DNA of 64,000 nt from Siphonodentalium dalli (lineage: Eukaryota > Mollusca > Scaphopoda > Gadilida > Siphonodentaliidae): the NCBI GenBank assembly GCA_032622095.1, contig CP136062.1, forward strand, positions 200,609,828-200,673,827. Direction: 5' to 3'. Shown here piece after piece: positions 1-64,000 of the stretch. The position numbers and the translations under genes are program-made. Each line of letters starts with the position of its first letter. Within the stretch, counting starts at the first letter, position 1. The notes beneath the pieces are model-generated. The model was given only the letters and a program-made list of their open reading frames with translations. It searched no databases and had not been told where the DNA came from.

Positions 1-310
1 TTACTTTGAATAAACAGATTAATGTCCGATAATTGCTCCATTATCCATATATTGCTTATTTCATTATTCCACGATAAATAGTTTTATCTGATAAGTGTTA
101 CATGACTTTAAATAAGGGGCTAACCATTGATCTTCCCGGCATGCGCTGTAAGCTGCCAGTCGAAAGATCAGGAATACTGCCCACACACAGAAGGAATATA
201 TCCTGTCAGATTATGTTGGGAGCATATCAGATTCGATGAAGTATTTTTCATATCTGATTTTGATAATTCGATAAAGCAGTGAACATAGAACAGTGAATTG
301 TGACATAAAA
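1..310. repeat. Left arm of a long inverted repeat (partner near 14683-15200)
   Basis: Positions 1 to about 310 are the reverse complement of 14683-15200, with few mismatches along most of their length. The right arm contains about 200 extra bases (roughly 14816-15020) that the left arm lacks. The arm reaches the first base of the window, so its outer limit is unknown. No coding potential was recognised. Confidence 0.85.
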
Positions 311-712
311 ACTATATATAAATAACACAGAGTACATCTTACATGTAAAACATATGGGAATAAAATAAAGGAACGCCATTTAAGACTCAGTTGAGTTTTT
401 TTTTAAACACAAGCTTTCGGCTATCTAGTAGCCTTTATCAAGTATGAAGTCATGGATTAACAAGCAAGGAATAGCATATAATCTAGTTACAACGATATTT
501 ACAAAACTTGAACCTGAAAGAAAATATGTTACCTATTATAACGCCAAAGAATCCAACAAAGCCTGTTGGGTGCCCATTATTTTAACAACCTTATTCACCC
601 GGCGATCCAATGATTTTTGATTGTGATGAAGGTTTTGCTTTTTAATGTTTTAACTGTCCTGGTTTTTCCTGTATTCGCTGCTTCGGTCATCACTTATCAT
701 TCCGTCCGTACA
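311..712. other. Unassigned sequence before first MITE
   Basis: This AT-rich stretch has a T run near 397-404. Apart from the candidate signal-peptide ORF at 626-708, nothing recognisable is seen. Confidence 0.5.
626..708 (+). CDS. Candidate signal-peptide exon (possible GLG1 first exon)
   Basis: An ATG at 626 opens MKVLLFNVLTVLVFPVFAAS, which has the basic n-region, hydrophobic core and small-residue end of a secretory signal peptide. A GT at 709 (GTCC|GTACAT) would leave in phase 1, which is the phase E1 requires. Against it: the donor is weak, the intron would be about 17 kb, a MITE starts six bases later, and hydrophobic ORFs arise readily in T-rich DNA. It is offered only as a candidate. 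The true first exon may lie elsewhere or left of the window. Confidence 0.2.
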
Positions 713-714
713 TA

Positions 715-1673
715 CTCTCGGGCTCCAAATAAACGTGCATGCACGTTTATTATTTCAGGCGGAAAATTCCCCCCTGTACGCTGCTTATTTGGGTCTGCAC
801 GTTTATTTATTTTTCGGTAAAATAATTTGTACCAAAAGTGAACCGTCAAATTCATCAACCAAGTGAAAGTTTTACCACCGTAAAACATCTTTTCACTTCA
901 AATTTAGGGAAACAGTTTGACAGTTATTATAGTAAATACGTTACTCGCTTGAGAGGAATTCCCAAAAATGAAAATAGCAGTGTTTACCTCCCCGCATTCA
1001 TTTGAAAGTGGCTGCATCCGACTAGTAAGCCGAGTATCCATTACTTTCGCGCACGTGATTGTTAGGATTATCTCATTATCAGGGGGACGCACCATCATCC
1101 ATGTTCTTCCAGAATACACATTTCCCCTCCCCGCATGCCTTTAAAAGTGGACCCATCGGTTTCCGATTAAGCCGTGTATCCATGACGTTTGCGCACGTTT
1201 TCATCACATTTTTTACTGTGTCAGTGTGGGGCTCCATTTAGAACCAGATATTTTTGTTTTAATTATCTCAATAAAACACTCAATACTGCCATAATCCAAC
1301 AATTTATTAGAGGTTAATTTATAAAATATTTGGATCATTGAAAGTGTAATCAAATGTTACTTTATAGTTGGGAAGCTTAGTCTATAATTAAAAATGGACG
1401 TAGAATAAAACATCGGGGCCTCATTACGCACTGTCTTTAGGGAATTTCTGTAAAAATTGTTGTTGTTTCTCCGCGAGAATTTAAACATGGCTTAGTACTT
1501 ACCGAGTTATGTATAAAATATAAAAATTTCACGTCCTCACTGTTAATTTTATAAACATTTGCTGGAAATTCCCCCCCTGCAATATTATTTGGGTCTGCAC
1601 GTTTATTAATTTTCAATGAAAGTTCCCCCCTGCACTATTATTTGGGTCTGCACGTTTATTTGGAGCCCGAGAG
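715..1673. mobile_element. TA-flanked MITE (mariner-like), 959 bp
   Basis: The termini are perfect inverted repeats starting CTCTCGGGCTCCAAATAAAC, flanked by TA on both sides (713-714 and 1674-1675). Inside are repeats of TTTGGGTCTGCACGTTTAT and a 130-bp direct duplication (about 955-1080 and 1085-1210). No transposase is encoded. TA target duplication points to the Tc1/mariner superfamily. A related, shorter copy is at 15758-16209. Confidence 0.75.
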
Positions 1674-1730
1674 TAACCGACTTGATCTGCTTCATGAAAT
1701 TTGGAAATTAAGTTCTCTGAACGACTTTAC

Positions 1731-2685
1731 TAGTGTTGAAACGATTAGCGATTTTAAGGAATCGACTAGTCGCCAGAGGTAATCGACTACTAGACGACTA
1801 GTCAGACCCCTTCTAAGAGTTCCCGTTTCTATGCTCATATGATGTATTAAATGGGCCATGCGGCATCGCAGTTTTGCGTATCCAACTCTTCGTTTCAGAA
1901 TGTTCAAACGGAAAGCACGTGAACTATATAACATAATCTCCCGTTTTGCCCATGAGTCTCCCAATTTGATGTCTTAAACCCGGCTCTCCTGCAACCTCCA
2001 TATAATCTCACTGTTTGGGGAATGCAGGTAATAAAAACATTTTATTTAAACAAAATTGTCGCCGGTAACCAGGAAATAAATAGGCAAGTCTTGTTCGTAA
2101 GTCTCGCTAATGAGATGTCGGGGGTGTTCTATTGTCTCTCTGAATTGGCGCCTCACGTCGCGGGGGGGGGGGGGGGGTATGGGTATTAGAACGATCTAGA
2201 ATCTATACAGTTACTGAGTTGACTTTATAAGCTTGACTTGTTGCGAATTATGTTTCGTATATCATTGAAGCCATGTTGTTGCATCATTACTCTAGTATTA
2301 CACGTGCCACAGTGAGAAGTTATCACTGGTCAATTGTGTCCCATCGAACTAGACGGTGTTCATTCGGCAGCAACACTTCATGTCTTTGATGATCAACATA
2401 AAAGAATCCGTGCCTACACGTGCATACATTGGGTTCAGTTCAGGTCATGGAGTTCACTGCCCGTGCATGGCTGATGGCTGTGGCATCGTTAAAGGAACAA
2501 TGCAATAAGGCTTTAAGAAGTTAATATGTGTTAACTGTTACAGATTACGTGATAATATGGCCGTGCAATGGCACTGCTGTCATGATAGCACATATGTGGT
2601 GATTTTTCCCGACTAGCAGATTTCGGGATCGACTAATTCAATAATTGCGTCGATTTCGACAAGTCGATTAATCGTTTCAACACTA
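1731..2685. mobile_element. hAT-type non-autonomous element, 955 bp
   Basis: The element is flanked by a perfect 8-bp duplication GACTTTAC (1723-1730 and 2686-2693). Its ends are inverted: TAGTGTTGAAACGATTA on the left and the complement on the right, followed inward by CGACTAGTCG-like sequence. No transposase frame is visible. An 8-bp target duplication with short inverted ends is the hAT signature. It contains an 18-base G run around 2161-2178. Confidence 0.85.
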
Positions 2686-2693
2686 GACTTTAC

Positions 2694-3783
2694 TAAAAGA
2701 AATCAATTGTAGGAATTCTGCACAAAGGAGCAGCATTTCTACTCTTATCACGACTAAATGCTCAGGATGCAATTATTATTATCATGGATGTATACCGATA
2801 TAGCGCCGATGCTAATTGTGATGCAACTGCATTTGTATTGACAATAATGTAGAGCTTGACACATATAAATATAACGATATTGGTGATGGTGATCATATCG
2901 TGATGATTAAGGCCTAAAAAAAAATTAACTGTGTTTCTGCTAACGGGTCCTTTCCAGGGTAGGTAGGTATGGGTTTAATTTTTTTTAATTTATTTTTTTT
3001 CACACCCCGCTCGCAGGTGCTCCAAGCTGTTTTTATGATATTTTGACAACAGAGTGTTCATATACCAGGGTTTCCGCTACTACGGCAGGCCGGCCGTCCT
3101 GCGGCCTCATTCCCCTTACCAACCTTGACTTAATATTGGCCACAAAATAGCTCAGCTCAGCCCCCTTTTTACACAGGATGAGCGATCACCGACACTGTTG
3201 ATTATTATAAACAGATAGCAAGGAATCCTGTCTGAATAAGACATTATCAGTACTGCGGATCACGTCAGCACCATCATGTGTAACACTTTGTCTGCGAATG
3301 TTCAGTATTAATCAGCCTCTCACATTTTAATCTACCGTAGATTTCTGTCTACAAGTCCCAACTTTCTGACCTACAATTTCCCTCAAAATGCTCATTATAT
3401 ATTGGTAAATCATTGGGGGGGGGGCTGACTTCTGAGCTGCAACCATTAACACAGGTGAGTTCTGGCAGTCACTGCGACAAACAGTGCAGACATTTTACCT
3501 CAAAACAAGGTGTGTCAAAGAAATGTTTAATTCTAAATAAAACAATATCAAATATTAATAGTTATTATCAATGTATTTGTTCCCTGTCCTATTGATACAA
3601 AATTATCAATTACCGATATACAAATCCAGCATGAGGTCATCTCCATCTGAGGAAATTTTGATTTTCACAAAATTGTTTTGCTTCAGTGGTACATGTACTG
3701 TGAATACAAAGAACGAATGCAGAGCACGAGCATGTATGAGCTCTGCTAACGACACCGTAACACTGGTTACTGCTGGAGTACCG
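2694..3783. other. Unassigned intergenic/intronic DNA
   Basis: Nothing coding was recognised. A short stretch at about 2908-2945 is inversely repeated near 10325-10360, suggesting a shared old repeat. T-rich tracts lie near 2975-3000. Confidence 0.4.
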
Positions 3784-3787
3784 TTAA

Positions 3788-4179
3788 CCCTTTACCCAAC
3801 AAACCGGCCAAAACCGGCCAAATAAAGCTTCAATAGCCTAAAATATCTTCGGTCTGTCTCAATAGAACCATACAAATATGGATATCATTGGAACCGGCTC
3901 CTTGACCACATTGTGATAGCTACAGTTATGCCCTGTGCCAATGCATTCTCTTATATATGCGAGTCGACCATAGGTCGCCTCGCATATATAAGAGAATGCA
4001 TTGGCCTAAAAAAAATCTGTTTTTAACACTTTTTACCATTTTTTCTTACATTCTTTAACAATTTTATAATTTTTAATGTGTTAAGCCAATGCATTCTCTT
4101 ATATATGCGAGGCGACCTATGGTCGACTCGCATATATAAGAGAATGCATTGGCACAGGGCTGTTCTGTTGGGTAAAGGT
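3788..4179. mobile_element. Two-hairpin TTAA MITE, copy 1
   Basis: It is flanked by TTAA (3784-3787 and 4180-4183), with ends CCCTTTACCCAACA and TGTTGGGTAAAGG. Internally it carries two near-perfect hairpins (3938-4004 and 4086-4152) with 33-bp arms containing CATTCTCTTATATATGCGAG. The second hairpin is the reverse complement of the first. TTAA duplication with CCC-starting ends is typical of piggyBac-type elements. Other copies are at 33424, 43394, 46156 and 62162. Confidence 0.85.
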
Positions 4180-4183
4180 TTAA

Positions 4184-5008
4184 CACTGTGTCTTTAGTTC
4201 CTTTGATGTCGGCTTTTAATATTGCTCCCGTTATAAAAGTCATTCTATCTACTGTATGTTGTGGTTCTTACATGCTTTTAGTTCATTAACTTGAGCTCAA
4301 AGACAATCTGTTTTAATTAGGTTTATGTTTCAAAACCTCTAAGTTTGGATTTACAGATTGAATTGACAATGTGGTTTAACAAATGCTTCTATTTTGGTAA
4401 CTCACAAAATATAGAACAACCATAAAACGGAACGAAATATGACATATTGAAACAGTTTATATACCAAGATTCAATGTTCATGCTTCTTGTCTTGCAAGGA
4501 AATTGCTACTTTTCAATGATAAACATCCAAATTTTCTCCCAATAGGGCGCCAGGTATGTGCTTCCCAAATACAGCCACATTCCCCCAACACCTAGCGGAA
4601 ACCCTGCATATACAGTCTTAAATTTTATTCCAAAATAGAGGGAAGGAACATATTGACACACATTGAGATTGGATAGATAATTAGATATACACAATTGATG
4701 GATTACACTCCCCATTAATTGTAATCAGTATTGAAATATATATGTGTAAGATGATTTACAAAAAGGGCCACGTTACAAATGGGCCTGAATTTACAACTTG
4801 TAGGTTTACCAATAACTGTTGAAGGAATAATATACATGTATGTATTCAATTTGTATATTTCCTGACTTCACACGAACGTGAATCACAAACTTTTTTTCTG
4901 AGTGACCATTTCATTGCCCTACCAAATTCCACACAATGAATACATCAAAATATGTTGGAAAGTTTTAAACTAGATTGGTCAATGCGAAAGCTGTGTTTAT
5001 AATTTATT
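4184..5008. other. Unassigned AT-rich DNA
   Basis: No conserved frame, hairpin or tandem array is seen here. ORFs up to 69 codons are random in appearance. Confidence 0.4.
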
Positions 5009-8000
5009 AGCTCAACTTACTTTGTAAGTTTGAGCTATTGCCATGGTTTGGCGTCCGTCGTCCGTGTGTGCGTGTGTCCGTCAACAATTTCCTTTGGCGC
5101 GGGCTACAGGTCGTACCTTTGGTCTGATATTTATGAGATTTGTCATGAATGTTGACATTGACATGTAGATGGGAACGAGTCATTTTGGTGTCATTCGGCC
5201 AAAAAACATGGCCACTGGCGGCCATCTTGGATTTCAAAATTCAATCCATTGGCGCGGGCTACAGGTCGTACTGTTCGTCTGATCATCATGAAATTTGTCA
5301 TGGATGTTAATATTGACATGTAGATGGGAACGAGTGATTTTGGGGTCGTTCGGCCAAAAAACATGGCTGCCAGCAGCCATCTTGGATTTTACTCTTTGCA
5401 TGACTAAATCCTTTGGCGCGGGCTACAGGTTGTAGCTTTGGTCGGAACTTCATGAAATTTGTCATGGATGTTAACAATGACATGTAGATGGGAACGAATC
5501 ATTTTGGTGTCGTTCGGTCGAAAAACATGGCTGCCAGCAGCCATTTTGTATTTTACTCTTTGCATGACTAAATCTTTTGGCGCGGGCTACAGGTCGTACC
5601 TTTGGTCCGATGTTTATGAAATTTGTCATGAATGTTGCCATTGACATGTAGATGGGAACGAGTCATTTTGGGGTCATTCGGCAAAAAAACATGGCTGCTG
5701 GCGGCCATCTTGGATTTCAAAATTCAATCCATTGGCGCGGGCTACAGGTCGTACTGTTCGTCTGATCATTACATCATGAAATTTGTCATGGATGTTCATA
5801 TTGACATGTAGATGGGAACGAGTGATTTTGGGGTCGTTTGTTAAAAAAAACGTGGCCACCAACAGCCATCTTGTATTTTACTCTACAGGTCGTACTGTTC
5901 GTCTGATCATCATGAAATATGTCGTAGATGTTAATATTGACATGTAGATGGAAACGAGTGATTTTGGGGTTGTTCGGTCAAAAAACGTGGCTGCCAGCAG
6001 CCATCTTGTATTTTACTCTTTGCATGACTAAATCCTTTGGCGCGGGCTACAGGTCGTAGCTTTGGTTGGAACTTCATGAGATTTGTCATGGATGTTAAAG
6101 GATTTAAACTACAAAACGCAATCGGAAAGCCCTCCCTGTTGTGATTAAAATGATCCAAGTCCCATTCCGATCGCATAATAAATAACCCGTAAAATAAATA
6201 AATAATACCACTACCGGTATTCGGAGATTTCCGTGACTAAACTACGAGTGACGTACTTGTGGGGAGCAAATTAAAAACACAGATTCGGAGCCGGAGTTTA
6301 TTATGCAGACTACGATTATTACGTAATCGTAAGTCAGCCGATACTAAAATGCGGAGTCGTATGTGCGCGTGTGGTGTATAGATTACGTTACGCTTTGGCC
6401 GTTTATCTGGAATAGAAGACAATAACTCTGTGAATACAGTAATTAATAGCGCCTAGAATGGTTGTTGTTTTTGTAGCCATTAATAACATGCCGGTACGTG
6501 TCTGTTTTGGTGAATAGATGGCAGTAATTAGTGTTTGATTGTCTCGCGTATTCACTCAGTGATTTCTAATCACTCAGCGACTATTCATCAGTGTCATTCG
6601 CGAACTTGTTTGCACTCTAAAATGCCACAAAGTGAATAGAAAGAACATTATCTCTCTGGTCATACTTATATAAGAAGCGCCCAAATTTATATAAACACTG
6701 GGCTGAATAATGTTAACTCTATTTAGGCGCTTTTGTTTTGTGTTTGTTTTACTTTCGATATAAATATCCCGAGTATCTGTCATCGCCACATATTCCAAGA
6801 TGCCTAGTAGATGTAGTGTGTTCAGTTGTGGGCGGGCTAGCGATCCATTATTTAGTACCTCCAAAAAGACAACACAATGCGTAATTTAGAACGCTCTTTA
6901 TTGTCTACCGCTTTTGGGAGACGGAAGCATGGACGCTCTTTATATTTAATTGTCACAATACCACATACAAAATCACCCATGACATATCGAAATAAAGCAC
7001 GTTCATAATTGAGAACGCTCTTTATTGTCTACACCGCGACGAAAACATGGACGCTCTTTATTAGAGGCAATCATTGGAGTTTTGCTATGCTAACAATTCA
7101 AAAAAATACTCTCTAGAAAGTCAATATGTGCCATCAAAACGTAAAATAAAACGAACAACAAACACAAACTGAAAAACAATGCCAGGCTAGCCTTCAATTA
7201 AAAAAAATGTCATTATGCCAAACTGCAGCCTAACTAATAATTTTTGTAGTTTCAACAGTCTGTTGTGTATTCGAGTGAATTATTTTGTTTACTCACTTAT
7301 CGATCTTGACTGGAAGGATTTTAGCAAGCTGTTCACAGTCGTGCACTTCTCCACACAAAATGTTTCGTGTGAAGAAACAGACATGAACATTATTATGACG
7401 AATATAAGCCATCATGATACATGTACTAGTACAATAACCACCATCTTTTTAATCACACCCCATTTGTATTTAAAATTGTACGCATATAGCGCACAACGGG
7501 ATGACACTAGTGTGTAAACTATCCTCCGAAATTGGTACCATACAACGAAGAATGAAGTACCGGCATATGGCCAAACTCGTTTTCTTTCAGAAACAGTTAA
7601 ATTTGTTTCGCACGATATTCCGCTCGCTCATTGCATTTCTGCATAAATTAATCTCATTTCAAACAACTTTTATCGCCTCAAAGTGCAGTTTAGCCATCAT
7701 TATTCGTTATATAATCCAACATTCTAGCAAATCCAGTTCATAATTCAGCACATTCAAACAGTTTTATTCCGTAATCGCTATTTATCGTAAAGGCTTAGGT
7801 AATTAACCAGCGTAATTTATCAACTCGTTACGCGATTGGCGGAATTATTTCAAGCTCCACCCACCGCTGTCATCGGTAAGCGTTGATGCAGATGATCGGT
7901 CATGTGATCGCACTCACGTGACTGACTTCGGATATTTCAGCGATTTTTTTAATATCATAATGATAAAAATACTATCTGCTCGATTTTGAATTTTCTTGGC

Positions 8001-8630
8001 GAAATGGGTCTGTTAGACATATATTATTAGTATTATGACGATAAAAAAAATATTTTTTTGACAGACTAATTCCTTTAACAATGACATGTAGATGGGAACG
8101 AGTCATTTTGGGGTCGTTCGACCGAAAAACATGACCGCTGGTGGCCATCTTGGATTTCAAAATTCACATCCATTGGCGCGGCCTACATGTCGTACTGTTC
8201 GTCTGATCATCATGAAATATGTCATAGATGTTAATATTAACATGTAGATGGGAACGAGTGATTTTGGGGTCGTTCGGCCAAAAAAAATGGCCGCCAGCAC
8301 GGTCCAGCAGCCATCTTGGATTTTACTCTTTGCATGACTATATCCTTTGGCGCGGGCTACAGGTCGTAGCTTTGGTCAGATCTTCATGAAATTTGTCATG
8401 GATGTTAACAATGACACGTAGATGGGAACGAGTCATTTCGGGGTCAATTGGCCAAAAAAACATGGCCGCCAGCAGCCATCTTGGATTTCACTCTTTGCAT
8501 GACTAAATCCGTTGGCACAGGTTAGATATTTAAATTAGCACCTTTCCTATTCCTCCATTTACTGTCAACCATTAAATTATTCCCCTACCTAAGTTGAGCT
8601 ATTGTGTCATTGACACTTTCATATTTTATT
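5009..8630. repeat. 160-bp tandem array element with AGCTCAACTT ends, copy 1 (interrupted)
   Basis: It starts AGCTCAACTTACTTTGTAAG and ends with the complementary AAGTTGAGCT followed by GTCATTGACACTTTCAT. Between them is a unit of about 160 bp repeated roughly seven times up to 6095 and three times from 8079. Each unit contains GCGCGGGCTACAGGTCGTA, GACATGTAGATGGGAACGAG and GGCCATCTTGGATTT. A 1,976-bp TTAA-flanked insertion splits the array. ORFs inside are repeat-frame artefacts. Similar elements lie at 28865-30137 and 36573-36970. Confidence 0.85.
6099..8074. mobile_element. TTAA-flanked 1,976-bp insertion inside the 160-bp array
   Basis: The host array reads GATGTTAACAATGACATG elsewhere. 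Here GATGTTAA is followed by foreign DNA and resumes TTAACAATGACATG at 8075, giving a TTAA duplication at 6095-6098 and 8075-8078. The ends are AGGATTTAAAC and its approximate complement AATTCCT. It contains dispersed repeats of AACGCTCTTTATTGTCTAC (about 6890-7060) and no recognisable transposase. The superfamily is uncertain: TTAA duplication fits piggyBac-type integration. Confidence 0.75.
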
Positions 8631-9532
8631 TTAGTCTGTGATTGCTATTTAGCACTGATTGTTTCCCGATTAATCGACCATACACAGTTAAAATTTAATA
8701 CTGTTTGTAATATTGTCTAAAATAAAACTAATAGTATCAAAATTATTATAAAACTGGTTTCTCAGGCTTTAAAATTTCAACGTTATGTTAAAACTGATAA
8801 AGATGTATTTTGTACTGTCTGTGGTATGCAAATCGGGTGAACTCAGTATTGATCACAATGCTGTAAAGATGCAACTGTATTGACAGTACATCAATCATGA
8901 CATGAATAGCTATATTGTAGCTAAGATGAAAACAAAACTTGCTTGTTTCCTATATTATGGAACCAAAAAATTCCAGGTAGGGATTTTTTGTTTTAAACAA
9001 GCAATATGTCTAGATCTTTAATGCTTAAAGTGATATGAAACACTCCGGTAGGGTGATAAAATAGAAATGGATAACAATCTTGTTCAAAGTAGTTATGTTT
9101 ACAAATATTATATGTATATTGACAACACATATCGTCATTCTTATATATTAATTAAATGCAGTGACTGTCGACGACGAAATCATTTTCGTTAGTTTATCGC
9201 CGATAGATGCGTCCCGAATCGAGTAGTAAATATTTACAATTTAGCGTAGTTCTGACAATGTTTTCTATGGAGCGGTACGGTTGATTTGCTTGAAGTTTCG
9301 GTTATGTTAGTAGAATGCTACATCCCTCCAGTTGGCATAGCACATTAATGCTAACTTATCAGTTTCACGCACCCGAATAAGTACACAATATGTCTTTAAT
9401 TTATCCTCATATGTGTAGCCTGTCTATGTATTATGTGGGAAAGTACTGACATAGTAGTAGTAGTGGTAATTGTTATATTCAAATTAATAGTTCTAATATA
9501 TGTACATGTATGATCTTGATCTTGAAAGGTAC
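8631..9532. other. Unassigned AT-rich DNA
   Basis: Nothing was recognised here beyond simple AT-rich sequence. Confidence 0.4.
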
Positions 9533-9536
9533 TCAA

Positions 9537-9825
9537 TCCGATTAAGCACCCCTAAATTACTATTTCTTTGGCTTCAGGGGTAAAAAATATTTGATTCGAG
9601 TCGAGGAACCCACCCTTCAAAGCTGAGTGATCAGATATTGATTTTTAAAATTTGTTAATTTTTGGAGATGTGGTCCACTTCCGTGTCTCAAACGGACAAA
9701 TTGCGGACAAATTGCGGGTGTAAGATGGATAACACTAAAATCAAGTGGTTATTATTGTTAAATATTTTTTACCCCCGAATCCAAAGAAATAGTAATTTAA
9801 GGGTGCTTAATCGGATTGAGTACCT
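9537..9825. mobile_element. Foldback MITE with AGGTACTCAATC ends, copy 1
   Basis: The left end AGGTACTCAATCCGATTA and about 40 further bases are repeated in inverted form up to 9825, giving a long hairpin. The right flank is TTAA and the left is TGAA, probably a mutated TTAA. A second copy is at 44088-44524. It shares the target and AGG tips with the 6099-8074 insertion. It has no coding content. Confidence 0.7.
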
Positions 9826-10529
9826 TTAACGGCAGAATGTTGAGAAATTCTATGAAACAATCACTTAGTTTAAACAATATTTTATTTGAACTAAATAGAA
9901 CAAAATTACAGACAAACAATCACTTGTCATATATGTCCAAGCTCATTTAAGTTCTATTAACCAACACCCCTTCACATATCAAAGTTAATAAAGGTATATG
10001 TAGGCTCAAAAAACATGGACCAAAATACTTCATTTTATTTTTGTTTAATGTTCCCTATTTTCGAGGTAGTCTGTAAATTCACATTTTTTTGAAGTTTGTT
10101 TCCAATTAACCCCAGTTTGATGGGTTTTGTGAGCATGATTTTCACAGTTAATTAGGATATTGACTCTTTGAATTAAATTAATGACTGCAAGTAATAGAAA
10201 ATGGAAGATGATTTTGCATATTTGGATAAGCGAAAGCAAAGAAATTGCGATGGTCCAGGAAAAAATTAAAATTACAGTCGGGGGGGGGGGGGGGGAAAAG
10301 TTAGGGTCGGGGGTTTTGAACATGGGTTAGCAGAAACACGGGTTAATTTTGTTTAGGCCTAAGTTTTTAATTCTGATTATTTATTATATAGAGGATCGGA
10401 TTCAAAATGCACATTAAATAGATCAAGATATACATATATTTTGTTAATATGCTTTAAAACACTGGAATGATATGTCAGGGGCTATCATTATATACATTGT
10501 ATATCATAGAAAGAGCCACTCAATTATTT

Positions 10530-11100
10530 AGCTCACCTGAGATGAAGGGTGGAGCTATGGTATAGTCATCACTCGTCCGCCGTCCGTCCGTCAACAATTC
10601 TTTAAACATCTTCTTCTTTGGAACCATATAACCGTTTGTTCCCTAGTTGATTCACATTCAGATTTGTTCAAATGAGATCATTGGGTCAAATAGTTGCCAA
10701 GCCAGGTCCATAACTCTTTCCCTTCTTAAAACGACTTCTCAAATAACATCGGTCCGAATGGGTTCATATTTGGAATGAAGGGTCCTTGTGTGACTGGGGT
10801 TCAGATTTGTTCAAATGAGGTCACTGGGTAAAATATGGGTGGTCAGGGACATAACTCCAAATTTTTTTTTTTTAATTTAACTGCTTGCTCAATTTAACGA
10901 AAAATAAAATAAATAAAACAATGAAAATATATTTTTTTTTTTAAATAGTAAAAAAATTCTACTTTAAATTTATTTATTTTTTTAAACTATCGCCATTCTA
11001 ACATCAACTGGGGCACCCTGAATCACCACACCAAATTTGGTTGAAATCAGTCCAGGGTCTGGGAGAAAAATTATATAGGAACAGACAGATTACCCTTGCC
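10530..11100. repeat. Degenerate GTCCGTCC-type repeat fragment
   Basis: It begins AGCTCACCTGAGATGAAGG, followed by CGCCGTCCGTCCGTC and two decayed units with TTCAGATTTGTTCAAATGAG. It ends near GGGAGAAAAATTATATAGGAA. This organisation recurs in other repeat families of the window. The 10281-10297 G run lies in unassigned DNA just upstream. Confidence 0.55.
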
Positions 11101-11265
11101 GTTTGAAGAGTCAAACATCATATTACCTTCTCATTTCACATTCCCAAATGAAACTAAATTTGTTTGACAAGTCATGACTTTCACTATCAACAATCATCTT
11201 AATATCAACAATATGCTTAATAAGTCAACACATGCCAGTCTCTGCATGTCCTATGTGACGGTAAT

Positions 11266-12345
11266 TATACCCCCTTTAAAAAAAAAAATGGGGGGTATAC
11301 TGTTTTGCACCTGTCCGTCCGTACGTCCGTCCGATGTCTGTTCATGTCATAACTTGAACAGTAGTGCTCCGATCTCAATGAAATTAGGTATGGATGTTCA
11401 CTATTATGAGGACATTAAATAGAGGGTTCCATTGTTTTGTTTGGATTTTCCATTCTAGAGTTATTCATCTTTGTTTATCTGGAAATAGTGGCTTTTTGGT
11501 CCGTCTGGTATCTGTTCATGTTGTAACTTCAACAGTTGTACTGGGATCTCAACCAAATTGGGTGTGGATGTTCACAACTACGACGACATTAAATAGAGGG
11601 TTCCATCGTTTTGTTCAGATTTTCCATTCAAGAGTTATTCATCTTTGTTTATCTCGAAATGTTGGCTAATTTGGTCTGTCTGGTGTCTGTTCATGTTGTA
11701 ATTTCAACAGTTGTGCTGGCATCTCAATGAAATTTTGTATGGATATTGACTACTATGAGGAAATTAAAAAGAGGGTTCCATCGTTTTGTTCGGATTTTCC
11801 ATTCTAGAGTTATACATCTTTGTTCATCTGGAAATGTTGGCTTTTTGGTCCGACTGGTGTCTGTTCATGTCGTAACTTCAACAGTTGTGCTGGGATCTCA
11901 ATGGAATTTGGTATGGATGTTCACTGCTATGAGGACATTCAATAGGGGGTTCTATTGTTCTGTTCCGCTTTTCCATTCTAGAGTTATGCATCTTTGTTCA
12001 TATGGAAATGTTGGCTTTTTGGTCCGTCTGGTGTCTGTTGATGTCGTAACTTCAACAGTTGTACTGGGATCTCAATGGAATTTGGTATGGATGTTCACTG
12101 CTATGAGGACATTCAATAGGGGGTTCCATTGTTCTGTTCCGCTTTTCCATTCTAGAGTTATTTATCTTCGTTTGTCTAGAAATGTTGGCTGTTTGGTCCA
12201 TCCGATGTCTGTTCAGCTCATAACTTCAACAGTAATGCTCAGATTTCAATGAAATTTTGTATGGATGTTCACCACTATGAGGACATTTATTGGCACATTC
12301 AAATGTTTGTTTTGGTTTTTTGTTCTATAGTTATTCATCTTATAT
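11266..12345. repeat. TATACCCCC element with ~173-bp tandem array
   Basis: The start TATACCCCCTTT faces an inverted GGGGGGTATAC, then CTGTCCGTCCGTACGTCCGT. About 5.5 units of roughly 173 bp follow, each with GGTCCGTCTGGTGTCTGTTC, AACTTCAACAGTTGT and GAGGACATT. Frames of up to 168 codons run through the units because the unit lacks stops in one frame. Unit-by-unit repetition explains them better than a protein. Confidence 0.75.
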
Positions 12346-12860
12346 GAAAATGCTGATTTCTGGGTCCATAAGTCTTGAGTATAGCCATCATAAGTTATAG
12401 ATGTGCCCACACTAGGCGGTATGCCACGAGGGGGTATGCACCGGACGACAGTCCATCTCTTGTTACAGATGATGTTATCTTGATTCTGTTTGATAAACAA
12501 ATAAGAGATTTATGGGGAGAATGGTTATCTTTGTCATTCATTTCAATTTAAATGAGCCATGTGTTTGTTCTTTGTGGTTGTATACTGGACAGATGTTACA
12601 ATATTATTTATATAGGCCATTAACTGTTTTCATCTATGCTAATGATATGTCTTATTTATTATGCTGATAATTCCATAGAACAATTATCAGTGGTAGAATG
12701 CTGATAGCTAATAATGTTGTAACTAATTTTGAGCAAAATTAGTCCACTTCAGCTCCTAAAACATACTGCATCCTTTGAAATTACAAGATCAATGGATCTC
12801 ATAGATTGGGTTTTACATTTGGTTCAAAGAGTGGCAGATATAGGAGATTTACCCCATATA

Positions 12861-13540
12861 CAGTTAAACTTCGTTAAGTCGAATTGCAAGGGACCGTTGG
12901 ATTACTTCGAGTTATCCGAGTGTTCGACTTAACTGTTTTGACCATTTGGTGACCACAAATTCCAACCAGTTGAATTCATATCGATCCGATGTGGCCCACG
13001 ATTGCTGCATCAGTGTCATGGCATCGAGAACATTCAAATTGAGTTCAGCCTTCTTGTCAATAGCATTTCTTTGTTTGGAATATTGTTTTCGTTTTGGGAA
13101 GACATGACTGAATGAAATTATTCTCTGTATCAGGCCGTTTAAATATGGTTTTCATTTCGCCTGTCAACACTACTAATCCTCACAGGGGAAATTGACCCCC
13201 ACACCTCATTAATATGTTAAATAAGCAATGCATTAGGATAAATAAAGACTCCAGGAAACTTCACAGCTTTTTAGGGTAATGAATAGAAGCACACTGAGTT
13301 ATAATCACATGGAGATGCGTCACCGACGGCGCTTCGACTTAACCATAGTAATTAGTGTTATAATCTGGCTGGTGGGACTAAATTTCGTTTCGACTTAAGC
13401 GGAATTTCAACTTATCCACCTTCGACTTAACCGTAATTATTCTAATGGCTTTGCTCACAAGCTCAGCCGGGACCAGGCGATGGCTTCGACTTAAGTGGGC
13501 TATTCGAGTTACCGACGTTCGACTTAACGAAGTTTAACTG
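12861..13540. mobile_element. pogo/Tigger-like MITE, 680 bp
   Basis: Perfect inverted ends start CAGTTAAACTTCGTTAAGTC and are flanked by TA (12859-12860 and 13541-13542). Several internal TTCGACTTAA repeats lie near both ends. CAGT-starting inverted ends with TA duplication fit pogo/Tigger elements of the Tc1/mariner superfamily. No transposase was seen. Confidence 0.75.
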
Positions 13541-14682
13541 TATATGGATTGTTAGCTTGATTTATAAACTAACCACTTGATTTGGGGGGGGTGGCTAATG
13601 GGGGGGGGTGTTCTGGTTTTGACCCCCAACTTTGTTGTTCAGCGAAAAAAAAATTGTAATTAGTCCAACAAATTGCCACATTTAGAATATTTTCTAACTT
13701 TGTGAGGGATGTCATTTTGGAAATTTCCAACAGTTGGAGAGCTTGAAGTGCCAGTTGTAAAATGTATAGTTTGATCCAGTTGGGAGTCAACTGGCTATAA
13801 GTCAGGGGTTTGCAGTTGGAAATTTCAAGTTAAATCTGCCTCCTGCCTGCTATGTTTCTGTTTATAACTACTTGTTTTAAAGTGATTTGACAACTACTGA
13901 CTATTGTAGTCACCAAAGTCCCAGTCTTCTCAGTCTTTAAAGTAAGGTGAGCACTCCACAGTCATTGACTGTCTTGTTATAATTATAATTGAATGGTCAA
14001 CTATTTGCGTTTTTTTTTTACTTTTCAATATTTATTTACACTTGATTTGCTTTAATATCGTGAAATTTTACAGGGACTTGGGATAAAAGAAGACTGCAGC
14101 TTACGCGGCGTGTGCTGATCAGTCCAGTCGCAATGCATAGACTTTTGTTACACAAGTCATGAATAATAAATATTTAGAAGCACTCATTTTATTAATAGGA
14201 TACTGTTGTCTGCATTCTCGACCCAACACCAACGCCACATACCCAACACATTATCACAGAATGCTGCATTTTTATATCATTACCAAGCCACATCTATGTG
14301 TCGCTGACATGCGCATCTTCTGAAGACCGATCACCAAGACGATCAGTTTTCCTGTATATGAGAACAAATTATTTCAAATAAACTTTGAACACTTTATGGG
14401 CCAGAATCTTAGAAGGGTATTGTTTAACTCATACCTGTACTAGTATTCCAAATACTGATCTTGGTACCAGATTAAGACGACGAACATAATAGTCATGTCA
14501 GACAACATTGATGATGATGGTTATGATGATTGTGGTGATGATTTTAATGGTGGGTTTGTGAAGTTGAACGATCCCCATTCCGGAATGAAGTCCACGTAGT
14601 TGCGTTTGAGAACAATTATGAATGGATTACGAAAATAACTTAATTGATATCACAGATGAGTCATAACATCGATGGTGTTATG
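13541..14682. other. Unassigned DNA with G runs
   Basis: GTGGGGGG-type runs occur at about 13583-13610 and a T run near 14010. Nothing coding was recognised. Confidence 0.4.
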
Positions 14683-15200
14683 TATCTATACAGTAGTTGT
14701 TTGTCACAATTCACTGTGTTCTATGTTCACTGCTTTATCCGATTTATCTAAATCAGATATGAAAAAAACTTCATCGAATCTGATATGCTCCCAACATAAT
14801 CCGACAGGATATATTCGTCCGTTAATTATTCACACCAGTCTACCGAAAACCAACCAAGGACCGATTATTGAATCAGTATTGCTTAAATCGCCTTCCATAC
14901 AGCGTTTGCTGCACCGCAAATGCCGCATGGAAGGGCCTTAAGCACCCACAACCACGAATATTCCCATATCCTGATCCACTTCCATGAAATGAATTCCGGT
15001 AAAAAAAGTTCAACCGACTGTGTGTGGGCAGTATTCCAGATCTTTCGACTGGCAGCTTACTGCGCATACCGGAAAGATCAATGGTTAGCCCCTTATTTAA
15101 AATCATAACACTGATCAAATAAAACTATTTATCGTGGAGTAATGAAATATGCAATATATGGAGCAATTATTGGACATTAATCTGTTTATTCAAAGTAAGT
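14683..15200. repeat. Right arm of a long inverted repeat (partner 1-310)
   Basis: It is the reverse complement of 1-310, with an additional segment at about 14816-15020 not present in the left arm. The arms are about 14.4 kb apart. Short ORFs on both strands here have no recognised domain. Confidence 0.85.
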
Positions 15201-15344
15201 AATCATACGTTTTGCCGTTTACCCGAATAAAATTGGTGCAGGTTAACCCCCACACGGCCGCATCAACAGTGCCCACTCAACATGGCCGCGGAAGTGACCA
15301 GCCTTCCTACCTCTTTGTATATATAAAATATATAAATGTTACAA

Positions 15345-15480
15345 GGGCCTGTGAGGCAAGCCCTTCAACTGAACTATATGGATTATTTCTCCGGTCTTGT
15401 GTCAATCAGGAGAGTTAAAAAATTATTGCCGTTCCTACTCCGTTCACTCTATTCTCGGATTAGTCACCCATGAATGTGCC
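15345..15480. repeat. Degenerate copy of the DIRS-type terminal repeat
   Basis: CAACTGAACTATATGGATTA at 15366 and the following GGTCTTGTGTCAATCAGGAG ... ATTAGTCACCCATGAATG follow the inner part of the terminal repeat found at 48731-48918 and inverted at 53669-53855. No internal region is attached, so it is a truncated or solo copy. Confidence 0.6.
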
Positions 15481-15757
15481 CAGTAATGGCAGTATCAATC
15501 CAGTGTTCTACCCACTAACCATTTGAAACCTGTGCCCGACCTGTTGAAAGAACATGCAGAATTGAGATATAAGCAATATATATTAATATTAATTATTAAA
15601 AATAATATCAATATAGAACATTATGTCATTAGAAGGCCAATGAGTGAATAGCTACTTCTCAAAGAGATATTCTCTGATTGAGACTGAGAGGTCTATAGAT
15701 TGTTTTGTCGTTAGTTGTGTTATCACAGAAGTTCAGTTTAACCAAACCAGTCCAATA

Positions 15758-16209
15758 CTCTTGTGTGCCAAATAAAGGTACCTGTAGCGATAAGTTAATT
15801 TATTTTATGAGAAAAATTCACCCTGCACTATGCTTGTTTGGGTCTTACAAGTTTAAAAACAAATTATGGCTCTGTTCTAAATTTAATTAGAAAATGCTAT
15901 ATACAAATAAAAATGTGGATTTTTCATTTGAGATGTTGCCGCACAGAGTATGTAGACAACGAGGGTCACATTGCCAGGCACTTTTTGATTTTAAGCATGT
16001 CGATTTCGAAAACTTGCTTTATACTCAATTCTCCAAATATAAATGTTCCAAGTTATTTTTCCATCTTCAACATGATATGGACATTTCTGTTAGAATTGAT
16101 ATGTTTCCACAAACTCTTCTATTCCGCCTTACACTATAATAATTTTTTTTTTAGACATTTCCACCCTGCACTAATATTCCACCCTGCACATCTATTTGGC
16201 ACACAAGAG
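15758..16209. mobile_element. TA-flanked MITE (mariner-like), 452 bp
   Basis: Perfect inverted ends start CTCTTGTGTGCCAAATA with TA flanks (15756-15757 and 16210-16211). Subterminal CACCCTGCACTA sequences relate it to the 715-1673 element. ORFs through it are not conserved. Confidence 0.75.
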
Positions 16210-16211
16210 TA

Positions 16212-17814
16212 TGGCCTTTAGGGCAATTCCACAGTGTCGGACATACATAGAGAGAAAATCGTAATACACATATTCTCAAAATAAGTGTCCCTCTCGACCG
16301 TGTTGGAATTTTGTTGAACAATGACCCTCAACACGGTGCTAGTTACTGCAATGCGGTTCAACGTGGTTGCAATGTTCTTCAATCGAGATAACCATCAACA
16401 CAACATAACGCGTGGAGGTGACCTTTAATGAAACTGAATTATGCTGCATGTTCCACCAGCGATACATCAGGAAGTCTTTATGATGGCCGACAGGCCTGTT
16501 TTGGCCGACCATGGGCTTGCCAACCAATATGACGGCTTGTTTTATTGTCCTCTATATGCTATATAATATAACAGCGATTTATTATCGATCCGTCTTGGCT
16601 TATAAAATGCTTTAGTTTATTATGATACTCACCATACTCGTTCCTCGTGTGAAACTAAAGTTATTTTTCGGAAAATGAGGTCCTCATTAATTTCAATGAA
16701 GTCACTTACATAAAGCACCCTAAAAAATTCTTGAAATAGTGACCATGTCCTCAGATCTACATTGTATGTTTGGAACTATGCATTAGTAAATTAGGTCAAT
16801 ATTTAACACATTTACTTTGTTTTAATCACAACACTGACAACAGATGTTTTTATGAATATAAAACAATTAAACCAAGATATATTTGGGAACTATTTTCAGT
16901 AACCGTATGTAAATCATACAGAGATACCTGATATGATTCCCCAGAATCAAACATTCACTTGTGAATTAACTTTTGAATGTCAAGTCTGTCTTTACAAATT
17001 GTATTACTGCTGAATTAAATTATCATAAAATGGCATTATAAATTACAAGAACACCGCACAGATAGTTACCGGTATGTTATAAAATCAAATTATAATCAAC
17101 ACGCTTACTTTCAGTACATCTATGAAAATCTGTTTATTTTATATATATAAAAAAAAAGTAATGCCCACATACATGTACATGTACCTACCTGGAATAAATC
17201 GGAAATGCAAACATATATGTTTTTAGTTTTTATCAAAATTCGACTTATGGTTTGGCGAGGGACAATGGGTGGTTGGGTTTATTTGGACGGCAATAAACCT
17301 ATATATTGTTTCTATTTCTTTAAATTTGTTGTCCGTTTGCACGATAACTTGAACAAGCATCAACCAATTTCATTCATATTTGGTATATGGATCTTTCACC
17401 ACAATATCTTGATTGAGTTCAAAATTATTTTTTATTCGATTTCTTTTACCTGAGCAATTTTTGGAAATGTTATATCCGTTAGCGCAATAACTTGGAACAA
17501 ACAACATAAACCAATTTCATTCATTTTTGATATACATGTATTGATCTTTTACAACAAAATCTCAAACGAATCAGGGTTTTCATTTTGAATAGCATCTCGA
17601 GTAGTATACTGAAATCTGCCATATCCATTAGATGTATTTAAATACCATGTGAAAATTCCTGTAACGCTGGAGTCCCGGTGGACGTACTTGTATTTCATTC
17701 ATAGAGACATGGAATGGTCTATTTATTGATCAGTTCCCACATTTATCCAAAACATGTATTATTGTATACTGCATGAGCGGAATCGGAATTGTAATTTTCT
17801 CTCATTTTTTTTAG
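16212..17814. other. Upstream/first-intron DNA before E1
   Basis: Degenerate repeat units with AACTTGAACAAGCATCAACC and TTCATTCATATTTGG lie at about 17330-17590. No promoter motif or first exon could be supported. Confidence 0.4.
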
Positions 17815-18035
17815 TAAGGAATTCTTATAATGATAACAACGTAAACAGAGGAAATCTTATAAATGAGCAGAATAGAAAAAAAGAAGTTAAAGAAGAACAT
17901 ACATTTCCGAAGAGCAGTCGTATCAAAATAGCCGATTCACCAGAATGTGCAGAGGAAGTTAGAAGGCTTTGTAGCTCAAAAGGAATCGCTGATAATAACT
18001 TCGCTTTACTTGACTGCTTACAGAAAGATCTAAAG
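17815..18035 (+). CDS. GLG1: GLG1 exon E1 (first cysteine-rich repeat)
   Basis: The acceptor is a T-rich tract ending TTAG at 17811-17814 and the donor is AAG|GTACGT after 18035. The exon enters in phase 1 (two bases finish a codon) and leaves in phase 0. The first 40 residues are polar and low in conservation (Asn-rich, then KKEVKEEH), as expected for the region after the signal peptide. They are followed by SPECAEEVRRLC and the LDCLQKDLK block that starts the first GLG1 repeat. Two cysteines are spaced as in vertebrates. An upstream exon ending with one codon base must exist. Confidence 0.9.
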
Positions 18036-18951
18036 GTACGTGGTCAGATGTCATTAATTGATGTTTCAAGATGCCCCATCCTATTTGACATCAAATTAGT
18101 CTAAATGGTTTAAGCCAATTTTCCACTTAGGTACCAGGGGATTAAAAGATGATAATTAAGGTCACAGGCAGCACAAAGATCCCACGAGAACATGTGAGAT
18201 AATAAATCACAATAAGCATGCAGTTGTATTTTTGGAAAACTTGTTATTTTCCGTTAAAGGGACTCAAGGCCTTTGCAGCGGGTGGGTTCATATAAAATCA
18301 CATAAAGTCTGTACAATAACTATCATTAACAAGGACATGATAAAATATATTGACTTTGTTCTTCTTTTCATTATTAATAATTCTCCAATAATGTGATTTT
18401 GCATGTCAAAACCATCATTATGTAAACGTTACTGTTATAGTTGGATAACCGACAGAAGTCCAATTAGTCGAACAAGATACCCAAGTTTATTAAAAACCTA
18501 ATGGTAAACATTGGAAAAGATCATTGAAAAATATTCTGAAAATCATATTCAGACTAAGATATTTGAGCTTACATGTACCTCACAATTAGCGATGTACCAG
18601 TATATTTACAAATCACTCTAACAAAGGTTTCAACATATTCAAACTTTCGCCATTGGAGACCTATCAATAATGAATAAAAGAACGCTTTTATCTACCTATA
18701 TTTCTTCACATTCTCCTTAGTGGCAATGTTTTTACAGACTTTTATATATATTTTTGCACATTTTCCCACTGTGAAGACCTTGGGTCCCTTTAATGGGGAA
18801 GTAAACAATAATTCTCTTCATAATGATCTTTTGAATTTTTGGGTGCCAGACACTGTACATGTAGGATCCAGGGATTTTTTGGGGACTCCTGTTTTCGGGC
18901 AATGATATGCCAAAGGCATATCCCAAAGACCTGAGCGGGAGCGGTACAGAA

Positions 18952-20006
18952 TAGGGTCCTGCGAATTGGATATTTTGATCGAATCGAATATCGAATCGAA
19001 TTCACGAAATTGAATCGAATCATATCTGTGTGTTGCATTCTCAATTAGGTATGTTTTGTCAACGATTAGATTATTTGTGAGACGTTCTATGAACTACATG
19101 CATGAAGTTCCATCAGAACTTATGTGGCGATAAACCGTCGTTTGATATACTATTAACTTCAATTTATAATTGTCAAGAAAACAAAGCAGATTAAAACGTC
19201 CATGCGGCCATCACAACGATTAATATATTACCACTAAACGGATTATCAAACTAAAATCACACGAAATTTCTACAGTTTGCATGTACATGCAAATCGGCAT
19301 TCGGAAACACCCGTTATAAACTTGAGGACGCAACAACAGTCGCAGTGTAGCCTCTTCATGTATTGGTTGATGCTTCTTGAACAGATGATTCCATAGACGG
19401 GTCATTGTCCCAGATGCTAGCGATTTATACACCATGCATGTTGCATTCATCACACGTGCCTGCAGCTTTATCATGTTTAAAATAAACCTGAATGATGGAC
19501 GACATTTTGTCTATTGTAAAAGAAAACTCTGAAACTGAAAGTCAACTTCAAAAGAGAACAGTGCCAAAATGCACTTTTCGACACCAGGAACATGTGTTGT
19601 TTACATTCTCACCCATATTACATAACGCGGAATCGAAAAGACGATGGATAACGCTATCGGTAGCCCAGTCTCATAGCTATTATAATTTACCGCGTCGTCG
19701 GTCTATTGGCTATCTGCTAGCTTTTGCTACCATTTTAAAGCTATATAATTCAGACATATTTAGTCGTCCTATCGTGGCTAATTGTTGGCTATGTACAATA
19801 AGAATTATAATGTGCATATATACATAATTTTCTGGAATTAAATGCCACAAACAGCTAAGATCGACATGTGTACTTGTCCTGAAACAGCCTACTTTTCCGT
19901 CATAGTATATTCGAAATTTTGAGTTGGCAATTTCGACTCTAATTCGAATCGAATTTGACTTTCGAATCGAATCTCAAATCGAATATCGAATATTCGCAGG
20001 AGCCTA
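18952..20006. mobile_element. hAT-type element with ATCGAATCGAAT subtermini, 1,055 bp
   Basis: It is flanked by a perfect 8-bp duplication GTACAGAA (18944-18951 and 20007-20014). The ends are TAGGGTCCTGCGAAT and ATTCGCAGGAGCCTA, followed inward by AATCGAATCGAATATC-type repeats. It is related by subterminal sequence to the 39644-41802 element. No transposase domain was seen in the interior. Confidence 0.85.
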
Positions 20007-20834
20007 GTACAGAAGAGGGTGTCCCCCTGCTGATGGTGGGGGAAATTTTTGGAAAATCCATTGCATTGAGAGCTCATCCAGGGCTCCCAGTCAGTATTTT
20101 GAATTTTACTGAGAAGTCAATTTGATCAAGTTTCTCAAGTGTAACTTTGTATATATATATTCATGGGATTGAAAATGCTAAAAAGTTATTGTCAGGTAAC
20201 TTTTGGTTCAATGGATTATGCTTATCCTGCTTGAAATGAGACTTGCCGTTATCACTCTAATTCATATAATAGGCTATTTTCTAAAATTCAAGTGAGAGAC
20301 ACATACATAATATACTAGTAGTGCAGAAACAATGTCTATTAAGTTAGTAATTACTATTCGTACTAATCTCTATTTAAGTTATTCATTTGTTATTATGAGA
20401 TCCCACATGATAACCAGGTTGATTTGAGCAAATTGTCACTGTTCCTGTACTGTATTCTGTAATTTCACTTGAATTTGATTGAAATACTAAAGTCTGAAGG
20501 CTGAATGATAACACACAAATTATTTGAAGATTTCACAGATGAAAGCTAGATAAAGCCAAACATACTTTACAGTATGATTCCAACTGTTAGTAAACTTATG
20601 TCTTATGTCAATATATATAATTATATAAATGGTTTGTATCTTGTTATGATATGAATTGGGACCTGAATTGAAAACAAATGAATTTTTATTTTTTTATTTT
20701 TTTTTGGGCGCCCGGTAAACGGTATGAAAACAGGCCTGGATATGTCCCTGGTGCCAGACGAGACCAAAATTTTAAACCTGATAAAAGTGACTCTCTTTAT
20801 GTGAAAGTAAACACCTGATAATTAAAACCTTGTA

Positions 20835-21548
20835 CAGTAATGCTCTAAACAATCGACTCCTTAAAGGCACGTGAGGCCTTAGTTGTCGAAAATATTCATA
20901 TTTGTTCCAATCACCGTAAACAGAAAAACATTAAAACGCATACAGTTTCGTTCATATATACCATGACCATCGCGTAAACAGCATGTTATCACAAAGACCT
21001 ACTATATTTACCTAAGCAAGAGCCTGATTGTGTTACAGAAGACAGCACAATGCTACTGGCTAATCACACACAAATGGCATAAACGCTCTTTAATAGTTCC
21101 ATATCAGGAATTCACCAACAAAGAACGCTCTTTATGTTTACCATCATAATATAAACAAACACCAGAAAAGTAACTTTTTATGCTTTTGTTTACATAACAA
21201 TGGTCAAACAGATGACAATAACATTCTGTTTATGCGATATTTCTTATTTGTATACGGACAAAGTCTGTCTACATTTTGATGTTCTTTCTGTTTGTGGCGG
21301 TTTTTTACGGGTGTAAATATTTTCACAGGATACCCACCGCCAAGGCCAACCGTACCTTTAACCACAGCAGAATTATGGGTAACTTTTCAGGATTTAGTCG
21401 GAAATACATGTATGGCTTGTTGCCATTCATCGGAAAGCTCTCACAGAGCTTTCCGATGAATGGCAACAAGCCATATTTCCGACTAAATCCTGAAAAGTTA
21501 CCCATAATTCTGTTGTGGTTAAGGAGTCGATTATTTAGGGCATCACTG
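20835..21548. mobile_element. Foldback pogo-like MITE, 714 bp
   Basis: The ends CAGTAATGCTCTAAACAATC and the complement of CAGTGATGCCCTAAATAATC are flanked by TA (20833-20834, 21549-21550). The right half holds a palindrome with arms of about 80 bp centred near 21437, containing GGCTTGTTGCCATTCATCGG. The right end passes straight into a tandem array. Relatives are at 23880-24037, 27922-28003 and 57952-58112. Confidence 0.75.
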
Positions 21549-21930
21549 TATGAATGGGCTGATAGGTTGTGGTTAAGGAGTCGATTATTTAGGGCATCAC
21601 TGTATGAATGGGCTGATAGGTTTAATCTCATTGATTATTTAGGGCATCACTGTATGAATGGGCTGATAGGTTTAATCTCATTGATTATTTAGGGCATCAC
21701 TGTATGAATGGGCTGATAGGTTTAATCTCATTGATTATTTAGGGATCACTGTATGAATGGGCTGATAGGTTTAATCTCATTGATTATTTAGGGCATCACT
21801 GTATGAATGGGCTGATAGGTTTAATCTCATTGATTATTTAGGGCATCACTGTATGAATGGGCTGATAGGTTTAATCTCATTGATTATTTAGGGCATCACT
21901 GTAGAAATAGGTTTAATCTCATTGATTTCT
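21517..21930. repeat. 50-54-bp tandem array grown from a MITE end
   Basis: Two 54-bp units containing GTGGTTAAGGAGTCGATTAT are followed by about six 50-bp units with GGGCATCACTGTATGAATGG and TTTAATCTCATTGATTATT. The units are nearly identical and each contains the terminal GGGCATCACTG of the preceding foldback MITE plus flanking host sequence. Confidence 0.85.
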
Positions 21931-23740
21931 GTTATAGCAAATGTACATCTTATTCTAGTATTATAATAGCGCCCGCGGCAAAGCCGCGGAAGCGAAGCGA
22001 CCAGGGTATACGTATGCGAATATGAGATATATACTAATTGACTTTTTCGGCCAATCTAAAAATAAATTGAAATCACCTAAAATAGGATAATTTATTCATA
22101 ACTGAAGGGTCAGCCAGGGTCAGCGGAGTCCAAAATTCTATTGTTGGCAAACGTTCGCCATTTTGTATTGATTAATGCCACCTCGAAATGTGTAATTGGA
22201 CAAAATGCTCCAGGGCAAAAATAAAAAACTTTGATCTAGCAACTGTTAGCTATACTTCATCATATGTAGGAACATCATGATCCTAAAGCCAAATATATTT
22301 TCAAAAAGTGAATGTAAATTGAACAAAAGCTCTGGTTAACAAAAAAGTTAAATTGCATGAAAAAGTTTTGTTTGCATATTTCATAAAATTATTAAAAATA
22401 TTTACCCCGAAAGAGGAATCTAGCGATCTTGCTAGCCGTTTACATATTATCTTCAATTTTCTAACGGTATTTCCGCCTAAAAAAAATTATGAAATATTCT
22501 CAAAGTTCAAGGCCGACAAACGGAAACTTTAAGTTCCGAATGAAAGACCGCAGAGTCATTTTAAGATTGCTTCTTGGGAAACCAGTAAAGGCGTCATGAC
22601 ATCAAGACGTACATCATGACGTCACTACCTACACCGGCACGCAAAATTCCAGACAGGACTGCGTCGATGGCCAGACAGCTGAGACTCGTATTACATTGCA
22701 GGCTAAATATCCACATTTACGTTATATGTGATTATTTACATACATTGTATATATCATTTTCTTGTGTCCCATTATAATTAGGGTGGATACACACATGCAT
22801 GTAATTTATGTATGTAAAATACATGTATTTTACATGGCCACACCAATAATTGACAACAGTAATCACCTGCGCGCGAGCGGTTAATTGTTAACAGGCCAGA
22901 CAAGTGAGCAGTGCTAAGCGAAGTCAAATTGTCTTCTATCAGTACATTTAAGGCCAGTCCAAAACATGTCTTCTCTCACGGATGCGGAAATTAGTCAAGT
23001 CTGTGTGATATCTGGCATTTTGTTAATGCACGACCACCAGAAGCCATACGTCTGGCATATATATACAGACTTGATGTAGAACATTTTCAACCATGATGCT
23101 TGTTTGGGTGGGGTCTCGAAAGCTTCAAATCGCTAAGGGACTTACCGGTAGTTGAATGTATCGGTCGGAATAATCTGGGCAAGAAGGTACAATATGATAT
23201 GTTTTACTTAAATAGCTCAGAGTTAGCCACCCCCGCCTGGTAGCTTTCTGTGTCATATATAGCCCCTGCATGCGTCGGGGAAATCCTGATCCACCACTGC
23301 TATAAATAAGAGAGGACTGGTAATTATTTAAATATAAAGTCTACCATATAGGTTATCCCACGAACAATTATTTTAAGTGGCCTGGCGACTCTGTCCAAGA
23401 TAACGGCTTATCTACATTCTGACTTAATTGGAACTAGAACTCAGTGCGTTCAACATGTAGACAATGATTGGGTTGTCAGTGGACACATATTACATCGTCT
23501 GTATGATCCATGTAAAACGATAATTACAGAGATTACATGCATGTGTGTATCAACCCTTAGGGTTTAAATTATCATCAAATCCTTCTATAAAGATAACAAT
23601 TCATCCGATAATCCCATGAACAGTAACAAGCGGGCACAAATTACGTTTACGTACATGATCATATTAGTTTTATGGTGTCAAAGCTGATCTTCTTTAAATA
23701 AATTACAGCTATCAATACCTAAAATTGGGTATACCGGTAT
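21931..23740. other. Intron 1 DNA, mostly unassigned
   Basis: A short GC-rich motif GCGCCCGCGGCAAAGCCGCG lies at 21970 in a dispersed-repeat style. A TGACGTCA palindrome occurs at 22617-22624. No exon with GLG1 similarity was seen. Confidence 0.4.
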
Positions 23741-23879
23741 ATGTTTACATGTAGACCGACATTCACACAATTTCTTTTGAGTTTTCCAGTCATTGCAAAT
23801 AGGACATTTTTACAATGGCAAAAAGCTGTTATCGCAATGCATCAGCATTATCTTGCTTACAATGGCATATTTGTTTTTT

Positions 23880-24037
23880 CCATTTCCCGGAAATATGGCT
23901 TGTTGCCATTCATTGGAAAGCCCTCAGTGAGAGCTTTCTGGTGAATGGCAACAAGCCATATTTTCGACCCCCCCAATCCTGAAATATTACACATAAATTG
24001 GCTGTGGTTAAGGAGTTGATTATTTAGGGCATTACTG
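23880..24037. mobile_element. Truncated foldback pogo-like MITE
   Basis: It contains GGCTTGTTGCCATTCATTGG and the inverted copy, then GTGGTTAAGGAG and the terminal GGGCATTACTG followed by TA at 24038. The left end is missing. It stops 47 bases before microexon E2. Confidence 0.65.
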
Positions 24038-24084
24038 TATGTGTTTCATTGTTTATTAAACATATTTGTATCTGTTCATTTCAG

Positions 24085-24117
24085 ACTGATAATGATCTCA
24101 GTGAAACTTGCCATCAT
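24085..24117 (+). CDS. GLG1: GLG1 exon E2, 33-nt microexon
   Basis: The acceptor is TTCATTTCAG (ends 24084) and the donor is CAT|GTAAGT. The 11 codons read TDNDLSETCHH. They bridge DLK at the end of E1 and FLWQYK at the start of E3, giving exactly the length and the cysteine that the vertebrate protein has between its LQD and LLWNYK blocks. Both borders are phase 0, so skipping would keep the frame but remove one conserved cysteine. Flanking introns are 6,049 and 6,620 bp. The exon was found by looking for the missing segment, so it rests on homology plus two good splice sites. Confidence 0.9.
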
Positions 24118-25469
24118 GTAAGTACTTACTAGTAGCTTTGATATTGAGATAAAAATAGACACTTGTATGCTTTATACCAGTACATACTGTACGCTTCTGC
24201 AATGGTAGGTGGTTTGTCAGATTACATTGTTACATCACAGGACTGTTGACATGTGTGCAAGTTCATTTCCTGGCTTAGTAATTCGCCTTGAGTGCAATAT
24301 GTAACCTGAAAACTTCAGTTTTACTGTCAGTTACGATCAGGTACGGAATGAATTTTTTTTGACACAAGCGAAAAATAATGCCATGCCTGCTTAGTAGTAT
24401 ATTGTCCATAAACATCAACCCGATATCGCAAAGGTGACTGCATGCATTGTGGTATAACCGCGGTATGCGTGGTGTTGAAGTGATAATACCTGTTAACCTT
24501 AACACAGTGTTGGAGATTACCGCAGAATAATACCACTGTATTACCAGGATAACAACATGTTGGAGGAATCAATTACTTTAAGTGTAGCTGTAAGTAGCCG
24601 AGTCAGCGGCATAAGAATTATGGAAAGGTTAACATTCCATGAGCCGATTGTCCCCGAGGCGAATTTACCCAATGTGTTCACTGTGTGTCCTTTGTTACCA
24701 ATCATTTCTCAGTGATTTGAGATTGAGAGTACTCATTTCCAATTTAAAAGTGGTCTCTTTGTTGCATTTTTTTAATAATAGAAGATACCAAACAATAATT
24801 TTCCTCACAATTGTTGTTAATAACTTGTGTTAATAACTTGCTTCACCTGTTATAATCAGATGGTTAATAGCCATCTGGCACTACTGACGACAAACTTCTA
24901 ATTCAATTTTCCAAGGTGTAATTTCAAATTTGATATTATAACATCAAATAGCAGCATGCTTTGCCAATGCATCAGGGAGATTTATGTCAAATTCATTTTG
25001 TATCCCATTTGTATTTCCCAATTTGGAAAGTAATTTTAATGACATAAATGGTCGCTTTTCCTCTGCGTCACTTTCATTTTGTTTACATTCAAGTCACTTG
25101 AACGGTCTTGAACTTTTTTTATTGGATCTTTGTAGGCAAAATCAGCCAATAAAATTTCATCCAATCAATAGATTTGAGATAATTATTTCTAATATGTTGA
25201 AATTAATCTTCCGGGGCCATAATTATAAGCAGTCAATGACTTTTTTGTTGCATTTATGGGCATATAAAATGCAATATAATTTTTGGAATATATGTGAGCT
25301 GTTGTTTGGACATAATTTATAAATGCAACAAGAAAGACATTGATTGCATATATAAAACATGTTAGTTGTAACAGGGTCCATATATAGTTGTCTTCCAAGT
25401 TTCTGATTACTTCTAAACTTTGAAACAATTTGTCATCTTTAAAATAGGCTTTAAATTTGACACCAGAGG

Positions 25470-25990
25470 TTTTCTCTTTTTGATCGAGTTGTGTAACATA
25501 CTCGACCTATGTTTGATGAATGACGGTGGGCATCCACCCGCCTGTCTGTCAATGTCATGACGTTAGCACGATAACTTTATAACAACTGGGGATTATCACT
25601 TCTACTAATGGATCTCTTGGATGAGTAAAAAACCAGTCCTGTCCAAATGTTTTTCCAGGCGTTATTCTTCCTGGATTGATTAAGCACGATAACTCTAACA
25701 AACGTCGTCCAATTTTGACCAAATTGGGATCATCGTTTCTACTCCTGAATCTCTTTGATTAGTTAGAAAGCATTCTGCCCAAATTTTTTCCAGGAGTTAT
25801 TGTTTACAGAGTGTCTTTCAGTATGTAAGCATGATAACTCTAGCTAACGTAATTTGATTTTGACCAAATTCGGTTCATGGTGTTCACTCAAGCACACATT
25901 TTCTTAAGCCACATCTCAACTACAGCATCTCTGATGCTCTCAACTACAGCATCTCTGATGCATACCTCTTGTTTCACATTATGGTGATCA
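25470..25990. repeat. Degenerate GTCATGACG/AACTCTAAC repeat units
   Basis: Three decayed units of roughly 130-150 bp share TAACTCTAACAAACGTCG, CCAAATTGGGATCATCG and CAGGAGTTATT. This is an old copy of a tandem repeat element. The rest of 24118-27920 holds short fragments only, including a pogo-like left tip at 26155 and a fragment at 26185-26260 related to 46935-47000. Confidence 0.5.
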
Positions 25991-27921
25991 AAATTGGTTG
26001 GTATTTACAGGAAATACTAATACTGTACATGGCACCCATATACCATTAGCTGCTGGGTGAAAATCTTGCCCAATGCTGTCAAATTCGTATTTCTAGGACT
26101 AGTAGTAAATATGCCCATAATTAAATCCCAAATTCTGAATGTCGACAGTAATTTACAGTTATGCTCTAATTAATCGACTCCTTTGAACCCTGGCTCCCCA
26201 CAACGATCGACACCCTGACTCTGGGCTCCCAGTGCCGTTTTGACTTATTGTAGACAGTGTTTAGGTGCATGGTGTTGGTTATGTTCATTGTTTCTCTCAT
26301 AATTTTTATACCATTGAAAAGGTTATTGAATTCGGAATTCACCTCAGCAAAATCCTTTTCAATATCTTAAATCCAGAAAAAGTTGTAAAAAAATAAGCAT
26401 TTGACTGGATTTATTATACAAACTGCCAAGAAATGTTACGTAACGTCACAATCTCAACATAAATACATGGCATTACAAGTATGGGTTTTAGCCAAAACAA
26501 AATCTGGGTGTTCGCTAAATACCCAGTAAATCTATTTAGCTTGTACCTTTGTGCAATAAATTTATGATTTAATGAACTCAGTAGTTTGTATATTCTTGAA
26601 CAAAACTTGTATGACGACATGTGTTTACATCCGACAATTGCTAGCGCGAATTATGTAATTTAGCAGAAATTTCTTCACACATTGGGAGTTAAAAATACCC
26701 TAAGAATACATCACTAAAGTTTCTACCCATAACTATAGTTTTTAGGTCACATATGAGCCATATAAAGGGATATGACCTAACACAAAACGAGAGGTCGCGA
26801 GAAGCAAGATAGTGGTGCCTGTAATTGCATAAATTCAATAAAATGGTGACTATCCGGTTTTCAATCTGCTGAAACTTTGTTGTGCCAAACCTAATATCAA
26901 TAAAGTTTGGACAGCTAAAATAAGTTGTAATATGAGTTTTATGAAACACTGCGATGTTGGTAGAATGCGAGATTACATCATGGCTGGAAAACCAGCAACG
27001 TCGGGCATATATGCAATTATGTTCTGGTCGGAATACCGGCCAGCCGGGTTCATAATGTTAACAAGGTTGTAGGCCGGTAATTAACATCATCATTCCTCCA
27101 GTCAACTGGCAGTCATGTGGTATCACCGTGAATGTTATTGGTTGACATGCAGTATTCGCTGGTAAACTTACTGCGTTAATAGTTTTTACCTGCGATAACC
27201 ATGTAAATTACCACCACATTCATTATGTGACCGAAATAACGGCAAATTCAAATTTATATCTAGAAACTTTTAAACACTTCAGTGTTCGACTGATGCCATT
27301 TTCAATCGCCAAGTATTCAATTCACAAATAACATATCTACACCATCAGGGGTATCTTTATTTTCAAGTTAACTAAACACAACATATTTCAATTAATTAAT
27401 TGTTTACAGTTTATTCAACATACGAAGTTAGTCACCGACCGACATTTGCGATTGCATCATCATTGCAGCTTCACGCCATGCCAGAAATATACAAATTCTC
27501 TGGTATGGTTACAATGCCGACTTTAAAAAAAATGAAATTCATATAAACACAACATTGCATAAAGAATAGTTTCTAACCGGGACTGTGAGGTGGTACCGCT
27601 GTCGGTGGCAGCATGAACATGGTTAAGTACTGTGGTAATACTGGTGGTCAACATTAATCAGATTAATCAGTGCATAGCTGTAAGTAAATAAAATCAGGGA
27701 ACCATAATATGTCCAACTTCACTAAATTTTGTATACTACAAAATATTCCTGATCAACCTGCACCAGCTTTCATCTAGGCCAGATCCACATTATCATCAGT
27801 TAGTACAAATCAGAATACATGTCGCAACATGTGTTATTTGACAATTTGTAATTGCGTCATAACCAGACAGAATCGAACACGTGGCTTTGAGCAATGTCCA
27901 CTTTGATATCTTTCAGATCTA

Positions 27922-28003
27922 CAGTAATGCCCTAATTAATCGACTGCTTAACCACAGCAGAATTCTGCTGTGGTTAAGCAGTCGATGAATTAGGGCATTA
28001 CTG
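27922..28003. mobile_element. 82-bp minimal palindromic MITE
   Basis: It is an almost perfect palindrome: CAGTAATGCCCTAATTAATC, ACTGCTTAACCACAGCAGAA, then its complement, flanked by TA (27920-27921 and 28004-28005). It is the two termini of the foldback family joined with no interior. It could fold like a small-RNA precursor, but its ends identify it as a transposon. Confidence 0.8.
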
Positions 28004-28636
28004 TAAGCTAATATAATTGTCAATGCATCTATCTTTAAAGATAATTATTTTCCTGTGAATTTTTGTTAACTGGTGGTAAGCGTAAGCTGTCAAATAAAAA
28101 TTATCTCGTTTATCATTCCCTGTTGGTTTTATATAGTCGAAGATATACAGGTGATTTCCTTAATCTGGTTCGAGTAGGGAAATATGCTAGAGGGGAAATT
28201 TGGACTACTACACCATGGGGGACAGTACCATGACCGGGACCCACTGACCTTCTAGTGGACACCCTGATTATATTAACTTTTTCACCGTTTCACATATAAC
28301 TGAACCGACACAAACTCTCTCTATTGATACCATAGCAGGAAAATACAATCACGGAATACTCTTTAATGTTCCACACTTCTGTAAAATGGGACCCTTGTTT
28401 ACTTCTTTGGTGATCAATTCTATGACTTTTTCCGAGATACATGTACATACAGAGTGTGTGCTAGTATATACATGTAAGATCCTTCATGTATTTATGAAGC
28501 TAGTTCGGTCAATGCAATGTGACAAAAGTGATATATTAAAGTCCTGATCTGAATATTAAATATTGTGAGTTGTTTTTAATTTTTTTAATGAATTTTTTTG
28601 TCTGAAGATTATAATATGCTTCAATGAATTTTTTTT

Positions 28637-30724
28637 ATTATACCCCCACTTTCGAAGAAAATGGGGGGTATACTGGATTGACTGCGTCTGTCCGTCACAC
28701 TTTCTCCCTCCGTGTGTCGAGCCGTCCGTCCGTCCATCCGTCTGTGCGACCTCATAACACGAACAACTATGAACCGATTTCAATAATTTTTTGTATGCAA
28801 TCTCCTTAGGACCGCCTCTCAGCATGATGCTAATTGCGGTGCGGTGCGGTCCGACTTTCTTTTTAGCTCAACTTTACTTTGTAAAGTTTGAGCTATTGCC
28901 ATGGCTTGGTATCCGTCGTGTGTGTGTGCGTGATTCGTCAACAATTTCCTTTAACACGGGCTACAGTTCGTACCTTTGGTCCGATTATTATGACATGTAG
29001 ATGGGAACGAGTCATTTTGGGGTTATTTCGCAAAAAAAACATGGCCGCCAGTGGCCCGCTTGGATTTCAAAATTCAATCCATTAGCACGGGCTACAGGCC
29101 GTACTGTTTGTCTTATTGTCATGAAATTTGTCATGGATGTTAATATTGACATGTAGATGGGAACGAGTAATTTTGGGGTCATTCGGCCAAAAAACATGGC
29201 CGCTGGCAGCCATCTTAGATTTTACTCTTTGCATGACTAAATCCTTTAGCACGGGCTACAGGTCGTACCTTTGGTCAGATCATCATGAAATTTGTCATGG
29301 ATGTTATCAATTACATCTAAATGGGAACAAGTCATTTTGGGGCCATTCGGCCAAAAAACATGGCCGCCAGCAGCCATCTTGGATTTTATCATGGCTGTTG
29401 AAATTGGAATGTAGATGGGAACGAGTCATTTTGGGGTCATTAGGACAAAAAATATGGCCGCCAGCAGCCATCTTGGATTTTACTCTTTGTATGACTAAAT
29501 CCTTTAGCACGGGCTACAGGTCGTACCTTTAGTCAGATCATCATGAAATTTGTCATGGATATTAACAATGACATATAAATGGGAACGAGTAATTTTGGGG
29601 TCATTCGGCCAAAAAACATGGCCGCCGGCAGCCATCTTAGATTTTACTCTTTGTATGACTAAATCCTTTAGCACAGGCTACAGGTCGTACCTTTAGTCTG
29701 ATCATCATAAAATTTGTCATGGCTGTTGAAATTGGAATATAGATGGGAACGAGTCATTTTGGGGTCATTTGGACAAAAAACATGGCCGCCAGCAGCTATC
29801 TTGGATCATTATGAAATTTGTCTTGACTTTTGACATTGACATGTAGATGGGAATGAGTCATTTTGGGGTTATTCAGCATTAAAACATGGCTGCCAGTGGC
29901 CATCTTGGATTCTAATCTTTGCATGACTAAAGCTATCAAATGTTTTTGAATTGTTGGAAAACATAGCCGCCAGCAACCATCGTAGATTTTACTTTTATAT
30001 ACATATATATATATCTCTTCATGTTGATAAACTAGTATTAGACATTCAACTTTCCACATTCTTAAATCACTCCATCGACAGTAGCACATTAAATTATTCC
30101 CTTTCCAAGTTGAGCTACAGTGTCATTGACACTTTCATTTTAAGTTACGCCTTACTTTTCGACTTATTTTGACTTAGAAAATTCTGTCCGACTTAATAAC
30201 TTTAACAAATATGAACCGATTTCAAAAATTTTTGGTATACATGCTTCTCACAACACCCTCTCTACATGATGCGGCTCAGGGTTGGCTCGGACTGTTTTTC
30301 CTAACATTACACTTCTTTTTCGACTTATTTAGATTTTTTTTTTGTGGATGCTATCAAGTTAGGATATTCTATTGCTATAATATCTCAGATGAGTTCGAAA
30401 ATCAGCTTTGTCCAAATTTTTTCCCTGGAGTTGTGTGCCTTCTTAGCAGAAGTTTGGTTTGACTGACGAAACACTCGACAAAAGCCATCTTAGATGTTAA
30501 GGTTGCGTTTCATTTTCTACCCTTTTTTGGGTTTCTGCAATCATTCGAACAAATATGAACCAATTTGAATATTTTTTTCTGTACAAGCTTCTTGCAACAC
30601 CATATCGATATAATTAATCCAAATTTTTCTTTAAAGTTAAAAATCTTTTTTGTTGGGTTTACGGATAATGCGGGTTGAATTTGCCACGGTGGGGGTATGC
30701 TAGCACACGAGTGCACACCTCTTG
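28637..30724. repeat. Composite TATACCCCC element carrying a nested 160-bp array
   Basis: It starts TATACCCCCACTTTCGAAG with inverted GGGGGGTATAC, then CCGTCCGTCCATCCGTCTG and TATGAACCGATTTCAATAAT. The sequence is interrupted at 28865-30137 and resumes with TATGAACCGATTTCAAAAAT units. It ends GGGGGTATGCTAGCACACGA and CACACCTCTTG at 30724. GLG1 exon E3 begins 13 bases later. Confidence 0.75.
28865..30137. repeat. 160-bp tandem array element with AGCTCAACTT ends, copy 2
   Basis: It begins AGCTCAACTTTACTTTGTAA and ends AAGTTGAGCTACAGTGTCAT with TGACACTTTCAT. About seven units of 90-165 bp lie between, each with CATGTAGATGGGAACGAGTC and a GGCCGCCAGCAGCCATCTTG block. Units use TTAGCACGGGC where copy 1 has TTGGCGCGGGC, so the arrays have homogenised separately. 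Confidence 0.8.
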
Positions 30725-30737
30725 TTTTCTTTTGTAG

Positions 30738-30824
30738 TTCTTGTGGCAATACAAGAGGAATCTAACCAAGGACAACAGATTCATGTTTGCTGGGAAAGAT
30801 GTTTGTGCAAATGAGCTCAAGCAG
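30738..30824 (+). CDS. GLG1: GLG1 exon E3
   Basis: The acceptor is TTTTCTTTTGTAG and the donor is CAG|GTTGGT. The exon is phase 0 at both ends, 29 codons. It starts FLWQYKRNLTKDNRF and carries one cysteine in KDVCANELK, matching the LLWNYKLNLT region of vertebrate GLG1, including its N-glycosylation-type NLT. The right end of a composite repeat stops only about 13 bases before the exon, so the pyrimidine tract directly abuts repeat sequence. Confidence 0.93.
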
Positions 30825-30988
30825 GTTGGTGATTTATATCAATCCTCTCAATTAAAGAAATTTAATTAATTAGGAAAAGATGAAAAAAGTTTGTTGGCTT
30901 TTTTTTTGCTTTTGCAGAGGCATATTTCAGAACCTGCCAATATTATGTTAAAAATTAAAACAAATTGCTGCAGACATTGTCTTAGTGT

Positions 30989-31012
30989 TTATTATTATTA
31001 TTATTATTATTA
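30989..31012. repeat. (ATT)n microsatellite
   Basis: A run of ATT triplets within intron 3. The rest of 30825-31960 shows nothing recognisable. Confidence 0.8.
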
Positions 31013-31968
31013 TATATACATTTAAAACGCATTCTACTGTAAATTAGTTTCAATGCGCTTACATCAATCAATAAAAATAAAAATATACAAGGTAAGAGAT
31101 AAAAAAGTAGTAAATGAGCATTACAAAATCATAACGACCATCTGCATGTGACTAAGAAATAACTAAAAAAAATTAAAAACCAACGACCATAGTTGTACTG
31201 GAAGTCTTCATGCAGCAAAATTTCATTGTTGAATGCCAAAGACTACTGAGATAACAAGAACTGTCTTGATAATCAGCAATTTAAGCCGGTCCCAACCAAA
31301 GTCGGCCATGATAATTTATGACCAAGTTCAAATTATAAATTGAAGATATATGTGTTGAGCATGCAACTATATGGATCATATACTTTTAGCTGAGGAAATA
31401 TTTTTTTGCCTAGGCAATTTTTTAAAACTTTTTAGCTTAGGCAATAGCTACAGAACCCAAAATTTGGATTAACAACGTGGCTCAAGGTGTTTGTCATGGG
31501 TACTGCTGAAATATAATATGGGTACTGCTCAAAAATAATGATCCTTCAGTGATGAGATTCCACATGTTGAAACCAGTGTTATGTTTTCAGCAATGAAAGA
31601 TAACTCTAAAATACAGATGTTGATTATAATCAGATATGGGGTGCTGCATAGTTTCCTCATTATCTTATTTGCAGCAGCAAATGGCTGCACTCAAGTTGTT
31701 CTGCATTATATTTGTGGTATTAAAAAAAAACACGACTTGTAACACTTTGTATAAATTTTCAAGTAAATACTGTAATGAGTAAAAAAATTTGCAAATGTTT
31801 TAGATGATATTGATACCGTATATAGCTACATGTAATATGGTTACACTCTGACATGCTGTTATTTAATATCTGATTGGCAAAGTTTAAATAACTTTCCATT
31901 CACCTAGCAAATGCTTGAGGGCTTTTAAAACAAGATCACATTTTATATTTACAATATGTACATGACAC

Positions 31969-33262
31969 CAGAGCTGTTAAGTTTCACGGATTGTCCGTGA
32001 GACTCCCGGATTGCCACGGCAATTACGAAAATATGGATAACCCCCAATTTATCCCGGATTCAGCAAAAACCAGCATTCAAAATCAAAAAAACGATGTTTT
32101 TTTTATTTGTTTGAATAGATATTTGCGGGGGATTCCCCAAATGACAGGAAATTCGTTTTTTCCGGTAGCGTAAATACCCACACATTAACATTCCCAGAAT
32201 GTACAGTCGGTAACTTTTGATTGAAGAAAGACTGATCAGTGGTGAACTGTTGACTGATATTAATTGATTTTCACACTCTGGTGAAGCCACAAGTATAAAG
32301 GTGTGTTGTTGTAGTATACAATACGTATAATCACAAGTGTGCAACTGTATTGTTCAGCCTCATTGATGAACATGTCTTAGTAACGGATTAGTGGCATGCA
32401 TTGCAAACGAAATAAAACTGAAAGATGGGTCATTTTGTACTTTCGTTTTCACCCATACATGTCCGGTTGTAACCTTTGTAACTTGGTTTTGTTTTTACTT
32501 ATTTTAAACAAAGTATACAATACGTATAAACACAAGTGTGCAGCTGTATTGTAAGGCCCCATTGATGAACATACTGTAAATAACGGATACTTTATGATTT
32601 AAGTTCACTGATAGTGGTATGCATGGCGAACATAATGTGTCCATTTCTTTTGCGGGTAAAACTTTTAAGACGGGTCATTTTGTACTTTCGGTTTCACGCA
32701 TACATGTCTGGTTTTAACCTGTGTAACTCGGGTTCGTTTTTACTTACTTTAAACAAAGTTTCTGCTTCTTAAAATTTGTTAATAAATGGTGGAATGTGTG
32801 CATTTCTTTTGTGGGTTAAACCGTAAGGCGTAAGACGAGTCCATTTTGTAGTTTATTACGATTTCGCGCATATCCGGCTGTATCCGGTGGAATTCTGAGT
32901 ATTTTTACGAAGTGTCTGCTTCTTTCTTTTCAATAAATGGTGGTACATGTATCTCCCACACACAGCAGCTTTATTACAATTACCAATAGGACATTCATTA
33001 CCATTTTATATAGGTACTTCTTTCTTTTCAATAAATGGTGGTACATGTATCTCCCACACACAGCAGCTTTATTACAATTACCAATAGGACATTCATTACC
33101 ATTTTATATAGGTCTATTATATTTATAAAATAAACACAAAATAGAAACTCATAAAAACTAAGTAATCTTCATCATAAAAATTATTTTTGGAACATGAACA
33201 TATTTGGGCATACCTCCCGAAAAAATCTCCCGGATTGACATTTTCAAAACTTAACAGGTCTG
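31969..33262. mobile_element. hAT-type element, 1,294 bp, with internal duplications
   Basis: It is flanked by a perfect 8-bp duplication CATGACAC (31961-31968 and 33263-33270). The ends are CAGAGCTGTTAAGTTT and the complement of CAGACCTGTTAAGTTT. Subterminal CTCCCGGATTG occurs on both sides. Inside, a segment of about 220 bp with ACACAAGTGTGCA and GGGTCATTTTGTACTTTCG is repeated two to three times. A 98-bp unit with GGTGGTACATGTATCTCCCA is duplicated exactly at about 32921-33116. Confidence 0.85.
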
Positions 33263-33423
33263 CATGACACCCAGCTGTTTTCATTGAAAGTAGGCAGATT
33301 GTACAACATGTTCTGGAAAAAGCTTATTGTTTTTTGGAAGCAGAGAGAGTTTCCCTGAAATATTGCAATACAAGTGAAAATATGCCAGCTCAAACTATTA
33401 TAAAAATAAAGAATCTTGGTTAA

Positions 33424-33826
33424 CCCTTTACCCAACAAACCGGCCAAAACCGGCCAAAAACGGCCAAATAAAGCTGCAACAGCCTAAATTATCTTGGGGG
33501 TCTGTCTCAATAAAACCATACAAATATGGATATCATTGGAACCGGCTCATTGACCACATTGTGATGGTTACAGTTATGCCCTGTGCCAATGCATTCTCTT
33601 ATATATGCGAGTCGACCATAGGTCGCCTCTCATATATAAGAGAATGCATTGGCCTAAAAAAAATCTTTTTTTAACACTTTTTACCATTTTTATAATTTTT
33701 ATTTTTATTTTTATAATTTTTAATGTGTTAAGCCAATGCATTCTCTTATATATGCGAGGCGACCTATGGTCGACTCGCATATATAAGAGAATGCATTGGC
33801 ACAGGGCCGTTCTGTTGGGTAAAGGG
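33424..33826. mobile_element. Two-hairpin TTAA MITE, copy 2
   Basis: It is flanked by TTAA (33420-33423 and 33827-33830), with ends CCCTTTACCCAACA and TGTTGGGTAAAGGG. Hairpins lie at about 33584-33652 and 33733-33800. It has the same orientation as copy 1. It ends 20 bases before E4. Confidence 0.9.
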
Positions 33827-33850
33827 TTAAATAGTTTTACCCTTTTACAG

Positions 33851-34072
33851 GTTCCTGAGTGTGACGAGTTAGCACAAGAATCGGGACAGCTTATCCCTTG
33901 TCTTATTGAACACAAGAACAACATTACCGGCAATTGTAAAACATTCCTCAATAAAATGGCGACTATAGTATTCAGCGATTACCGACTGATATACAAGTTT
34001 GTCGACAAATGTGAACGCAGCATTAAAGAACACAAGTGTGGAAGGATGGCCGTAGATGATCCGGATCTAATG
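33851..34072 (+). CDS. GLG1: GLG1 exon E4
   Basis: The acceptor is CCTTTTACAG and the donor is ATG|GTATGT, phase 0 at both ends, 74 codons. The peptide starts VPECDELAQESGQLIPCL and contains HKNNITGNC and MATIVFSDYRLIYKFVDKC, one of the best conserved stretches of GLG1, then EHKCGRM. A TTAA-flanked MITE ends at 33830, twenty bases before the exon, so the branch-point region may be partly transposon sequence. Confidence 0.97.
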
Positions 34073-34666
34073 GTATGTTGTTTTTAAAAATAAAAACGCA
34101 GTCATGTTCTTCTGGAATACATGTAATTGCAGTATGTCACACCATGAGAAGAACGTCTTGCTGCCCCCTCTGATGTAATGATGACAAGAATTGTTTCTGC
34201 GACTGTCTGATGAAATCAACATTTGAATCTTCAAGGCAGCTCAGAAATTTATCATGACTAGTAATTATTCCCAATTGTATGGCCCCGTCATTATTGAGGG
34301 ATATGGCTTCAAATATCACTGTTAATTTGATGCAGGTGATTGCTGCGAAAATGGGTTGCACAGAATTGTTGCAATTGTCTCACTATCACTTTTACCTTTC
34401 CTCAATAATTGTTCAATCAAGTGCACCATAATTGCGATATTCAAAGAATAACAGCTGCCGATTGTTAGTTAACAACAAGGTGAATCTAATCATTTTCAGG
34501 ATGAACTACCCAATCGTAATCATATTTGTCACGTTGATCAAAATCATTCAGAAAATTATAATCGGGTTTGGTTGTTTACCAGGGCTTGTGTTATTTCTGT
34601 CCTTTAATCAGGATGACAAATTAAAATAAACACATCTTAATTTGACATAAACCCATGTAAAGAGTA

Positions 34667-35240
34667 GGGCTGCAACGATGCATCGCAATTTCAATGCATC
34701 ACAATTCTTTCTCTGCATTGCATTGTCAGGATGTTACCACGATGCATCATGATATATGTTTTGAATGGCAGCAGCTTCCTACTCAATCACAGTTGCAGGA
34801 AATTTGTGTCTAAAAACTTGAGAAAAAAAAACATTTCCACAACTATAGTTACTACATAGACTTATGGTACACTATAACTATGGTGGTGGAAATGTTTATT
34901 GTTTCGGGTTTTTTGATACAAATTTACAACAACTGTGCTACCCATGTACTTCACTCTGACTTAACTTAATATTTCCAACCTTTCAACCAACAAGTTTGGG
35001 TACAATCAGATTGTAAAACTGATTGTTTTAGTTGTTCTGTCAATTTATTTGTAACAAATAAATGTAGAAAAATTAGCTTCAAGTTACACATATCTACTGT
35101 GTAGAGCTGTACATCATTCATTAATCTGAAGCGACAATTATCAGGTTCAACTTAAAGTTTGCATCATGATGCTCAATGTATTTTAGAGGAAAATTATGAT
35201 GCGCATCGCTTCGTGAACCTCTGAATATAGTCAGCCCTAA
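34667..35240. mobile_element. Possible hAT-like element with TAGGGCTGCAACGATGC end
   Basis: The left end TAGGGCTGCAACGATGCATC and the right-hand TCAGCCCTA near 35232 look like hAT-style tips, with GATGCATC and GATGCGCATCG subtermini. No matching 8-bp duplication was found, so borders are tentative. Confidence 0.35.
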
Positions 35241-35458
35241 CAATGATAGATTAAACAAATATAAGCCTCTTTGTACAGATAGATTTGCTCTTGGGTACAG
35301 TGAAAACTTTCACTATTGTGAAGTGTTGCTCCCTATTATTGGGATGGGGGGGGTATTTATTTATTGATTTATTAATAGGAGGTCATAAATTATATTTTGA
35401 AGACGTGGCATTCCCTGAGAAAGGATCTATGCCTAAATTGTCTCCATATTTTCTTCAG

Positions 35459-35704
35459 TTTGCACATTCTCAAGGGACAACATTATCCTGTTTGCAAAAC
35501 CATCTGATGAAGCTTGACGATGAATGTAAACTACAAGTTCTTCGCGTCGCCGAGCTGCAGTCTGATGATTATCACCTTGACCGTCCTTTGTACTATGCAT
35601 GCAGAGACGCTCGAGAAATATTGTGTCCACAAGTGGTTCCTGGACATGGGAAGATTTATAAGTGTCTCAAAAAGCATAAAACAGACCAAAAAATGGATGC
35701 TGCG
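35459..35704 (+). CDS. GLG1: GLG1 exon E5
   Basis: The acceptor is ATTTTCTTCAG and the donor is GCG|GTAAAC, phase 0 at both ends, 82 codons. The peptide starts FAHSQGTTLSCL (vertebrate AHSQG block) and continues LRVAELQSDDYHLDRPLYY, then ACRDAREILC and IYKCLKKHK. The spacing of cysteines agrees with a complete GLG1 repeat. Sequence upstream of the AG is open by chance but has no family match and was excluded. Confidence 0.97.
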
Positions 35705-35744
35705 GTAAACATTTTAGTTTTTCTTTTGAGAATGTAGATTTTAT

Positions 35745-36475
35745 GCGCCTGTTTTGAAAAAATGGTCGTATTATGTAAATGGGTTGTCTGTCCGTCCGTT
35801 GTCCATCCGTCATCAATCCGCTTTTGGTTTCCAGATGATAACTTTATATTGAATCGAGTGAACTGAACCAAATTTGGTATGTTCGAATATGGGTTTCGTC
35901 CGCATGAGTTATGTCCCTTTTTCGACTTAGATTTTACCTGATTTGCAGTTTCCGGATGATAACTTTAGATGAATCAAGTGAACTGAACCAAATTTGGTAT
36001 ATTAGTTTACCACCCCAAAATACAGATCAAGTTCGAATATGGGTTTCGTCCGCATGATTTTGACTGAGTTATGCCCCTTTTTCGACTTAGATTTTACCTG
36101 ATATGCGGTTTCCAGATATAACTTGAGATTGAATCGAGTGAACTGAACCAAATTTGGTATACAGATGGAATTTGGATTGGATGGAATGATTGTTTATGTG
36201 GTTATTTCTCACTGGTAACAAGGTATATTAATTTCAACTTAAAATGTTTATATTTTGAGGTTTCTGATTGATAACAAAAAATTTGGTATGTGAATTTTTC
36301 AGTAAAATATACCACACTTGAAGTTATTGTGTTTTATTTTTGTTATTATTTAGTCTTAAGTCAAAGTTTTCAAACAAATGAATTAAACCTTGCCCCACTC
36401 TACTCCAGAAACGGGCGTATTATGCCACGCCCTGACGGCGTGCTCTTGTTTTACCTTATTTTCTTCCGTCAGTAG
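35745..36475. repeat. Tandem GTCCGTCCGTTG-type repeat element
   Basis: Three or four decayed units share GAATCGAGTGAACTGAACC, AAATTTGGTAT, GGGTTTCGTCCGCATGA and TTTTTCGACTTAGATTTTAC. The outer sequences are ATGGTCGTATTATG on the left and GGCGTATTATGCCACGCCCT on the right. A related, older copy is at 38040-38375. Confidence 0.65.
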
Positions 36476-36572
36476 TTTTTCACATTTTTCCACATCCCTC
36501 ATTCGATCATCACAAAACTTCATACTGATATTCATGGTGGCCTCTAGATAGGAGACATCTTATTTATGATAA

Positions 36573-36970
36573 AAAACATGGCTGCCAGCAGCCATCTTGG
36601 TTTTTGCTCTTTGCATGACTAAATCCTTCAGCACACCTTACAGATCACAGCCCTCATCTGATTGCCAACAACTTCATATGGATCTTCGGGTGACCTCTAT
36701 TTGCATCCTCAATTCAATCCCTTCATTGTCAGGACTTATTATATTCCATATGATTTTGCAAGATTCCGTACATACTTGTTCACGAGAATCCAGGGTAATT
36801 TGCGAGAATATTTACGATTTGGATTCTCGCCGAAATATAAGCCCTGATTGTATTGCTTTAATTTTTTTTTTAAGTTGCTTATTCTTAATCCTCCCATTAA
36901 CTGTAATGCATAACATTTAAAAAATCATTCCCTCTCCATGTTGAGATACACTGTTATTGACACTTTCATT
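36573..36970. repeat. Remnant of the 160-bp array element, copy 3
   Basis: A single GGCTGCCAGCAGCCATCTTG block and one right end (TTGAGATACACTGTTATTGA, CACTTTCAT) remain. The left end is absent. It stops about 57 bases before E6. Confidence 0.65.
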
Positions 36971-37027
36971 TTCAAGACAAGTATTAATTTGTTGATTGCC
37001 TAACTTAATATTTTTTAACTTCTACAG

Positions 37028-37208
37028 TGTAAATCTGAGTTGATAAAACGGCAGAAAATGATTTCCCAGGATGTTAAGATAAACAGATCCTTCTTTGATG
37101 CTTGCCATAAGGACATCCAGGATCATGTATGTTTCCGTGATGTACCGCCGTCAATGTACATCGGAAGGTCACAGGTACTGCTTTGCTTGGAAAATGCTCT
37201 CAAGGCAG
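37028..37208 (+). CDS. GLG1: GLG1 exon E6
   Basis: The acceptor is AACTTCTACAG and the donor is GCAG|GTTAGT. The exon begins in phase 0 and ends in phase 1. The peptide starts CKSELIKRQKMISQDVKI, then FFDACHKDIQDHVC and VLLCLENALKAG, matching the RQKLIAQDYKV and LLMCLESA blocks of vertebrate GLG1. A fragment of the 160-bp repeat family ends about 57 bases upstream. Confidence 0.95.
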
Positions 37209-38039
37209 GTTAGTCTACTGTAAATCTTATATTATTTATGCTTTCAATTGTGCTATTTGTGGCTGTTTTTTCTGTACTTACATTATTTAAACCCCTTACC
37301 CAAATGTTTTCAAAGATATCTACTCTTTGGCAAAGACTTACTATACAGGAATTAAGCGTCTGGTCACAGCTAGCGACTGGTCGAAAAGCCCAAATGACCA
37401 TTGCTTGTTTGCTTGTGAATGCCATTATGACCGTTGCTTATTCATTCATGTAAACCTTTAATTTACTGAGTAAAATGCTGCTGTTTTTATGTTGGGTTGA
37501 TTCAATATGCATAAGATGAATAACAACAACCCGATAACATGCCATATTATTTACAAGGCAGTGGACACTTTCTTTGAAAGACATGCAAATAACTCGCTAA
37601 TGCAAAAAAAACATGACCTGTGTTTCTGGTAAATTCAAGTGGCCTTCAAACGGCCCTCGACGGTTTTCATTTTATTGAATTTTTTTTACAAGAACTAAAT
37701 ATCAAATAAAAGAATCAAAACAATTTTACAAATGTTTTTGTCATATAGTTTTCCAGCATGTCCAGTGACATGTCCATCCGTATTGACCAATGATGAGCGA
37801 AATATGTGAGCCCTGACATTCCAGTTATATTGGGCTGGATCAATACAGTGTACGACAAGTACAACATGTACAACATAAAGTACATCTCCTCATTTGAGAA
37901 GATGATAAATGATAAATTTGCTCATCCTCATACACTGGAATGGTCTATTCATCAATTCTATAGAAGTTCTGATAATATGAGCAAACAAATGGCTAATCAA
38001 GTAACTACACATCATCTAGTATCCAGTTAGCAAAGGGTT

Positions 38040-38375
38040 AAATAAAGTGCACCATCTTGATTATTGGAATGAAATTTAATATGTGGGTTTACCAGCAGAA
38101 AATGCAGGTCAAGTTCCAATTCAGATTCTACCCGCCAATTTTCACCAGAGTTATGGCCCTTTTGTTGGAATTTGAACTCAATTTTTGTTTCCGGATAACT
38201 TTAGTAATTCAGAACTGAATGAAATGAAATTATTTATGTGAGTTTACTAGCTTAAAATACAGGTCAAGTTCGAATTTGGTTGCAGCCTGCCAGTTTTCAC
38301 TAGATTTATGGCCCTTTGTTGAAATTGCCACAGGCATATTTTGCCATGCCCTAGCGTCTAGCGATACTCTTGTTG
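38040..38375. repeat. Degenerate repeat related to 35745-36475
   Basis: It shares TACAGGTCAAGTTCGAATT, TTATGGCCCTTT and the terminal ATTTTGCCATGCCCTAGCG. It is older and shorter than the 35745 copy. The preceding 37209-38039 holds nothing recognised. Confidence 0.5.
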
Positions 38376-38809
38376 TAATTAGATTAGGATCCATTCAGGA
38401 AATTTAAATCAAATATCTAATACTTCCTGAATATTTATAACTAGCGGATGGACCTGGCATTGCACGATCAAAGTGTGGTAAAATTATAATTGAAACAGTT
38501 ACAATAAATTAGAAAATATAATACTAAAGAGCATTTATGTTATGGTATTGTTCATGATGAGGTAAAACAAATGGATGTTGGGTGGAGCTGAGAACCAGCC
38601 ATGTTACTCTGAGGGCTAAAATACATGACCACACCAAATTTCAGTGAAATCCGCCCAGTATTTTCTGAGAACCTCCCAGTAGTTCCTGAGAACTGCAATG
38701 CCCGTGCAGATATGACGTCAAACATGGAGGTTTACAAAGCTTAAAAAGGTCTGTTTATTTAAGCTAGAGTTTCTTAGTTGCTTACATTGCTGAATTGTCT
38801 CCATTTTAG

Positions 38810-39048
38810 CAAAAAGGGTCAGACCAGAGTGCATCCGTGAGATGAGTGATTTGCGGAAAACCTTGCTAGAAGACTACCAGATTAGTCCTAATATTGTCAC
38901 TGCGTGCGGAGATGAGATCCAAGCAAAATGTCATGACAAGCTTGAGAAGGGTGGCGCCACTCTTCACTGCCTTATGGACTTAGCTCGACCTGCTAATAAT
39001 AAGTTCAAAGAGGATGATGATTTGCTCTCCAACAAATGTAGGGTGGAG
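38810..39048 (+). CDS. GLG1: GLG1 exon E7
   Basis: The acceptor is CTCCATTTTAG and the donor is GAG|GTAAAG. It enters in phase 1 and leaves in phase 0. The peptide contains RPECIREMSDLRKTLLEDYQ, then ISPNIVTACGDEIQAKC and GATLHCLMDLA, aligning with the MLMEDFSLSPEIILSC and TLHCLM blocks of the family. The linker before the last cysteine is acidic (KEDDDLLSNKC) and a little longer than in vertebrates. Confidence 0.96.
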
Positions 39049-39643
39049 GTAAAGTATCCGTGATACTTCTCTTGAAAGCCTGTTTATAATTCTTCAAATG
39101 GTTTACTTTAAAATGGCCCACACAATTATGAATAGGTAGGTTATACTAAAATCAACTAGGACAAAATTGTGGGAAATTCTCAAAAGTTTAAATTATTTAA
39201 TAAAATATTTTAATATTAAAGGCGTACTGTACACTAAATCCAGCCAGTTATGGGACCATCTCCTTTTATACTCAACAGAATATGCAATAAATGAATGAAT
39301 TTGAGCCATGGATTAGTGCTAAATACACTCATGTGCTCTACGAATGAGGCAAACAACATGGTAATGATAATGAAAATGATTTTATGGCTTGAGTCATAAA
39401 TTCATTTTCATTATAATTACCATGCTGTTTGCATCGTTGGTAGCAAACATGAGTGTATTTTGCACTAATCCATGGGTCAAATTCATTCATTTGTTGCATA
39501 TATTCTGTGGAGAATAAAAGGAGATGGTCCCATAAATGGACAATTTTTTTTTCATTTACAGTCGAATGTGGGACTCTGTTTGAAGCTATTTTATGTCCAG
39601 AAATTTCTTAAAAGACTGAATGGGCTGTCGGGATTGATTCATC

Positions 39644-41802
39644 TAGGGATCTGCGAATCGGGGATTTTGCATCGAATCGAATCTCGATATCGAATCTCCT
39701 TCCTGATATCGACATTGAATCGAATCTCGAATCGAATCAGCTAGTGGTTGATATTGTTTACCAGTGTGTATTTCAGTGGCTCATGACAGAAAACTGCAAA
39801 ATTCACTAGATACTATATAACAATGTTAATCTCCTTAAACATTCGTTGGAATTTGTTGGTTTTTTTTGGAAAATCATGACATAAGCAAGTCACCCTCCGT
39901 CTCATGGAGGGTTTGGGATATGTTGCACTGAATTTCTATCTAGCTGTGTCATGGCGAACATGACGCAAGAAGTGACAGTTAAACACTTAAAGACAGTTCA
40001 ATCAATGTATCACAAACCCCGTGGAATGGAAGTCACTTGTCCACATTAATTAATAAAGATAATAAAGGTTTAATTTAATAATTGTTGTAGTCCGATACCA
40101 ATGGTAGTTATCTGTTAAACGGTTCACCCTACAACAGATCAAACACCTACATCACATATTCACAGTAGTTGTCTTCACGGAAGGGATTCCCAGAAAACAG
40201 ACACAAATTACAAGTGTTAAATCTTATCAACAAGATTCAACTAATCGAAACTTGGTGCAACGTGCTTGATTTCCCGGGAAATAGAAACTGAAAGTATGAA
40301 ATTTATAGGAATTCTGCCGGCAGTGTCGCAGATAACTGGTCGCAAATGATGACGTCCATTTAGACCGATTGTTCTAAGGTTTCTCACCGTTTCTGTTCAA
40401 TCTGTGTTTTGTCACTCATAACGGCGGCTGACACTGTATTTTATTCATATAATCAGAATTGGATATCTGGAGTTCTGAACATAAGGTAATCAATTGAGTT
40501 CCGCATCTAGCGATCACGCACCATGTAGACAATTTACATGTCGATACAGATTGCAAATATATGCGGCAATTGATCACAGTTACGAGTTGCGATCGAAGCA
40601 GGCTTGTCAAAGTACCGCCGGTACCAAGGTAGTCGGTACCGGTACCGTTACTGTGTTGGAACCGCGGTACCGGTACTGGTGTTGTATTGTTTATTCCACT
40701 ACATATCACCCATTTAAAAGAGTATATTCTAATGTGGTAATTACTGGTAATGTATGGCACTTTGTGCCAGTTTTTGGTGATTGTTGTGGATGACAAATAC
40801 AACCATGTCAGACTATCCTAATGCACGTATGCCACAGCAGCCACACATACATGTGTGACATACATGCATTAGTACAGTCTGAAATAGTTGTATTTATCAC
40901 CCACAACAATCACCTAAAATGTGCCATAATTTAGGCAGCCTGATAGGTGTTAGAACTTTTATGTTTAGGGCTTCAGGCGCTCAAATACATACATCGGAAA
41001 GATGGGTATATATATATATATATATGGTGAATGACAATTTAAACTGAAATAAATTTTATGTACCTGCAACTGCAAGGCTGCAATCCTCTTATGTAAGTTA
41101 TAATGTAACACACAATGAGTCGATGAGTCACAAGCACAACTGACTAGACTGATGCAATAATTTGTTGACGGGTCACAGGTAACGTGACAGGTCACAGGTG
41201 CCGTCATCAAAGTAATCAAACTCAAAGGAAACACAGAGTGTTCCAGACTTCCGTGCGTTGGCGGCTGTCCGGAAAACTCTGTGTTCCCTTTGATCATTAA
41301 TGTCGACATCCGTCGCCGCGTGCTTGATCCGTTGACACATAGTAGCCTACCATAATGCAAGCGGCAGTTGCGGCACACTTAAAAGAGCAAAGTTCCTTCA
41401 ATTTTAATCGATCTATACTGATCTATTTACTATTTTTGCGAGTACCGAGAACCGTCAGTACTGAGTATCAGAACCGGTACCGTTGAAACGGCCAAGTACC
41501 GCCGGTACCGGTACCGGTACCGGTTGACAAGCCTGGATCGAAGCATATAAATTGCACAATGTACGTCGATTCTGAACGGCATACATTCACAATTACCTAC
41601 GTTGGCTAACTTGGCAACCTTGCGCTTCAATTTTTGTGAGTTCAGGTCATATGGCATGTGTTATTTAGACGCAAAAAACGAGACTACACCAAAGTAACTT
41701 CGATTCGAAAATATCTGAGTCAGCGGACCGATTCAGTGTCGATCTCGAATCGGGTGCCCGATTTCGACATCGAATCGAATCTCGAATATTCGCAGATCCC
41801 TA
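39644..41802. mobile_element. hAT-type element, 2,159 bp, containing a nested hAT
   Basis: It is flanked by a perfect 8-bp duplication GATTCATC (39636-39643 and 41803-41810). The ends are TAGGGATCTGCGAATCGG and ATTCGCAGATCCCTA, with ATCGAATCGAATCTCG subtermini. Without the nested insertion it is about 1.2 kb, similar to 18952-20006. No transposase was recognised. Confidence 0.9.
40599..41535. mobile_element. Nested hAT-type element, 937 bp
   Basis: It is flanked by a perfect 8-bp duplication GATCGAAG (40591-40598 and 41536-41543). The ends are CAGGCTTGTCAAAGTACCGC and ACCGGTTGACAAGCCTG, with GGTACCGGTACC repeats next to both. It includes an imperfect palindrome at about 40770-40925 and a (TA)n run at 41009-41028. 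Confidence 0.92.
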
Positions 41803-41820
41803 GATTCATCATCTTTTCAT

Positions 41821-42267
41821 GCAAGTCTGCAATTATTGTGTCTGTCAATTGCAGAATGTGGTCCCCAGAGTGTTAATTTAGTGATGCTATCCTGCACAGC
41901 GGGATAGCATCACCAAATTCACCCTCTGGGGACCTAATTCTGCTTAGGCCTCATCATCTGGGAAGTATCTATAGTCTCAAATTAACATTGTTTTTAGTTA
42001 CTTTTTCCCTTCTGAGAAGTTTCTATATCCCCTAATTTGCAGAAGATAAAATGCATAATCAAGGTGACTAATGGGTGAACATCACCAGCTTCAACTGGGG
42101 AACTTTAGTCTGATCCAAGGTCTCCCATTGAAATTGAGTACAAAGCAGAATGAGGGTTCCCAGAGGGTGAATTTAGTGATGATAGCCTGCTGTGCGTGGT
42201 AGTGTCACTAAATTCACCCACTGGGGACCTCATTCTGCAAATGACAGACACACTATTTGCAGGCTTG
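41821..42267. mobile_element. Foldback MITE with TGTGTCTGTCA/GGTCCCCAGAG ends, copy 1
   Basis: The outer inverted ends contain TGTGTCTGTCAATTGCAGAA and the complement. Each half has its own inverted segment around a GATGCTATCC hairpin (41880-41920) and GATGATAGCC (42176-42215). The second copy is at 62927-63340 in the opposite orientation. No clear target duplication was found. Confidence 0.7.
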
Positions 42268-42649
42268 TTTTCATGCCAAATTGGCATAGCCTGTAGGTGC
42301 ACTGCATCCCGAATATCTGAATCCACAAGATCTGTTGGCTCATGATGTATATGTCACAACGACAGAATTCTTAGAAATAGCCATTATCAATTGTAAGAAT
42401 TAATTTTCCATAAACCCCTGGCTTTTGGACCAATATATATTATGACAGCTTATGAGAAAATTTGTTAAGAGATATTTTCATTAGTTGACACATGTGGCAA
42501 AATAAAATTTTGAGCCAAGCGCAAACCCTGATTATAATGCCTCTGGCTGCAAACAATGGGATATCAGGATCTGTCTGTGCGCTCCGAAATCTACATCCAG
42601 TGGGAATTAACATGAATTACTTTTAGCCATTTATTATTGATATTTACAG

Positions 42650-42774
42650 CTAATGAACCTGATAAAGGAAGCCGATATCAGCACAGACTACAAGATGGAT
42701 GGAGTGTTACAACGAGCCTGCAAACCTGTCGTCGACATCGCATGTAATCACCATGAAGGTCCAGATGATAATCA
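42650..42774 (+). CDS. GLG1: GLG1 exon E8
   Basis: The acceptor is GATATTTACAG and the donor is CA|GTAAGC. It enters in phase 0 and leaves in phase 2. The peptide LMNLIKEADISTDYKMDG is followed by LQRACKPVVDIAC, matching the LIQETDPGADYRID and NEACESVIQTAC blocks of vertebrate GLG1. There is no ORF of note outside the exon borders. Confidence 0.94.
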
Positions 42775-43225
42775 GTAAGCAACCTATTTGATATGATAAT
42801 AAGCAGAGCATGTAGACTGACCTGCTGTTCAGGGTTAAATGAAAGAATAGCCCATGAGATCCATGTTACACACATTGTCCTTTGCTAATCCACAGACCGT
42901 ATGGGTGTGAATTATGAGTATGCGCCATGGACCATGATATTTCATGGTACAAATCTTCCAAATAATTCAGGTGTAAAATGTCCAAACACCTGGCAAGAAC
43001 CCTAGTACATAATGCCAGAGGTTACAATAGCGCTATACTGTTGACTAAATTTATCACCTAATTAACCCACAAAACCAGCTTCATAATTATTGGTAAGACA
43101 CATGTAATATTAGCGTGTTCGTTGACGTCACGCAATTATTTAAATAACTTGCGATTGCTGAAGTTTATGATTGTTGTTTTCGATGAATACTTCGCGTTTA
43201 TTTGATCATGTGATAAAAGGTATCT

Positions 43226-43356
43226 CAAACTCGTTCTATTTTATACGTAATTTATCAACCTCGTCCACTAAATTCTATTTGAGCCTTGGGTAAACCTCGG
43301 CTCAAAATCGAATTTAGTGAATTCGGTTGATAAATTACGTATAAAATAGAAACTCA
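43226..43356. repeat. Foldback sequence
   Basis: A 25-bp arm CTATTTTATACGTAATTTAT... at 43236-43260 is exactly inverted at 43325-43349, with partly paired sequence between. It lies about 35 bases left of a two-hairpin MITE and shows no target duplication. Confidence 0.7.
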
Positions 43357-43393
43357 TGTGAGATCCTCTATTTATGATATAAAAGGTCATTAA

Positions 43394-43775
43394 CCCTTTA
43401 CCCAACAGAACGGCCCTGTGCCAATGCATTCTCTTATATATGCGAGTCGACCATAGGTCGCCTCGCATATATAAGAGAATGCATTGGCTTAACACATTAA
43501 AAATTAAAAAATTGTTAAAGAATGTAAGAAAAAATGGTAAAAAGTGTTAAAAAAAGATTTTTTTTAGGCCAATGCATTCTCTTATATATGCGAGGCGACC
43601 TATGGTCGACTCGCATATATAAGAGAATGCATTGGCACAGGGCATAACTATAACCATCACAATGTGGTCAATGAGCCGGTTCCAATGATATCCATATTTG
43701 TATGGTTTTATTGAGACAGACCCAAGATATTGTAGGCTGTTGAAGCTTTATTTGGCCGGTTTGTTGGGTAAAGGG
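43394..43775. mobile_element. Two-hairpin TTAA MITE, copy 3 (inverted)
   Basis: TTAA flanks are at 43390-43393 and 43776-43779, with ends CCCTTTACCCAACA and TGTTGGGTAAAGGG. Hairpins lie at about 43421-43488 and 43569-43636. The long non-hairpin arm is on the right, opposite to copies 1 and 2. Confidence 0.9.
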
Positions 43776-44087
43776 TTAAAAAACCTGTGTTCTCAGACAA
43801 TTTTACTCCAAAAATAAGACGAGGTGCATACAAAAATGTTCTGGGTGTTCATAGCTACCTAAAAGGACTTTTGGTCGACCTGCCAGTGCATTACTCATTT
43901 GTTCTAGGTGTAGTGTTCGTTTACCCTGGCATTTGTGTTGACCTAGTTTGACACCCACGTACCTATAACGGTTACATTTAAAAACGAAATTACTGCATAT
44001 GGTGAAGTTTATATAATTTTTCATTCTGTTGTAATCCCAAGATTCAAATAAAAATATGATAGCCATGGAGTTTTAATCTATCTTTAA

Positions 44088-44524
44088 AGGTACTCAATCC
44101 AATTCGACGGTCCCCATATCATCAGATTCCAACAACAACAACATTTTTTGAAATGCCGCTTCAGTTATCAGAATCGATTAATTGCCCAAAAATAATGCTA
44201 ACCACAGTCAACTATAGTATAAAATTGCCCAAAACCTGTTATTTATCAACGTTTTGTTCAACGAAATTTTGCCAGTTGTCAAATATCTGACACAAAAAAG
44301 CCACTGGATTTTAGAGTAATCGATCTTCATCCGCTATCTGGTCAGATAAGTTCTTCTCGTCGACAGTTTACTGGGCCACTTAAAATTAAAATAATAGATT
44401 TCAAACATCGATATCTGATCACTCCTAGCTTTGATGGGTGGGTTCCTCGACTCAAATAAAATATTTTTTACACCCGAAGCCAAGGAAATAGTAATTTGCC
44501 AGCGCTAATTCGGATTGAGTACTT
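44088..44524. mobile_element. AGGTACTCAATC-ended MITE, copy 2
   Basis: It is flanked by TTAA (44084-44087 and 44525-44528), with ends AGGTACTCAATCCAATTC and GGATTGAGTAC. It shares GGGTTCCTCGACTC and AAATAGTAATTT with 9537-9825, but its interior is longer. It ends 26 bases before E9. Confidence 0.75.
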
Positions 44525-44554
44525 TTAATGCGTCTCTCTGTGTTATAATTGCAG

Positions 44555-44656
44555 AATTTTAGATTGTTTAATGGACAAAGTTGACACCAAAGTTATGACT
44601 GACGATTGTGCAGAGAGGTTGATGGAGATACAATATTTCCTGGTTAGAGATTTCAG
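44555..44656 (+). CDS. GLG1: GLG1 exon E9
   Basis: The acceptor is TTATAATTGCAG and the donor is TTCAG|GTGAGA. The exon is phase 2 on both sides. The peptide ILDCLMDKVDTKVMTDDC is followed by LMEIQYFLVRDF, matching ILSCLMEHLYTEKMVEDC and LLELQYFISRDW in vertebrates. A TTAA-type MITE ends at 44528, 26 bases upstream of the exon. Confidence 0.95.
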
Positions 44657-44904
44657 GTGAGATATACAAAAATATTGATGATACTGGGAAAACTGAACTT
44701 ATTAAATAGTTCCCAGTTTGGTTGACTTGATGAATGGTCTATTTTTCATCTGAAGAGATGTTCAGTAAATTTAAGCAGATGACAGACAGATGAATAAATA
44801 ATAATAATAATATATAGCATTTGTATAGCGCTTCATCCCTGGTGTAGCTCGAAGTGCAGAAATCTTCCTATTCAATGGGGGAAATGTACAGATAATAAGT
44901 TCAA

Positions 44905-45185
44905 TAAATGCATTAAAGATCCTGTGCTAGTTAATTCTCTTATATATGCGAGTCTCCCATGTCCTAAAAATTGTAAGAAACATTTATTTTTTTTAAAATG
45001 ATAAAAAATTGTTAGGCCAATGCATTCTCTTATATATGCGAGGCGACCTATGGTCGACTCGCATATATAAGAGAATCCATTGGCACAGGGTAAAAAAATG
45101 ACCTATGGTCATTTGTTGCATTTATTATCTGAACAATCCCTAAGGGAACTACTCGTCGATCAGTATTTAGTATATAAATGGTTAT
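44905..45185. mobile_element. Degenerate two-hairpin TTAA-type element
   Basis: One intact hairpin (about 45016-45083) and one half hairpin (44935-44962) of the TATATATGCGAG type remain. The right side matches the CCTAAGGGAACTACTC and AGTATTTAGTA end found at 48430 and 59424. No clean TTAA duplication is left. Confidence 0.6.
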
Positions 45186-45288
45186 TAAGATCAGGGTTGG
45201 TACTGGACCAAAATTTTTGACAAATGAAATTGTATTTGCCAAATCTCAAAATAATTTTCCAAATCTGTTACAAATACAAACAAATTAA

Positions 45289-45543
45289 CCCTTTCATAAT
45301 GGGAGCTGTGCTGGTGCAGCATTAAAGATCCTGTGCTAGTTAATTCTCTTATATATGCGAGTCTCCCATGGTGAGCCTCGCATATATAAGAGAATGCACT
45401 GGCTAACAAGGTCAAGGCAAATATAGTTAGGCCAATGTATTCTATTATATATGTGAGGCTCCATAACGGAGACTCACATATATAATAGAATGCATTGGCA
45501 CCGGGTTATTGCAAAATTTCAGGAAGTTCCAGTCATGGAAGGG
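45289..45543. mobile_element. Two-hairpin TTAA element with different termini (CATAATGGGAGC type)
   Basis: TTAA flanks are at 45285-45288 and 45544-45547. The ends are CCCTTTCATAATGGGA and the complement of CCCTTCCATGACTGGA. The interior has two hairpins (about 45334-45405 and 45431-45498) of the same TATATGCGAG/TATATGTGAG design as the ACCCAACA family, although the termini differ. Confidence 0.75.
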
Positions 45544-46155
45544 TTAAACTCAATATTGATCTGCAACTGGGGTAATAATGTGAAGCACTGAAGGCCCCTT
45601 ATAGTGGGATAAGCACTATATAATCATATTTATTATGCACCTGTTGTAAATCAGTCTGTGCAATTGTTTTTTTTTTTTTGTGGTTTCTGAGTGATAACTT
45701 TATCTTTTGTTTTTCGATCGACTCAAAATTGGCATGTGATGATGACATCTCCCTTTCTTCTCATAATAAGTCCCCATTCAAGATTGATATTGAATTTGTG
45801 CCCAAACTCTTCAGATGTCAGTTTTTGTTTATGTGAATCATTGTAAGCTCCAGCGGTAAATTTGCTTATCGATTATCTATTAGGATTAGCCAGTGCTCTG
45901 CTCTGTTCAATACCATGCTGCATGCTACACCATTTGGTTTCTACATTCACGTCAAAGAATAGTTTTTGGCACACAACATTGTTCTTCTCATTTACAAGTA
46001 ATTAAATCAGTAGAGTTAAGCTTCTGTGTTGCGTCACGAAACTAGAATCCAAATTAAAAAAAAATTCTTGCTGCTTATTGGTGTATAAAAATAGAGTATT
46101 AATTAAGTGAAGGAGACTCCCAGTTTCAATATTTACTCGATATTTGTTCCTTTAA

Positions 46156-46536
46156 CCCTTTACCCAACAGAAGGGCCCTGTGCCAATGCATTCTCTTATA
46201 TATGCGAGTCGACCATAGGTCGCCTCGCATATATAAGAGAATGCATTGGCTTAACACATTACAAATTATAAAATTGTTAAAGAATGTAAGAAAAAATGGT
46301 AAAAAGTGTTAAAAACAGATTTTTTTTAGGCCAATGCATTCTCTTATATATGCGAGGCGACCTATGGTCGACTCGCATATATAAGAGAATGCATTGGCAC
46401 AGGGCTAACTGTAACTATCACAATGTGGTCAAGGAGCCGGTTCCAATGATATCCATATTTGTATGGTTCTATTGAGACAGACCGAAGATATTTTAGGCTG
46501 TTGAAGCTTTATTTGGCCGGTTTGTTGGGTAAAGGG
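46156..46536. mobile_element. Two-hairpin TTAA MITE, copy 4
   Basis: TTAA flanks are at 46152-46155 and 46537-46540, with ends CCCTTTACCCAACAG and TGTTGGGTAAAGGG. Hairpins lie at about 46183-46250 and 46330-46397. Its orientation matches copies 3 and 5. Confidence 0.9.
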
Positions 46537-46637
46537 TTAAATCATGATATCAAGGTGTGGGTCCTGATATTGACGAGGATAAAATTGCACACAAAAAAAT
46601 AATTTCATCAGTTCTCACAAATTTTAATTTGTTATAG

Positions 46638-46797
46638 GCTGGATGATCAGTTATACAGAAAGTGCCGCAAGGATGCTGAGCATTTGTGTAGTGTACAAGG
46701 GGACTGGCTGGAACGCAAAGAACCTGGCGCTGATATCGGTTATATGGTGTTGCCTTGCCTATACAGACATATGGAGTCTGAAGACAAGAATCAACCT
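46638..46797 (+). CDS. GLG1: GLG1 exon E10
   Basis: The acceptor is ATTTGTTATAG and the donor is CCT|GTAAGA. It enters in phase 2 and leaves in phase 0. The peptide LDDQLYRKCRKDAEHLC is followed by LPCLYRHMESEDK, matching DPVLYRKCQGDASRLC and FSCLYRHAYRTEE of the family. A two-hairpin TTAA element ends 97 bases upstream. Confidence 0.95.
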
Positions 46798-46928
46798 GTA
46801 AGATATACTGACACATAATTTGTTAGTTTCTGTATTATATTGTGTTTTATTTTTCATTCCCCATTATAGTGTTAACAAACCTCCAGACGGCTGTTGGCAC
46901 TGGTCGTTTCTTTTTTATTGGATTCTTT

Positions 46929-48182
46929 AACCATTTGAACCCTGGCTTTCCACAGATATCGACACCCATGACTCTGGGCTCCCAGCCATTTTATACCCTG
47001 TTTTAGATACACATTAGATGTTTGGTGTTGGTAATGTTCTAAAGGCGGCATGTATTCATGGTAAGCCATTAAAATTTTTCGGTGTAGGTTTTGCCAAGTC
47101 ATAACCCCTTAGTAACGGTTGGTGGACAACTATCCAGAATATAGAAAGAAACGCGCAAATGCAGATGAAACATCGTTAATTCCCTTTAGTTAATACACCA
47201 TGTTGTGAAATAAAAGTGACAAACACTCTACTTGCGTTGTAATTTGCTAAGGTGCTATGCGAACAGTTTTGTGGAAACATTTAACCCTTTGAGTGCCAGG
47301 TCTGATTTTTGTATCAAGCCATATACCCTGTGCCAATGCATTCTCTTATATATGCGAGTCGACCATAGGTCGCCTCGCATATATATATATATATAACAAT
47401 TGTTTTGTTTTTTTTAAATTTTTTACAATTTTAATATATTTTATTATATTCTTTAACAGACTTATTGTGTAGGTTTAGGGCCGATAATATCGGCCCCTGG
47501 CACTCAAAGGGTTAATTCCATTATAAAACCTATGGTATTTAGGTCCTATATTTAACATACATGATTTGATTACATGGAATCAAATAAGCAGACTCAGTTC
47601 GCATGGGATCATTTATAATCCCCACACGCGTTCGGGTTTCCCTCGCTCTTCCATAAGTTATATAGGCCTACCTTAATACCTATAATATAGGTGAATTTAT
47701 ATGCTAATAAGTACATTTTGTAATCTAATTGCTATGCTCATGCATTAATATAACAACCCCACACACCGAGTGACCGTTCCAAATTAGTCCACAAAGCTAG
47801 AATATGAGAGGATAATTTATACTATGGTATCATTTCACATAGACCTACATACCAGATACCCAATTACTATCAGAGCACAATACAATACTTGCTCAATTTG
47901 CGTGTACGTTCAATGTATGGTTTATATCATTTCTATATACTTTGCGCATGCGCAAATATACCTATCATAACTATAGATGTTGACTCTTCCATACACATGT
48001 TACAGACACCCTGAACATCGCATAAGTGCAGGACGGCTATTTAAGTCATTTTTGTTTACTATCTCGATGTTATACCAGTTACAAATATTGGTAATGAGCC
48101 AGGTGTCTGCAGCCCGATATTTCGGGCTACCGGGTTATTGTCAAATTCGCTTCAGCCCGAGCTACCGGGTTCAAAGGGTTGA
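46929..48182. mobile_element. Possible larger TTAA-type element (TTTGAACCC ends)
   Basis: The left TTAACCATTTGAACCCTGG and right CCGGGTTCAAAGGGTTGAA are inverted and resemble the CCCTTT tips of the TTAA families. The segment would contain the nested 47285-47511 element. The flanks are TTAA on the left and TTGAA on the right, so the call is tentative. Confidence 0.4.
47285..47511. mobile_element. TTAA element with GAGTGCCAGG ends and one hairpin
   Basis: TTAA flanks are at 47281-47284 and 47512-47515, with perfect ends CCCTTTGAGTGCCAGG and complement. It contains a half-decayed hairpin of the CATTCTCTTATATATGCGAG type, ending in an expanded (TA)n run, though its termini differ from the ACCCAACA family. 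Confidence 0.8.
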
Positions 48183-48204
48183 AGTGATATTATGTACTTA
48201 TTAA

Positions 48205-48494
48205 CCTTCATAGTATGACATGTGTTATTAACAAAGCACAGAACAGATAAAATCTTTACTATATGCCAAATATTAGCCAGTAATACAAGGTGATTTAGAA
48301 TAAAACAAACTCATCCATTCATCTGCTAGGAGGGGAAGGGACATCGGTTGAATTACGTTTTGTCTTTACGCTAGGAAATTGGATTGGTCGCACGACATTC
48401 GACATGTACATTGTCTAACAGATAATATAAGTGGTAGTTTGTTGAACATTTCCTAAGGGAACTACTCATCAATGAGTATTTATTAAAGAAAGGG
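48205..48494. mobile_element. Possible TTAA element with CCTAAGGGAACTACTC right end
   Basis: TTAA occurs at 48201 and 48495. The right side AACATTTCCTAAGGGAACTA with AAAGAAAGGG is shared with 59240-59463. The left tip CCTTCATAGTATG is only a weak match. The borders are tentative. Confidence 0.4.
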
Positions 48495-48714
48495 TTAAAA
48501 TAAATATCTCTTCTCATGTAATATTTGGATTTATTACATGCTTGTTCCCAGAAGTACAGTGTTATTGCTGTTCCATATTTACAAATACGTATGGAACGTA
48601 CGTTCCATACGCATCTCGTTGGCGTAAAATGACGTACATGACGTTCATCTCAACCATGAAACCAGAACTATAAAATAAAAGCATCATCACACATAACAAA
48701 ACACGCCCTCTATG

Positions 48715-48918
48715 TTTTTCCGCCAAGGAGAAGCCCTCAACTGAACTATATGGATTATTATCCTCGGCCTTGTGTTATCAGGAGGGTTAAAATTTATTGT
48801 CCGTCTATTGCCTACTCAGGTCAATCAGTGCTCGGGATTAGCTACGCATGGATGCGTCTCGTGTAACTCTCGCGTGATTCTCGCGTTGTAACAATCCAGC
48901 TAGTCAGTTTTTAATTCC
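48715..48918. repeat. Left inverted terminal repeat of the DIRS-type element
   Basis: The outer tip TTTTTCCGCCAAGGAGAAGC leads into the shared repeat, which ends near CTAGTCAGTTTTTAATT. It pairs with 53669-53855. Confidence 0.8.
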
Positions 48919-51234
48919 TCCTCCAGCTATCGGACGTGGTTAATTTTAAGGAAGTATTATTCTGTATTGCGCGTTATCAACTCAATATTTATTGTTGATA
49001 ACAACTTGCAATTTATCCGTTGCTTACCCAGTCTTTTACTAAAAAATTTACAAACTCGCAGAAACTCTTCGTTTCATTGTATGCGCGAATTCCGTGTTTT
49101 CTATCGACACATTTCGTCTACGAATTTGTGATTGAATTTGACAAAAACCCCGTTGGAATCACTTTGGCATATTCGCCATTGATGGCCATTTTGACTCAGA
49201 TGCACATCGTTTACTTATGGCCAACCTATATTGCATTATTGTGCAACATATACGGTGGCATGACTCGTCAAATTTCGGAATCCACGTGGTGCGGTATGCG
49301 GACATTCTATTTCCTGACATGGTCTCTTCGCCCCGTTCAGGTTATGTATACTGCCATATCATATATGCAACAGCTATGTTAGTGCGCAGAACGTTGTCCA
49401 GGACAGAAATATCTCCTTTGGCACTAATTTACATGAATAAATAACAAAGATAGAACTTGTTACCTGATGTAATTTCCTTTGCCTCAACTAATTGTATTTT
49501 GTAAGTTGACGTTGAGCAACTGGAACTTCATCGACGTTTGGGAAATAATTATCGCAGAACATCATTGTACATATTCATTATGTCCTTATCATTAATTGTG
49601 CTTAAGCGATTAATATTTGCAAATCTTAGCTAGCCCGAATGTCTTAACATGAGGGCTTGTATTTGGATACTTGGAACGTTGGCGCGGATGTTAGTGACTT
49701 CACAATATTTATTTGACAATCCTGACTCTGTTCTTGCGATTCCATTCACTTTCCATCATTGTATCAATGGAATAATAGTTAGAAACAAGTCGATTCTGTT
49801 CGTTATACATCTAGTATTATGTGACCTGTGTCAAATAATGCTGTAATACTATAATAGTCTCTTTCTTTACGTACATGTATAGTATGAGTTGACAGTGTCC
49901 GGTTGCTACGACTCGTGCAACTGGTTTGATTGGGGAATAGGATTCTCAGACACACGATTTGACAACAAGGATTTTCGTTTCTAGTTTACATTATCGAATG
50001 GCGATCTCCATCAAATCATAATCTGACTTTCTCTCGGCGACAATTATGTCCGTTTGTTTGCAATTACTTACTTACTTACAGGTTCCCCTGTTCCAAGACT
50101 GCAAAGGCCATGCAAGCGCAGTAGCCTGAACTTTCAGCTATAGTTTGCTTACCTATACAATGTTAATTCCGTCCGTGGTCAGAACTCTTGTTGCGAGCCT
50201 ACTGGCCTACTTGTGGCAAGTCGCCTTATCCGATGTGACCTGGCATGAACTGTTATCCTCAGACATTAGTGTATCGATACATTCAACATTCATTGGTCCA
50301 TTAATCAGGACCAATATGGTATCAGTGCCTCATCGCCACATAACCGGTCAAATGGTGAGCATGACACATGTATGGCCAGCCGTAATAGTTCCATACCAAT
50401 GGTATCAGTGCCTTAACTGCTCAATGACATAAGAACTGGCTATGTCAATATGGTGACAATTTTTTCACCAATACCGACATACTTCTGCGCTTTCAATCCA
50501 TGAATAGTAACGGCGAACTACTATGCATATATATTGTCACGTGCTCCAGATGCATTGCCAATAGCCTTTCCCACTGAGCCCATCACTTGGCTCTCAACCT
50601 TCTATTTCCACATATCGAAAATATCAAATGTGAAATAGCCTTCACTCACGTATAAAGCACAGTTACATAACATGCATTTATATTGCGCAGGGCCGCTGCC
50701 ACTATAATTTTCAACAGAGACCAACACATGGCTCTTTTCTTTCTATTGCCTCATATCCAATTGATTATCGGGCAAATAACAAAAAGGACAGCATTTGTAT
50801 TGTCACACAAATTAAGTGCGTTTACATGAACAGCATTTAGATTTATATTGCGCACGACCACGGCAGGCCTGCGTATTGGAGGCACACGACGGTTCGGTTC
50901 ACATGACGGTTGCGAAATCTAGGTTGCGCCAAGGTTGTGTGAGGCTCTCGCAATATTGATTATAACTGTTTGTGTAACTTATGGGTACCTAAGGACAACC
51001 AGACAGCCGACACATACTACTATGTTACGGCTTGCGCATATTTTGCATTCCGCAGACCTGCCAGTGCCAATTTCAGAAGAGTCCAAAACATATCTCTTCT
51101 CCTTCTATTACTAAATATCCATATGATTATGTGGTGAATAGAATACCTCAATGACTAACAAAAATGACAGCTTTTGTATCATCACACATATACAGCGCCG
51201 TTCCGCAAGAAGCCTCTATTTCGTGTATGACCAC

Positions 51235-53165
51235 TGCCCAGTACCAGTGACTGGCGGGGTGCTAATATCGTTGATTCGGAAAACCAATCTTCATGGGCGC
51301 ACGCCTCAGCACCTGAGCCTTAGGGTGGGGAAGACTCGTCATGTGCCGCTGACAGCGCACCAGCCAACCAGCCTTCAGTTCTTCCCAGATGAAAATGCAG
51401 CTCAAGCTCTCATTTTCTCTCACAATTCAGAAGACGGATGTAATTGCATCCGTAATATAATCGTTCGTTGTGTTTCTCTCAAATTAAATGTCTTTGTGGG
51501 TTAGACCTCAATACATGCATGTTTAGTTGCACTTTCACATTCCCATACTTCAACTGCGATGGGACCGGTTTTTAAATATACCTCCAATAGTTTAATATTG
51601 AATCAACGGTTACTGTAACCATGCACATTTTGTCAAGAGGGAGAGTGCAAAGTTTAATGCTCGTGAATTAGAGAATTACAAGTGCATACGGGTGCGAGTA
51701 CAATTGCTCCTGTCATCTGGGAGGGACTGAGACTTCTGACTCTTCCCCACGGTCCATGGCCCACTCCATTACGAGAGTGGGTCTTGTCCCCCTGGAATCA
51801 TTCTCCCTCGGGATATGTCCAGGCCTGCTCTACCTTCGGAGGACTTTCCGTACGCGTATAAAACATTCTCCTCACCGTAAGCAAGGGCACCGCGAAAACT
51901 GTTCTTGCACAGGAGAAATCGGTTCTCATCGTCCTCTTCGCCGAGAAGTGACAGTATCTTACCTGCAGTTTAATTTCTAGCAGGTAAGACCACGTGGCCA
52001 CATAATGAACTGAATTTACCTTATTAACATTATTTTGCATTAACTAACAAAATGTTTTGTGTATTACGCTTGCTAATAACTAACAGAATGTCTTGTCTTG
52101 CTTATAGTCGACGAGATTCGACTTTGATGGCCACACTCCGTGCGGGTTGCTCAAGAAATAAACGCGGCAATATGCGGTATTGTCATTGTTGGATGAGGGC
52201 CCGTTGGTCCATGGTTAAACAATTTGAGCAAACTTACCAGTCTTACCTCGGGCAGGACCAGTTCACCCCCCCCCTGGTCATGCATCAGCAGACTTTGGGT
52301 GGCAGCGTGCAGTTCTCGGAGATTCGGGCAACCAATCCTCCAGGACACCCGCACACTCGCCTTTGGAGGCTGTTCTGGGTGGGGAAGTCTCGATGTCCGG
52401 TGCCGCTCAATGCGCTCCAGCCAAAAGGCCTTCTGACGCTTCCCCACGGCGCTGTGGCCCACCCCATTACGAGGCTCGGTCTTGTCCCCCTGGAAACGTC
52501 ATCCCACGTGATACGTCCAGGCCTGCTCCTCTGCCGTCATGGGATCCTAGTGGTATGTCATCGACGTTTATTCCAGCTTGTCTGGACCACCTGCATTCGG
52601 GAGATTCGGTGGGGGGGTTTTCTCTGGTCAAATGGATCCTTCTAATTTTATCTTTTTGCTGACCTTCTGGCATTGGGGTGGGCCAAAGCACCTTAACTTC
52701 AACTGCGAGGGCATCTATACCTCGTTCGAGCCATTCCCCGAGTGGGCTTCCCTTTAGTACCTTATCTCAACCTGATGCAGGGTGTTCTGTTGCTGTGGTC
52801 GATACTGACATGCTTCCTATACTTCTCATGGCGTCTGATGGCTTTGACGACGATGGGCAAGAATCACGGGATTCTGTCGTTCCTAAGGAACTCGCTTTGC
52901 GTATGGAAACGACATGGGTCGATCTCTTGTACAAAACTTCATCACAGATATGTGTCAACTGACTTACACAAACTTGCACAACTGTACCAGTCTTTACCTC
53001 GGGATGAACCAGTTCGAGCCCCATGGTCCTGCACCAGCAGTCCGTGGCAGGCGGGGTGCCGTTATCAGAGATTTGGGCAACCAATCCTCCAGGACAATCG
53101 CACCCGAGCCTTTGGAGGCTGTTCTGTGTGGGGACAACTCGATGTCGCATACTGTCAATAGCGCT
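51235..53165 (+). pseudogene. GC-rich repeated module inside the DIRS-type element (decayed coding DNA?)
   Basis: A module of about 130 bp containing GGGCAACCAATCCTCCAGGA and GCCTTTGGAGGCTGTTCTG occurs at about 52293-52440 and 53043-53160, and in more decayed form at 51241-51400. A second module with CCATTACGAGGCTCGGTCTT and TCTTGTCCCCCTGG occurs at about 51736-51835 and 52440-52540. GC content is well above the surroundings. Frames shift between copies. The block may descend from the RT/RNase H region of the element, but no motif is firm enough to name. Confidence 0.35.
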
Positions 53166-53506
53166 TTCTATTTTGGAAGATATTTACAGAAATCACTATC
53201 ATCACTTGAAAACGAGAAGAAGACGCAGTGAAGTCAGCAGCAGAAGAAGAAGTCTCTACTTGCTCGGTTTCTAGCTGGCGCGTATGGTGTGGCACTGCCT
53301 GGGACGTTTCTTCCTAAAACCAGGGGGGGGGCAGGTACAAGCTTGAGCAATACTGGAATCTGAATTTATGAGCTCTTTCACATAACATATCAAGGCTGAT
53401 TCATGACTAAATCACATTTACATGAAATATGTTTTCGGAAGAGTACATTCCCGTCAAACTGGGATATTAAATTTATTGCTCGTTGCCTCCTCCTGGGCTT
53501 GCATTC

Positions 53507-53592
53507 TAATCCATATAGTTCAGTTGAGGGCTTCTCCTTGGCGGAAAAATATAATTTTTTAAAGTAAAATAACTTTTTCCTTAAGGGAAGCC
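53507..53592. repeat. Internal complementary region of the DIRS-type element
   Basis: It is the complement of the left tip followed directly by the complement of the right tip, meeting at about 53549/53550. In DIRS elements this region is thought to template circularisation of the cDNA. Confidence 0.8.
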
Positions 53593-53668
53593 CGAACTAT
53601 CAGAGATCCCTCCCATGGCGGTGCCATTCCCAACCCCGCGACTCGCAAATCCTATGATTCGGTCGGAA

Positions 53669-53893
53669 AATTAAAAACTGACTAGCTGGATTGTTACAAC
53701 GCGAGAATCACTCGAGAGTTACACGAGACGCATCCATGCGTAGCTAATCCCGAGCACTGAATGACCTGAGTAGGCAATAGACGGACAATAAATTTTAACC
53801 CTCCTGATAACACAAGGCCGAGGATAATAATCCATATAGTTCAGTTTCTGGCTTCCCTTAAGGAATAAGTAATTTTACTTTAAAAATTATATG
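53669..53893. repeat. Right inverted terminal repeat of the DIRS-type element
   Basis: It is the reverse complement of the left repeat from CTGACTAGCTGG to CCATATAGTTCAGTTT. It is then followed by its own tip, GGCTTCCCTTAAGGAATAAG, and by AATTTTACTTTAAAAATT. Confidence 0.8.
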
Positions 53894-53959
53894 TCTAACT
53901 AAACCTTCTAAGCCTGTATTTTTTAATGCACAGGTTCTAGGACGCGAAGCGTGTAATAA

Positions 53960-54095
53960 ACACAGAACGACACGATGTGTAAATGGGTTTGTCGATACAG
54001 CACTCGTGCTGTCATGGAAGGATAGAACTCGAGGCGCAAGCGACAGCACTCGTGCCGTATTGACAAACCCATTTACACATCGTGTCGTTCTGTGT
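53960..54095. repeat. Foldback sequence with ACACAGAACGACACGATGTG arms
   Basis: Arms of about 50 bp (53960-54013 and 54043-54095) are nearly perfect inverted copies containing GTAAATGGGTTTGTC and CAGCACTCGTGC. It begins about 65 bases after the DIRS-type element. Confidence 0.75.
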
Positions 54096-54521
54096 ATTTG
54101 TTTTAGTTCTTACTTCTAGAATTCTGGAGTGTAATGAATGTACAGATGATTTTATGGACCAGTTAGGGATTGATCATAAAATGCTAGTTCCTTTTGGACA
54201 GTTATCACTTTTTTTATATTACCTAAGTGAATAATAATTTAACACAATACGCATGTTTCAACAAATATCATGGATTTGTCCCAACAATGTGTTAATGATG
54301 GGCATATTCAAAGATATTCTAATCAGTGGTCCATTTCACTGTCAACATTGGATCATGCTGGTGATATCGACAACAGATCAAATCATCATCCAAACCAACT
54401 TTAGGAATTAGTTTGTGGACTATACTGTTGGTGGAGTATACTGTAATAGTTGTTTTATTTCTTTCTTCCATTTTACTTTGAAGTGAGTCAGAAAATCATC
54501 TCATACGTTATTTATTTGCAG

Positions 54522-54668
54522 AAAATTTCCAAATCTTGCCGCCACGAAGTTACCAGAGTTATGAGACAAAGGGCCAAGAGCGTAGAGCTGTTACCTGAGA
54601 TTGAATCGCCATGCATCGCCGATCTAGGAAAGTTTTGTTCAGCAAACAATGACTTTAACAAAAATGAG
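54522..54668 (+). CDS. GLG1: GLG1 exon E11
   Basis: The acceptor is TTTATTTGCAG and the donor is GAG|GTATGT, phase 0 at both ends, 49 codons. The peptide has SCRHEVTRVMRQRAKSVEL and PCIADLGKFCSANN, matching ECRAEVQRILHQRAMDVKL and KCLIDLGKWCSEK of vertebrates. The preceding intron is the longest in the window (7,724 bp) and holds the DIRS-type element. Confidence 0.96.
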
Positions 54669-54696
54669 GTATGTGTTGGATATATAACTTTCATTA

Positions 54697-55377
54697 GGCC
54701 AAAAAAAAAAAAGGTGTTGGTTCTCAGGCCCCGCCGCATTGAATAAAAAGGGCCGCATTAGGCCTTTTTATTGCATTGCCTGATGTTACGACAAAAAAAC
54801 TTACGATTTTTTTTTAATTTTTTTTTTTAAATATGACCGTAGCAGATATGTGTTGAATAATAGTGTGCATTGAGCTCTAACATGTAATGTGTTAAAAAGT
54901 GACTTGCAGGCTTACAACATGTAGATGACTAGATGTAGAAGTAGATGACTACAATTAAGAAAATGATAAGCTGACCCTCATGCTCTTCTTATAATTAGTC
55001 ATTGTGAACTAACTTACACTAATTGTAACTTTATACAATTGAAAGGCACAGAACTAAATTCAGGATCACATATTAGAATGGGGAGGTATCAGTTTTTAGA
55101 CAACAATAACAGTAGTTAATGTCAGGGGCATTATATAATGTTAGGTAATCCCAGTCATACACTGGTAGTACAATGTCATTTTTATATAAGATTAAATGAG
55201 TTTATATGCATAACAGTTCCCTCTACATTTCTGGTTATTACTAGACAGAGGAAGGTATCTTTGTCCATGCTTACTATGCGCAGAAAAAAAATAAAAAAAT
55301 AAAAACAAAACCCTCCCTCCCTCATTGATTTGAAGAAAAAAATTGCCCGAGAACCAAAACTCTTTTTTTTTTTGGCC
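54697..55377. mobile_element. Harbinger-like MITE, 681 bp
   Basis: Inverted ends start GGCCAAAAAAAAAAA and continue with GTTGGTTCTCAGGC, matched by GCCCGAGAACCAAAAC at the right. TTA flanks both sides (54694-54696 and 55378-55380). A 3-bp TTA duplication with GGCC ends fits PIF/Harbinger. It starts 28 bases after the E11 donor. Confidence 0.65.
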
Positions 55378-55804
55378 TTACCAGACATGATTTACGGCAA
55401 CCCTTATGTTCATAATAATAACAATCGATCCATGTATATAGTGCATTACATTATACTCTGAATTAATTCAATGCACTTGCTCATATTCTTGTGTATATTT
55501 TTTCAGCAACTCCAGCAAGACATGATGGGGTTGTGTCACTATAAAATTTATTTTAAAATGTTTTATCCTGCAACAAAGTTGAAGGCTTGGCTGTCCATGT
55601 CCACCCATCCATCGATGCAACATTGTCTTGGGTTTTATTAGTTGTCTGTTATTAGTAGTCTGATTGTCCTCTGCTTTTTAACCTGAACAACCCTCTAAAT
55701 GAATTAACAGACCATTTCAATGTATATCTTTATTAATGAATGAGAGAATCCAATTGGTATAGTAAGGGTTAAACATTGTTTTTTTTTTTTTTTTTTTATC
55801 TCAG

Positions 55805-55954
55805 GAGATTGAGTGTTTAGAAGAAAACTATGATCAACTTACTGAAGGATGCAGAAACGCTGTTGCTGATTTTATTGAATTAGAGGACGAGGATCTCAAA
55901 TTAGACCATGCTCTAATGAAGGCATGTGATCCCGTCATCAGACAACTCTGTGAT
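55805..55954 (+). CDS. GLG1: GLG1 exon E12
   Basis: The acceptor is a long T tract ending ATCTCAG and the donor is GAT|GTAAGT, phase 0 at both ends, 50 codons. The peptide EIECLEENYDQLTEGC is followed by LEDEDLKLDHALMKAC and DPVIRQLC, matching ELECLQDHLDDLVVEC and LMRACEPIIQNFC. The upstream tract has about 19 consecutive T residues. A TTAACTCTTTC motif resembling a TTAA-element tip lies nine bases after the donor. Confidence 0.96.
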
Positions 55955-56406
55955 GTAAGTTACTTAACTCTTTCATTGCCAGGCTAAATTTACACCTAAA
56001 CTGATTTTTGTATATGAAATGTATGATACAGTATGAATTTCCTACTTATGAAATAACTTTTCAAATATCAAGGACTTGTATGTGGGTGATAAGCATAATA
56101 CATGCTGATGAATATTTCTTGGAAAAAAAAAATTCACCGTAATCAAGGGGCATAACTCCTTGTCTACCAATGGGGGAAAAACTCCAGAAATTTAATTTTT
56201 TCTGTAATAATTAAATTGAAAAATGGCCCAAATTCTACTATAATGATTTTCTGAGACACAGAACAAATTTGGTGAGGATCTGATAACTTTCTCCTTTATA
56301 TCTTCACAATTTAAAAACTTGTGAGAGCAATTTAGGGTCTAGTCCTGATATCAGGACCATGTGTGAGGAGGGCCAATTGGGGATCCTGTAACTCCCAGAT
56401 TTATTA

Positions 56407-57143
56407 TCGTAAATTTTGGTGTATAAGTCGCGTGCGTGTATAAGATGCACCCCCCCACTTTTCAACCCCAAATCCTGCCTTTTGTGAAATACCTTTGTAT
56501 AAGACGCACCCATTTTTAGATGCTGGAATTTCAGAAAACTTCTGTGCATGGTAAGTATTGTACTGGTAAGTATTGAGAGCAAGTATTCACACATCACATT
56601 TGGGAGGAGAAGAAATGGAGAAAGTTATTTACGTTAGAATGATTTATTTAAACACACAATATAACATAACAATTCATAGCACAGCACAATTTATCAAAAC
56701 GAACGACATTTGCAATAGACAAACAATAAAAATATGGAATGGGAACTGAATGATTTAATACACGGAATGCACAAAACGGACATTTCAACAACAATAACAT
56801 TCATTCACTTTCGTCATCACTTTCGTCGTTATCAATAAACAATTTAAACCACTCAGCATCTTGTTGACGGTGCGTTCTGGTGGCATGTCGAAAAACATCG
56901 GCACCTCGTCCATGTTGCCGATTTGATCGAGGATGTAATCGTATCTTTTTCGTTGCTTGATTACGAAGCGTTGAAATTCGAATAGCCGGTCCTATTGAGA
57001 CTCGGCTTACTGTTGTTTTAGGATAATGGCCTTGTTAATTAAGATTTCACCCCGATTTTGAGTTACCGTTGTATAAGGCGCACCAATATTCTGGGCTATA
57101 TATTCAGGTAAAAAAGATGCGACTTATACACCAAAATTTACGG
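56407..57143. mobile_element. pogo/Tigger-type element, internally deleted, 737 bp
   Basis: Inverted ends CGTAAATTTTGGTGTATAAG and the complement are flanked by TA (56405-56406 and 57144-57145). Subterminal TATAAGACGCACCC occurs on both sides. It still carries a minus-strand transposase fragment. Confidence 0.85.
56811..56990 (-). pseudogene. pogo/Tigger (DDE_1) transposase remnant
   Basis: Read on the minus strand from about 56990, one frame gives LFEFQRFVIKQRKRYDYILD followed by QIGNMDEVPMFFDMPPERTV. NMDE(T/V)P..FDMP is the signature around the first catalytic aspartate of Tigger/pogo DDE_1 transposases. A frame change follows, then WFKLFIDNDESDDESE and a stop at 56811, resembling the acidic tail of such proteins. 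The middle of the catalytic domain is deleted, so it is inactive. Confidence 0.8.
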
Positions 57144-57951
57144 TAATGGTTCCGTGATGACCTGCCCCAGTGACAACAAGATATTGCAAAATTATAATAT
57201 GTACATTTTATGATTATATATCTAACTACAAGTTTGTCATCCTTGTGCTATAAATAAAATACCAAATGACACATATACCTGTGGTCTAAACTATCACTGA
57301 GGCAAGTTATTTGTCACCTGTGTGGGTTATTTCTCTCCATTTGTGTTTCAATTGAGCAAAAAGGGTCAGTTTTGACTGGCAACACAATCAAAAGTGCACG
57401 TATTGTAATATAAGGTTGTCAAAAATCATGTTTAAATAAATGAATGCATTGATAAAATGTAAAAATGTTGTCTCCTTTTTTCTTCTGGCAACGGCGGCCA
57501 TTTTGGATCATTTGCTGCATGACTTCCGTTACAAACTTTTTTATATTATAGCTTCAAACTGCGCATTCCGAAGACAGCTGTTCTTTCATTGTGGCTATGT
57601 TATTTACTAAATTACTGACAATGATGTTTTTGCCAATAGTGATTTGTTCATGTGTCTACGACAAAAATTATTTCTGAGTAAAGAATTTATTTTACTCTCC
57701 ATAACCAATGGATATTGAATTGATAGATGATAATTAGAAAATCTGATGGATCCGGCCAAAGTTTTTACCCTTGATGCTGTTTGTTGTTGAACTTGATAGG
57801 ATTTATTTTATTTATTTGAAACATTTTGTATAAGCCTAATGCATGTCAGTTTTGTGATGTAGTGTAGATAATAATTATTGGGATGATGAAGTGTGAGTTG
57901 TCGTATTTGACAGGCTGCCTTCACATAAGACAATGCGTTAAGAGGCATTGG

Positions 57952-58112
57952 ATTTCAGGATTTAGTCGGAAATATGGCTTGTTGCCATTCATCGGAAAGC
58001 TCTCCCCGAGAGCTTTCCGATGAATGGCAACAAGCCATATTCCGACTAAATCCTGAAAAGTTACACATAATTCTGCTGAGGTTAAGAAGTCGATTACTTA
58101 GAGCATTACAGT
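57952..58112. mobile_element. Foldback pogo-like MITE, degenerate copy
   Basis: The palindrome TTTCAGGATTTAGTCGGAAA, GGCTTGTTGCCATTCATCGG, AAAGCTCTC and its complement is centred near 58006. The right side GTTAAGAAGTCGATTACTTA and GCATTACAGTA is mutated. The left terminus is missing. Confidence 0.7.
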
Positions 58113-58482
58113 AGCTCGCCATGAAAATTACGGAACTTTGAAGTTGCCAACATTGTTCGGCTGTCAAATTATAAACTGAGGTGTCATCCTACAGGTACAT
58201 GTACCTGTCATTGAACTAATCTTATGGCCCACCGTCCACCAGATATTGAATGTGTTTGGACAGTTATACAATAGAGTAAGATGAACATTCTAATAATGCG
58301 TTGATTGGCATTACACATGCAAGCATGAATATAAAATGCAATAATTCTCTTTATGTCTATGGAAATTAACAAGATTCTTATGGACGTATGATTTTTTTCA
58401 ACTTTCTGTCAACACTGTGCAGTGTTGCCTATGGGAAATTATTTGGTTCCATGTAATCTATAATGCAATTTTCTAACTGCAG

Positions 58483-58593
58483 CCTGAGGAGGAAGATACA
58501 GATGCATTCGACATTCTGGAATGTCTCATTGAGCATAAGCATCACGACGCCATGGGTGATAAGTGTGAATGTGCTGTTGAACATCATCAAATA
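58483..58593 (+). CDS. GLG1: GLG1 exon E13
   Basis: The acceptor is TTCTAACTGCAG and the donor is ATA|GTGAGT, phase 0 at both ends, 37 codons. The peptide starts PEEEDTDAF and contains DILECLIEHKHHDAMGDKC, matching DLMECLIQNKHQKDMNEKC of vertebrates. An extra cysteine (KCECAVEHH) replaces the KCAIGVTHF of vertebrates, giving an odd cysteine here. Confidence 0.94.
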
Positions 58594-59239
58594 GTGAGTT
58601 CGCATATTTATTCTATTAGGCCACTGAACAAAGTCAATTTCCCCGTTATTTGATCTGAACCAAAGTTGGTACGTGTGTTTCTCCAAAAATTACAGGCCAT
58701 GTTCAAATATAGGTTCCGCCCAATTATTCTTACAGCTACAGCCCATTTTCAACTTAGAATTTACCCAAACACATTGCATATTAAATATTAAACACATTGC
58801 AAATATGGCTCATATGCATATTGTAGCTTGCCCACACATTTTGTCTTGTTGTGGCTCTTTAAAATGATAGTGCCTTAACACATCAAATTGCATCCTTAAA
58901 TTTCTTTGTGTGTGGTGTGAAGCCTCCGCTGAGGTGATCAGAATGGAATGGCAAAAATCATGCCAAAATTGTTATTTTTATAAAATTTATATCGAAATAG
59001 ACACAAAGCAGCATCATTATTATAAAACGAATTGCATGCAGTGACTATTGTCTGCTGAATCATTGCCGTAGTGAATTTACACTTCGGTGTAATTCAAACA
59101 TTGTGTTCTCTGAAAATGCACAATCGATGTGGTTAGAATTTGTTATAATCTTTGTTAATTGTTACATTGTCCAGTGGAGATAGTGTTTGGATACTAACTT
59201 TTCGGTTTTACTCAACCACAACCCGTAATATGTCATTAA

Positions 59240-59463
59240 CCCTTTCTATACTGAATGGATTCTCGCATTCAGCTATAAAAGTTTCTATTGGAATAGTCTA
59301 TTATTCATTTGGATGGATGTTTACTGTTTAGTTAGCAAAAGCAGATTGGTGGAAAATGTTCTCATAATAAGTTCAACAAATGACTTTTGGCCGTTTGTTG
59401 AAATTATTATGTGAACATTTCCTAAGGGAAATACTTGTCAATGAGCATTTAGTACAGAAAGGG
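59240..59463. mobile_element. TTAA-type MITE with CTATACTGAATG ends
   Basis: The left TTAA at 59236-59239 is followed by CCCTTTCTATACTGAATG. The right side CATTTAGTACAGAAAGGG is followed by TTAT (a mutated TTAA). The CCTAAGGGAAATACTTGTCA segment is shared with 45120-45160 and 48430-48490. Confidence 0.65.
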
Positions 59464-59911
59464 TTATATTCCATCTAATCTAAAAAGTGTTCACTCATTT
59501 GATAGTTCTATCAAGTGTCACCTTATCACAGGCTACTATTGACACAATCCGATTCCGCTTTCCATGTCTCTTCAATGTTTTGTAACTCAAAAATTTGAAG
59601 TGGCAAGTCAGTTTTCTGTTGATATCTAGTTAAGTGTTGGTATCTATATATTAGTATACAGCTTATCAGTTAGTTGTGTTAATCACACATAGCATGTGAT
59701 ATTCCCATTGTTCAAAAATAAGGCAAAGAGCACAAAACTGCACAAAATGTGCACTCCCTTCTCAATGTAAACAAATAATTGAAAACAAATTCATTTTCTG
59801 GCCTTTATGGTGCATAGTATGGACAAAGTAAACTTATTATATATATAATATATCTTACCATACCACCATATAACATCGTGTGCATTCAAAGTTGTTCCAT
59901 GGGCTTCATTT

Positions 59912-60800
59912 TTGTCCCCCGACGTTTCCGTCGGAGGACTATAGAAATGACCCTCGTCCGTCCGTCCGTCGTACCGTCCGTCCGTCCGTGTGTCCGTGCG
60001 TCCGAGATCGGGTACCTTCATGGTGTAATCAACTCCTCCTACAGTTTTAAACGTAGAGATTTGAAACTCTGGGATATTGTTCCTAACATGTTGGTGATTT
60101 GCAACATCTATATAGCTAATCAAAAATATAATTTTTTCCATATTTTTGGGGGGGTATTCGACATAGAAAATTTGGAACATTTTTGCCTTTTGGATGAGAT
60201 TGGGTACCTTCATGGTGTAATCAACTCCTCCTACAGTTTTAAATGTAGAGATTTGAAACTCTGGGATATTGTTCCTAACATGTTGGTGATTTGCAACATC
60301 TATATAGCTAATAAAAAATATCATTTTTTCCATATTTTTGGGGGGTTTTCGACTTAGAAAATTTGGAACATTTTTGCCTTTTGGATGAGATTGGGTACCT
60401 TCATGGTGTAATCAACTCCTCCTACAGTTTTACATGTAGAGATTTGAAACTCTGGGATATTGTTCCTAACATGTTGGTGATTTGCAACATCTATATAGCT
60501 AATAAAAAATATCATTTTTTCCATATTTTTGGGGGGTTTTCGACTTAGAAAATTTGGAACATTTTTGCCTTTTGGATGAGATTGGGTACCTTCATGGTGT
60601 AATCAACTCCTCCTACAGTTTTAAATGTAGAGATTTGAAACTCTGGGATATTGTTCCTAACATGTTGGTGATTTGCAACATCTATATAGCTAATATTTTT
60701 TTTATGGAGTTATTAACCCTTTTCAACTTAGAAAATTTCAACATTTTTTTTTAATTTCTTTAACAAAGCGGCATCGACTTGCCATGTTGTCGGGGGACAC
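59912..60800. repeat. GTCCCCCGAC-ended element with 191-bp tandem array
   Basis: The ends GTCCCCCGACGTTTCCGTCG and GTTGTCGGGGGAC are inverted. After a GTCCGTCCGTCGTACCGTCC stretch come four units of 190-191 bp starting near 60006, 60198, 60387 and 60578, each with GGGTACCTTCATGGTGTAAT and CCTAACATGTTGGTGATTTG. The units are more than 95% alike by eye. ORFs of 159-180 codons exist on both strands because the unit is stop-free in some frames. Confidence 0.8.
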
Positions 60801-61459
60801 TGTGGTCTGCTGACCTTTTATTTGTTTTATATCTGTTGTAAATTGTGATTTACATGATACAAAATACAATGCCCCGCCCTCGCAAACAATCAGCACAAAA
60901 CTTCCCAGTTTTCTGTCTCAAATCTCACATGTTTATGTGGAAGATAACAATTATCTGAGTTAATATTTAGATATAAATAATATTTCTGCGATTAATACAC
61001 ATGACGCGAGTGATTAAATCACATAATTTGAATGTGAGGCAACATTTTTTACAAGTTTCTCATGAACATATCCTAATTTTTTTTAAGCACCCAGTAAAAT
61101 TGTGAAGATTAATATCATTGCTAATTGTCTTGCAATCCAATCATTGTTGCTTTGTTCTTGAGACGAAAAAACCATTCTAACTGATACGCCAAAAATCAGA
61201 TTCTTTAACTTGTCAGTTCTTGAGAAAGAGAACAAGAAAATCAAAAACAGTGTAATCTGTGCTATCGAACCTGACGATATAATACCGAACTGGACATCAA
61301 AAGAGGAACCGAATTGTATCGATTGCAACCTGAGCTAATTATCTGATTATTCAATAGCCTATCTATTAATCTATCTAATTATCATATCTCTTTATCATTA
61401 TTATATGATATCAAGTTGATACTGGTATATTGTCTAATTTATATTATAATTCATTTCAG
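60801..61459. other. Intron 14 DNA, unassigned
   Basis: AT-rich sequence with no repeat or frame recognised. The 61549-62030 intron is likewise plain. Confidence 0.4.
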
Positions 61460-61548
61460 ACACAATTAAAAGACTTCAAATTCAGTCATAAATTTAAAGA
61501 AAACTGTAAAAATCCCAAAGAAAAGTACTGTAAAGAGGCAAAAACAAG
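61460..61548 (+). CDS. GLG1: GLG1 exon E14
   Basis: The acceptor is AATTCATTTCAG and the donor is ACAAG|GTAATA. It enters in phase 0 and leaves in phase 2. The peptide TQLKDFKFSHKFKENC is followed by NPKEKYCKEAK, matching LVQMKDFRFSYKFKMAC and EDVLKLCPNIKKK. The region is lysine-rich, as in vertebrates. Confidence 0.93.
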
Positions 61549-62030
61549 GTAATAATAATTAATGTAATCACTGAAGTATTATCCATTTCTATGTCTTATA
61601 GTACCCACTTCAGTTTTGAGCAATGGGGGATGCCACAATATCTGGCATCGAAATAGTTTTAGAACAGCAAGATAAAGAAATTAACATTCGGAGAAAACCA
61701 AAACTCAACATTTTTATAAATGGCGTGATTCTACATTTATTATTATAGAATTGTACACATACATGTACTTGTATGTGTGTACCAGGGTGCAGAGTTTCCA
61801 TTCAATTTAAGTTATTAGTCAAGAGTTTTGAGAGTTGCACATTTTCAAGGATGAGGGCTTGGAGGAGGTCTACATCTAGACATCCTTATTTCAATGTCAA
61901 CAGTAATGACGGCATTTCAGATTCCAAATTTTCAATATATTTTTAAAAATAGCCTTCATTGATCCTGAGTATTAACTTGTACACAAAAAGTTGCTTAAGT
62001 GGCAAAAGGCTGACTAATGGTTTCTTGCAG

Positions 62031-62145
62031 GTCAGAGATTGTGACGTGTTTGAGTGAACATATAAGAAACGATACTTTGTTCGGGAAGCCACAAAGAATC
62101 TCCAACAAATGCAGGAATCAAGTTAAATTTGATCTGCTGCAAAGG
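62031..62145 (+). CDS. GLG1: GLG1 exon E15 (last exon in window)
   Basis: The acceptor is GTTTCTTGCAG and the donor is AGG|GTTAGT. It enters in phase 2 and leaves in phase 0. The peptide SEIVTCLSEHIRNDTLF is followed by ISNKCRNQVKFDLLQR, matching DVVICLSTTVRNDTL and SLKCRRQLRVEEL. The TTAA of a two-hairpin MITE starts 12 bases after the donor. The next exon must begin in phase 0 to the right of the window, because nothing GLG1-like follows before 64000. Confidence 0.95.
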
Positions 62146-62161
62146 GTTAGTAATCTGTTAA

Positions 62162-62551
62162 CCCTTTACCCAACAGAAGGGCCCTGTGCCAATGCATTCT
62201 CTTATATATGCGAGTCGACCATAGGTCGCCTCGCATATATAAGAGAATGCATTGGCTTAACACATTAAAAATTATAAAATTGTTAAAGAATGTAAGAAAA
62301 AATGGTAAAAAGTGTTAAATTTTTTTTTTTTTAGGCCTATGCATTCTCTTATATATGCGAGGCGACCTATGGTCGACTCGCATATATAAGAGAATGCATT
62401 GGCACAGGGCATAACTGTAACTATCACAATGTGGTCAAGGAGCCGGTTCCAATGATATCCATATTTGTATGGTTCTATTGAGACAGACCGAAGATATTTT
62501 AGGCTGTTGAAGCTTTATTTGGCCGGTTTTGACGGTTTGTTGGGTAAAGGG
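62162..62551. mobile_element. Two-hairpin TTAA MITE, copy 5
   Basis: TTAA flanks are at 62158-62161 and 62552-62555, with ends CCCTTTACCCAACAG and TGTTGGGTAAAGGG. Hairpins lie at about 62188-62255 and 62336-62402. It begins 12 bases after the E15 splice donor. Confidence 0.9.
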
Positions 62552-62697
62552 TTAATAAAACAAATTTGTATTTCGCAATGCATAGGAATAATTTCCAAAC
62601 GTCATTGACCTGTGATCTCCTAATTTAAATAGAACCAATCGGAAGCTGTGTTTGTAATTGCCTTTTTAAAAGAGACTGGACTATGTCTTGCAATGAG

Positions 62698-62815
62698 CTG
62701 TTACATCACAACCAATGAAATAGCGCCCAGTCTGAGACATGACCAATGAAATAGCGCCCAGTCTGAGACATGACCAATGAAATAGCGCCCAGTCTGGGAC
62801 ATGACCAATGGAATG
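62698..62815. repeat. Short tandem repeat, 36-bp unit
   Basis: Three units containing CCAATGAAATAGCGCCCAGT and CTGAGACATGA occur in a row, followed by a partial fourth. Confidence 0.85.
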
Positions 62816-62926
62816 AAGGCAATCCCATCAATACAGAAATGGAATTTGTATTCGGAATTCTAGAGACGTAAATATGATAAGTCTATCTTCGGCCTTTCAA
62901 AGCGACTGGATTGATCCATAACCAGG

Positions 62927-63340
62927 TGCAAGTCTGAATTTAATATGTCTGACAATTGCAGAATGAGGTCCCCAGAGGGTGAAATTAACCATCTGGAGAC
63001 CTCATTCTGTTCAGGCCTTAACTGCTATGGCAGACTTCGGATCAGATTGAAGTTCCTCAGTTGAAGTTTGTGATGTTCACCCCTTAGTCAGCTCCATTAT
63101 ACAGTTTATCTTCTGCAAATTCAGGGATATAGAAACTTAACAGTAGGGAACCAAGTTCCTAAAAACAATGTTGAATTGAGACTATAGATACTTCCCAGAA
63201 GATGAGGCCTAATCAGAATGAGTTCCCCAGAGGGTGAATTTGATGATGCTTGCCCACTGTGTGGGGTAGCATCACTAAATTTACCCTCTGAGGACCTCAT
63301 TCTGCAAAAGTCAGACACACTAAATTTAGGCTTTACCAGG
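62927..63340. mobile_element. Foldback MITE with TGTCTGACAATTGCAGAATG ends, copy 2
   Basis: It has the same parts as 41821-42267 but in reverse order: GGTCCCCAGAGGGTGAA, a shortened left hairpin, GATAGAAACTT-type interior, and a right hairpin around GATGCTTGCCCACTGTG. No target duplication is evident. Confidence 0.7.
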
Positions 63341-63349
63341 TGTGTTCTA

Positions 63350-64000
63350 CAGTGAAACCTCTCTAAACCGAACACCCTTCGGACCGGCCCTTCTGTTCGG
63401 TTTAGAGAGGTGTTCGGTTTACAGAAAATCGCAAAACCATCGGAATATATTGCCGCCGTCAGTAAGAGTTATCGAGACCCGAACACCTCATTACTGATTC
63501 CTTAAACTTTATTCAATAAACTACAAAATAAAACTTAAATTGCAATAGATAAACATGCTATAATAAGAAATAAATATATGTATAGATAAACCACGAAACA
63601 CGGTTACGATACATTTTACGGTGATTCACGGTTTTGGAAAATGTAGATTTCAACTCTGAGCTATTGTTTTCCCCGACGGCTCATTAATTTTGATAAGTTA
63701 ATTTAATAAAACTGTGATGGTAACAATAAACCACCCTACTGTACTTTTAGCAAATTAGTGTTTAGTTTGGACAATTGTTGTAAAAACAAAGAGTCCATTC
63801 CAGCACAATAGCTGATGTAAAAACAATGTGTCACTGCTCTAATTACCTGTGAAGTCACCATTGTTCAATCAGTGTGTGATATAAGCAAACATGTATCTAT
63901 CTGTATCTGCATGTATCTGAAGGTGGTGCAGTGCAGTAACTAATTCTTGTTTAGGCACATCTAATTAGACACCTGTTGTTTTAATTCGTTTCAAAGCTTT
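63350..64000. mobile_element. Left end of a pogo/Tigger-like element
   Basis: CAGTGAAACCTCTCTAAACC follows TA at 63348-63349. GTTCGGTTTAGAGAGGTG is inverted 40 bases later, as is usual for this class. No right end was found by 64000, so only the start is firm. Confidence 0.55.

Follow-up and report, generated by a model that had tools for sequence, protein, structure and literature searches.

A probable non-autonomous DIRS-type retrotransposon with preserved termini and no recognized genes in Siphonodentalium dalli

Introduction

In the published comparison of DIRS1-like retrotransposons, such as Dictyostelium DIRS-1, the termini are described as inverted terminal repeats (ITRs) with a divergent part of 9 to 36 bp and a conserved part of 31 to 304 bp, a right extension of 9 to 75 bp and a two-part internal complementary region (ICR) (PMC3266345). 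At the boundary between the divergent and conserved parts, both ITRs and both ICRs have a stretch of 10 nt or more in common, and NTT ends, usual and not universal, are listed for 23 of the 28 published elements (PMC3266345). In the replication model for DIRS elements, the ICR serves as the template from which the missing ends are restored, which allows a circle to form. This model is not fully proven experimentally, and an ICR-less element has been suggested as a test of it (PMC5633606).

Truncated or degenerate relatives have also been described. SIRE of trypanosomes is a truncated, non-autonomous relative of the tyrosine-recombinase retrotransposon VIPER and is made from terminal sequences; its mobilization by autonomous VIPER has been raised as one possibility (PMC6681497). 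In Xenopus tropicalis, 36 of the 75 DIRS families in Repbase have lost their ORFs and/or their repeat structure (PMC9210276). Phrases such as "non-autonomous DIRS" had no occurrence among the 5.39 million papers of an open-access library. Here, we describe positions 48715 to 53894 of a 64-kb stretch of S. dalli DNA (the window, meaning the whole stretch analyzed), which we consider with good confidence to be a non-autonomous DIRS-type retrotransposon, known from this one locus, that has kept its cis-acting termini and lacks genes of its own.

Bounds and terminal repeats

The element is 5,180 bp long, and in the best fit it begins with TTT and ends with TGT. Its left terminus (48715 to 48916, plus strand) consists of a divergent ITR of 24 nt, which starts with TTT (48715 to 48738), and a conserved ITR of 178 nt (48739 to 48916). 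The right ITR (53669 to 53868, minus strand) comprises a conserved part at 53669 to 53846 and a divergent part at 53847 to 53868. It is followed by a right extension (rE) of 26 nt (53869 to 53894, minus strand), whose last bases are TGT and which is complementary only to the right half of the ICR (rICR), as is the terminal extension of DIRS1-like elements.

A repeat search of the window recovered inverted arms of 187 nt (48730 to 48916 and 53669 to 53855) that are 97% complementary. Pairwise alignment of the two conserved ITR parts showed 176 of 178 positions to be identical, while nothing at the left end corresponded to the last 26 nt on the right; the matching outermost ends of a DNA transposon with long terminal inverted repeats were thus not found. 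Likewise, the terminal repeats are inverted and do not form the split direct repeats (A1-B1-A2-B2) of the PAT/Ngaro/VIPER-like plan, and the left end belonged to none of the 14 direct-repeat families (at least 18 nt) of the window. A 21-base core of the ITR occurred four times in the window with up to three mismatches, compared with no occurrence in 100 dinucleotide-preserving shuffles. The sequence AACTGAACTATATGGATTA is present at the divergent/conserved boundary in both ITRs and in the left half of the ICR (lICR); the rICR shows only GAACTAT. The initial annotation had reported ITRs of about 190 bp with unlike outer tips, which these alignments bear out. It had placed the element at 48714 to 53893; the element itself stands, and its exact ends are better fitted by 48715 and 53894.

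Internal complementary region and likeness to DIRS1-like elements

The ICR (90 bp; 53507 to 53596, plus strand) lies near the 3' end and is complementary to both outer tips, as in DIRS1-like elements. The lICR (53507 to 53549) is the exact complement of the left tip at 48715 to 48757 (43/43), and such a match within 5 kb is beyond chance even without simulation. The rICR (53547 to 53596) is complementary to the right tip at 43 of 46 positions outside the junction, with one inserted base. When the whole segment was compared with the complement of the right tip fused to the left tip, 86 of 89 positions agreed; the three mismatches and the inserted base were all confined to the right half. The initial annotation had recognized an internal segment uniting the complements of both tips. 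Its presence is confirmed, and its right limit moves from 53592 to 53596.

Both halves of the ICR have the trinucleotide AAA in common. Among tip fusions with overlaps of 0 to 6 bases, an overlap of 3 scored best; overlaps of 0 to 3 were equal in identities (86), and an exact 1-bp overlap also fits. In the 3-bp reading, the ends are TTT at 48715 and TGT at 53894 and the junction is AAA. A 3-bp circular junction common to the ICR halves and the ends is consistent with this arrangement rather than proven.

The lengths of the divergent ITR, conserved ITR and rE (24, 178 and 26 bp) are within the published DIRS1-like range, and the ICR parts measure 43 and 50 nt with 3 in common (PMC3266345). In Table 3 of the same source, AcDIRS2 has 26/136/28 bp, an ICR of 39-60 and, as here, the start TTT, the end TGT and the junction AAA, while GaDIRS2 (21/144/26 bp, ICR 38-57) is close to these sizes (PMC3266345). 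The start TTT fits the NTT motif and the end TGT does not, an identical pair being found in AcDIRS2 (PMC3266345). Overall, the locus resembles DIRS1-like elements in its two-part ITRs, its right extension, a 3' ICR that joins the tips, its total length and, in the 3-bp reading, a junction trinucleotide (PMC3266345). The circular-junction logic of DIRS elements, which had been proposed for this locus at the outset, is supported by this fit to the published terminus anatomy.

Coding potential of the interior

The interior (48917 to 53506; 4.6 kb) contains no recognized protein domain, and its longest stop-to-stop ORF is 205 aa. For the published DIRS1-like elements, regions encoding GAG, RT/RNase H/methyltransferase and recombinase are reported, whereas the element here is without a recognized gene (PMC3266345). 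Six-frame translation of 48914 to 53507, with stops read as X, yielded no match to reverse transcriptase (RT), RNase H, methyltransferase or recombinase/integrase families in Pfam at an E value of ≤5. Six-frame scans of the whole window at an E value of ≤0.05 were likewise negative for RT, RNase H, methyltransferase and recombinase. The earlier statement that no known domain was to be seen in the interior therefore holds in the six-frame Pfam scan at an E value of ≤5.

When the six interior ORFs were each compared alone with Pfam, a single match was obtained (E, 0.84), and the 205-aa ORF had no match among PDB sequences at an E value of ≤5. Neither a tRNA scan nor an Rfam scan at gathering scores detected anything in the window, and the interior had no match in the rest of the window at an E value of ≤0.01. 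The sole interior match at an E value of ≤5 was to Nod_GRP (E, 0.014; 0.019 in a second scan), which at 15.6 bits is below the 25-bit cutoff of that family and was rejected. Matches to FERM_C1_MyoVII (E, 0.0014) and Beta_helix (E, 0.032) in frames of 47601 to 63998 were also disbelieved; both were absent from the interior-frame scan.

As a control, the same scans recovered the PF00839 exons of a host gene, with an E value of 2.1e-21 in the frame that holds two stretches and a best value of 6.9e-07 in another scan. One host exon with a 57-aa domain, scanned alone, was still found after simulated decay of 1% (2/2) and 5% (2/2). At 17.9 kb, the weakest of the candidate host exons went undetected in the frame scan (E, 0.078 when scanned alone), so short fragments may escape such a scan.

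The GC content of the interior is 0.44, reaching 0.50 in 51700 to 53506, which is above most of the window. Shuffling produced an ORF of at least 205 aa in 5 of 300 trials for the interior and in 4 of 300 for 51700 to 53506. The 3-base periodicity was reached by 16 of 300 shuffles for 51700 to 53506 and by 42 of 300 for the 205-aa ORF itself, in a test of low power (two host exon stretches were reached by 85/300 and 72/300 shuffles). On these sequence statistics, 51700 to 53506 might contain an old coding remnant.

Repeat modules and age of the termini

The interior is made up of diverged repeats. A first set (50556 to 51198, plus strand) comprises 50556 to 50619, 50696 to 50819 and 51058 to 51198, which are 66 to 81% identical depending on the stretch aligned. 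The second set (51239 to 53165, plus strand) consists of module A, at 51252 to 51376, 52228 to 52416 and 52976 to 53165, and module B, at 51733 to 51830 and 52430 to 52528. An insert of approximately 356 bp (51377 to 51732) splits one module copy and is missing from the other. It has inverted arms of 18 nt that are 89% complementary near its ends (51375 to 51392 and 51713 to 51730), and it is possibly a nested MITE.

Five module pairs differed at 32/185, 15/98, 29/123, 18/78 and 26/117 aligned sites, or 15 to 24% with indels uncounted. By codon position, the differences in the same order were 7/12/13, 7/3/5, 10/9/10, 4/7/7 and 9/8/9, which shows no clear bias. Amino-acid constraint was not significant in any of 30 strand/frame tests of five ungapped module pairs (lowest share of null placements not exceeding the observed value, 0.090). 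In contrast, the terminus pairs differed at 2/178, 0/43 and 3/46 positions (0 to 7%) plus one indel, or 5/267 (approximately 2%) when pooled. The internal modules, with no coding constraint detected, thus differ about 10 times more than the terminus pairs, and the initial description of termini far better preserved than the interior is borne out.

As the DIRS model has the ends rebuilt at every retrotransposition, the differences between the ITRs and between the tips and the ICR date the last move. A terminus difference of approximately 2% would leave too little time for the loss of RT and recombinase genes. On the basis of these comparisons, the parent copy most likely had no genes before the last move and probably borrowed its enzymes from elsewhere (in trans), and the interior had probably been non-coding well before that move. 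The weak points of this age argument are gene conversion between the ITR arms and the possibility that the modules were captured when already diverged.

Genomic setting and a related ITR

Matches to the cysteine-rich repeat PF00839 on the plus strand at approximately 35519 to 35689 and at 54534 to 54647 flank the element, which probably lies within an intron of this host gene. Provided that the 3' end of the element is the one marked by the ICR, its orientation relative to the gene is probably sense. We take the host gene to resemble Golgi apparatus protein 1 (GLG1).

A solitary ITR of the left type, from a related family, is present at 15358 to 15476 (plus strand). Its identity with the left ITR of the element is 78%, and it shares the 21-base ITR core exactly. 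Neither a mate nor an ICR of its own was found for it in the window, where its matches beyond the element were only above an E value of 0.04. This copy suggests that related DIRS-type elements have been active in this genome and that the family has other members. The exact 22-base ITR core had no match in collections of viral contigs and genome contigs. A viral contig (L001) with a gapped ITR pattern was rejected as a relative and attributed to chance, as its best match was 16 bases (E, 0.043) and it had no inverted repeat at an E value of ≤1e-3.

Alternative explanations

An autonomous DIRS element that was inserted with its genes and later decayed in place would also explain a complete DIRS anatomy. 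Such an origin would agree with a length of 5,180 bp, near the mean of 5,160 bp for the 28 published DIRS1-like elements (PMC3266345), and former coding content is hinted at by the 205-aa ORF and by the weak periodicity of 51700 to 53506. However, the small differences between the terminus pairs suggest too little time to erase RT and recombinase genes, and neither gene was detected in the interior even though the 57-aa host domain remains detectable after simulated decay. The divergence and absent codon bias of the internal copies also argue against decay in place, which we regard as unlikely.

Somewhat less likely still is a class II DNA transposon of the foldback or long-TIR type, or a derivative of one, in which an internal copy of the ends arose by chance or by recombination. 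The long inverted repeats and the modular interior with no recognized genes would suit such an element, as would the 5-bp direct repeat TATGT that overlaps both ends (48711 to 48715 and 53890 to 53894). However, a right end whose outer 26 nt are unmatched at the left is unsuited to a transposase that needs matching ends, and the ICR unites both tips in the manner of a circle junction. Direct repeats of at least 4 bp (TATGT has 5) were found within 6 bp of a boundary pair in 2432 of 5000 random placements, and the TATGT repeat is weak evidence for a target-site duplication. The interior could instead be host or repeat DNA that entered, or was captured by, a pair of DIRS ends on a single occasion and has not been mobilized together with them as a unit. 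Its elevated GC content, its lack of a match elsewhere in the window and the nested insertion within it would fit such a mosaic. However, the termini and the ICR agree at 93 to 100% around the 4.6-kb interior, as expected from a single retrotransposition, and we consider a mosaic very improbable and the least likely of the three.

Classification, proposed life cycle and implications

As no RT/RNase H, methyltransferase or tyrosine recombinase genes, which characterize DIRS1-like elements, were found, the element is not filed as an autonomous DIRS1-like member. Its ITRs, extension and ICR conform to the DIRS plan, and we class it as a probable non-autonomous DIRS derivative. The non-autonomous reading with mobilization in trans, which the initial annotation had raised, is strengthened by the young termini, the domain-less interior and the old, unbiased divergence of the modules. 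SIRE is likewise non-autonomous, but at approximately 0.4 kb it corresponds to split direct repeats, whereas the element here is 5.2 kb and follows the ITR/ICR plan (PMC6681497). The Xenopus DIRS-like families are reported in their source as degenerate, rather than as gene-less elements whose ICR is intact and whose termini are young, as here (PMC9210276).

By analogy with the DIRS model in the literature, RT and tyrosine recombinase would be provided in trans by an autonomous relative. The missing ends would then be templated by the ICR, which would join the right and left tips over a short junction to give a circle. A short site of matching sequence (here TTT against TGT) would receive this circle through the action of the recombinase, with no target duplication. 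The RNA intermediate, the circle, the trans-acting enzymes and the integration chemistry are all inferred from that model.

The young termini and the old interior could also reflect a long-lived gene-less DIRS lineage that is many times older than this copy and has spread in trans throughout, with only the ITRs, rE and ICR maintained while the interior drifted; we give this about even chances. If true, such a lineage would be a natural experiment on which cis sequences suffice for the DIRS circular cycle. A gene-less element in which nothing but the ITRs, extension and ICR has been retained would reveal, by natural selection, the cis requirements of that cycle. Parasite-of-a-parasite relations exist among other retrotransposons, and this relation would thereby extend to DIRS elements of the ITR/ICR plan.

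Related and probably nested sequences

A lone left-type inverted terminal repeat (ITR) at 15358-15476 shares 78% identity with 48731-48854 of the left ITR of the element, the probable non-autonomous DIRS-type retrotransposon, and sequence comparison in the window showed a 21-base core that is the same in both. A search within the 64-kb window found neither a partner ITR nor an internal complementary region of its own. Judged by its sequence, 15358-15476 is an ITR from a related DIRS family.

Inside the element, a candidate insertion at 51377-51732, with 18-nt inverted arms close to both ends, interrupts one of the diverged internal modules, while the paralogous module lacks it; this segment is probably a nested insertion.

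Surrounding repeats and an apparent host gene

A foldback (53960-54095; 54-nt arms, 93% complementary; 28-nt loop) starts approximately 65 bp past the element's right end. A repeat of ~390 bp is present in at least five copies (3784-4185, 33447-33830, 43390-43780, 46152-46541, and 62156-62555), which are 92 to 98% alike across ten pairs among the matches listed. Also among these matches, the copies at 46152 and 62156 match their own reverse complement and appear MITE-like. Tandem arrays occupy 5090-5878 and 29076-29806 (units of ~164 bp, related to each other by sequence comparison in the window), 11325-12287 (~174 bp), 21529-21903 (~50 bp), and 60004-60695 (~191 bp).

Exon-like open reading frames matching the cysteine-rich repeat family PF00839 lie on the forward strand at 17730-18101 (E = 0.078), 33554-34084 (E = 1.5e-10), 35255-35734 (E = 1.8e-18), and 54450-54743 (E = 2.4e-07). 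They apparently belong to a GLG1-like gene extending across the window.
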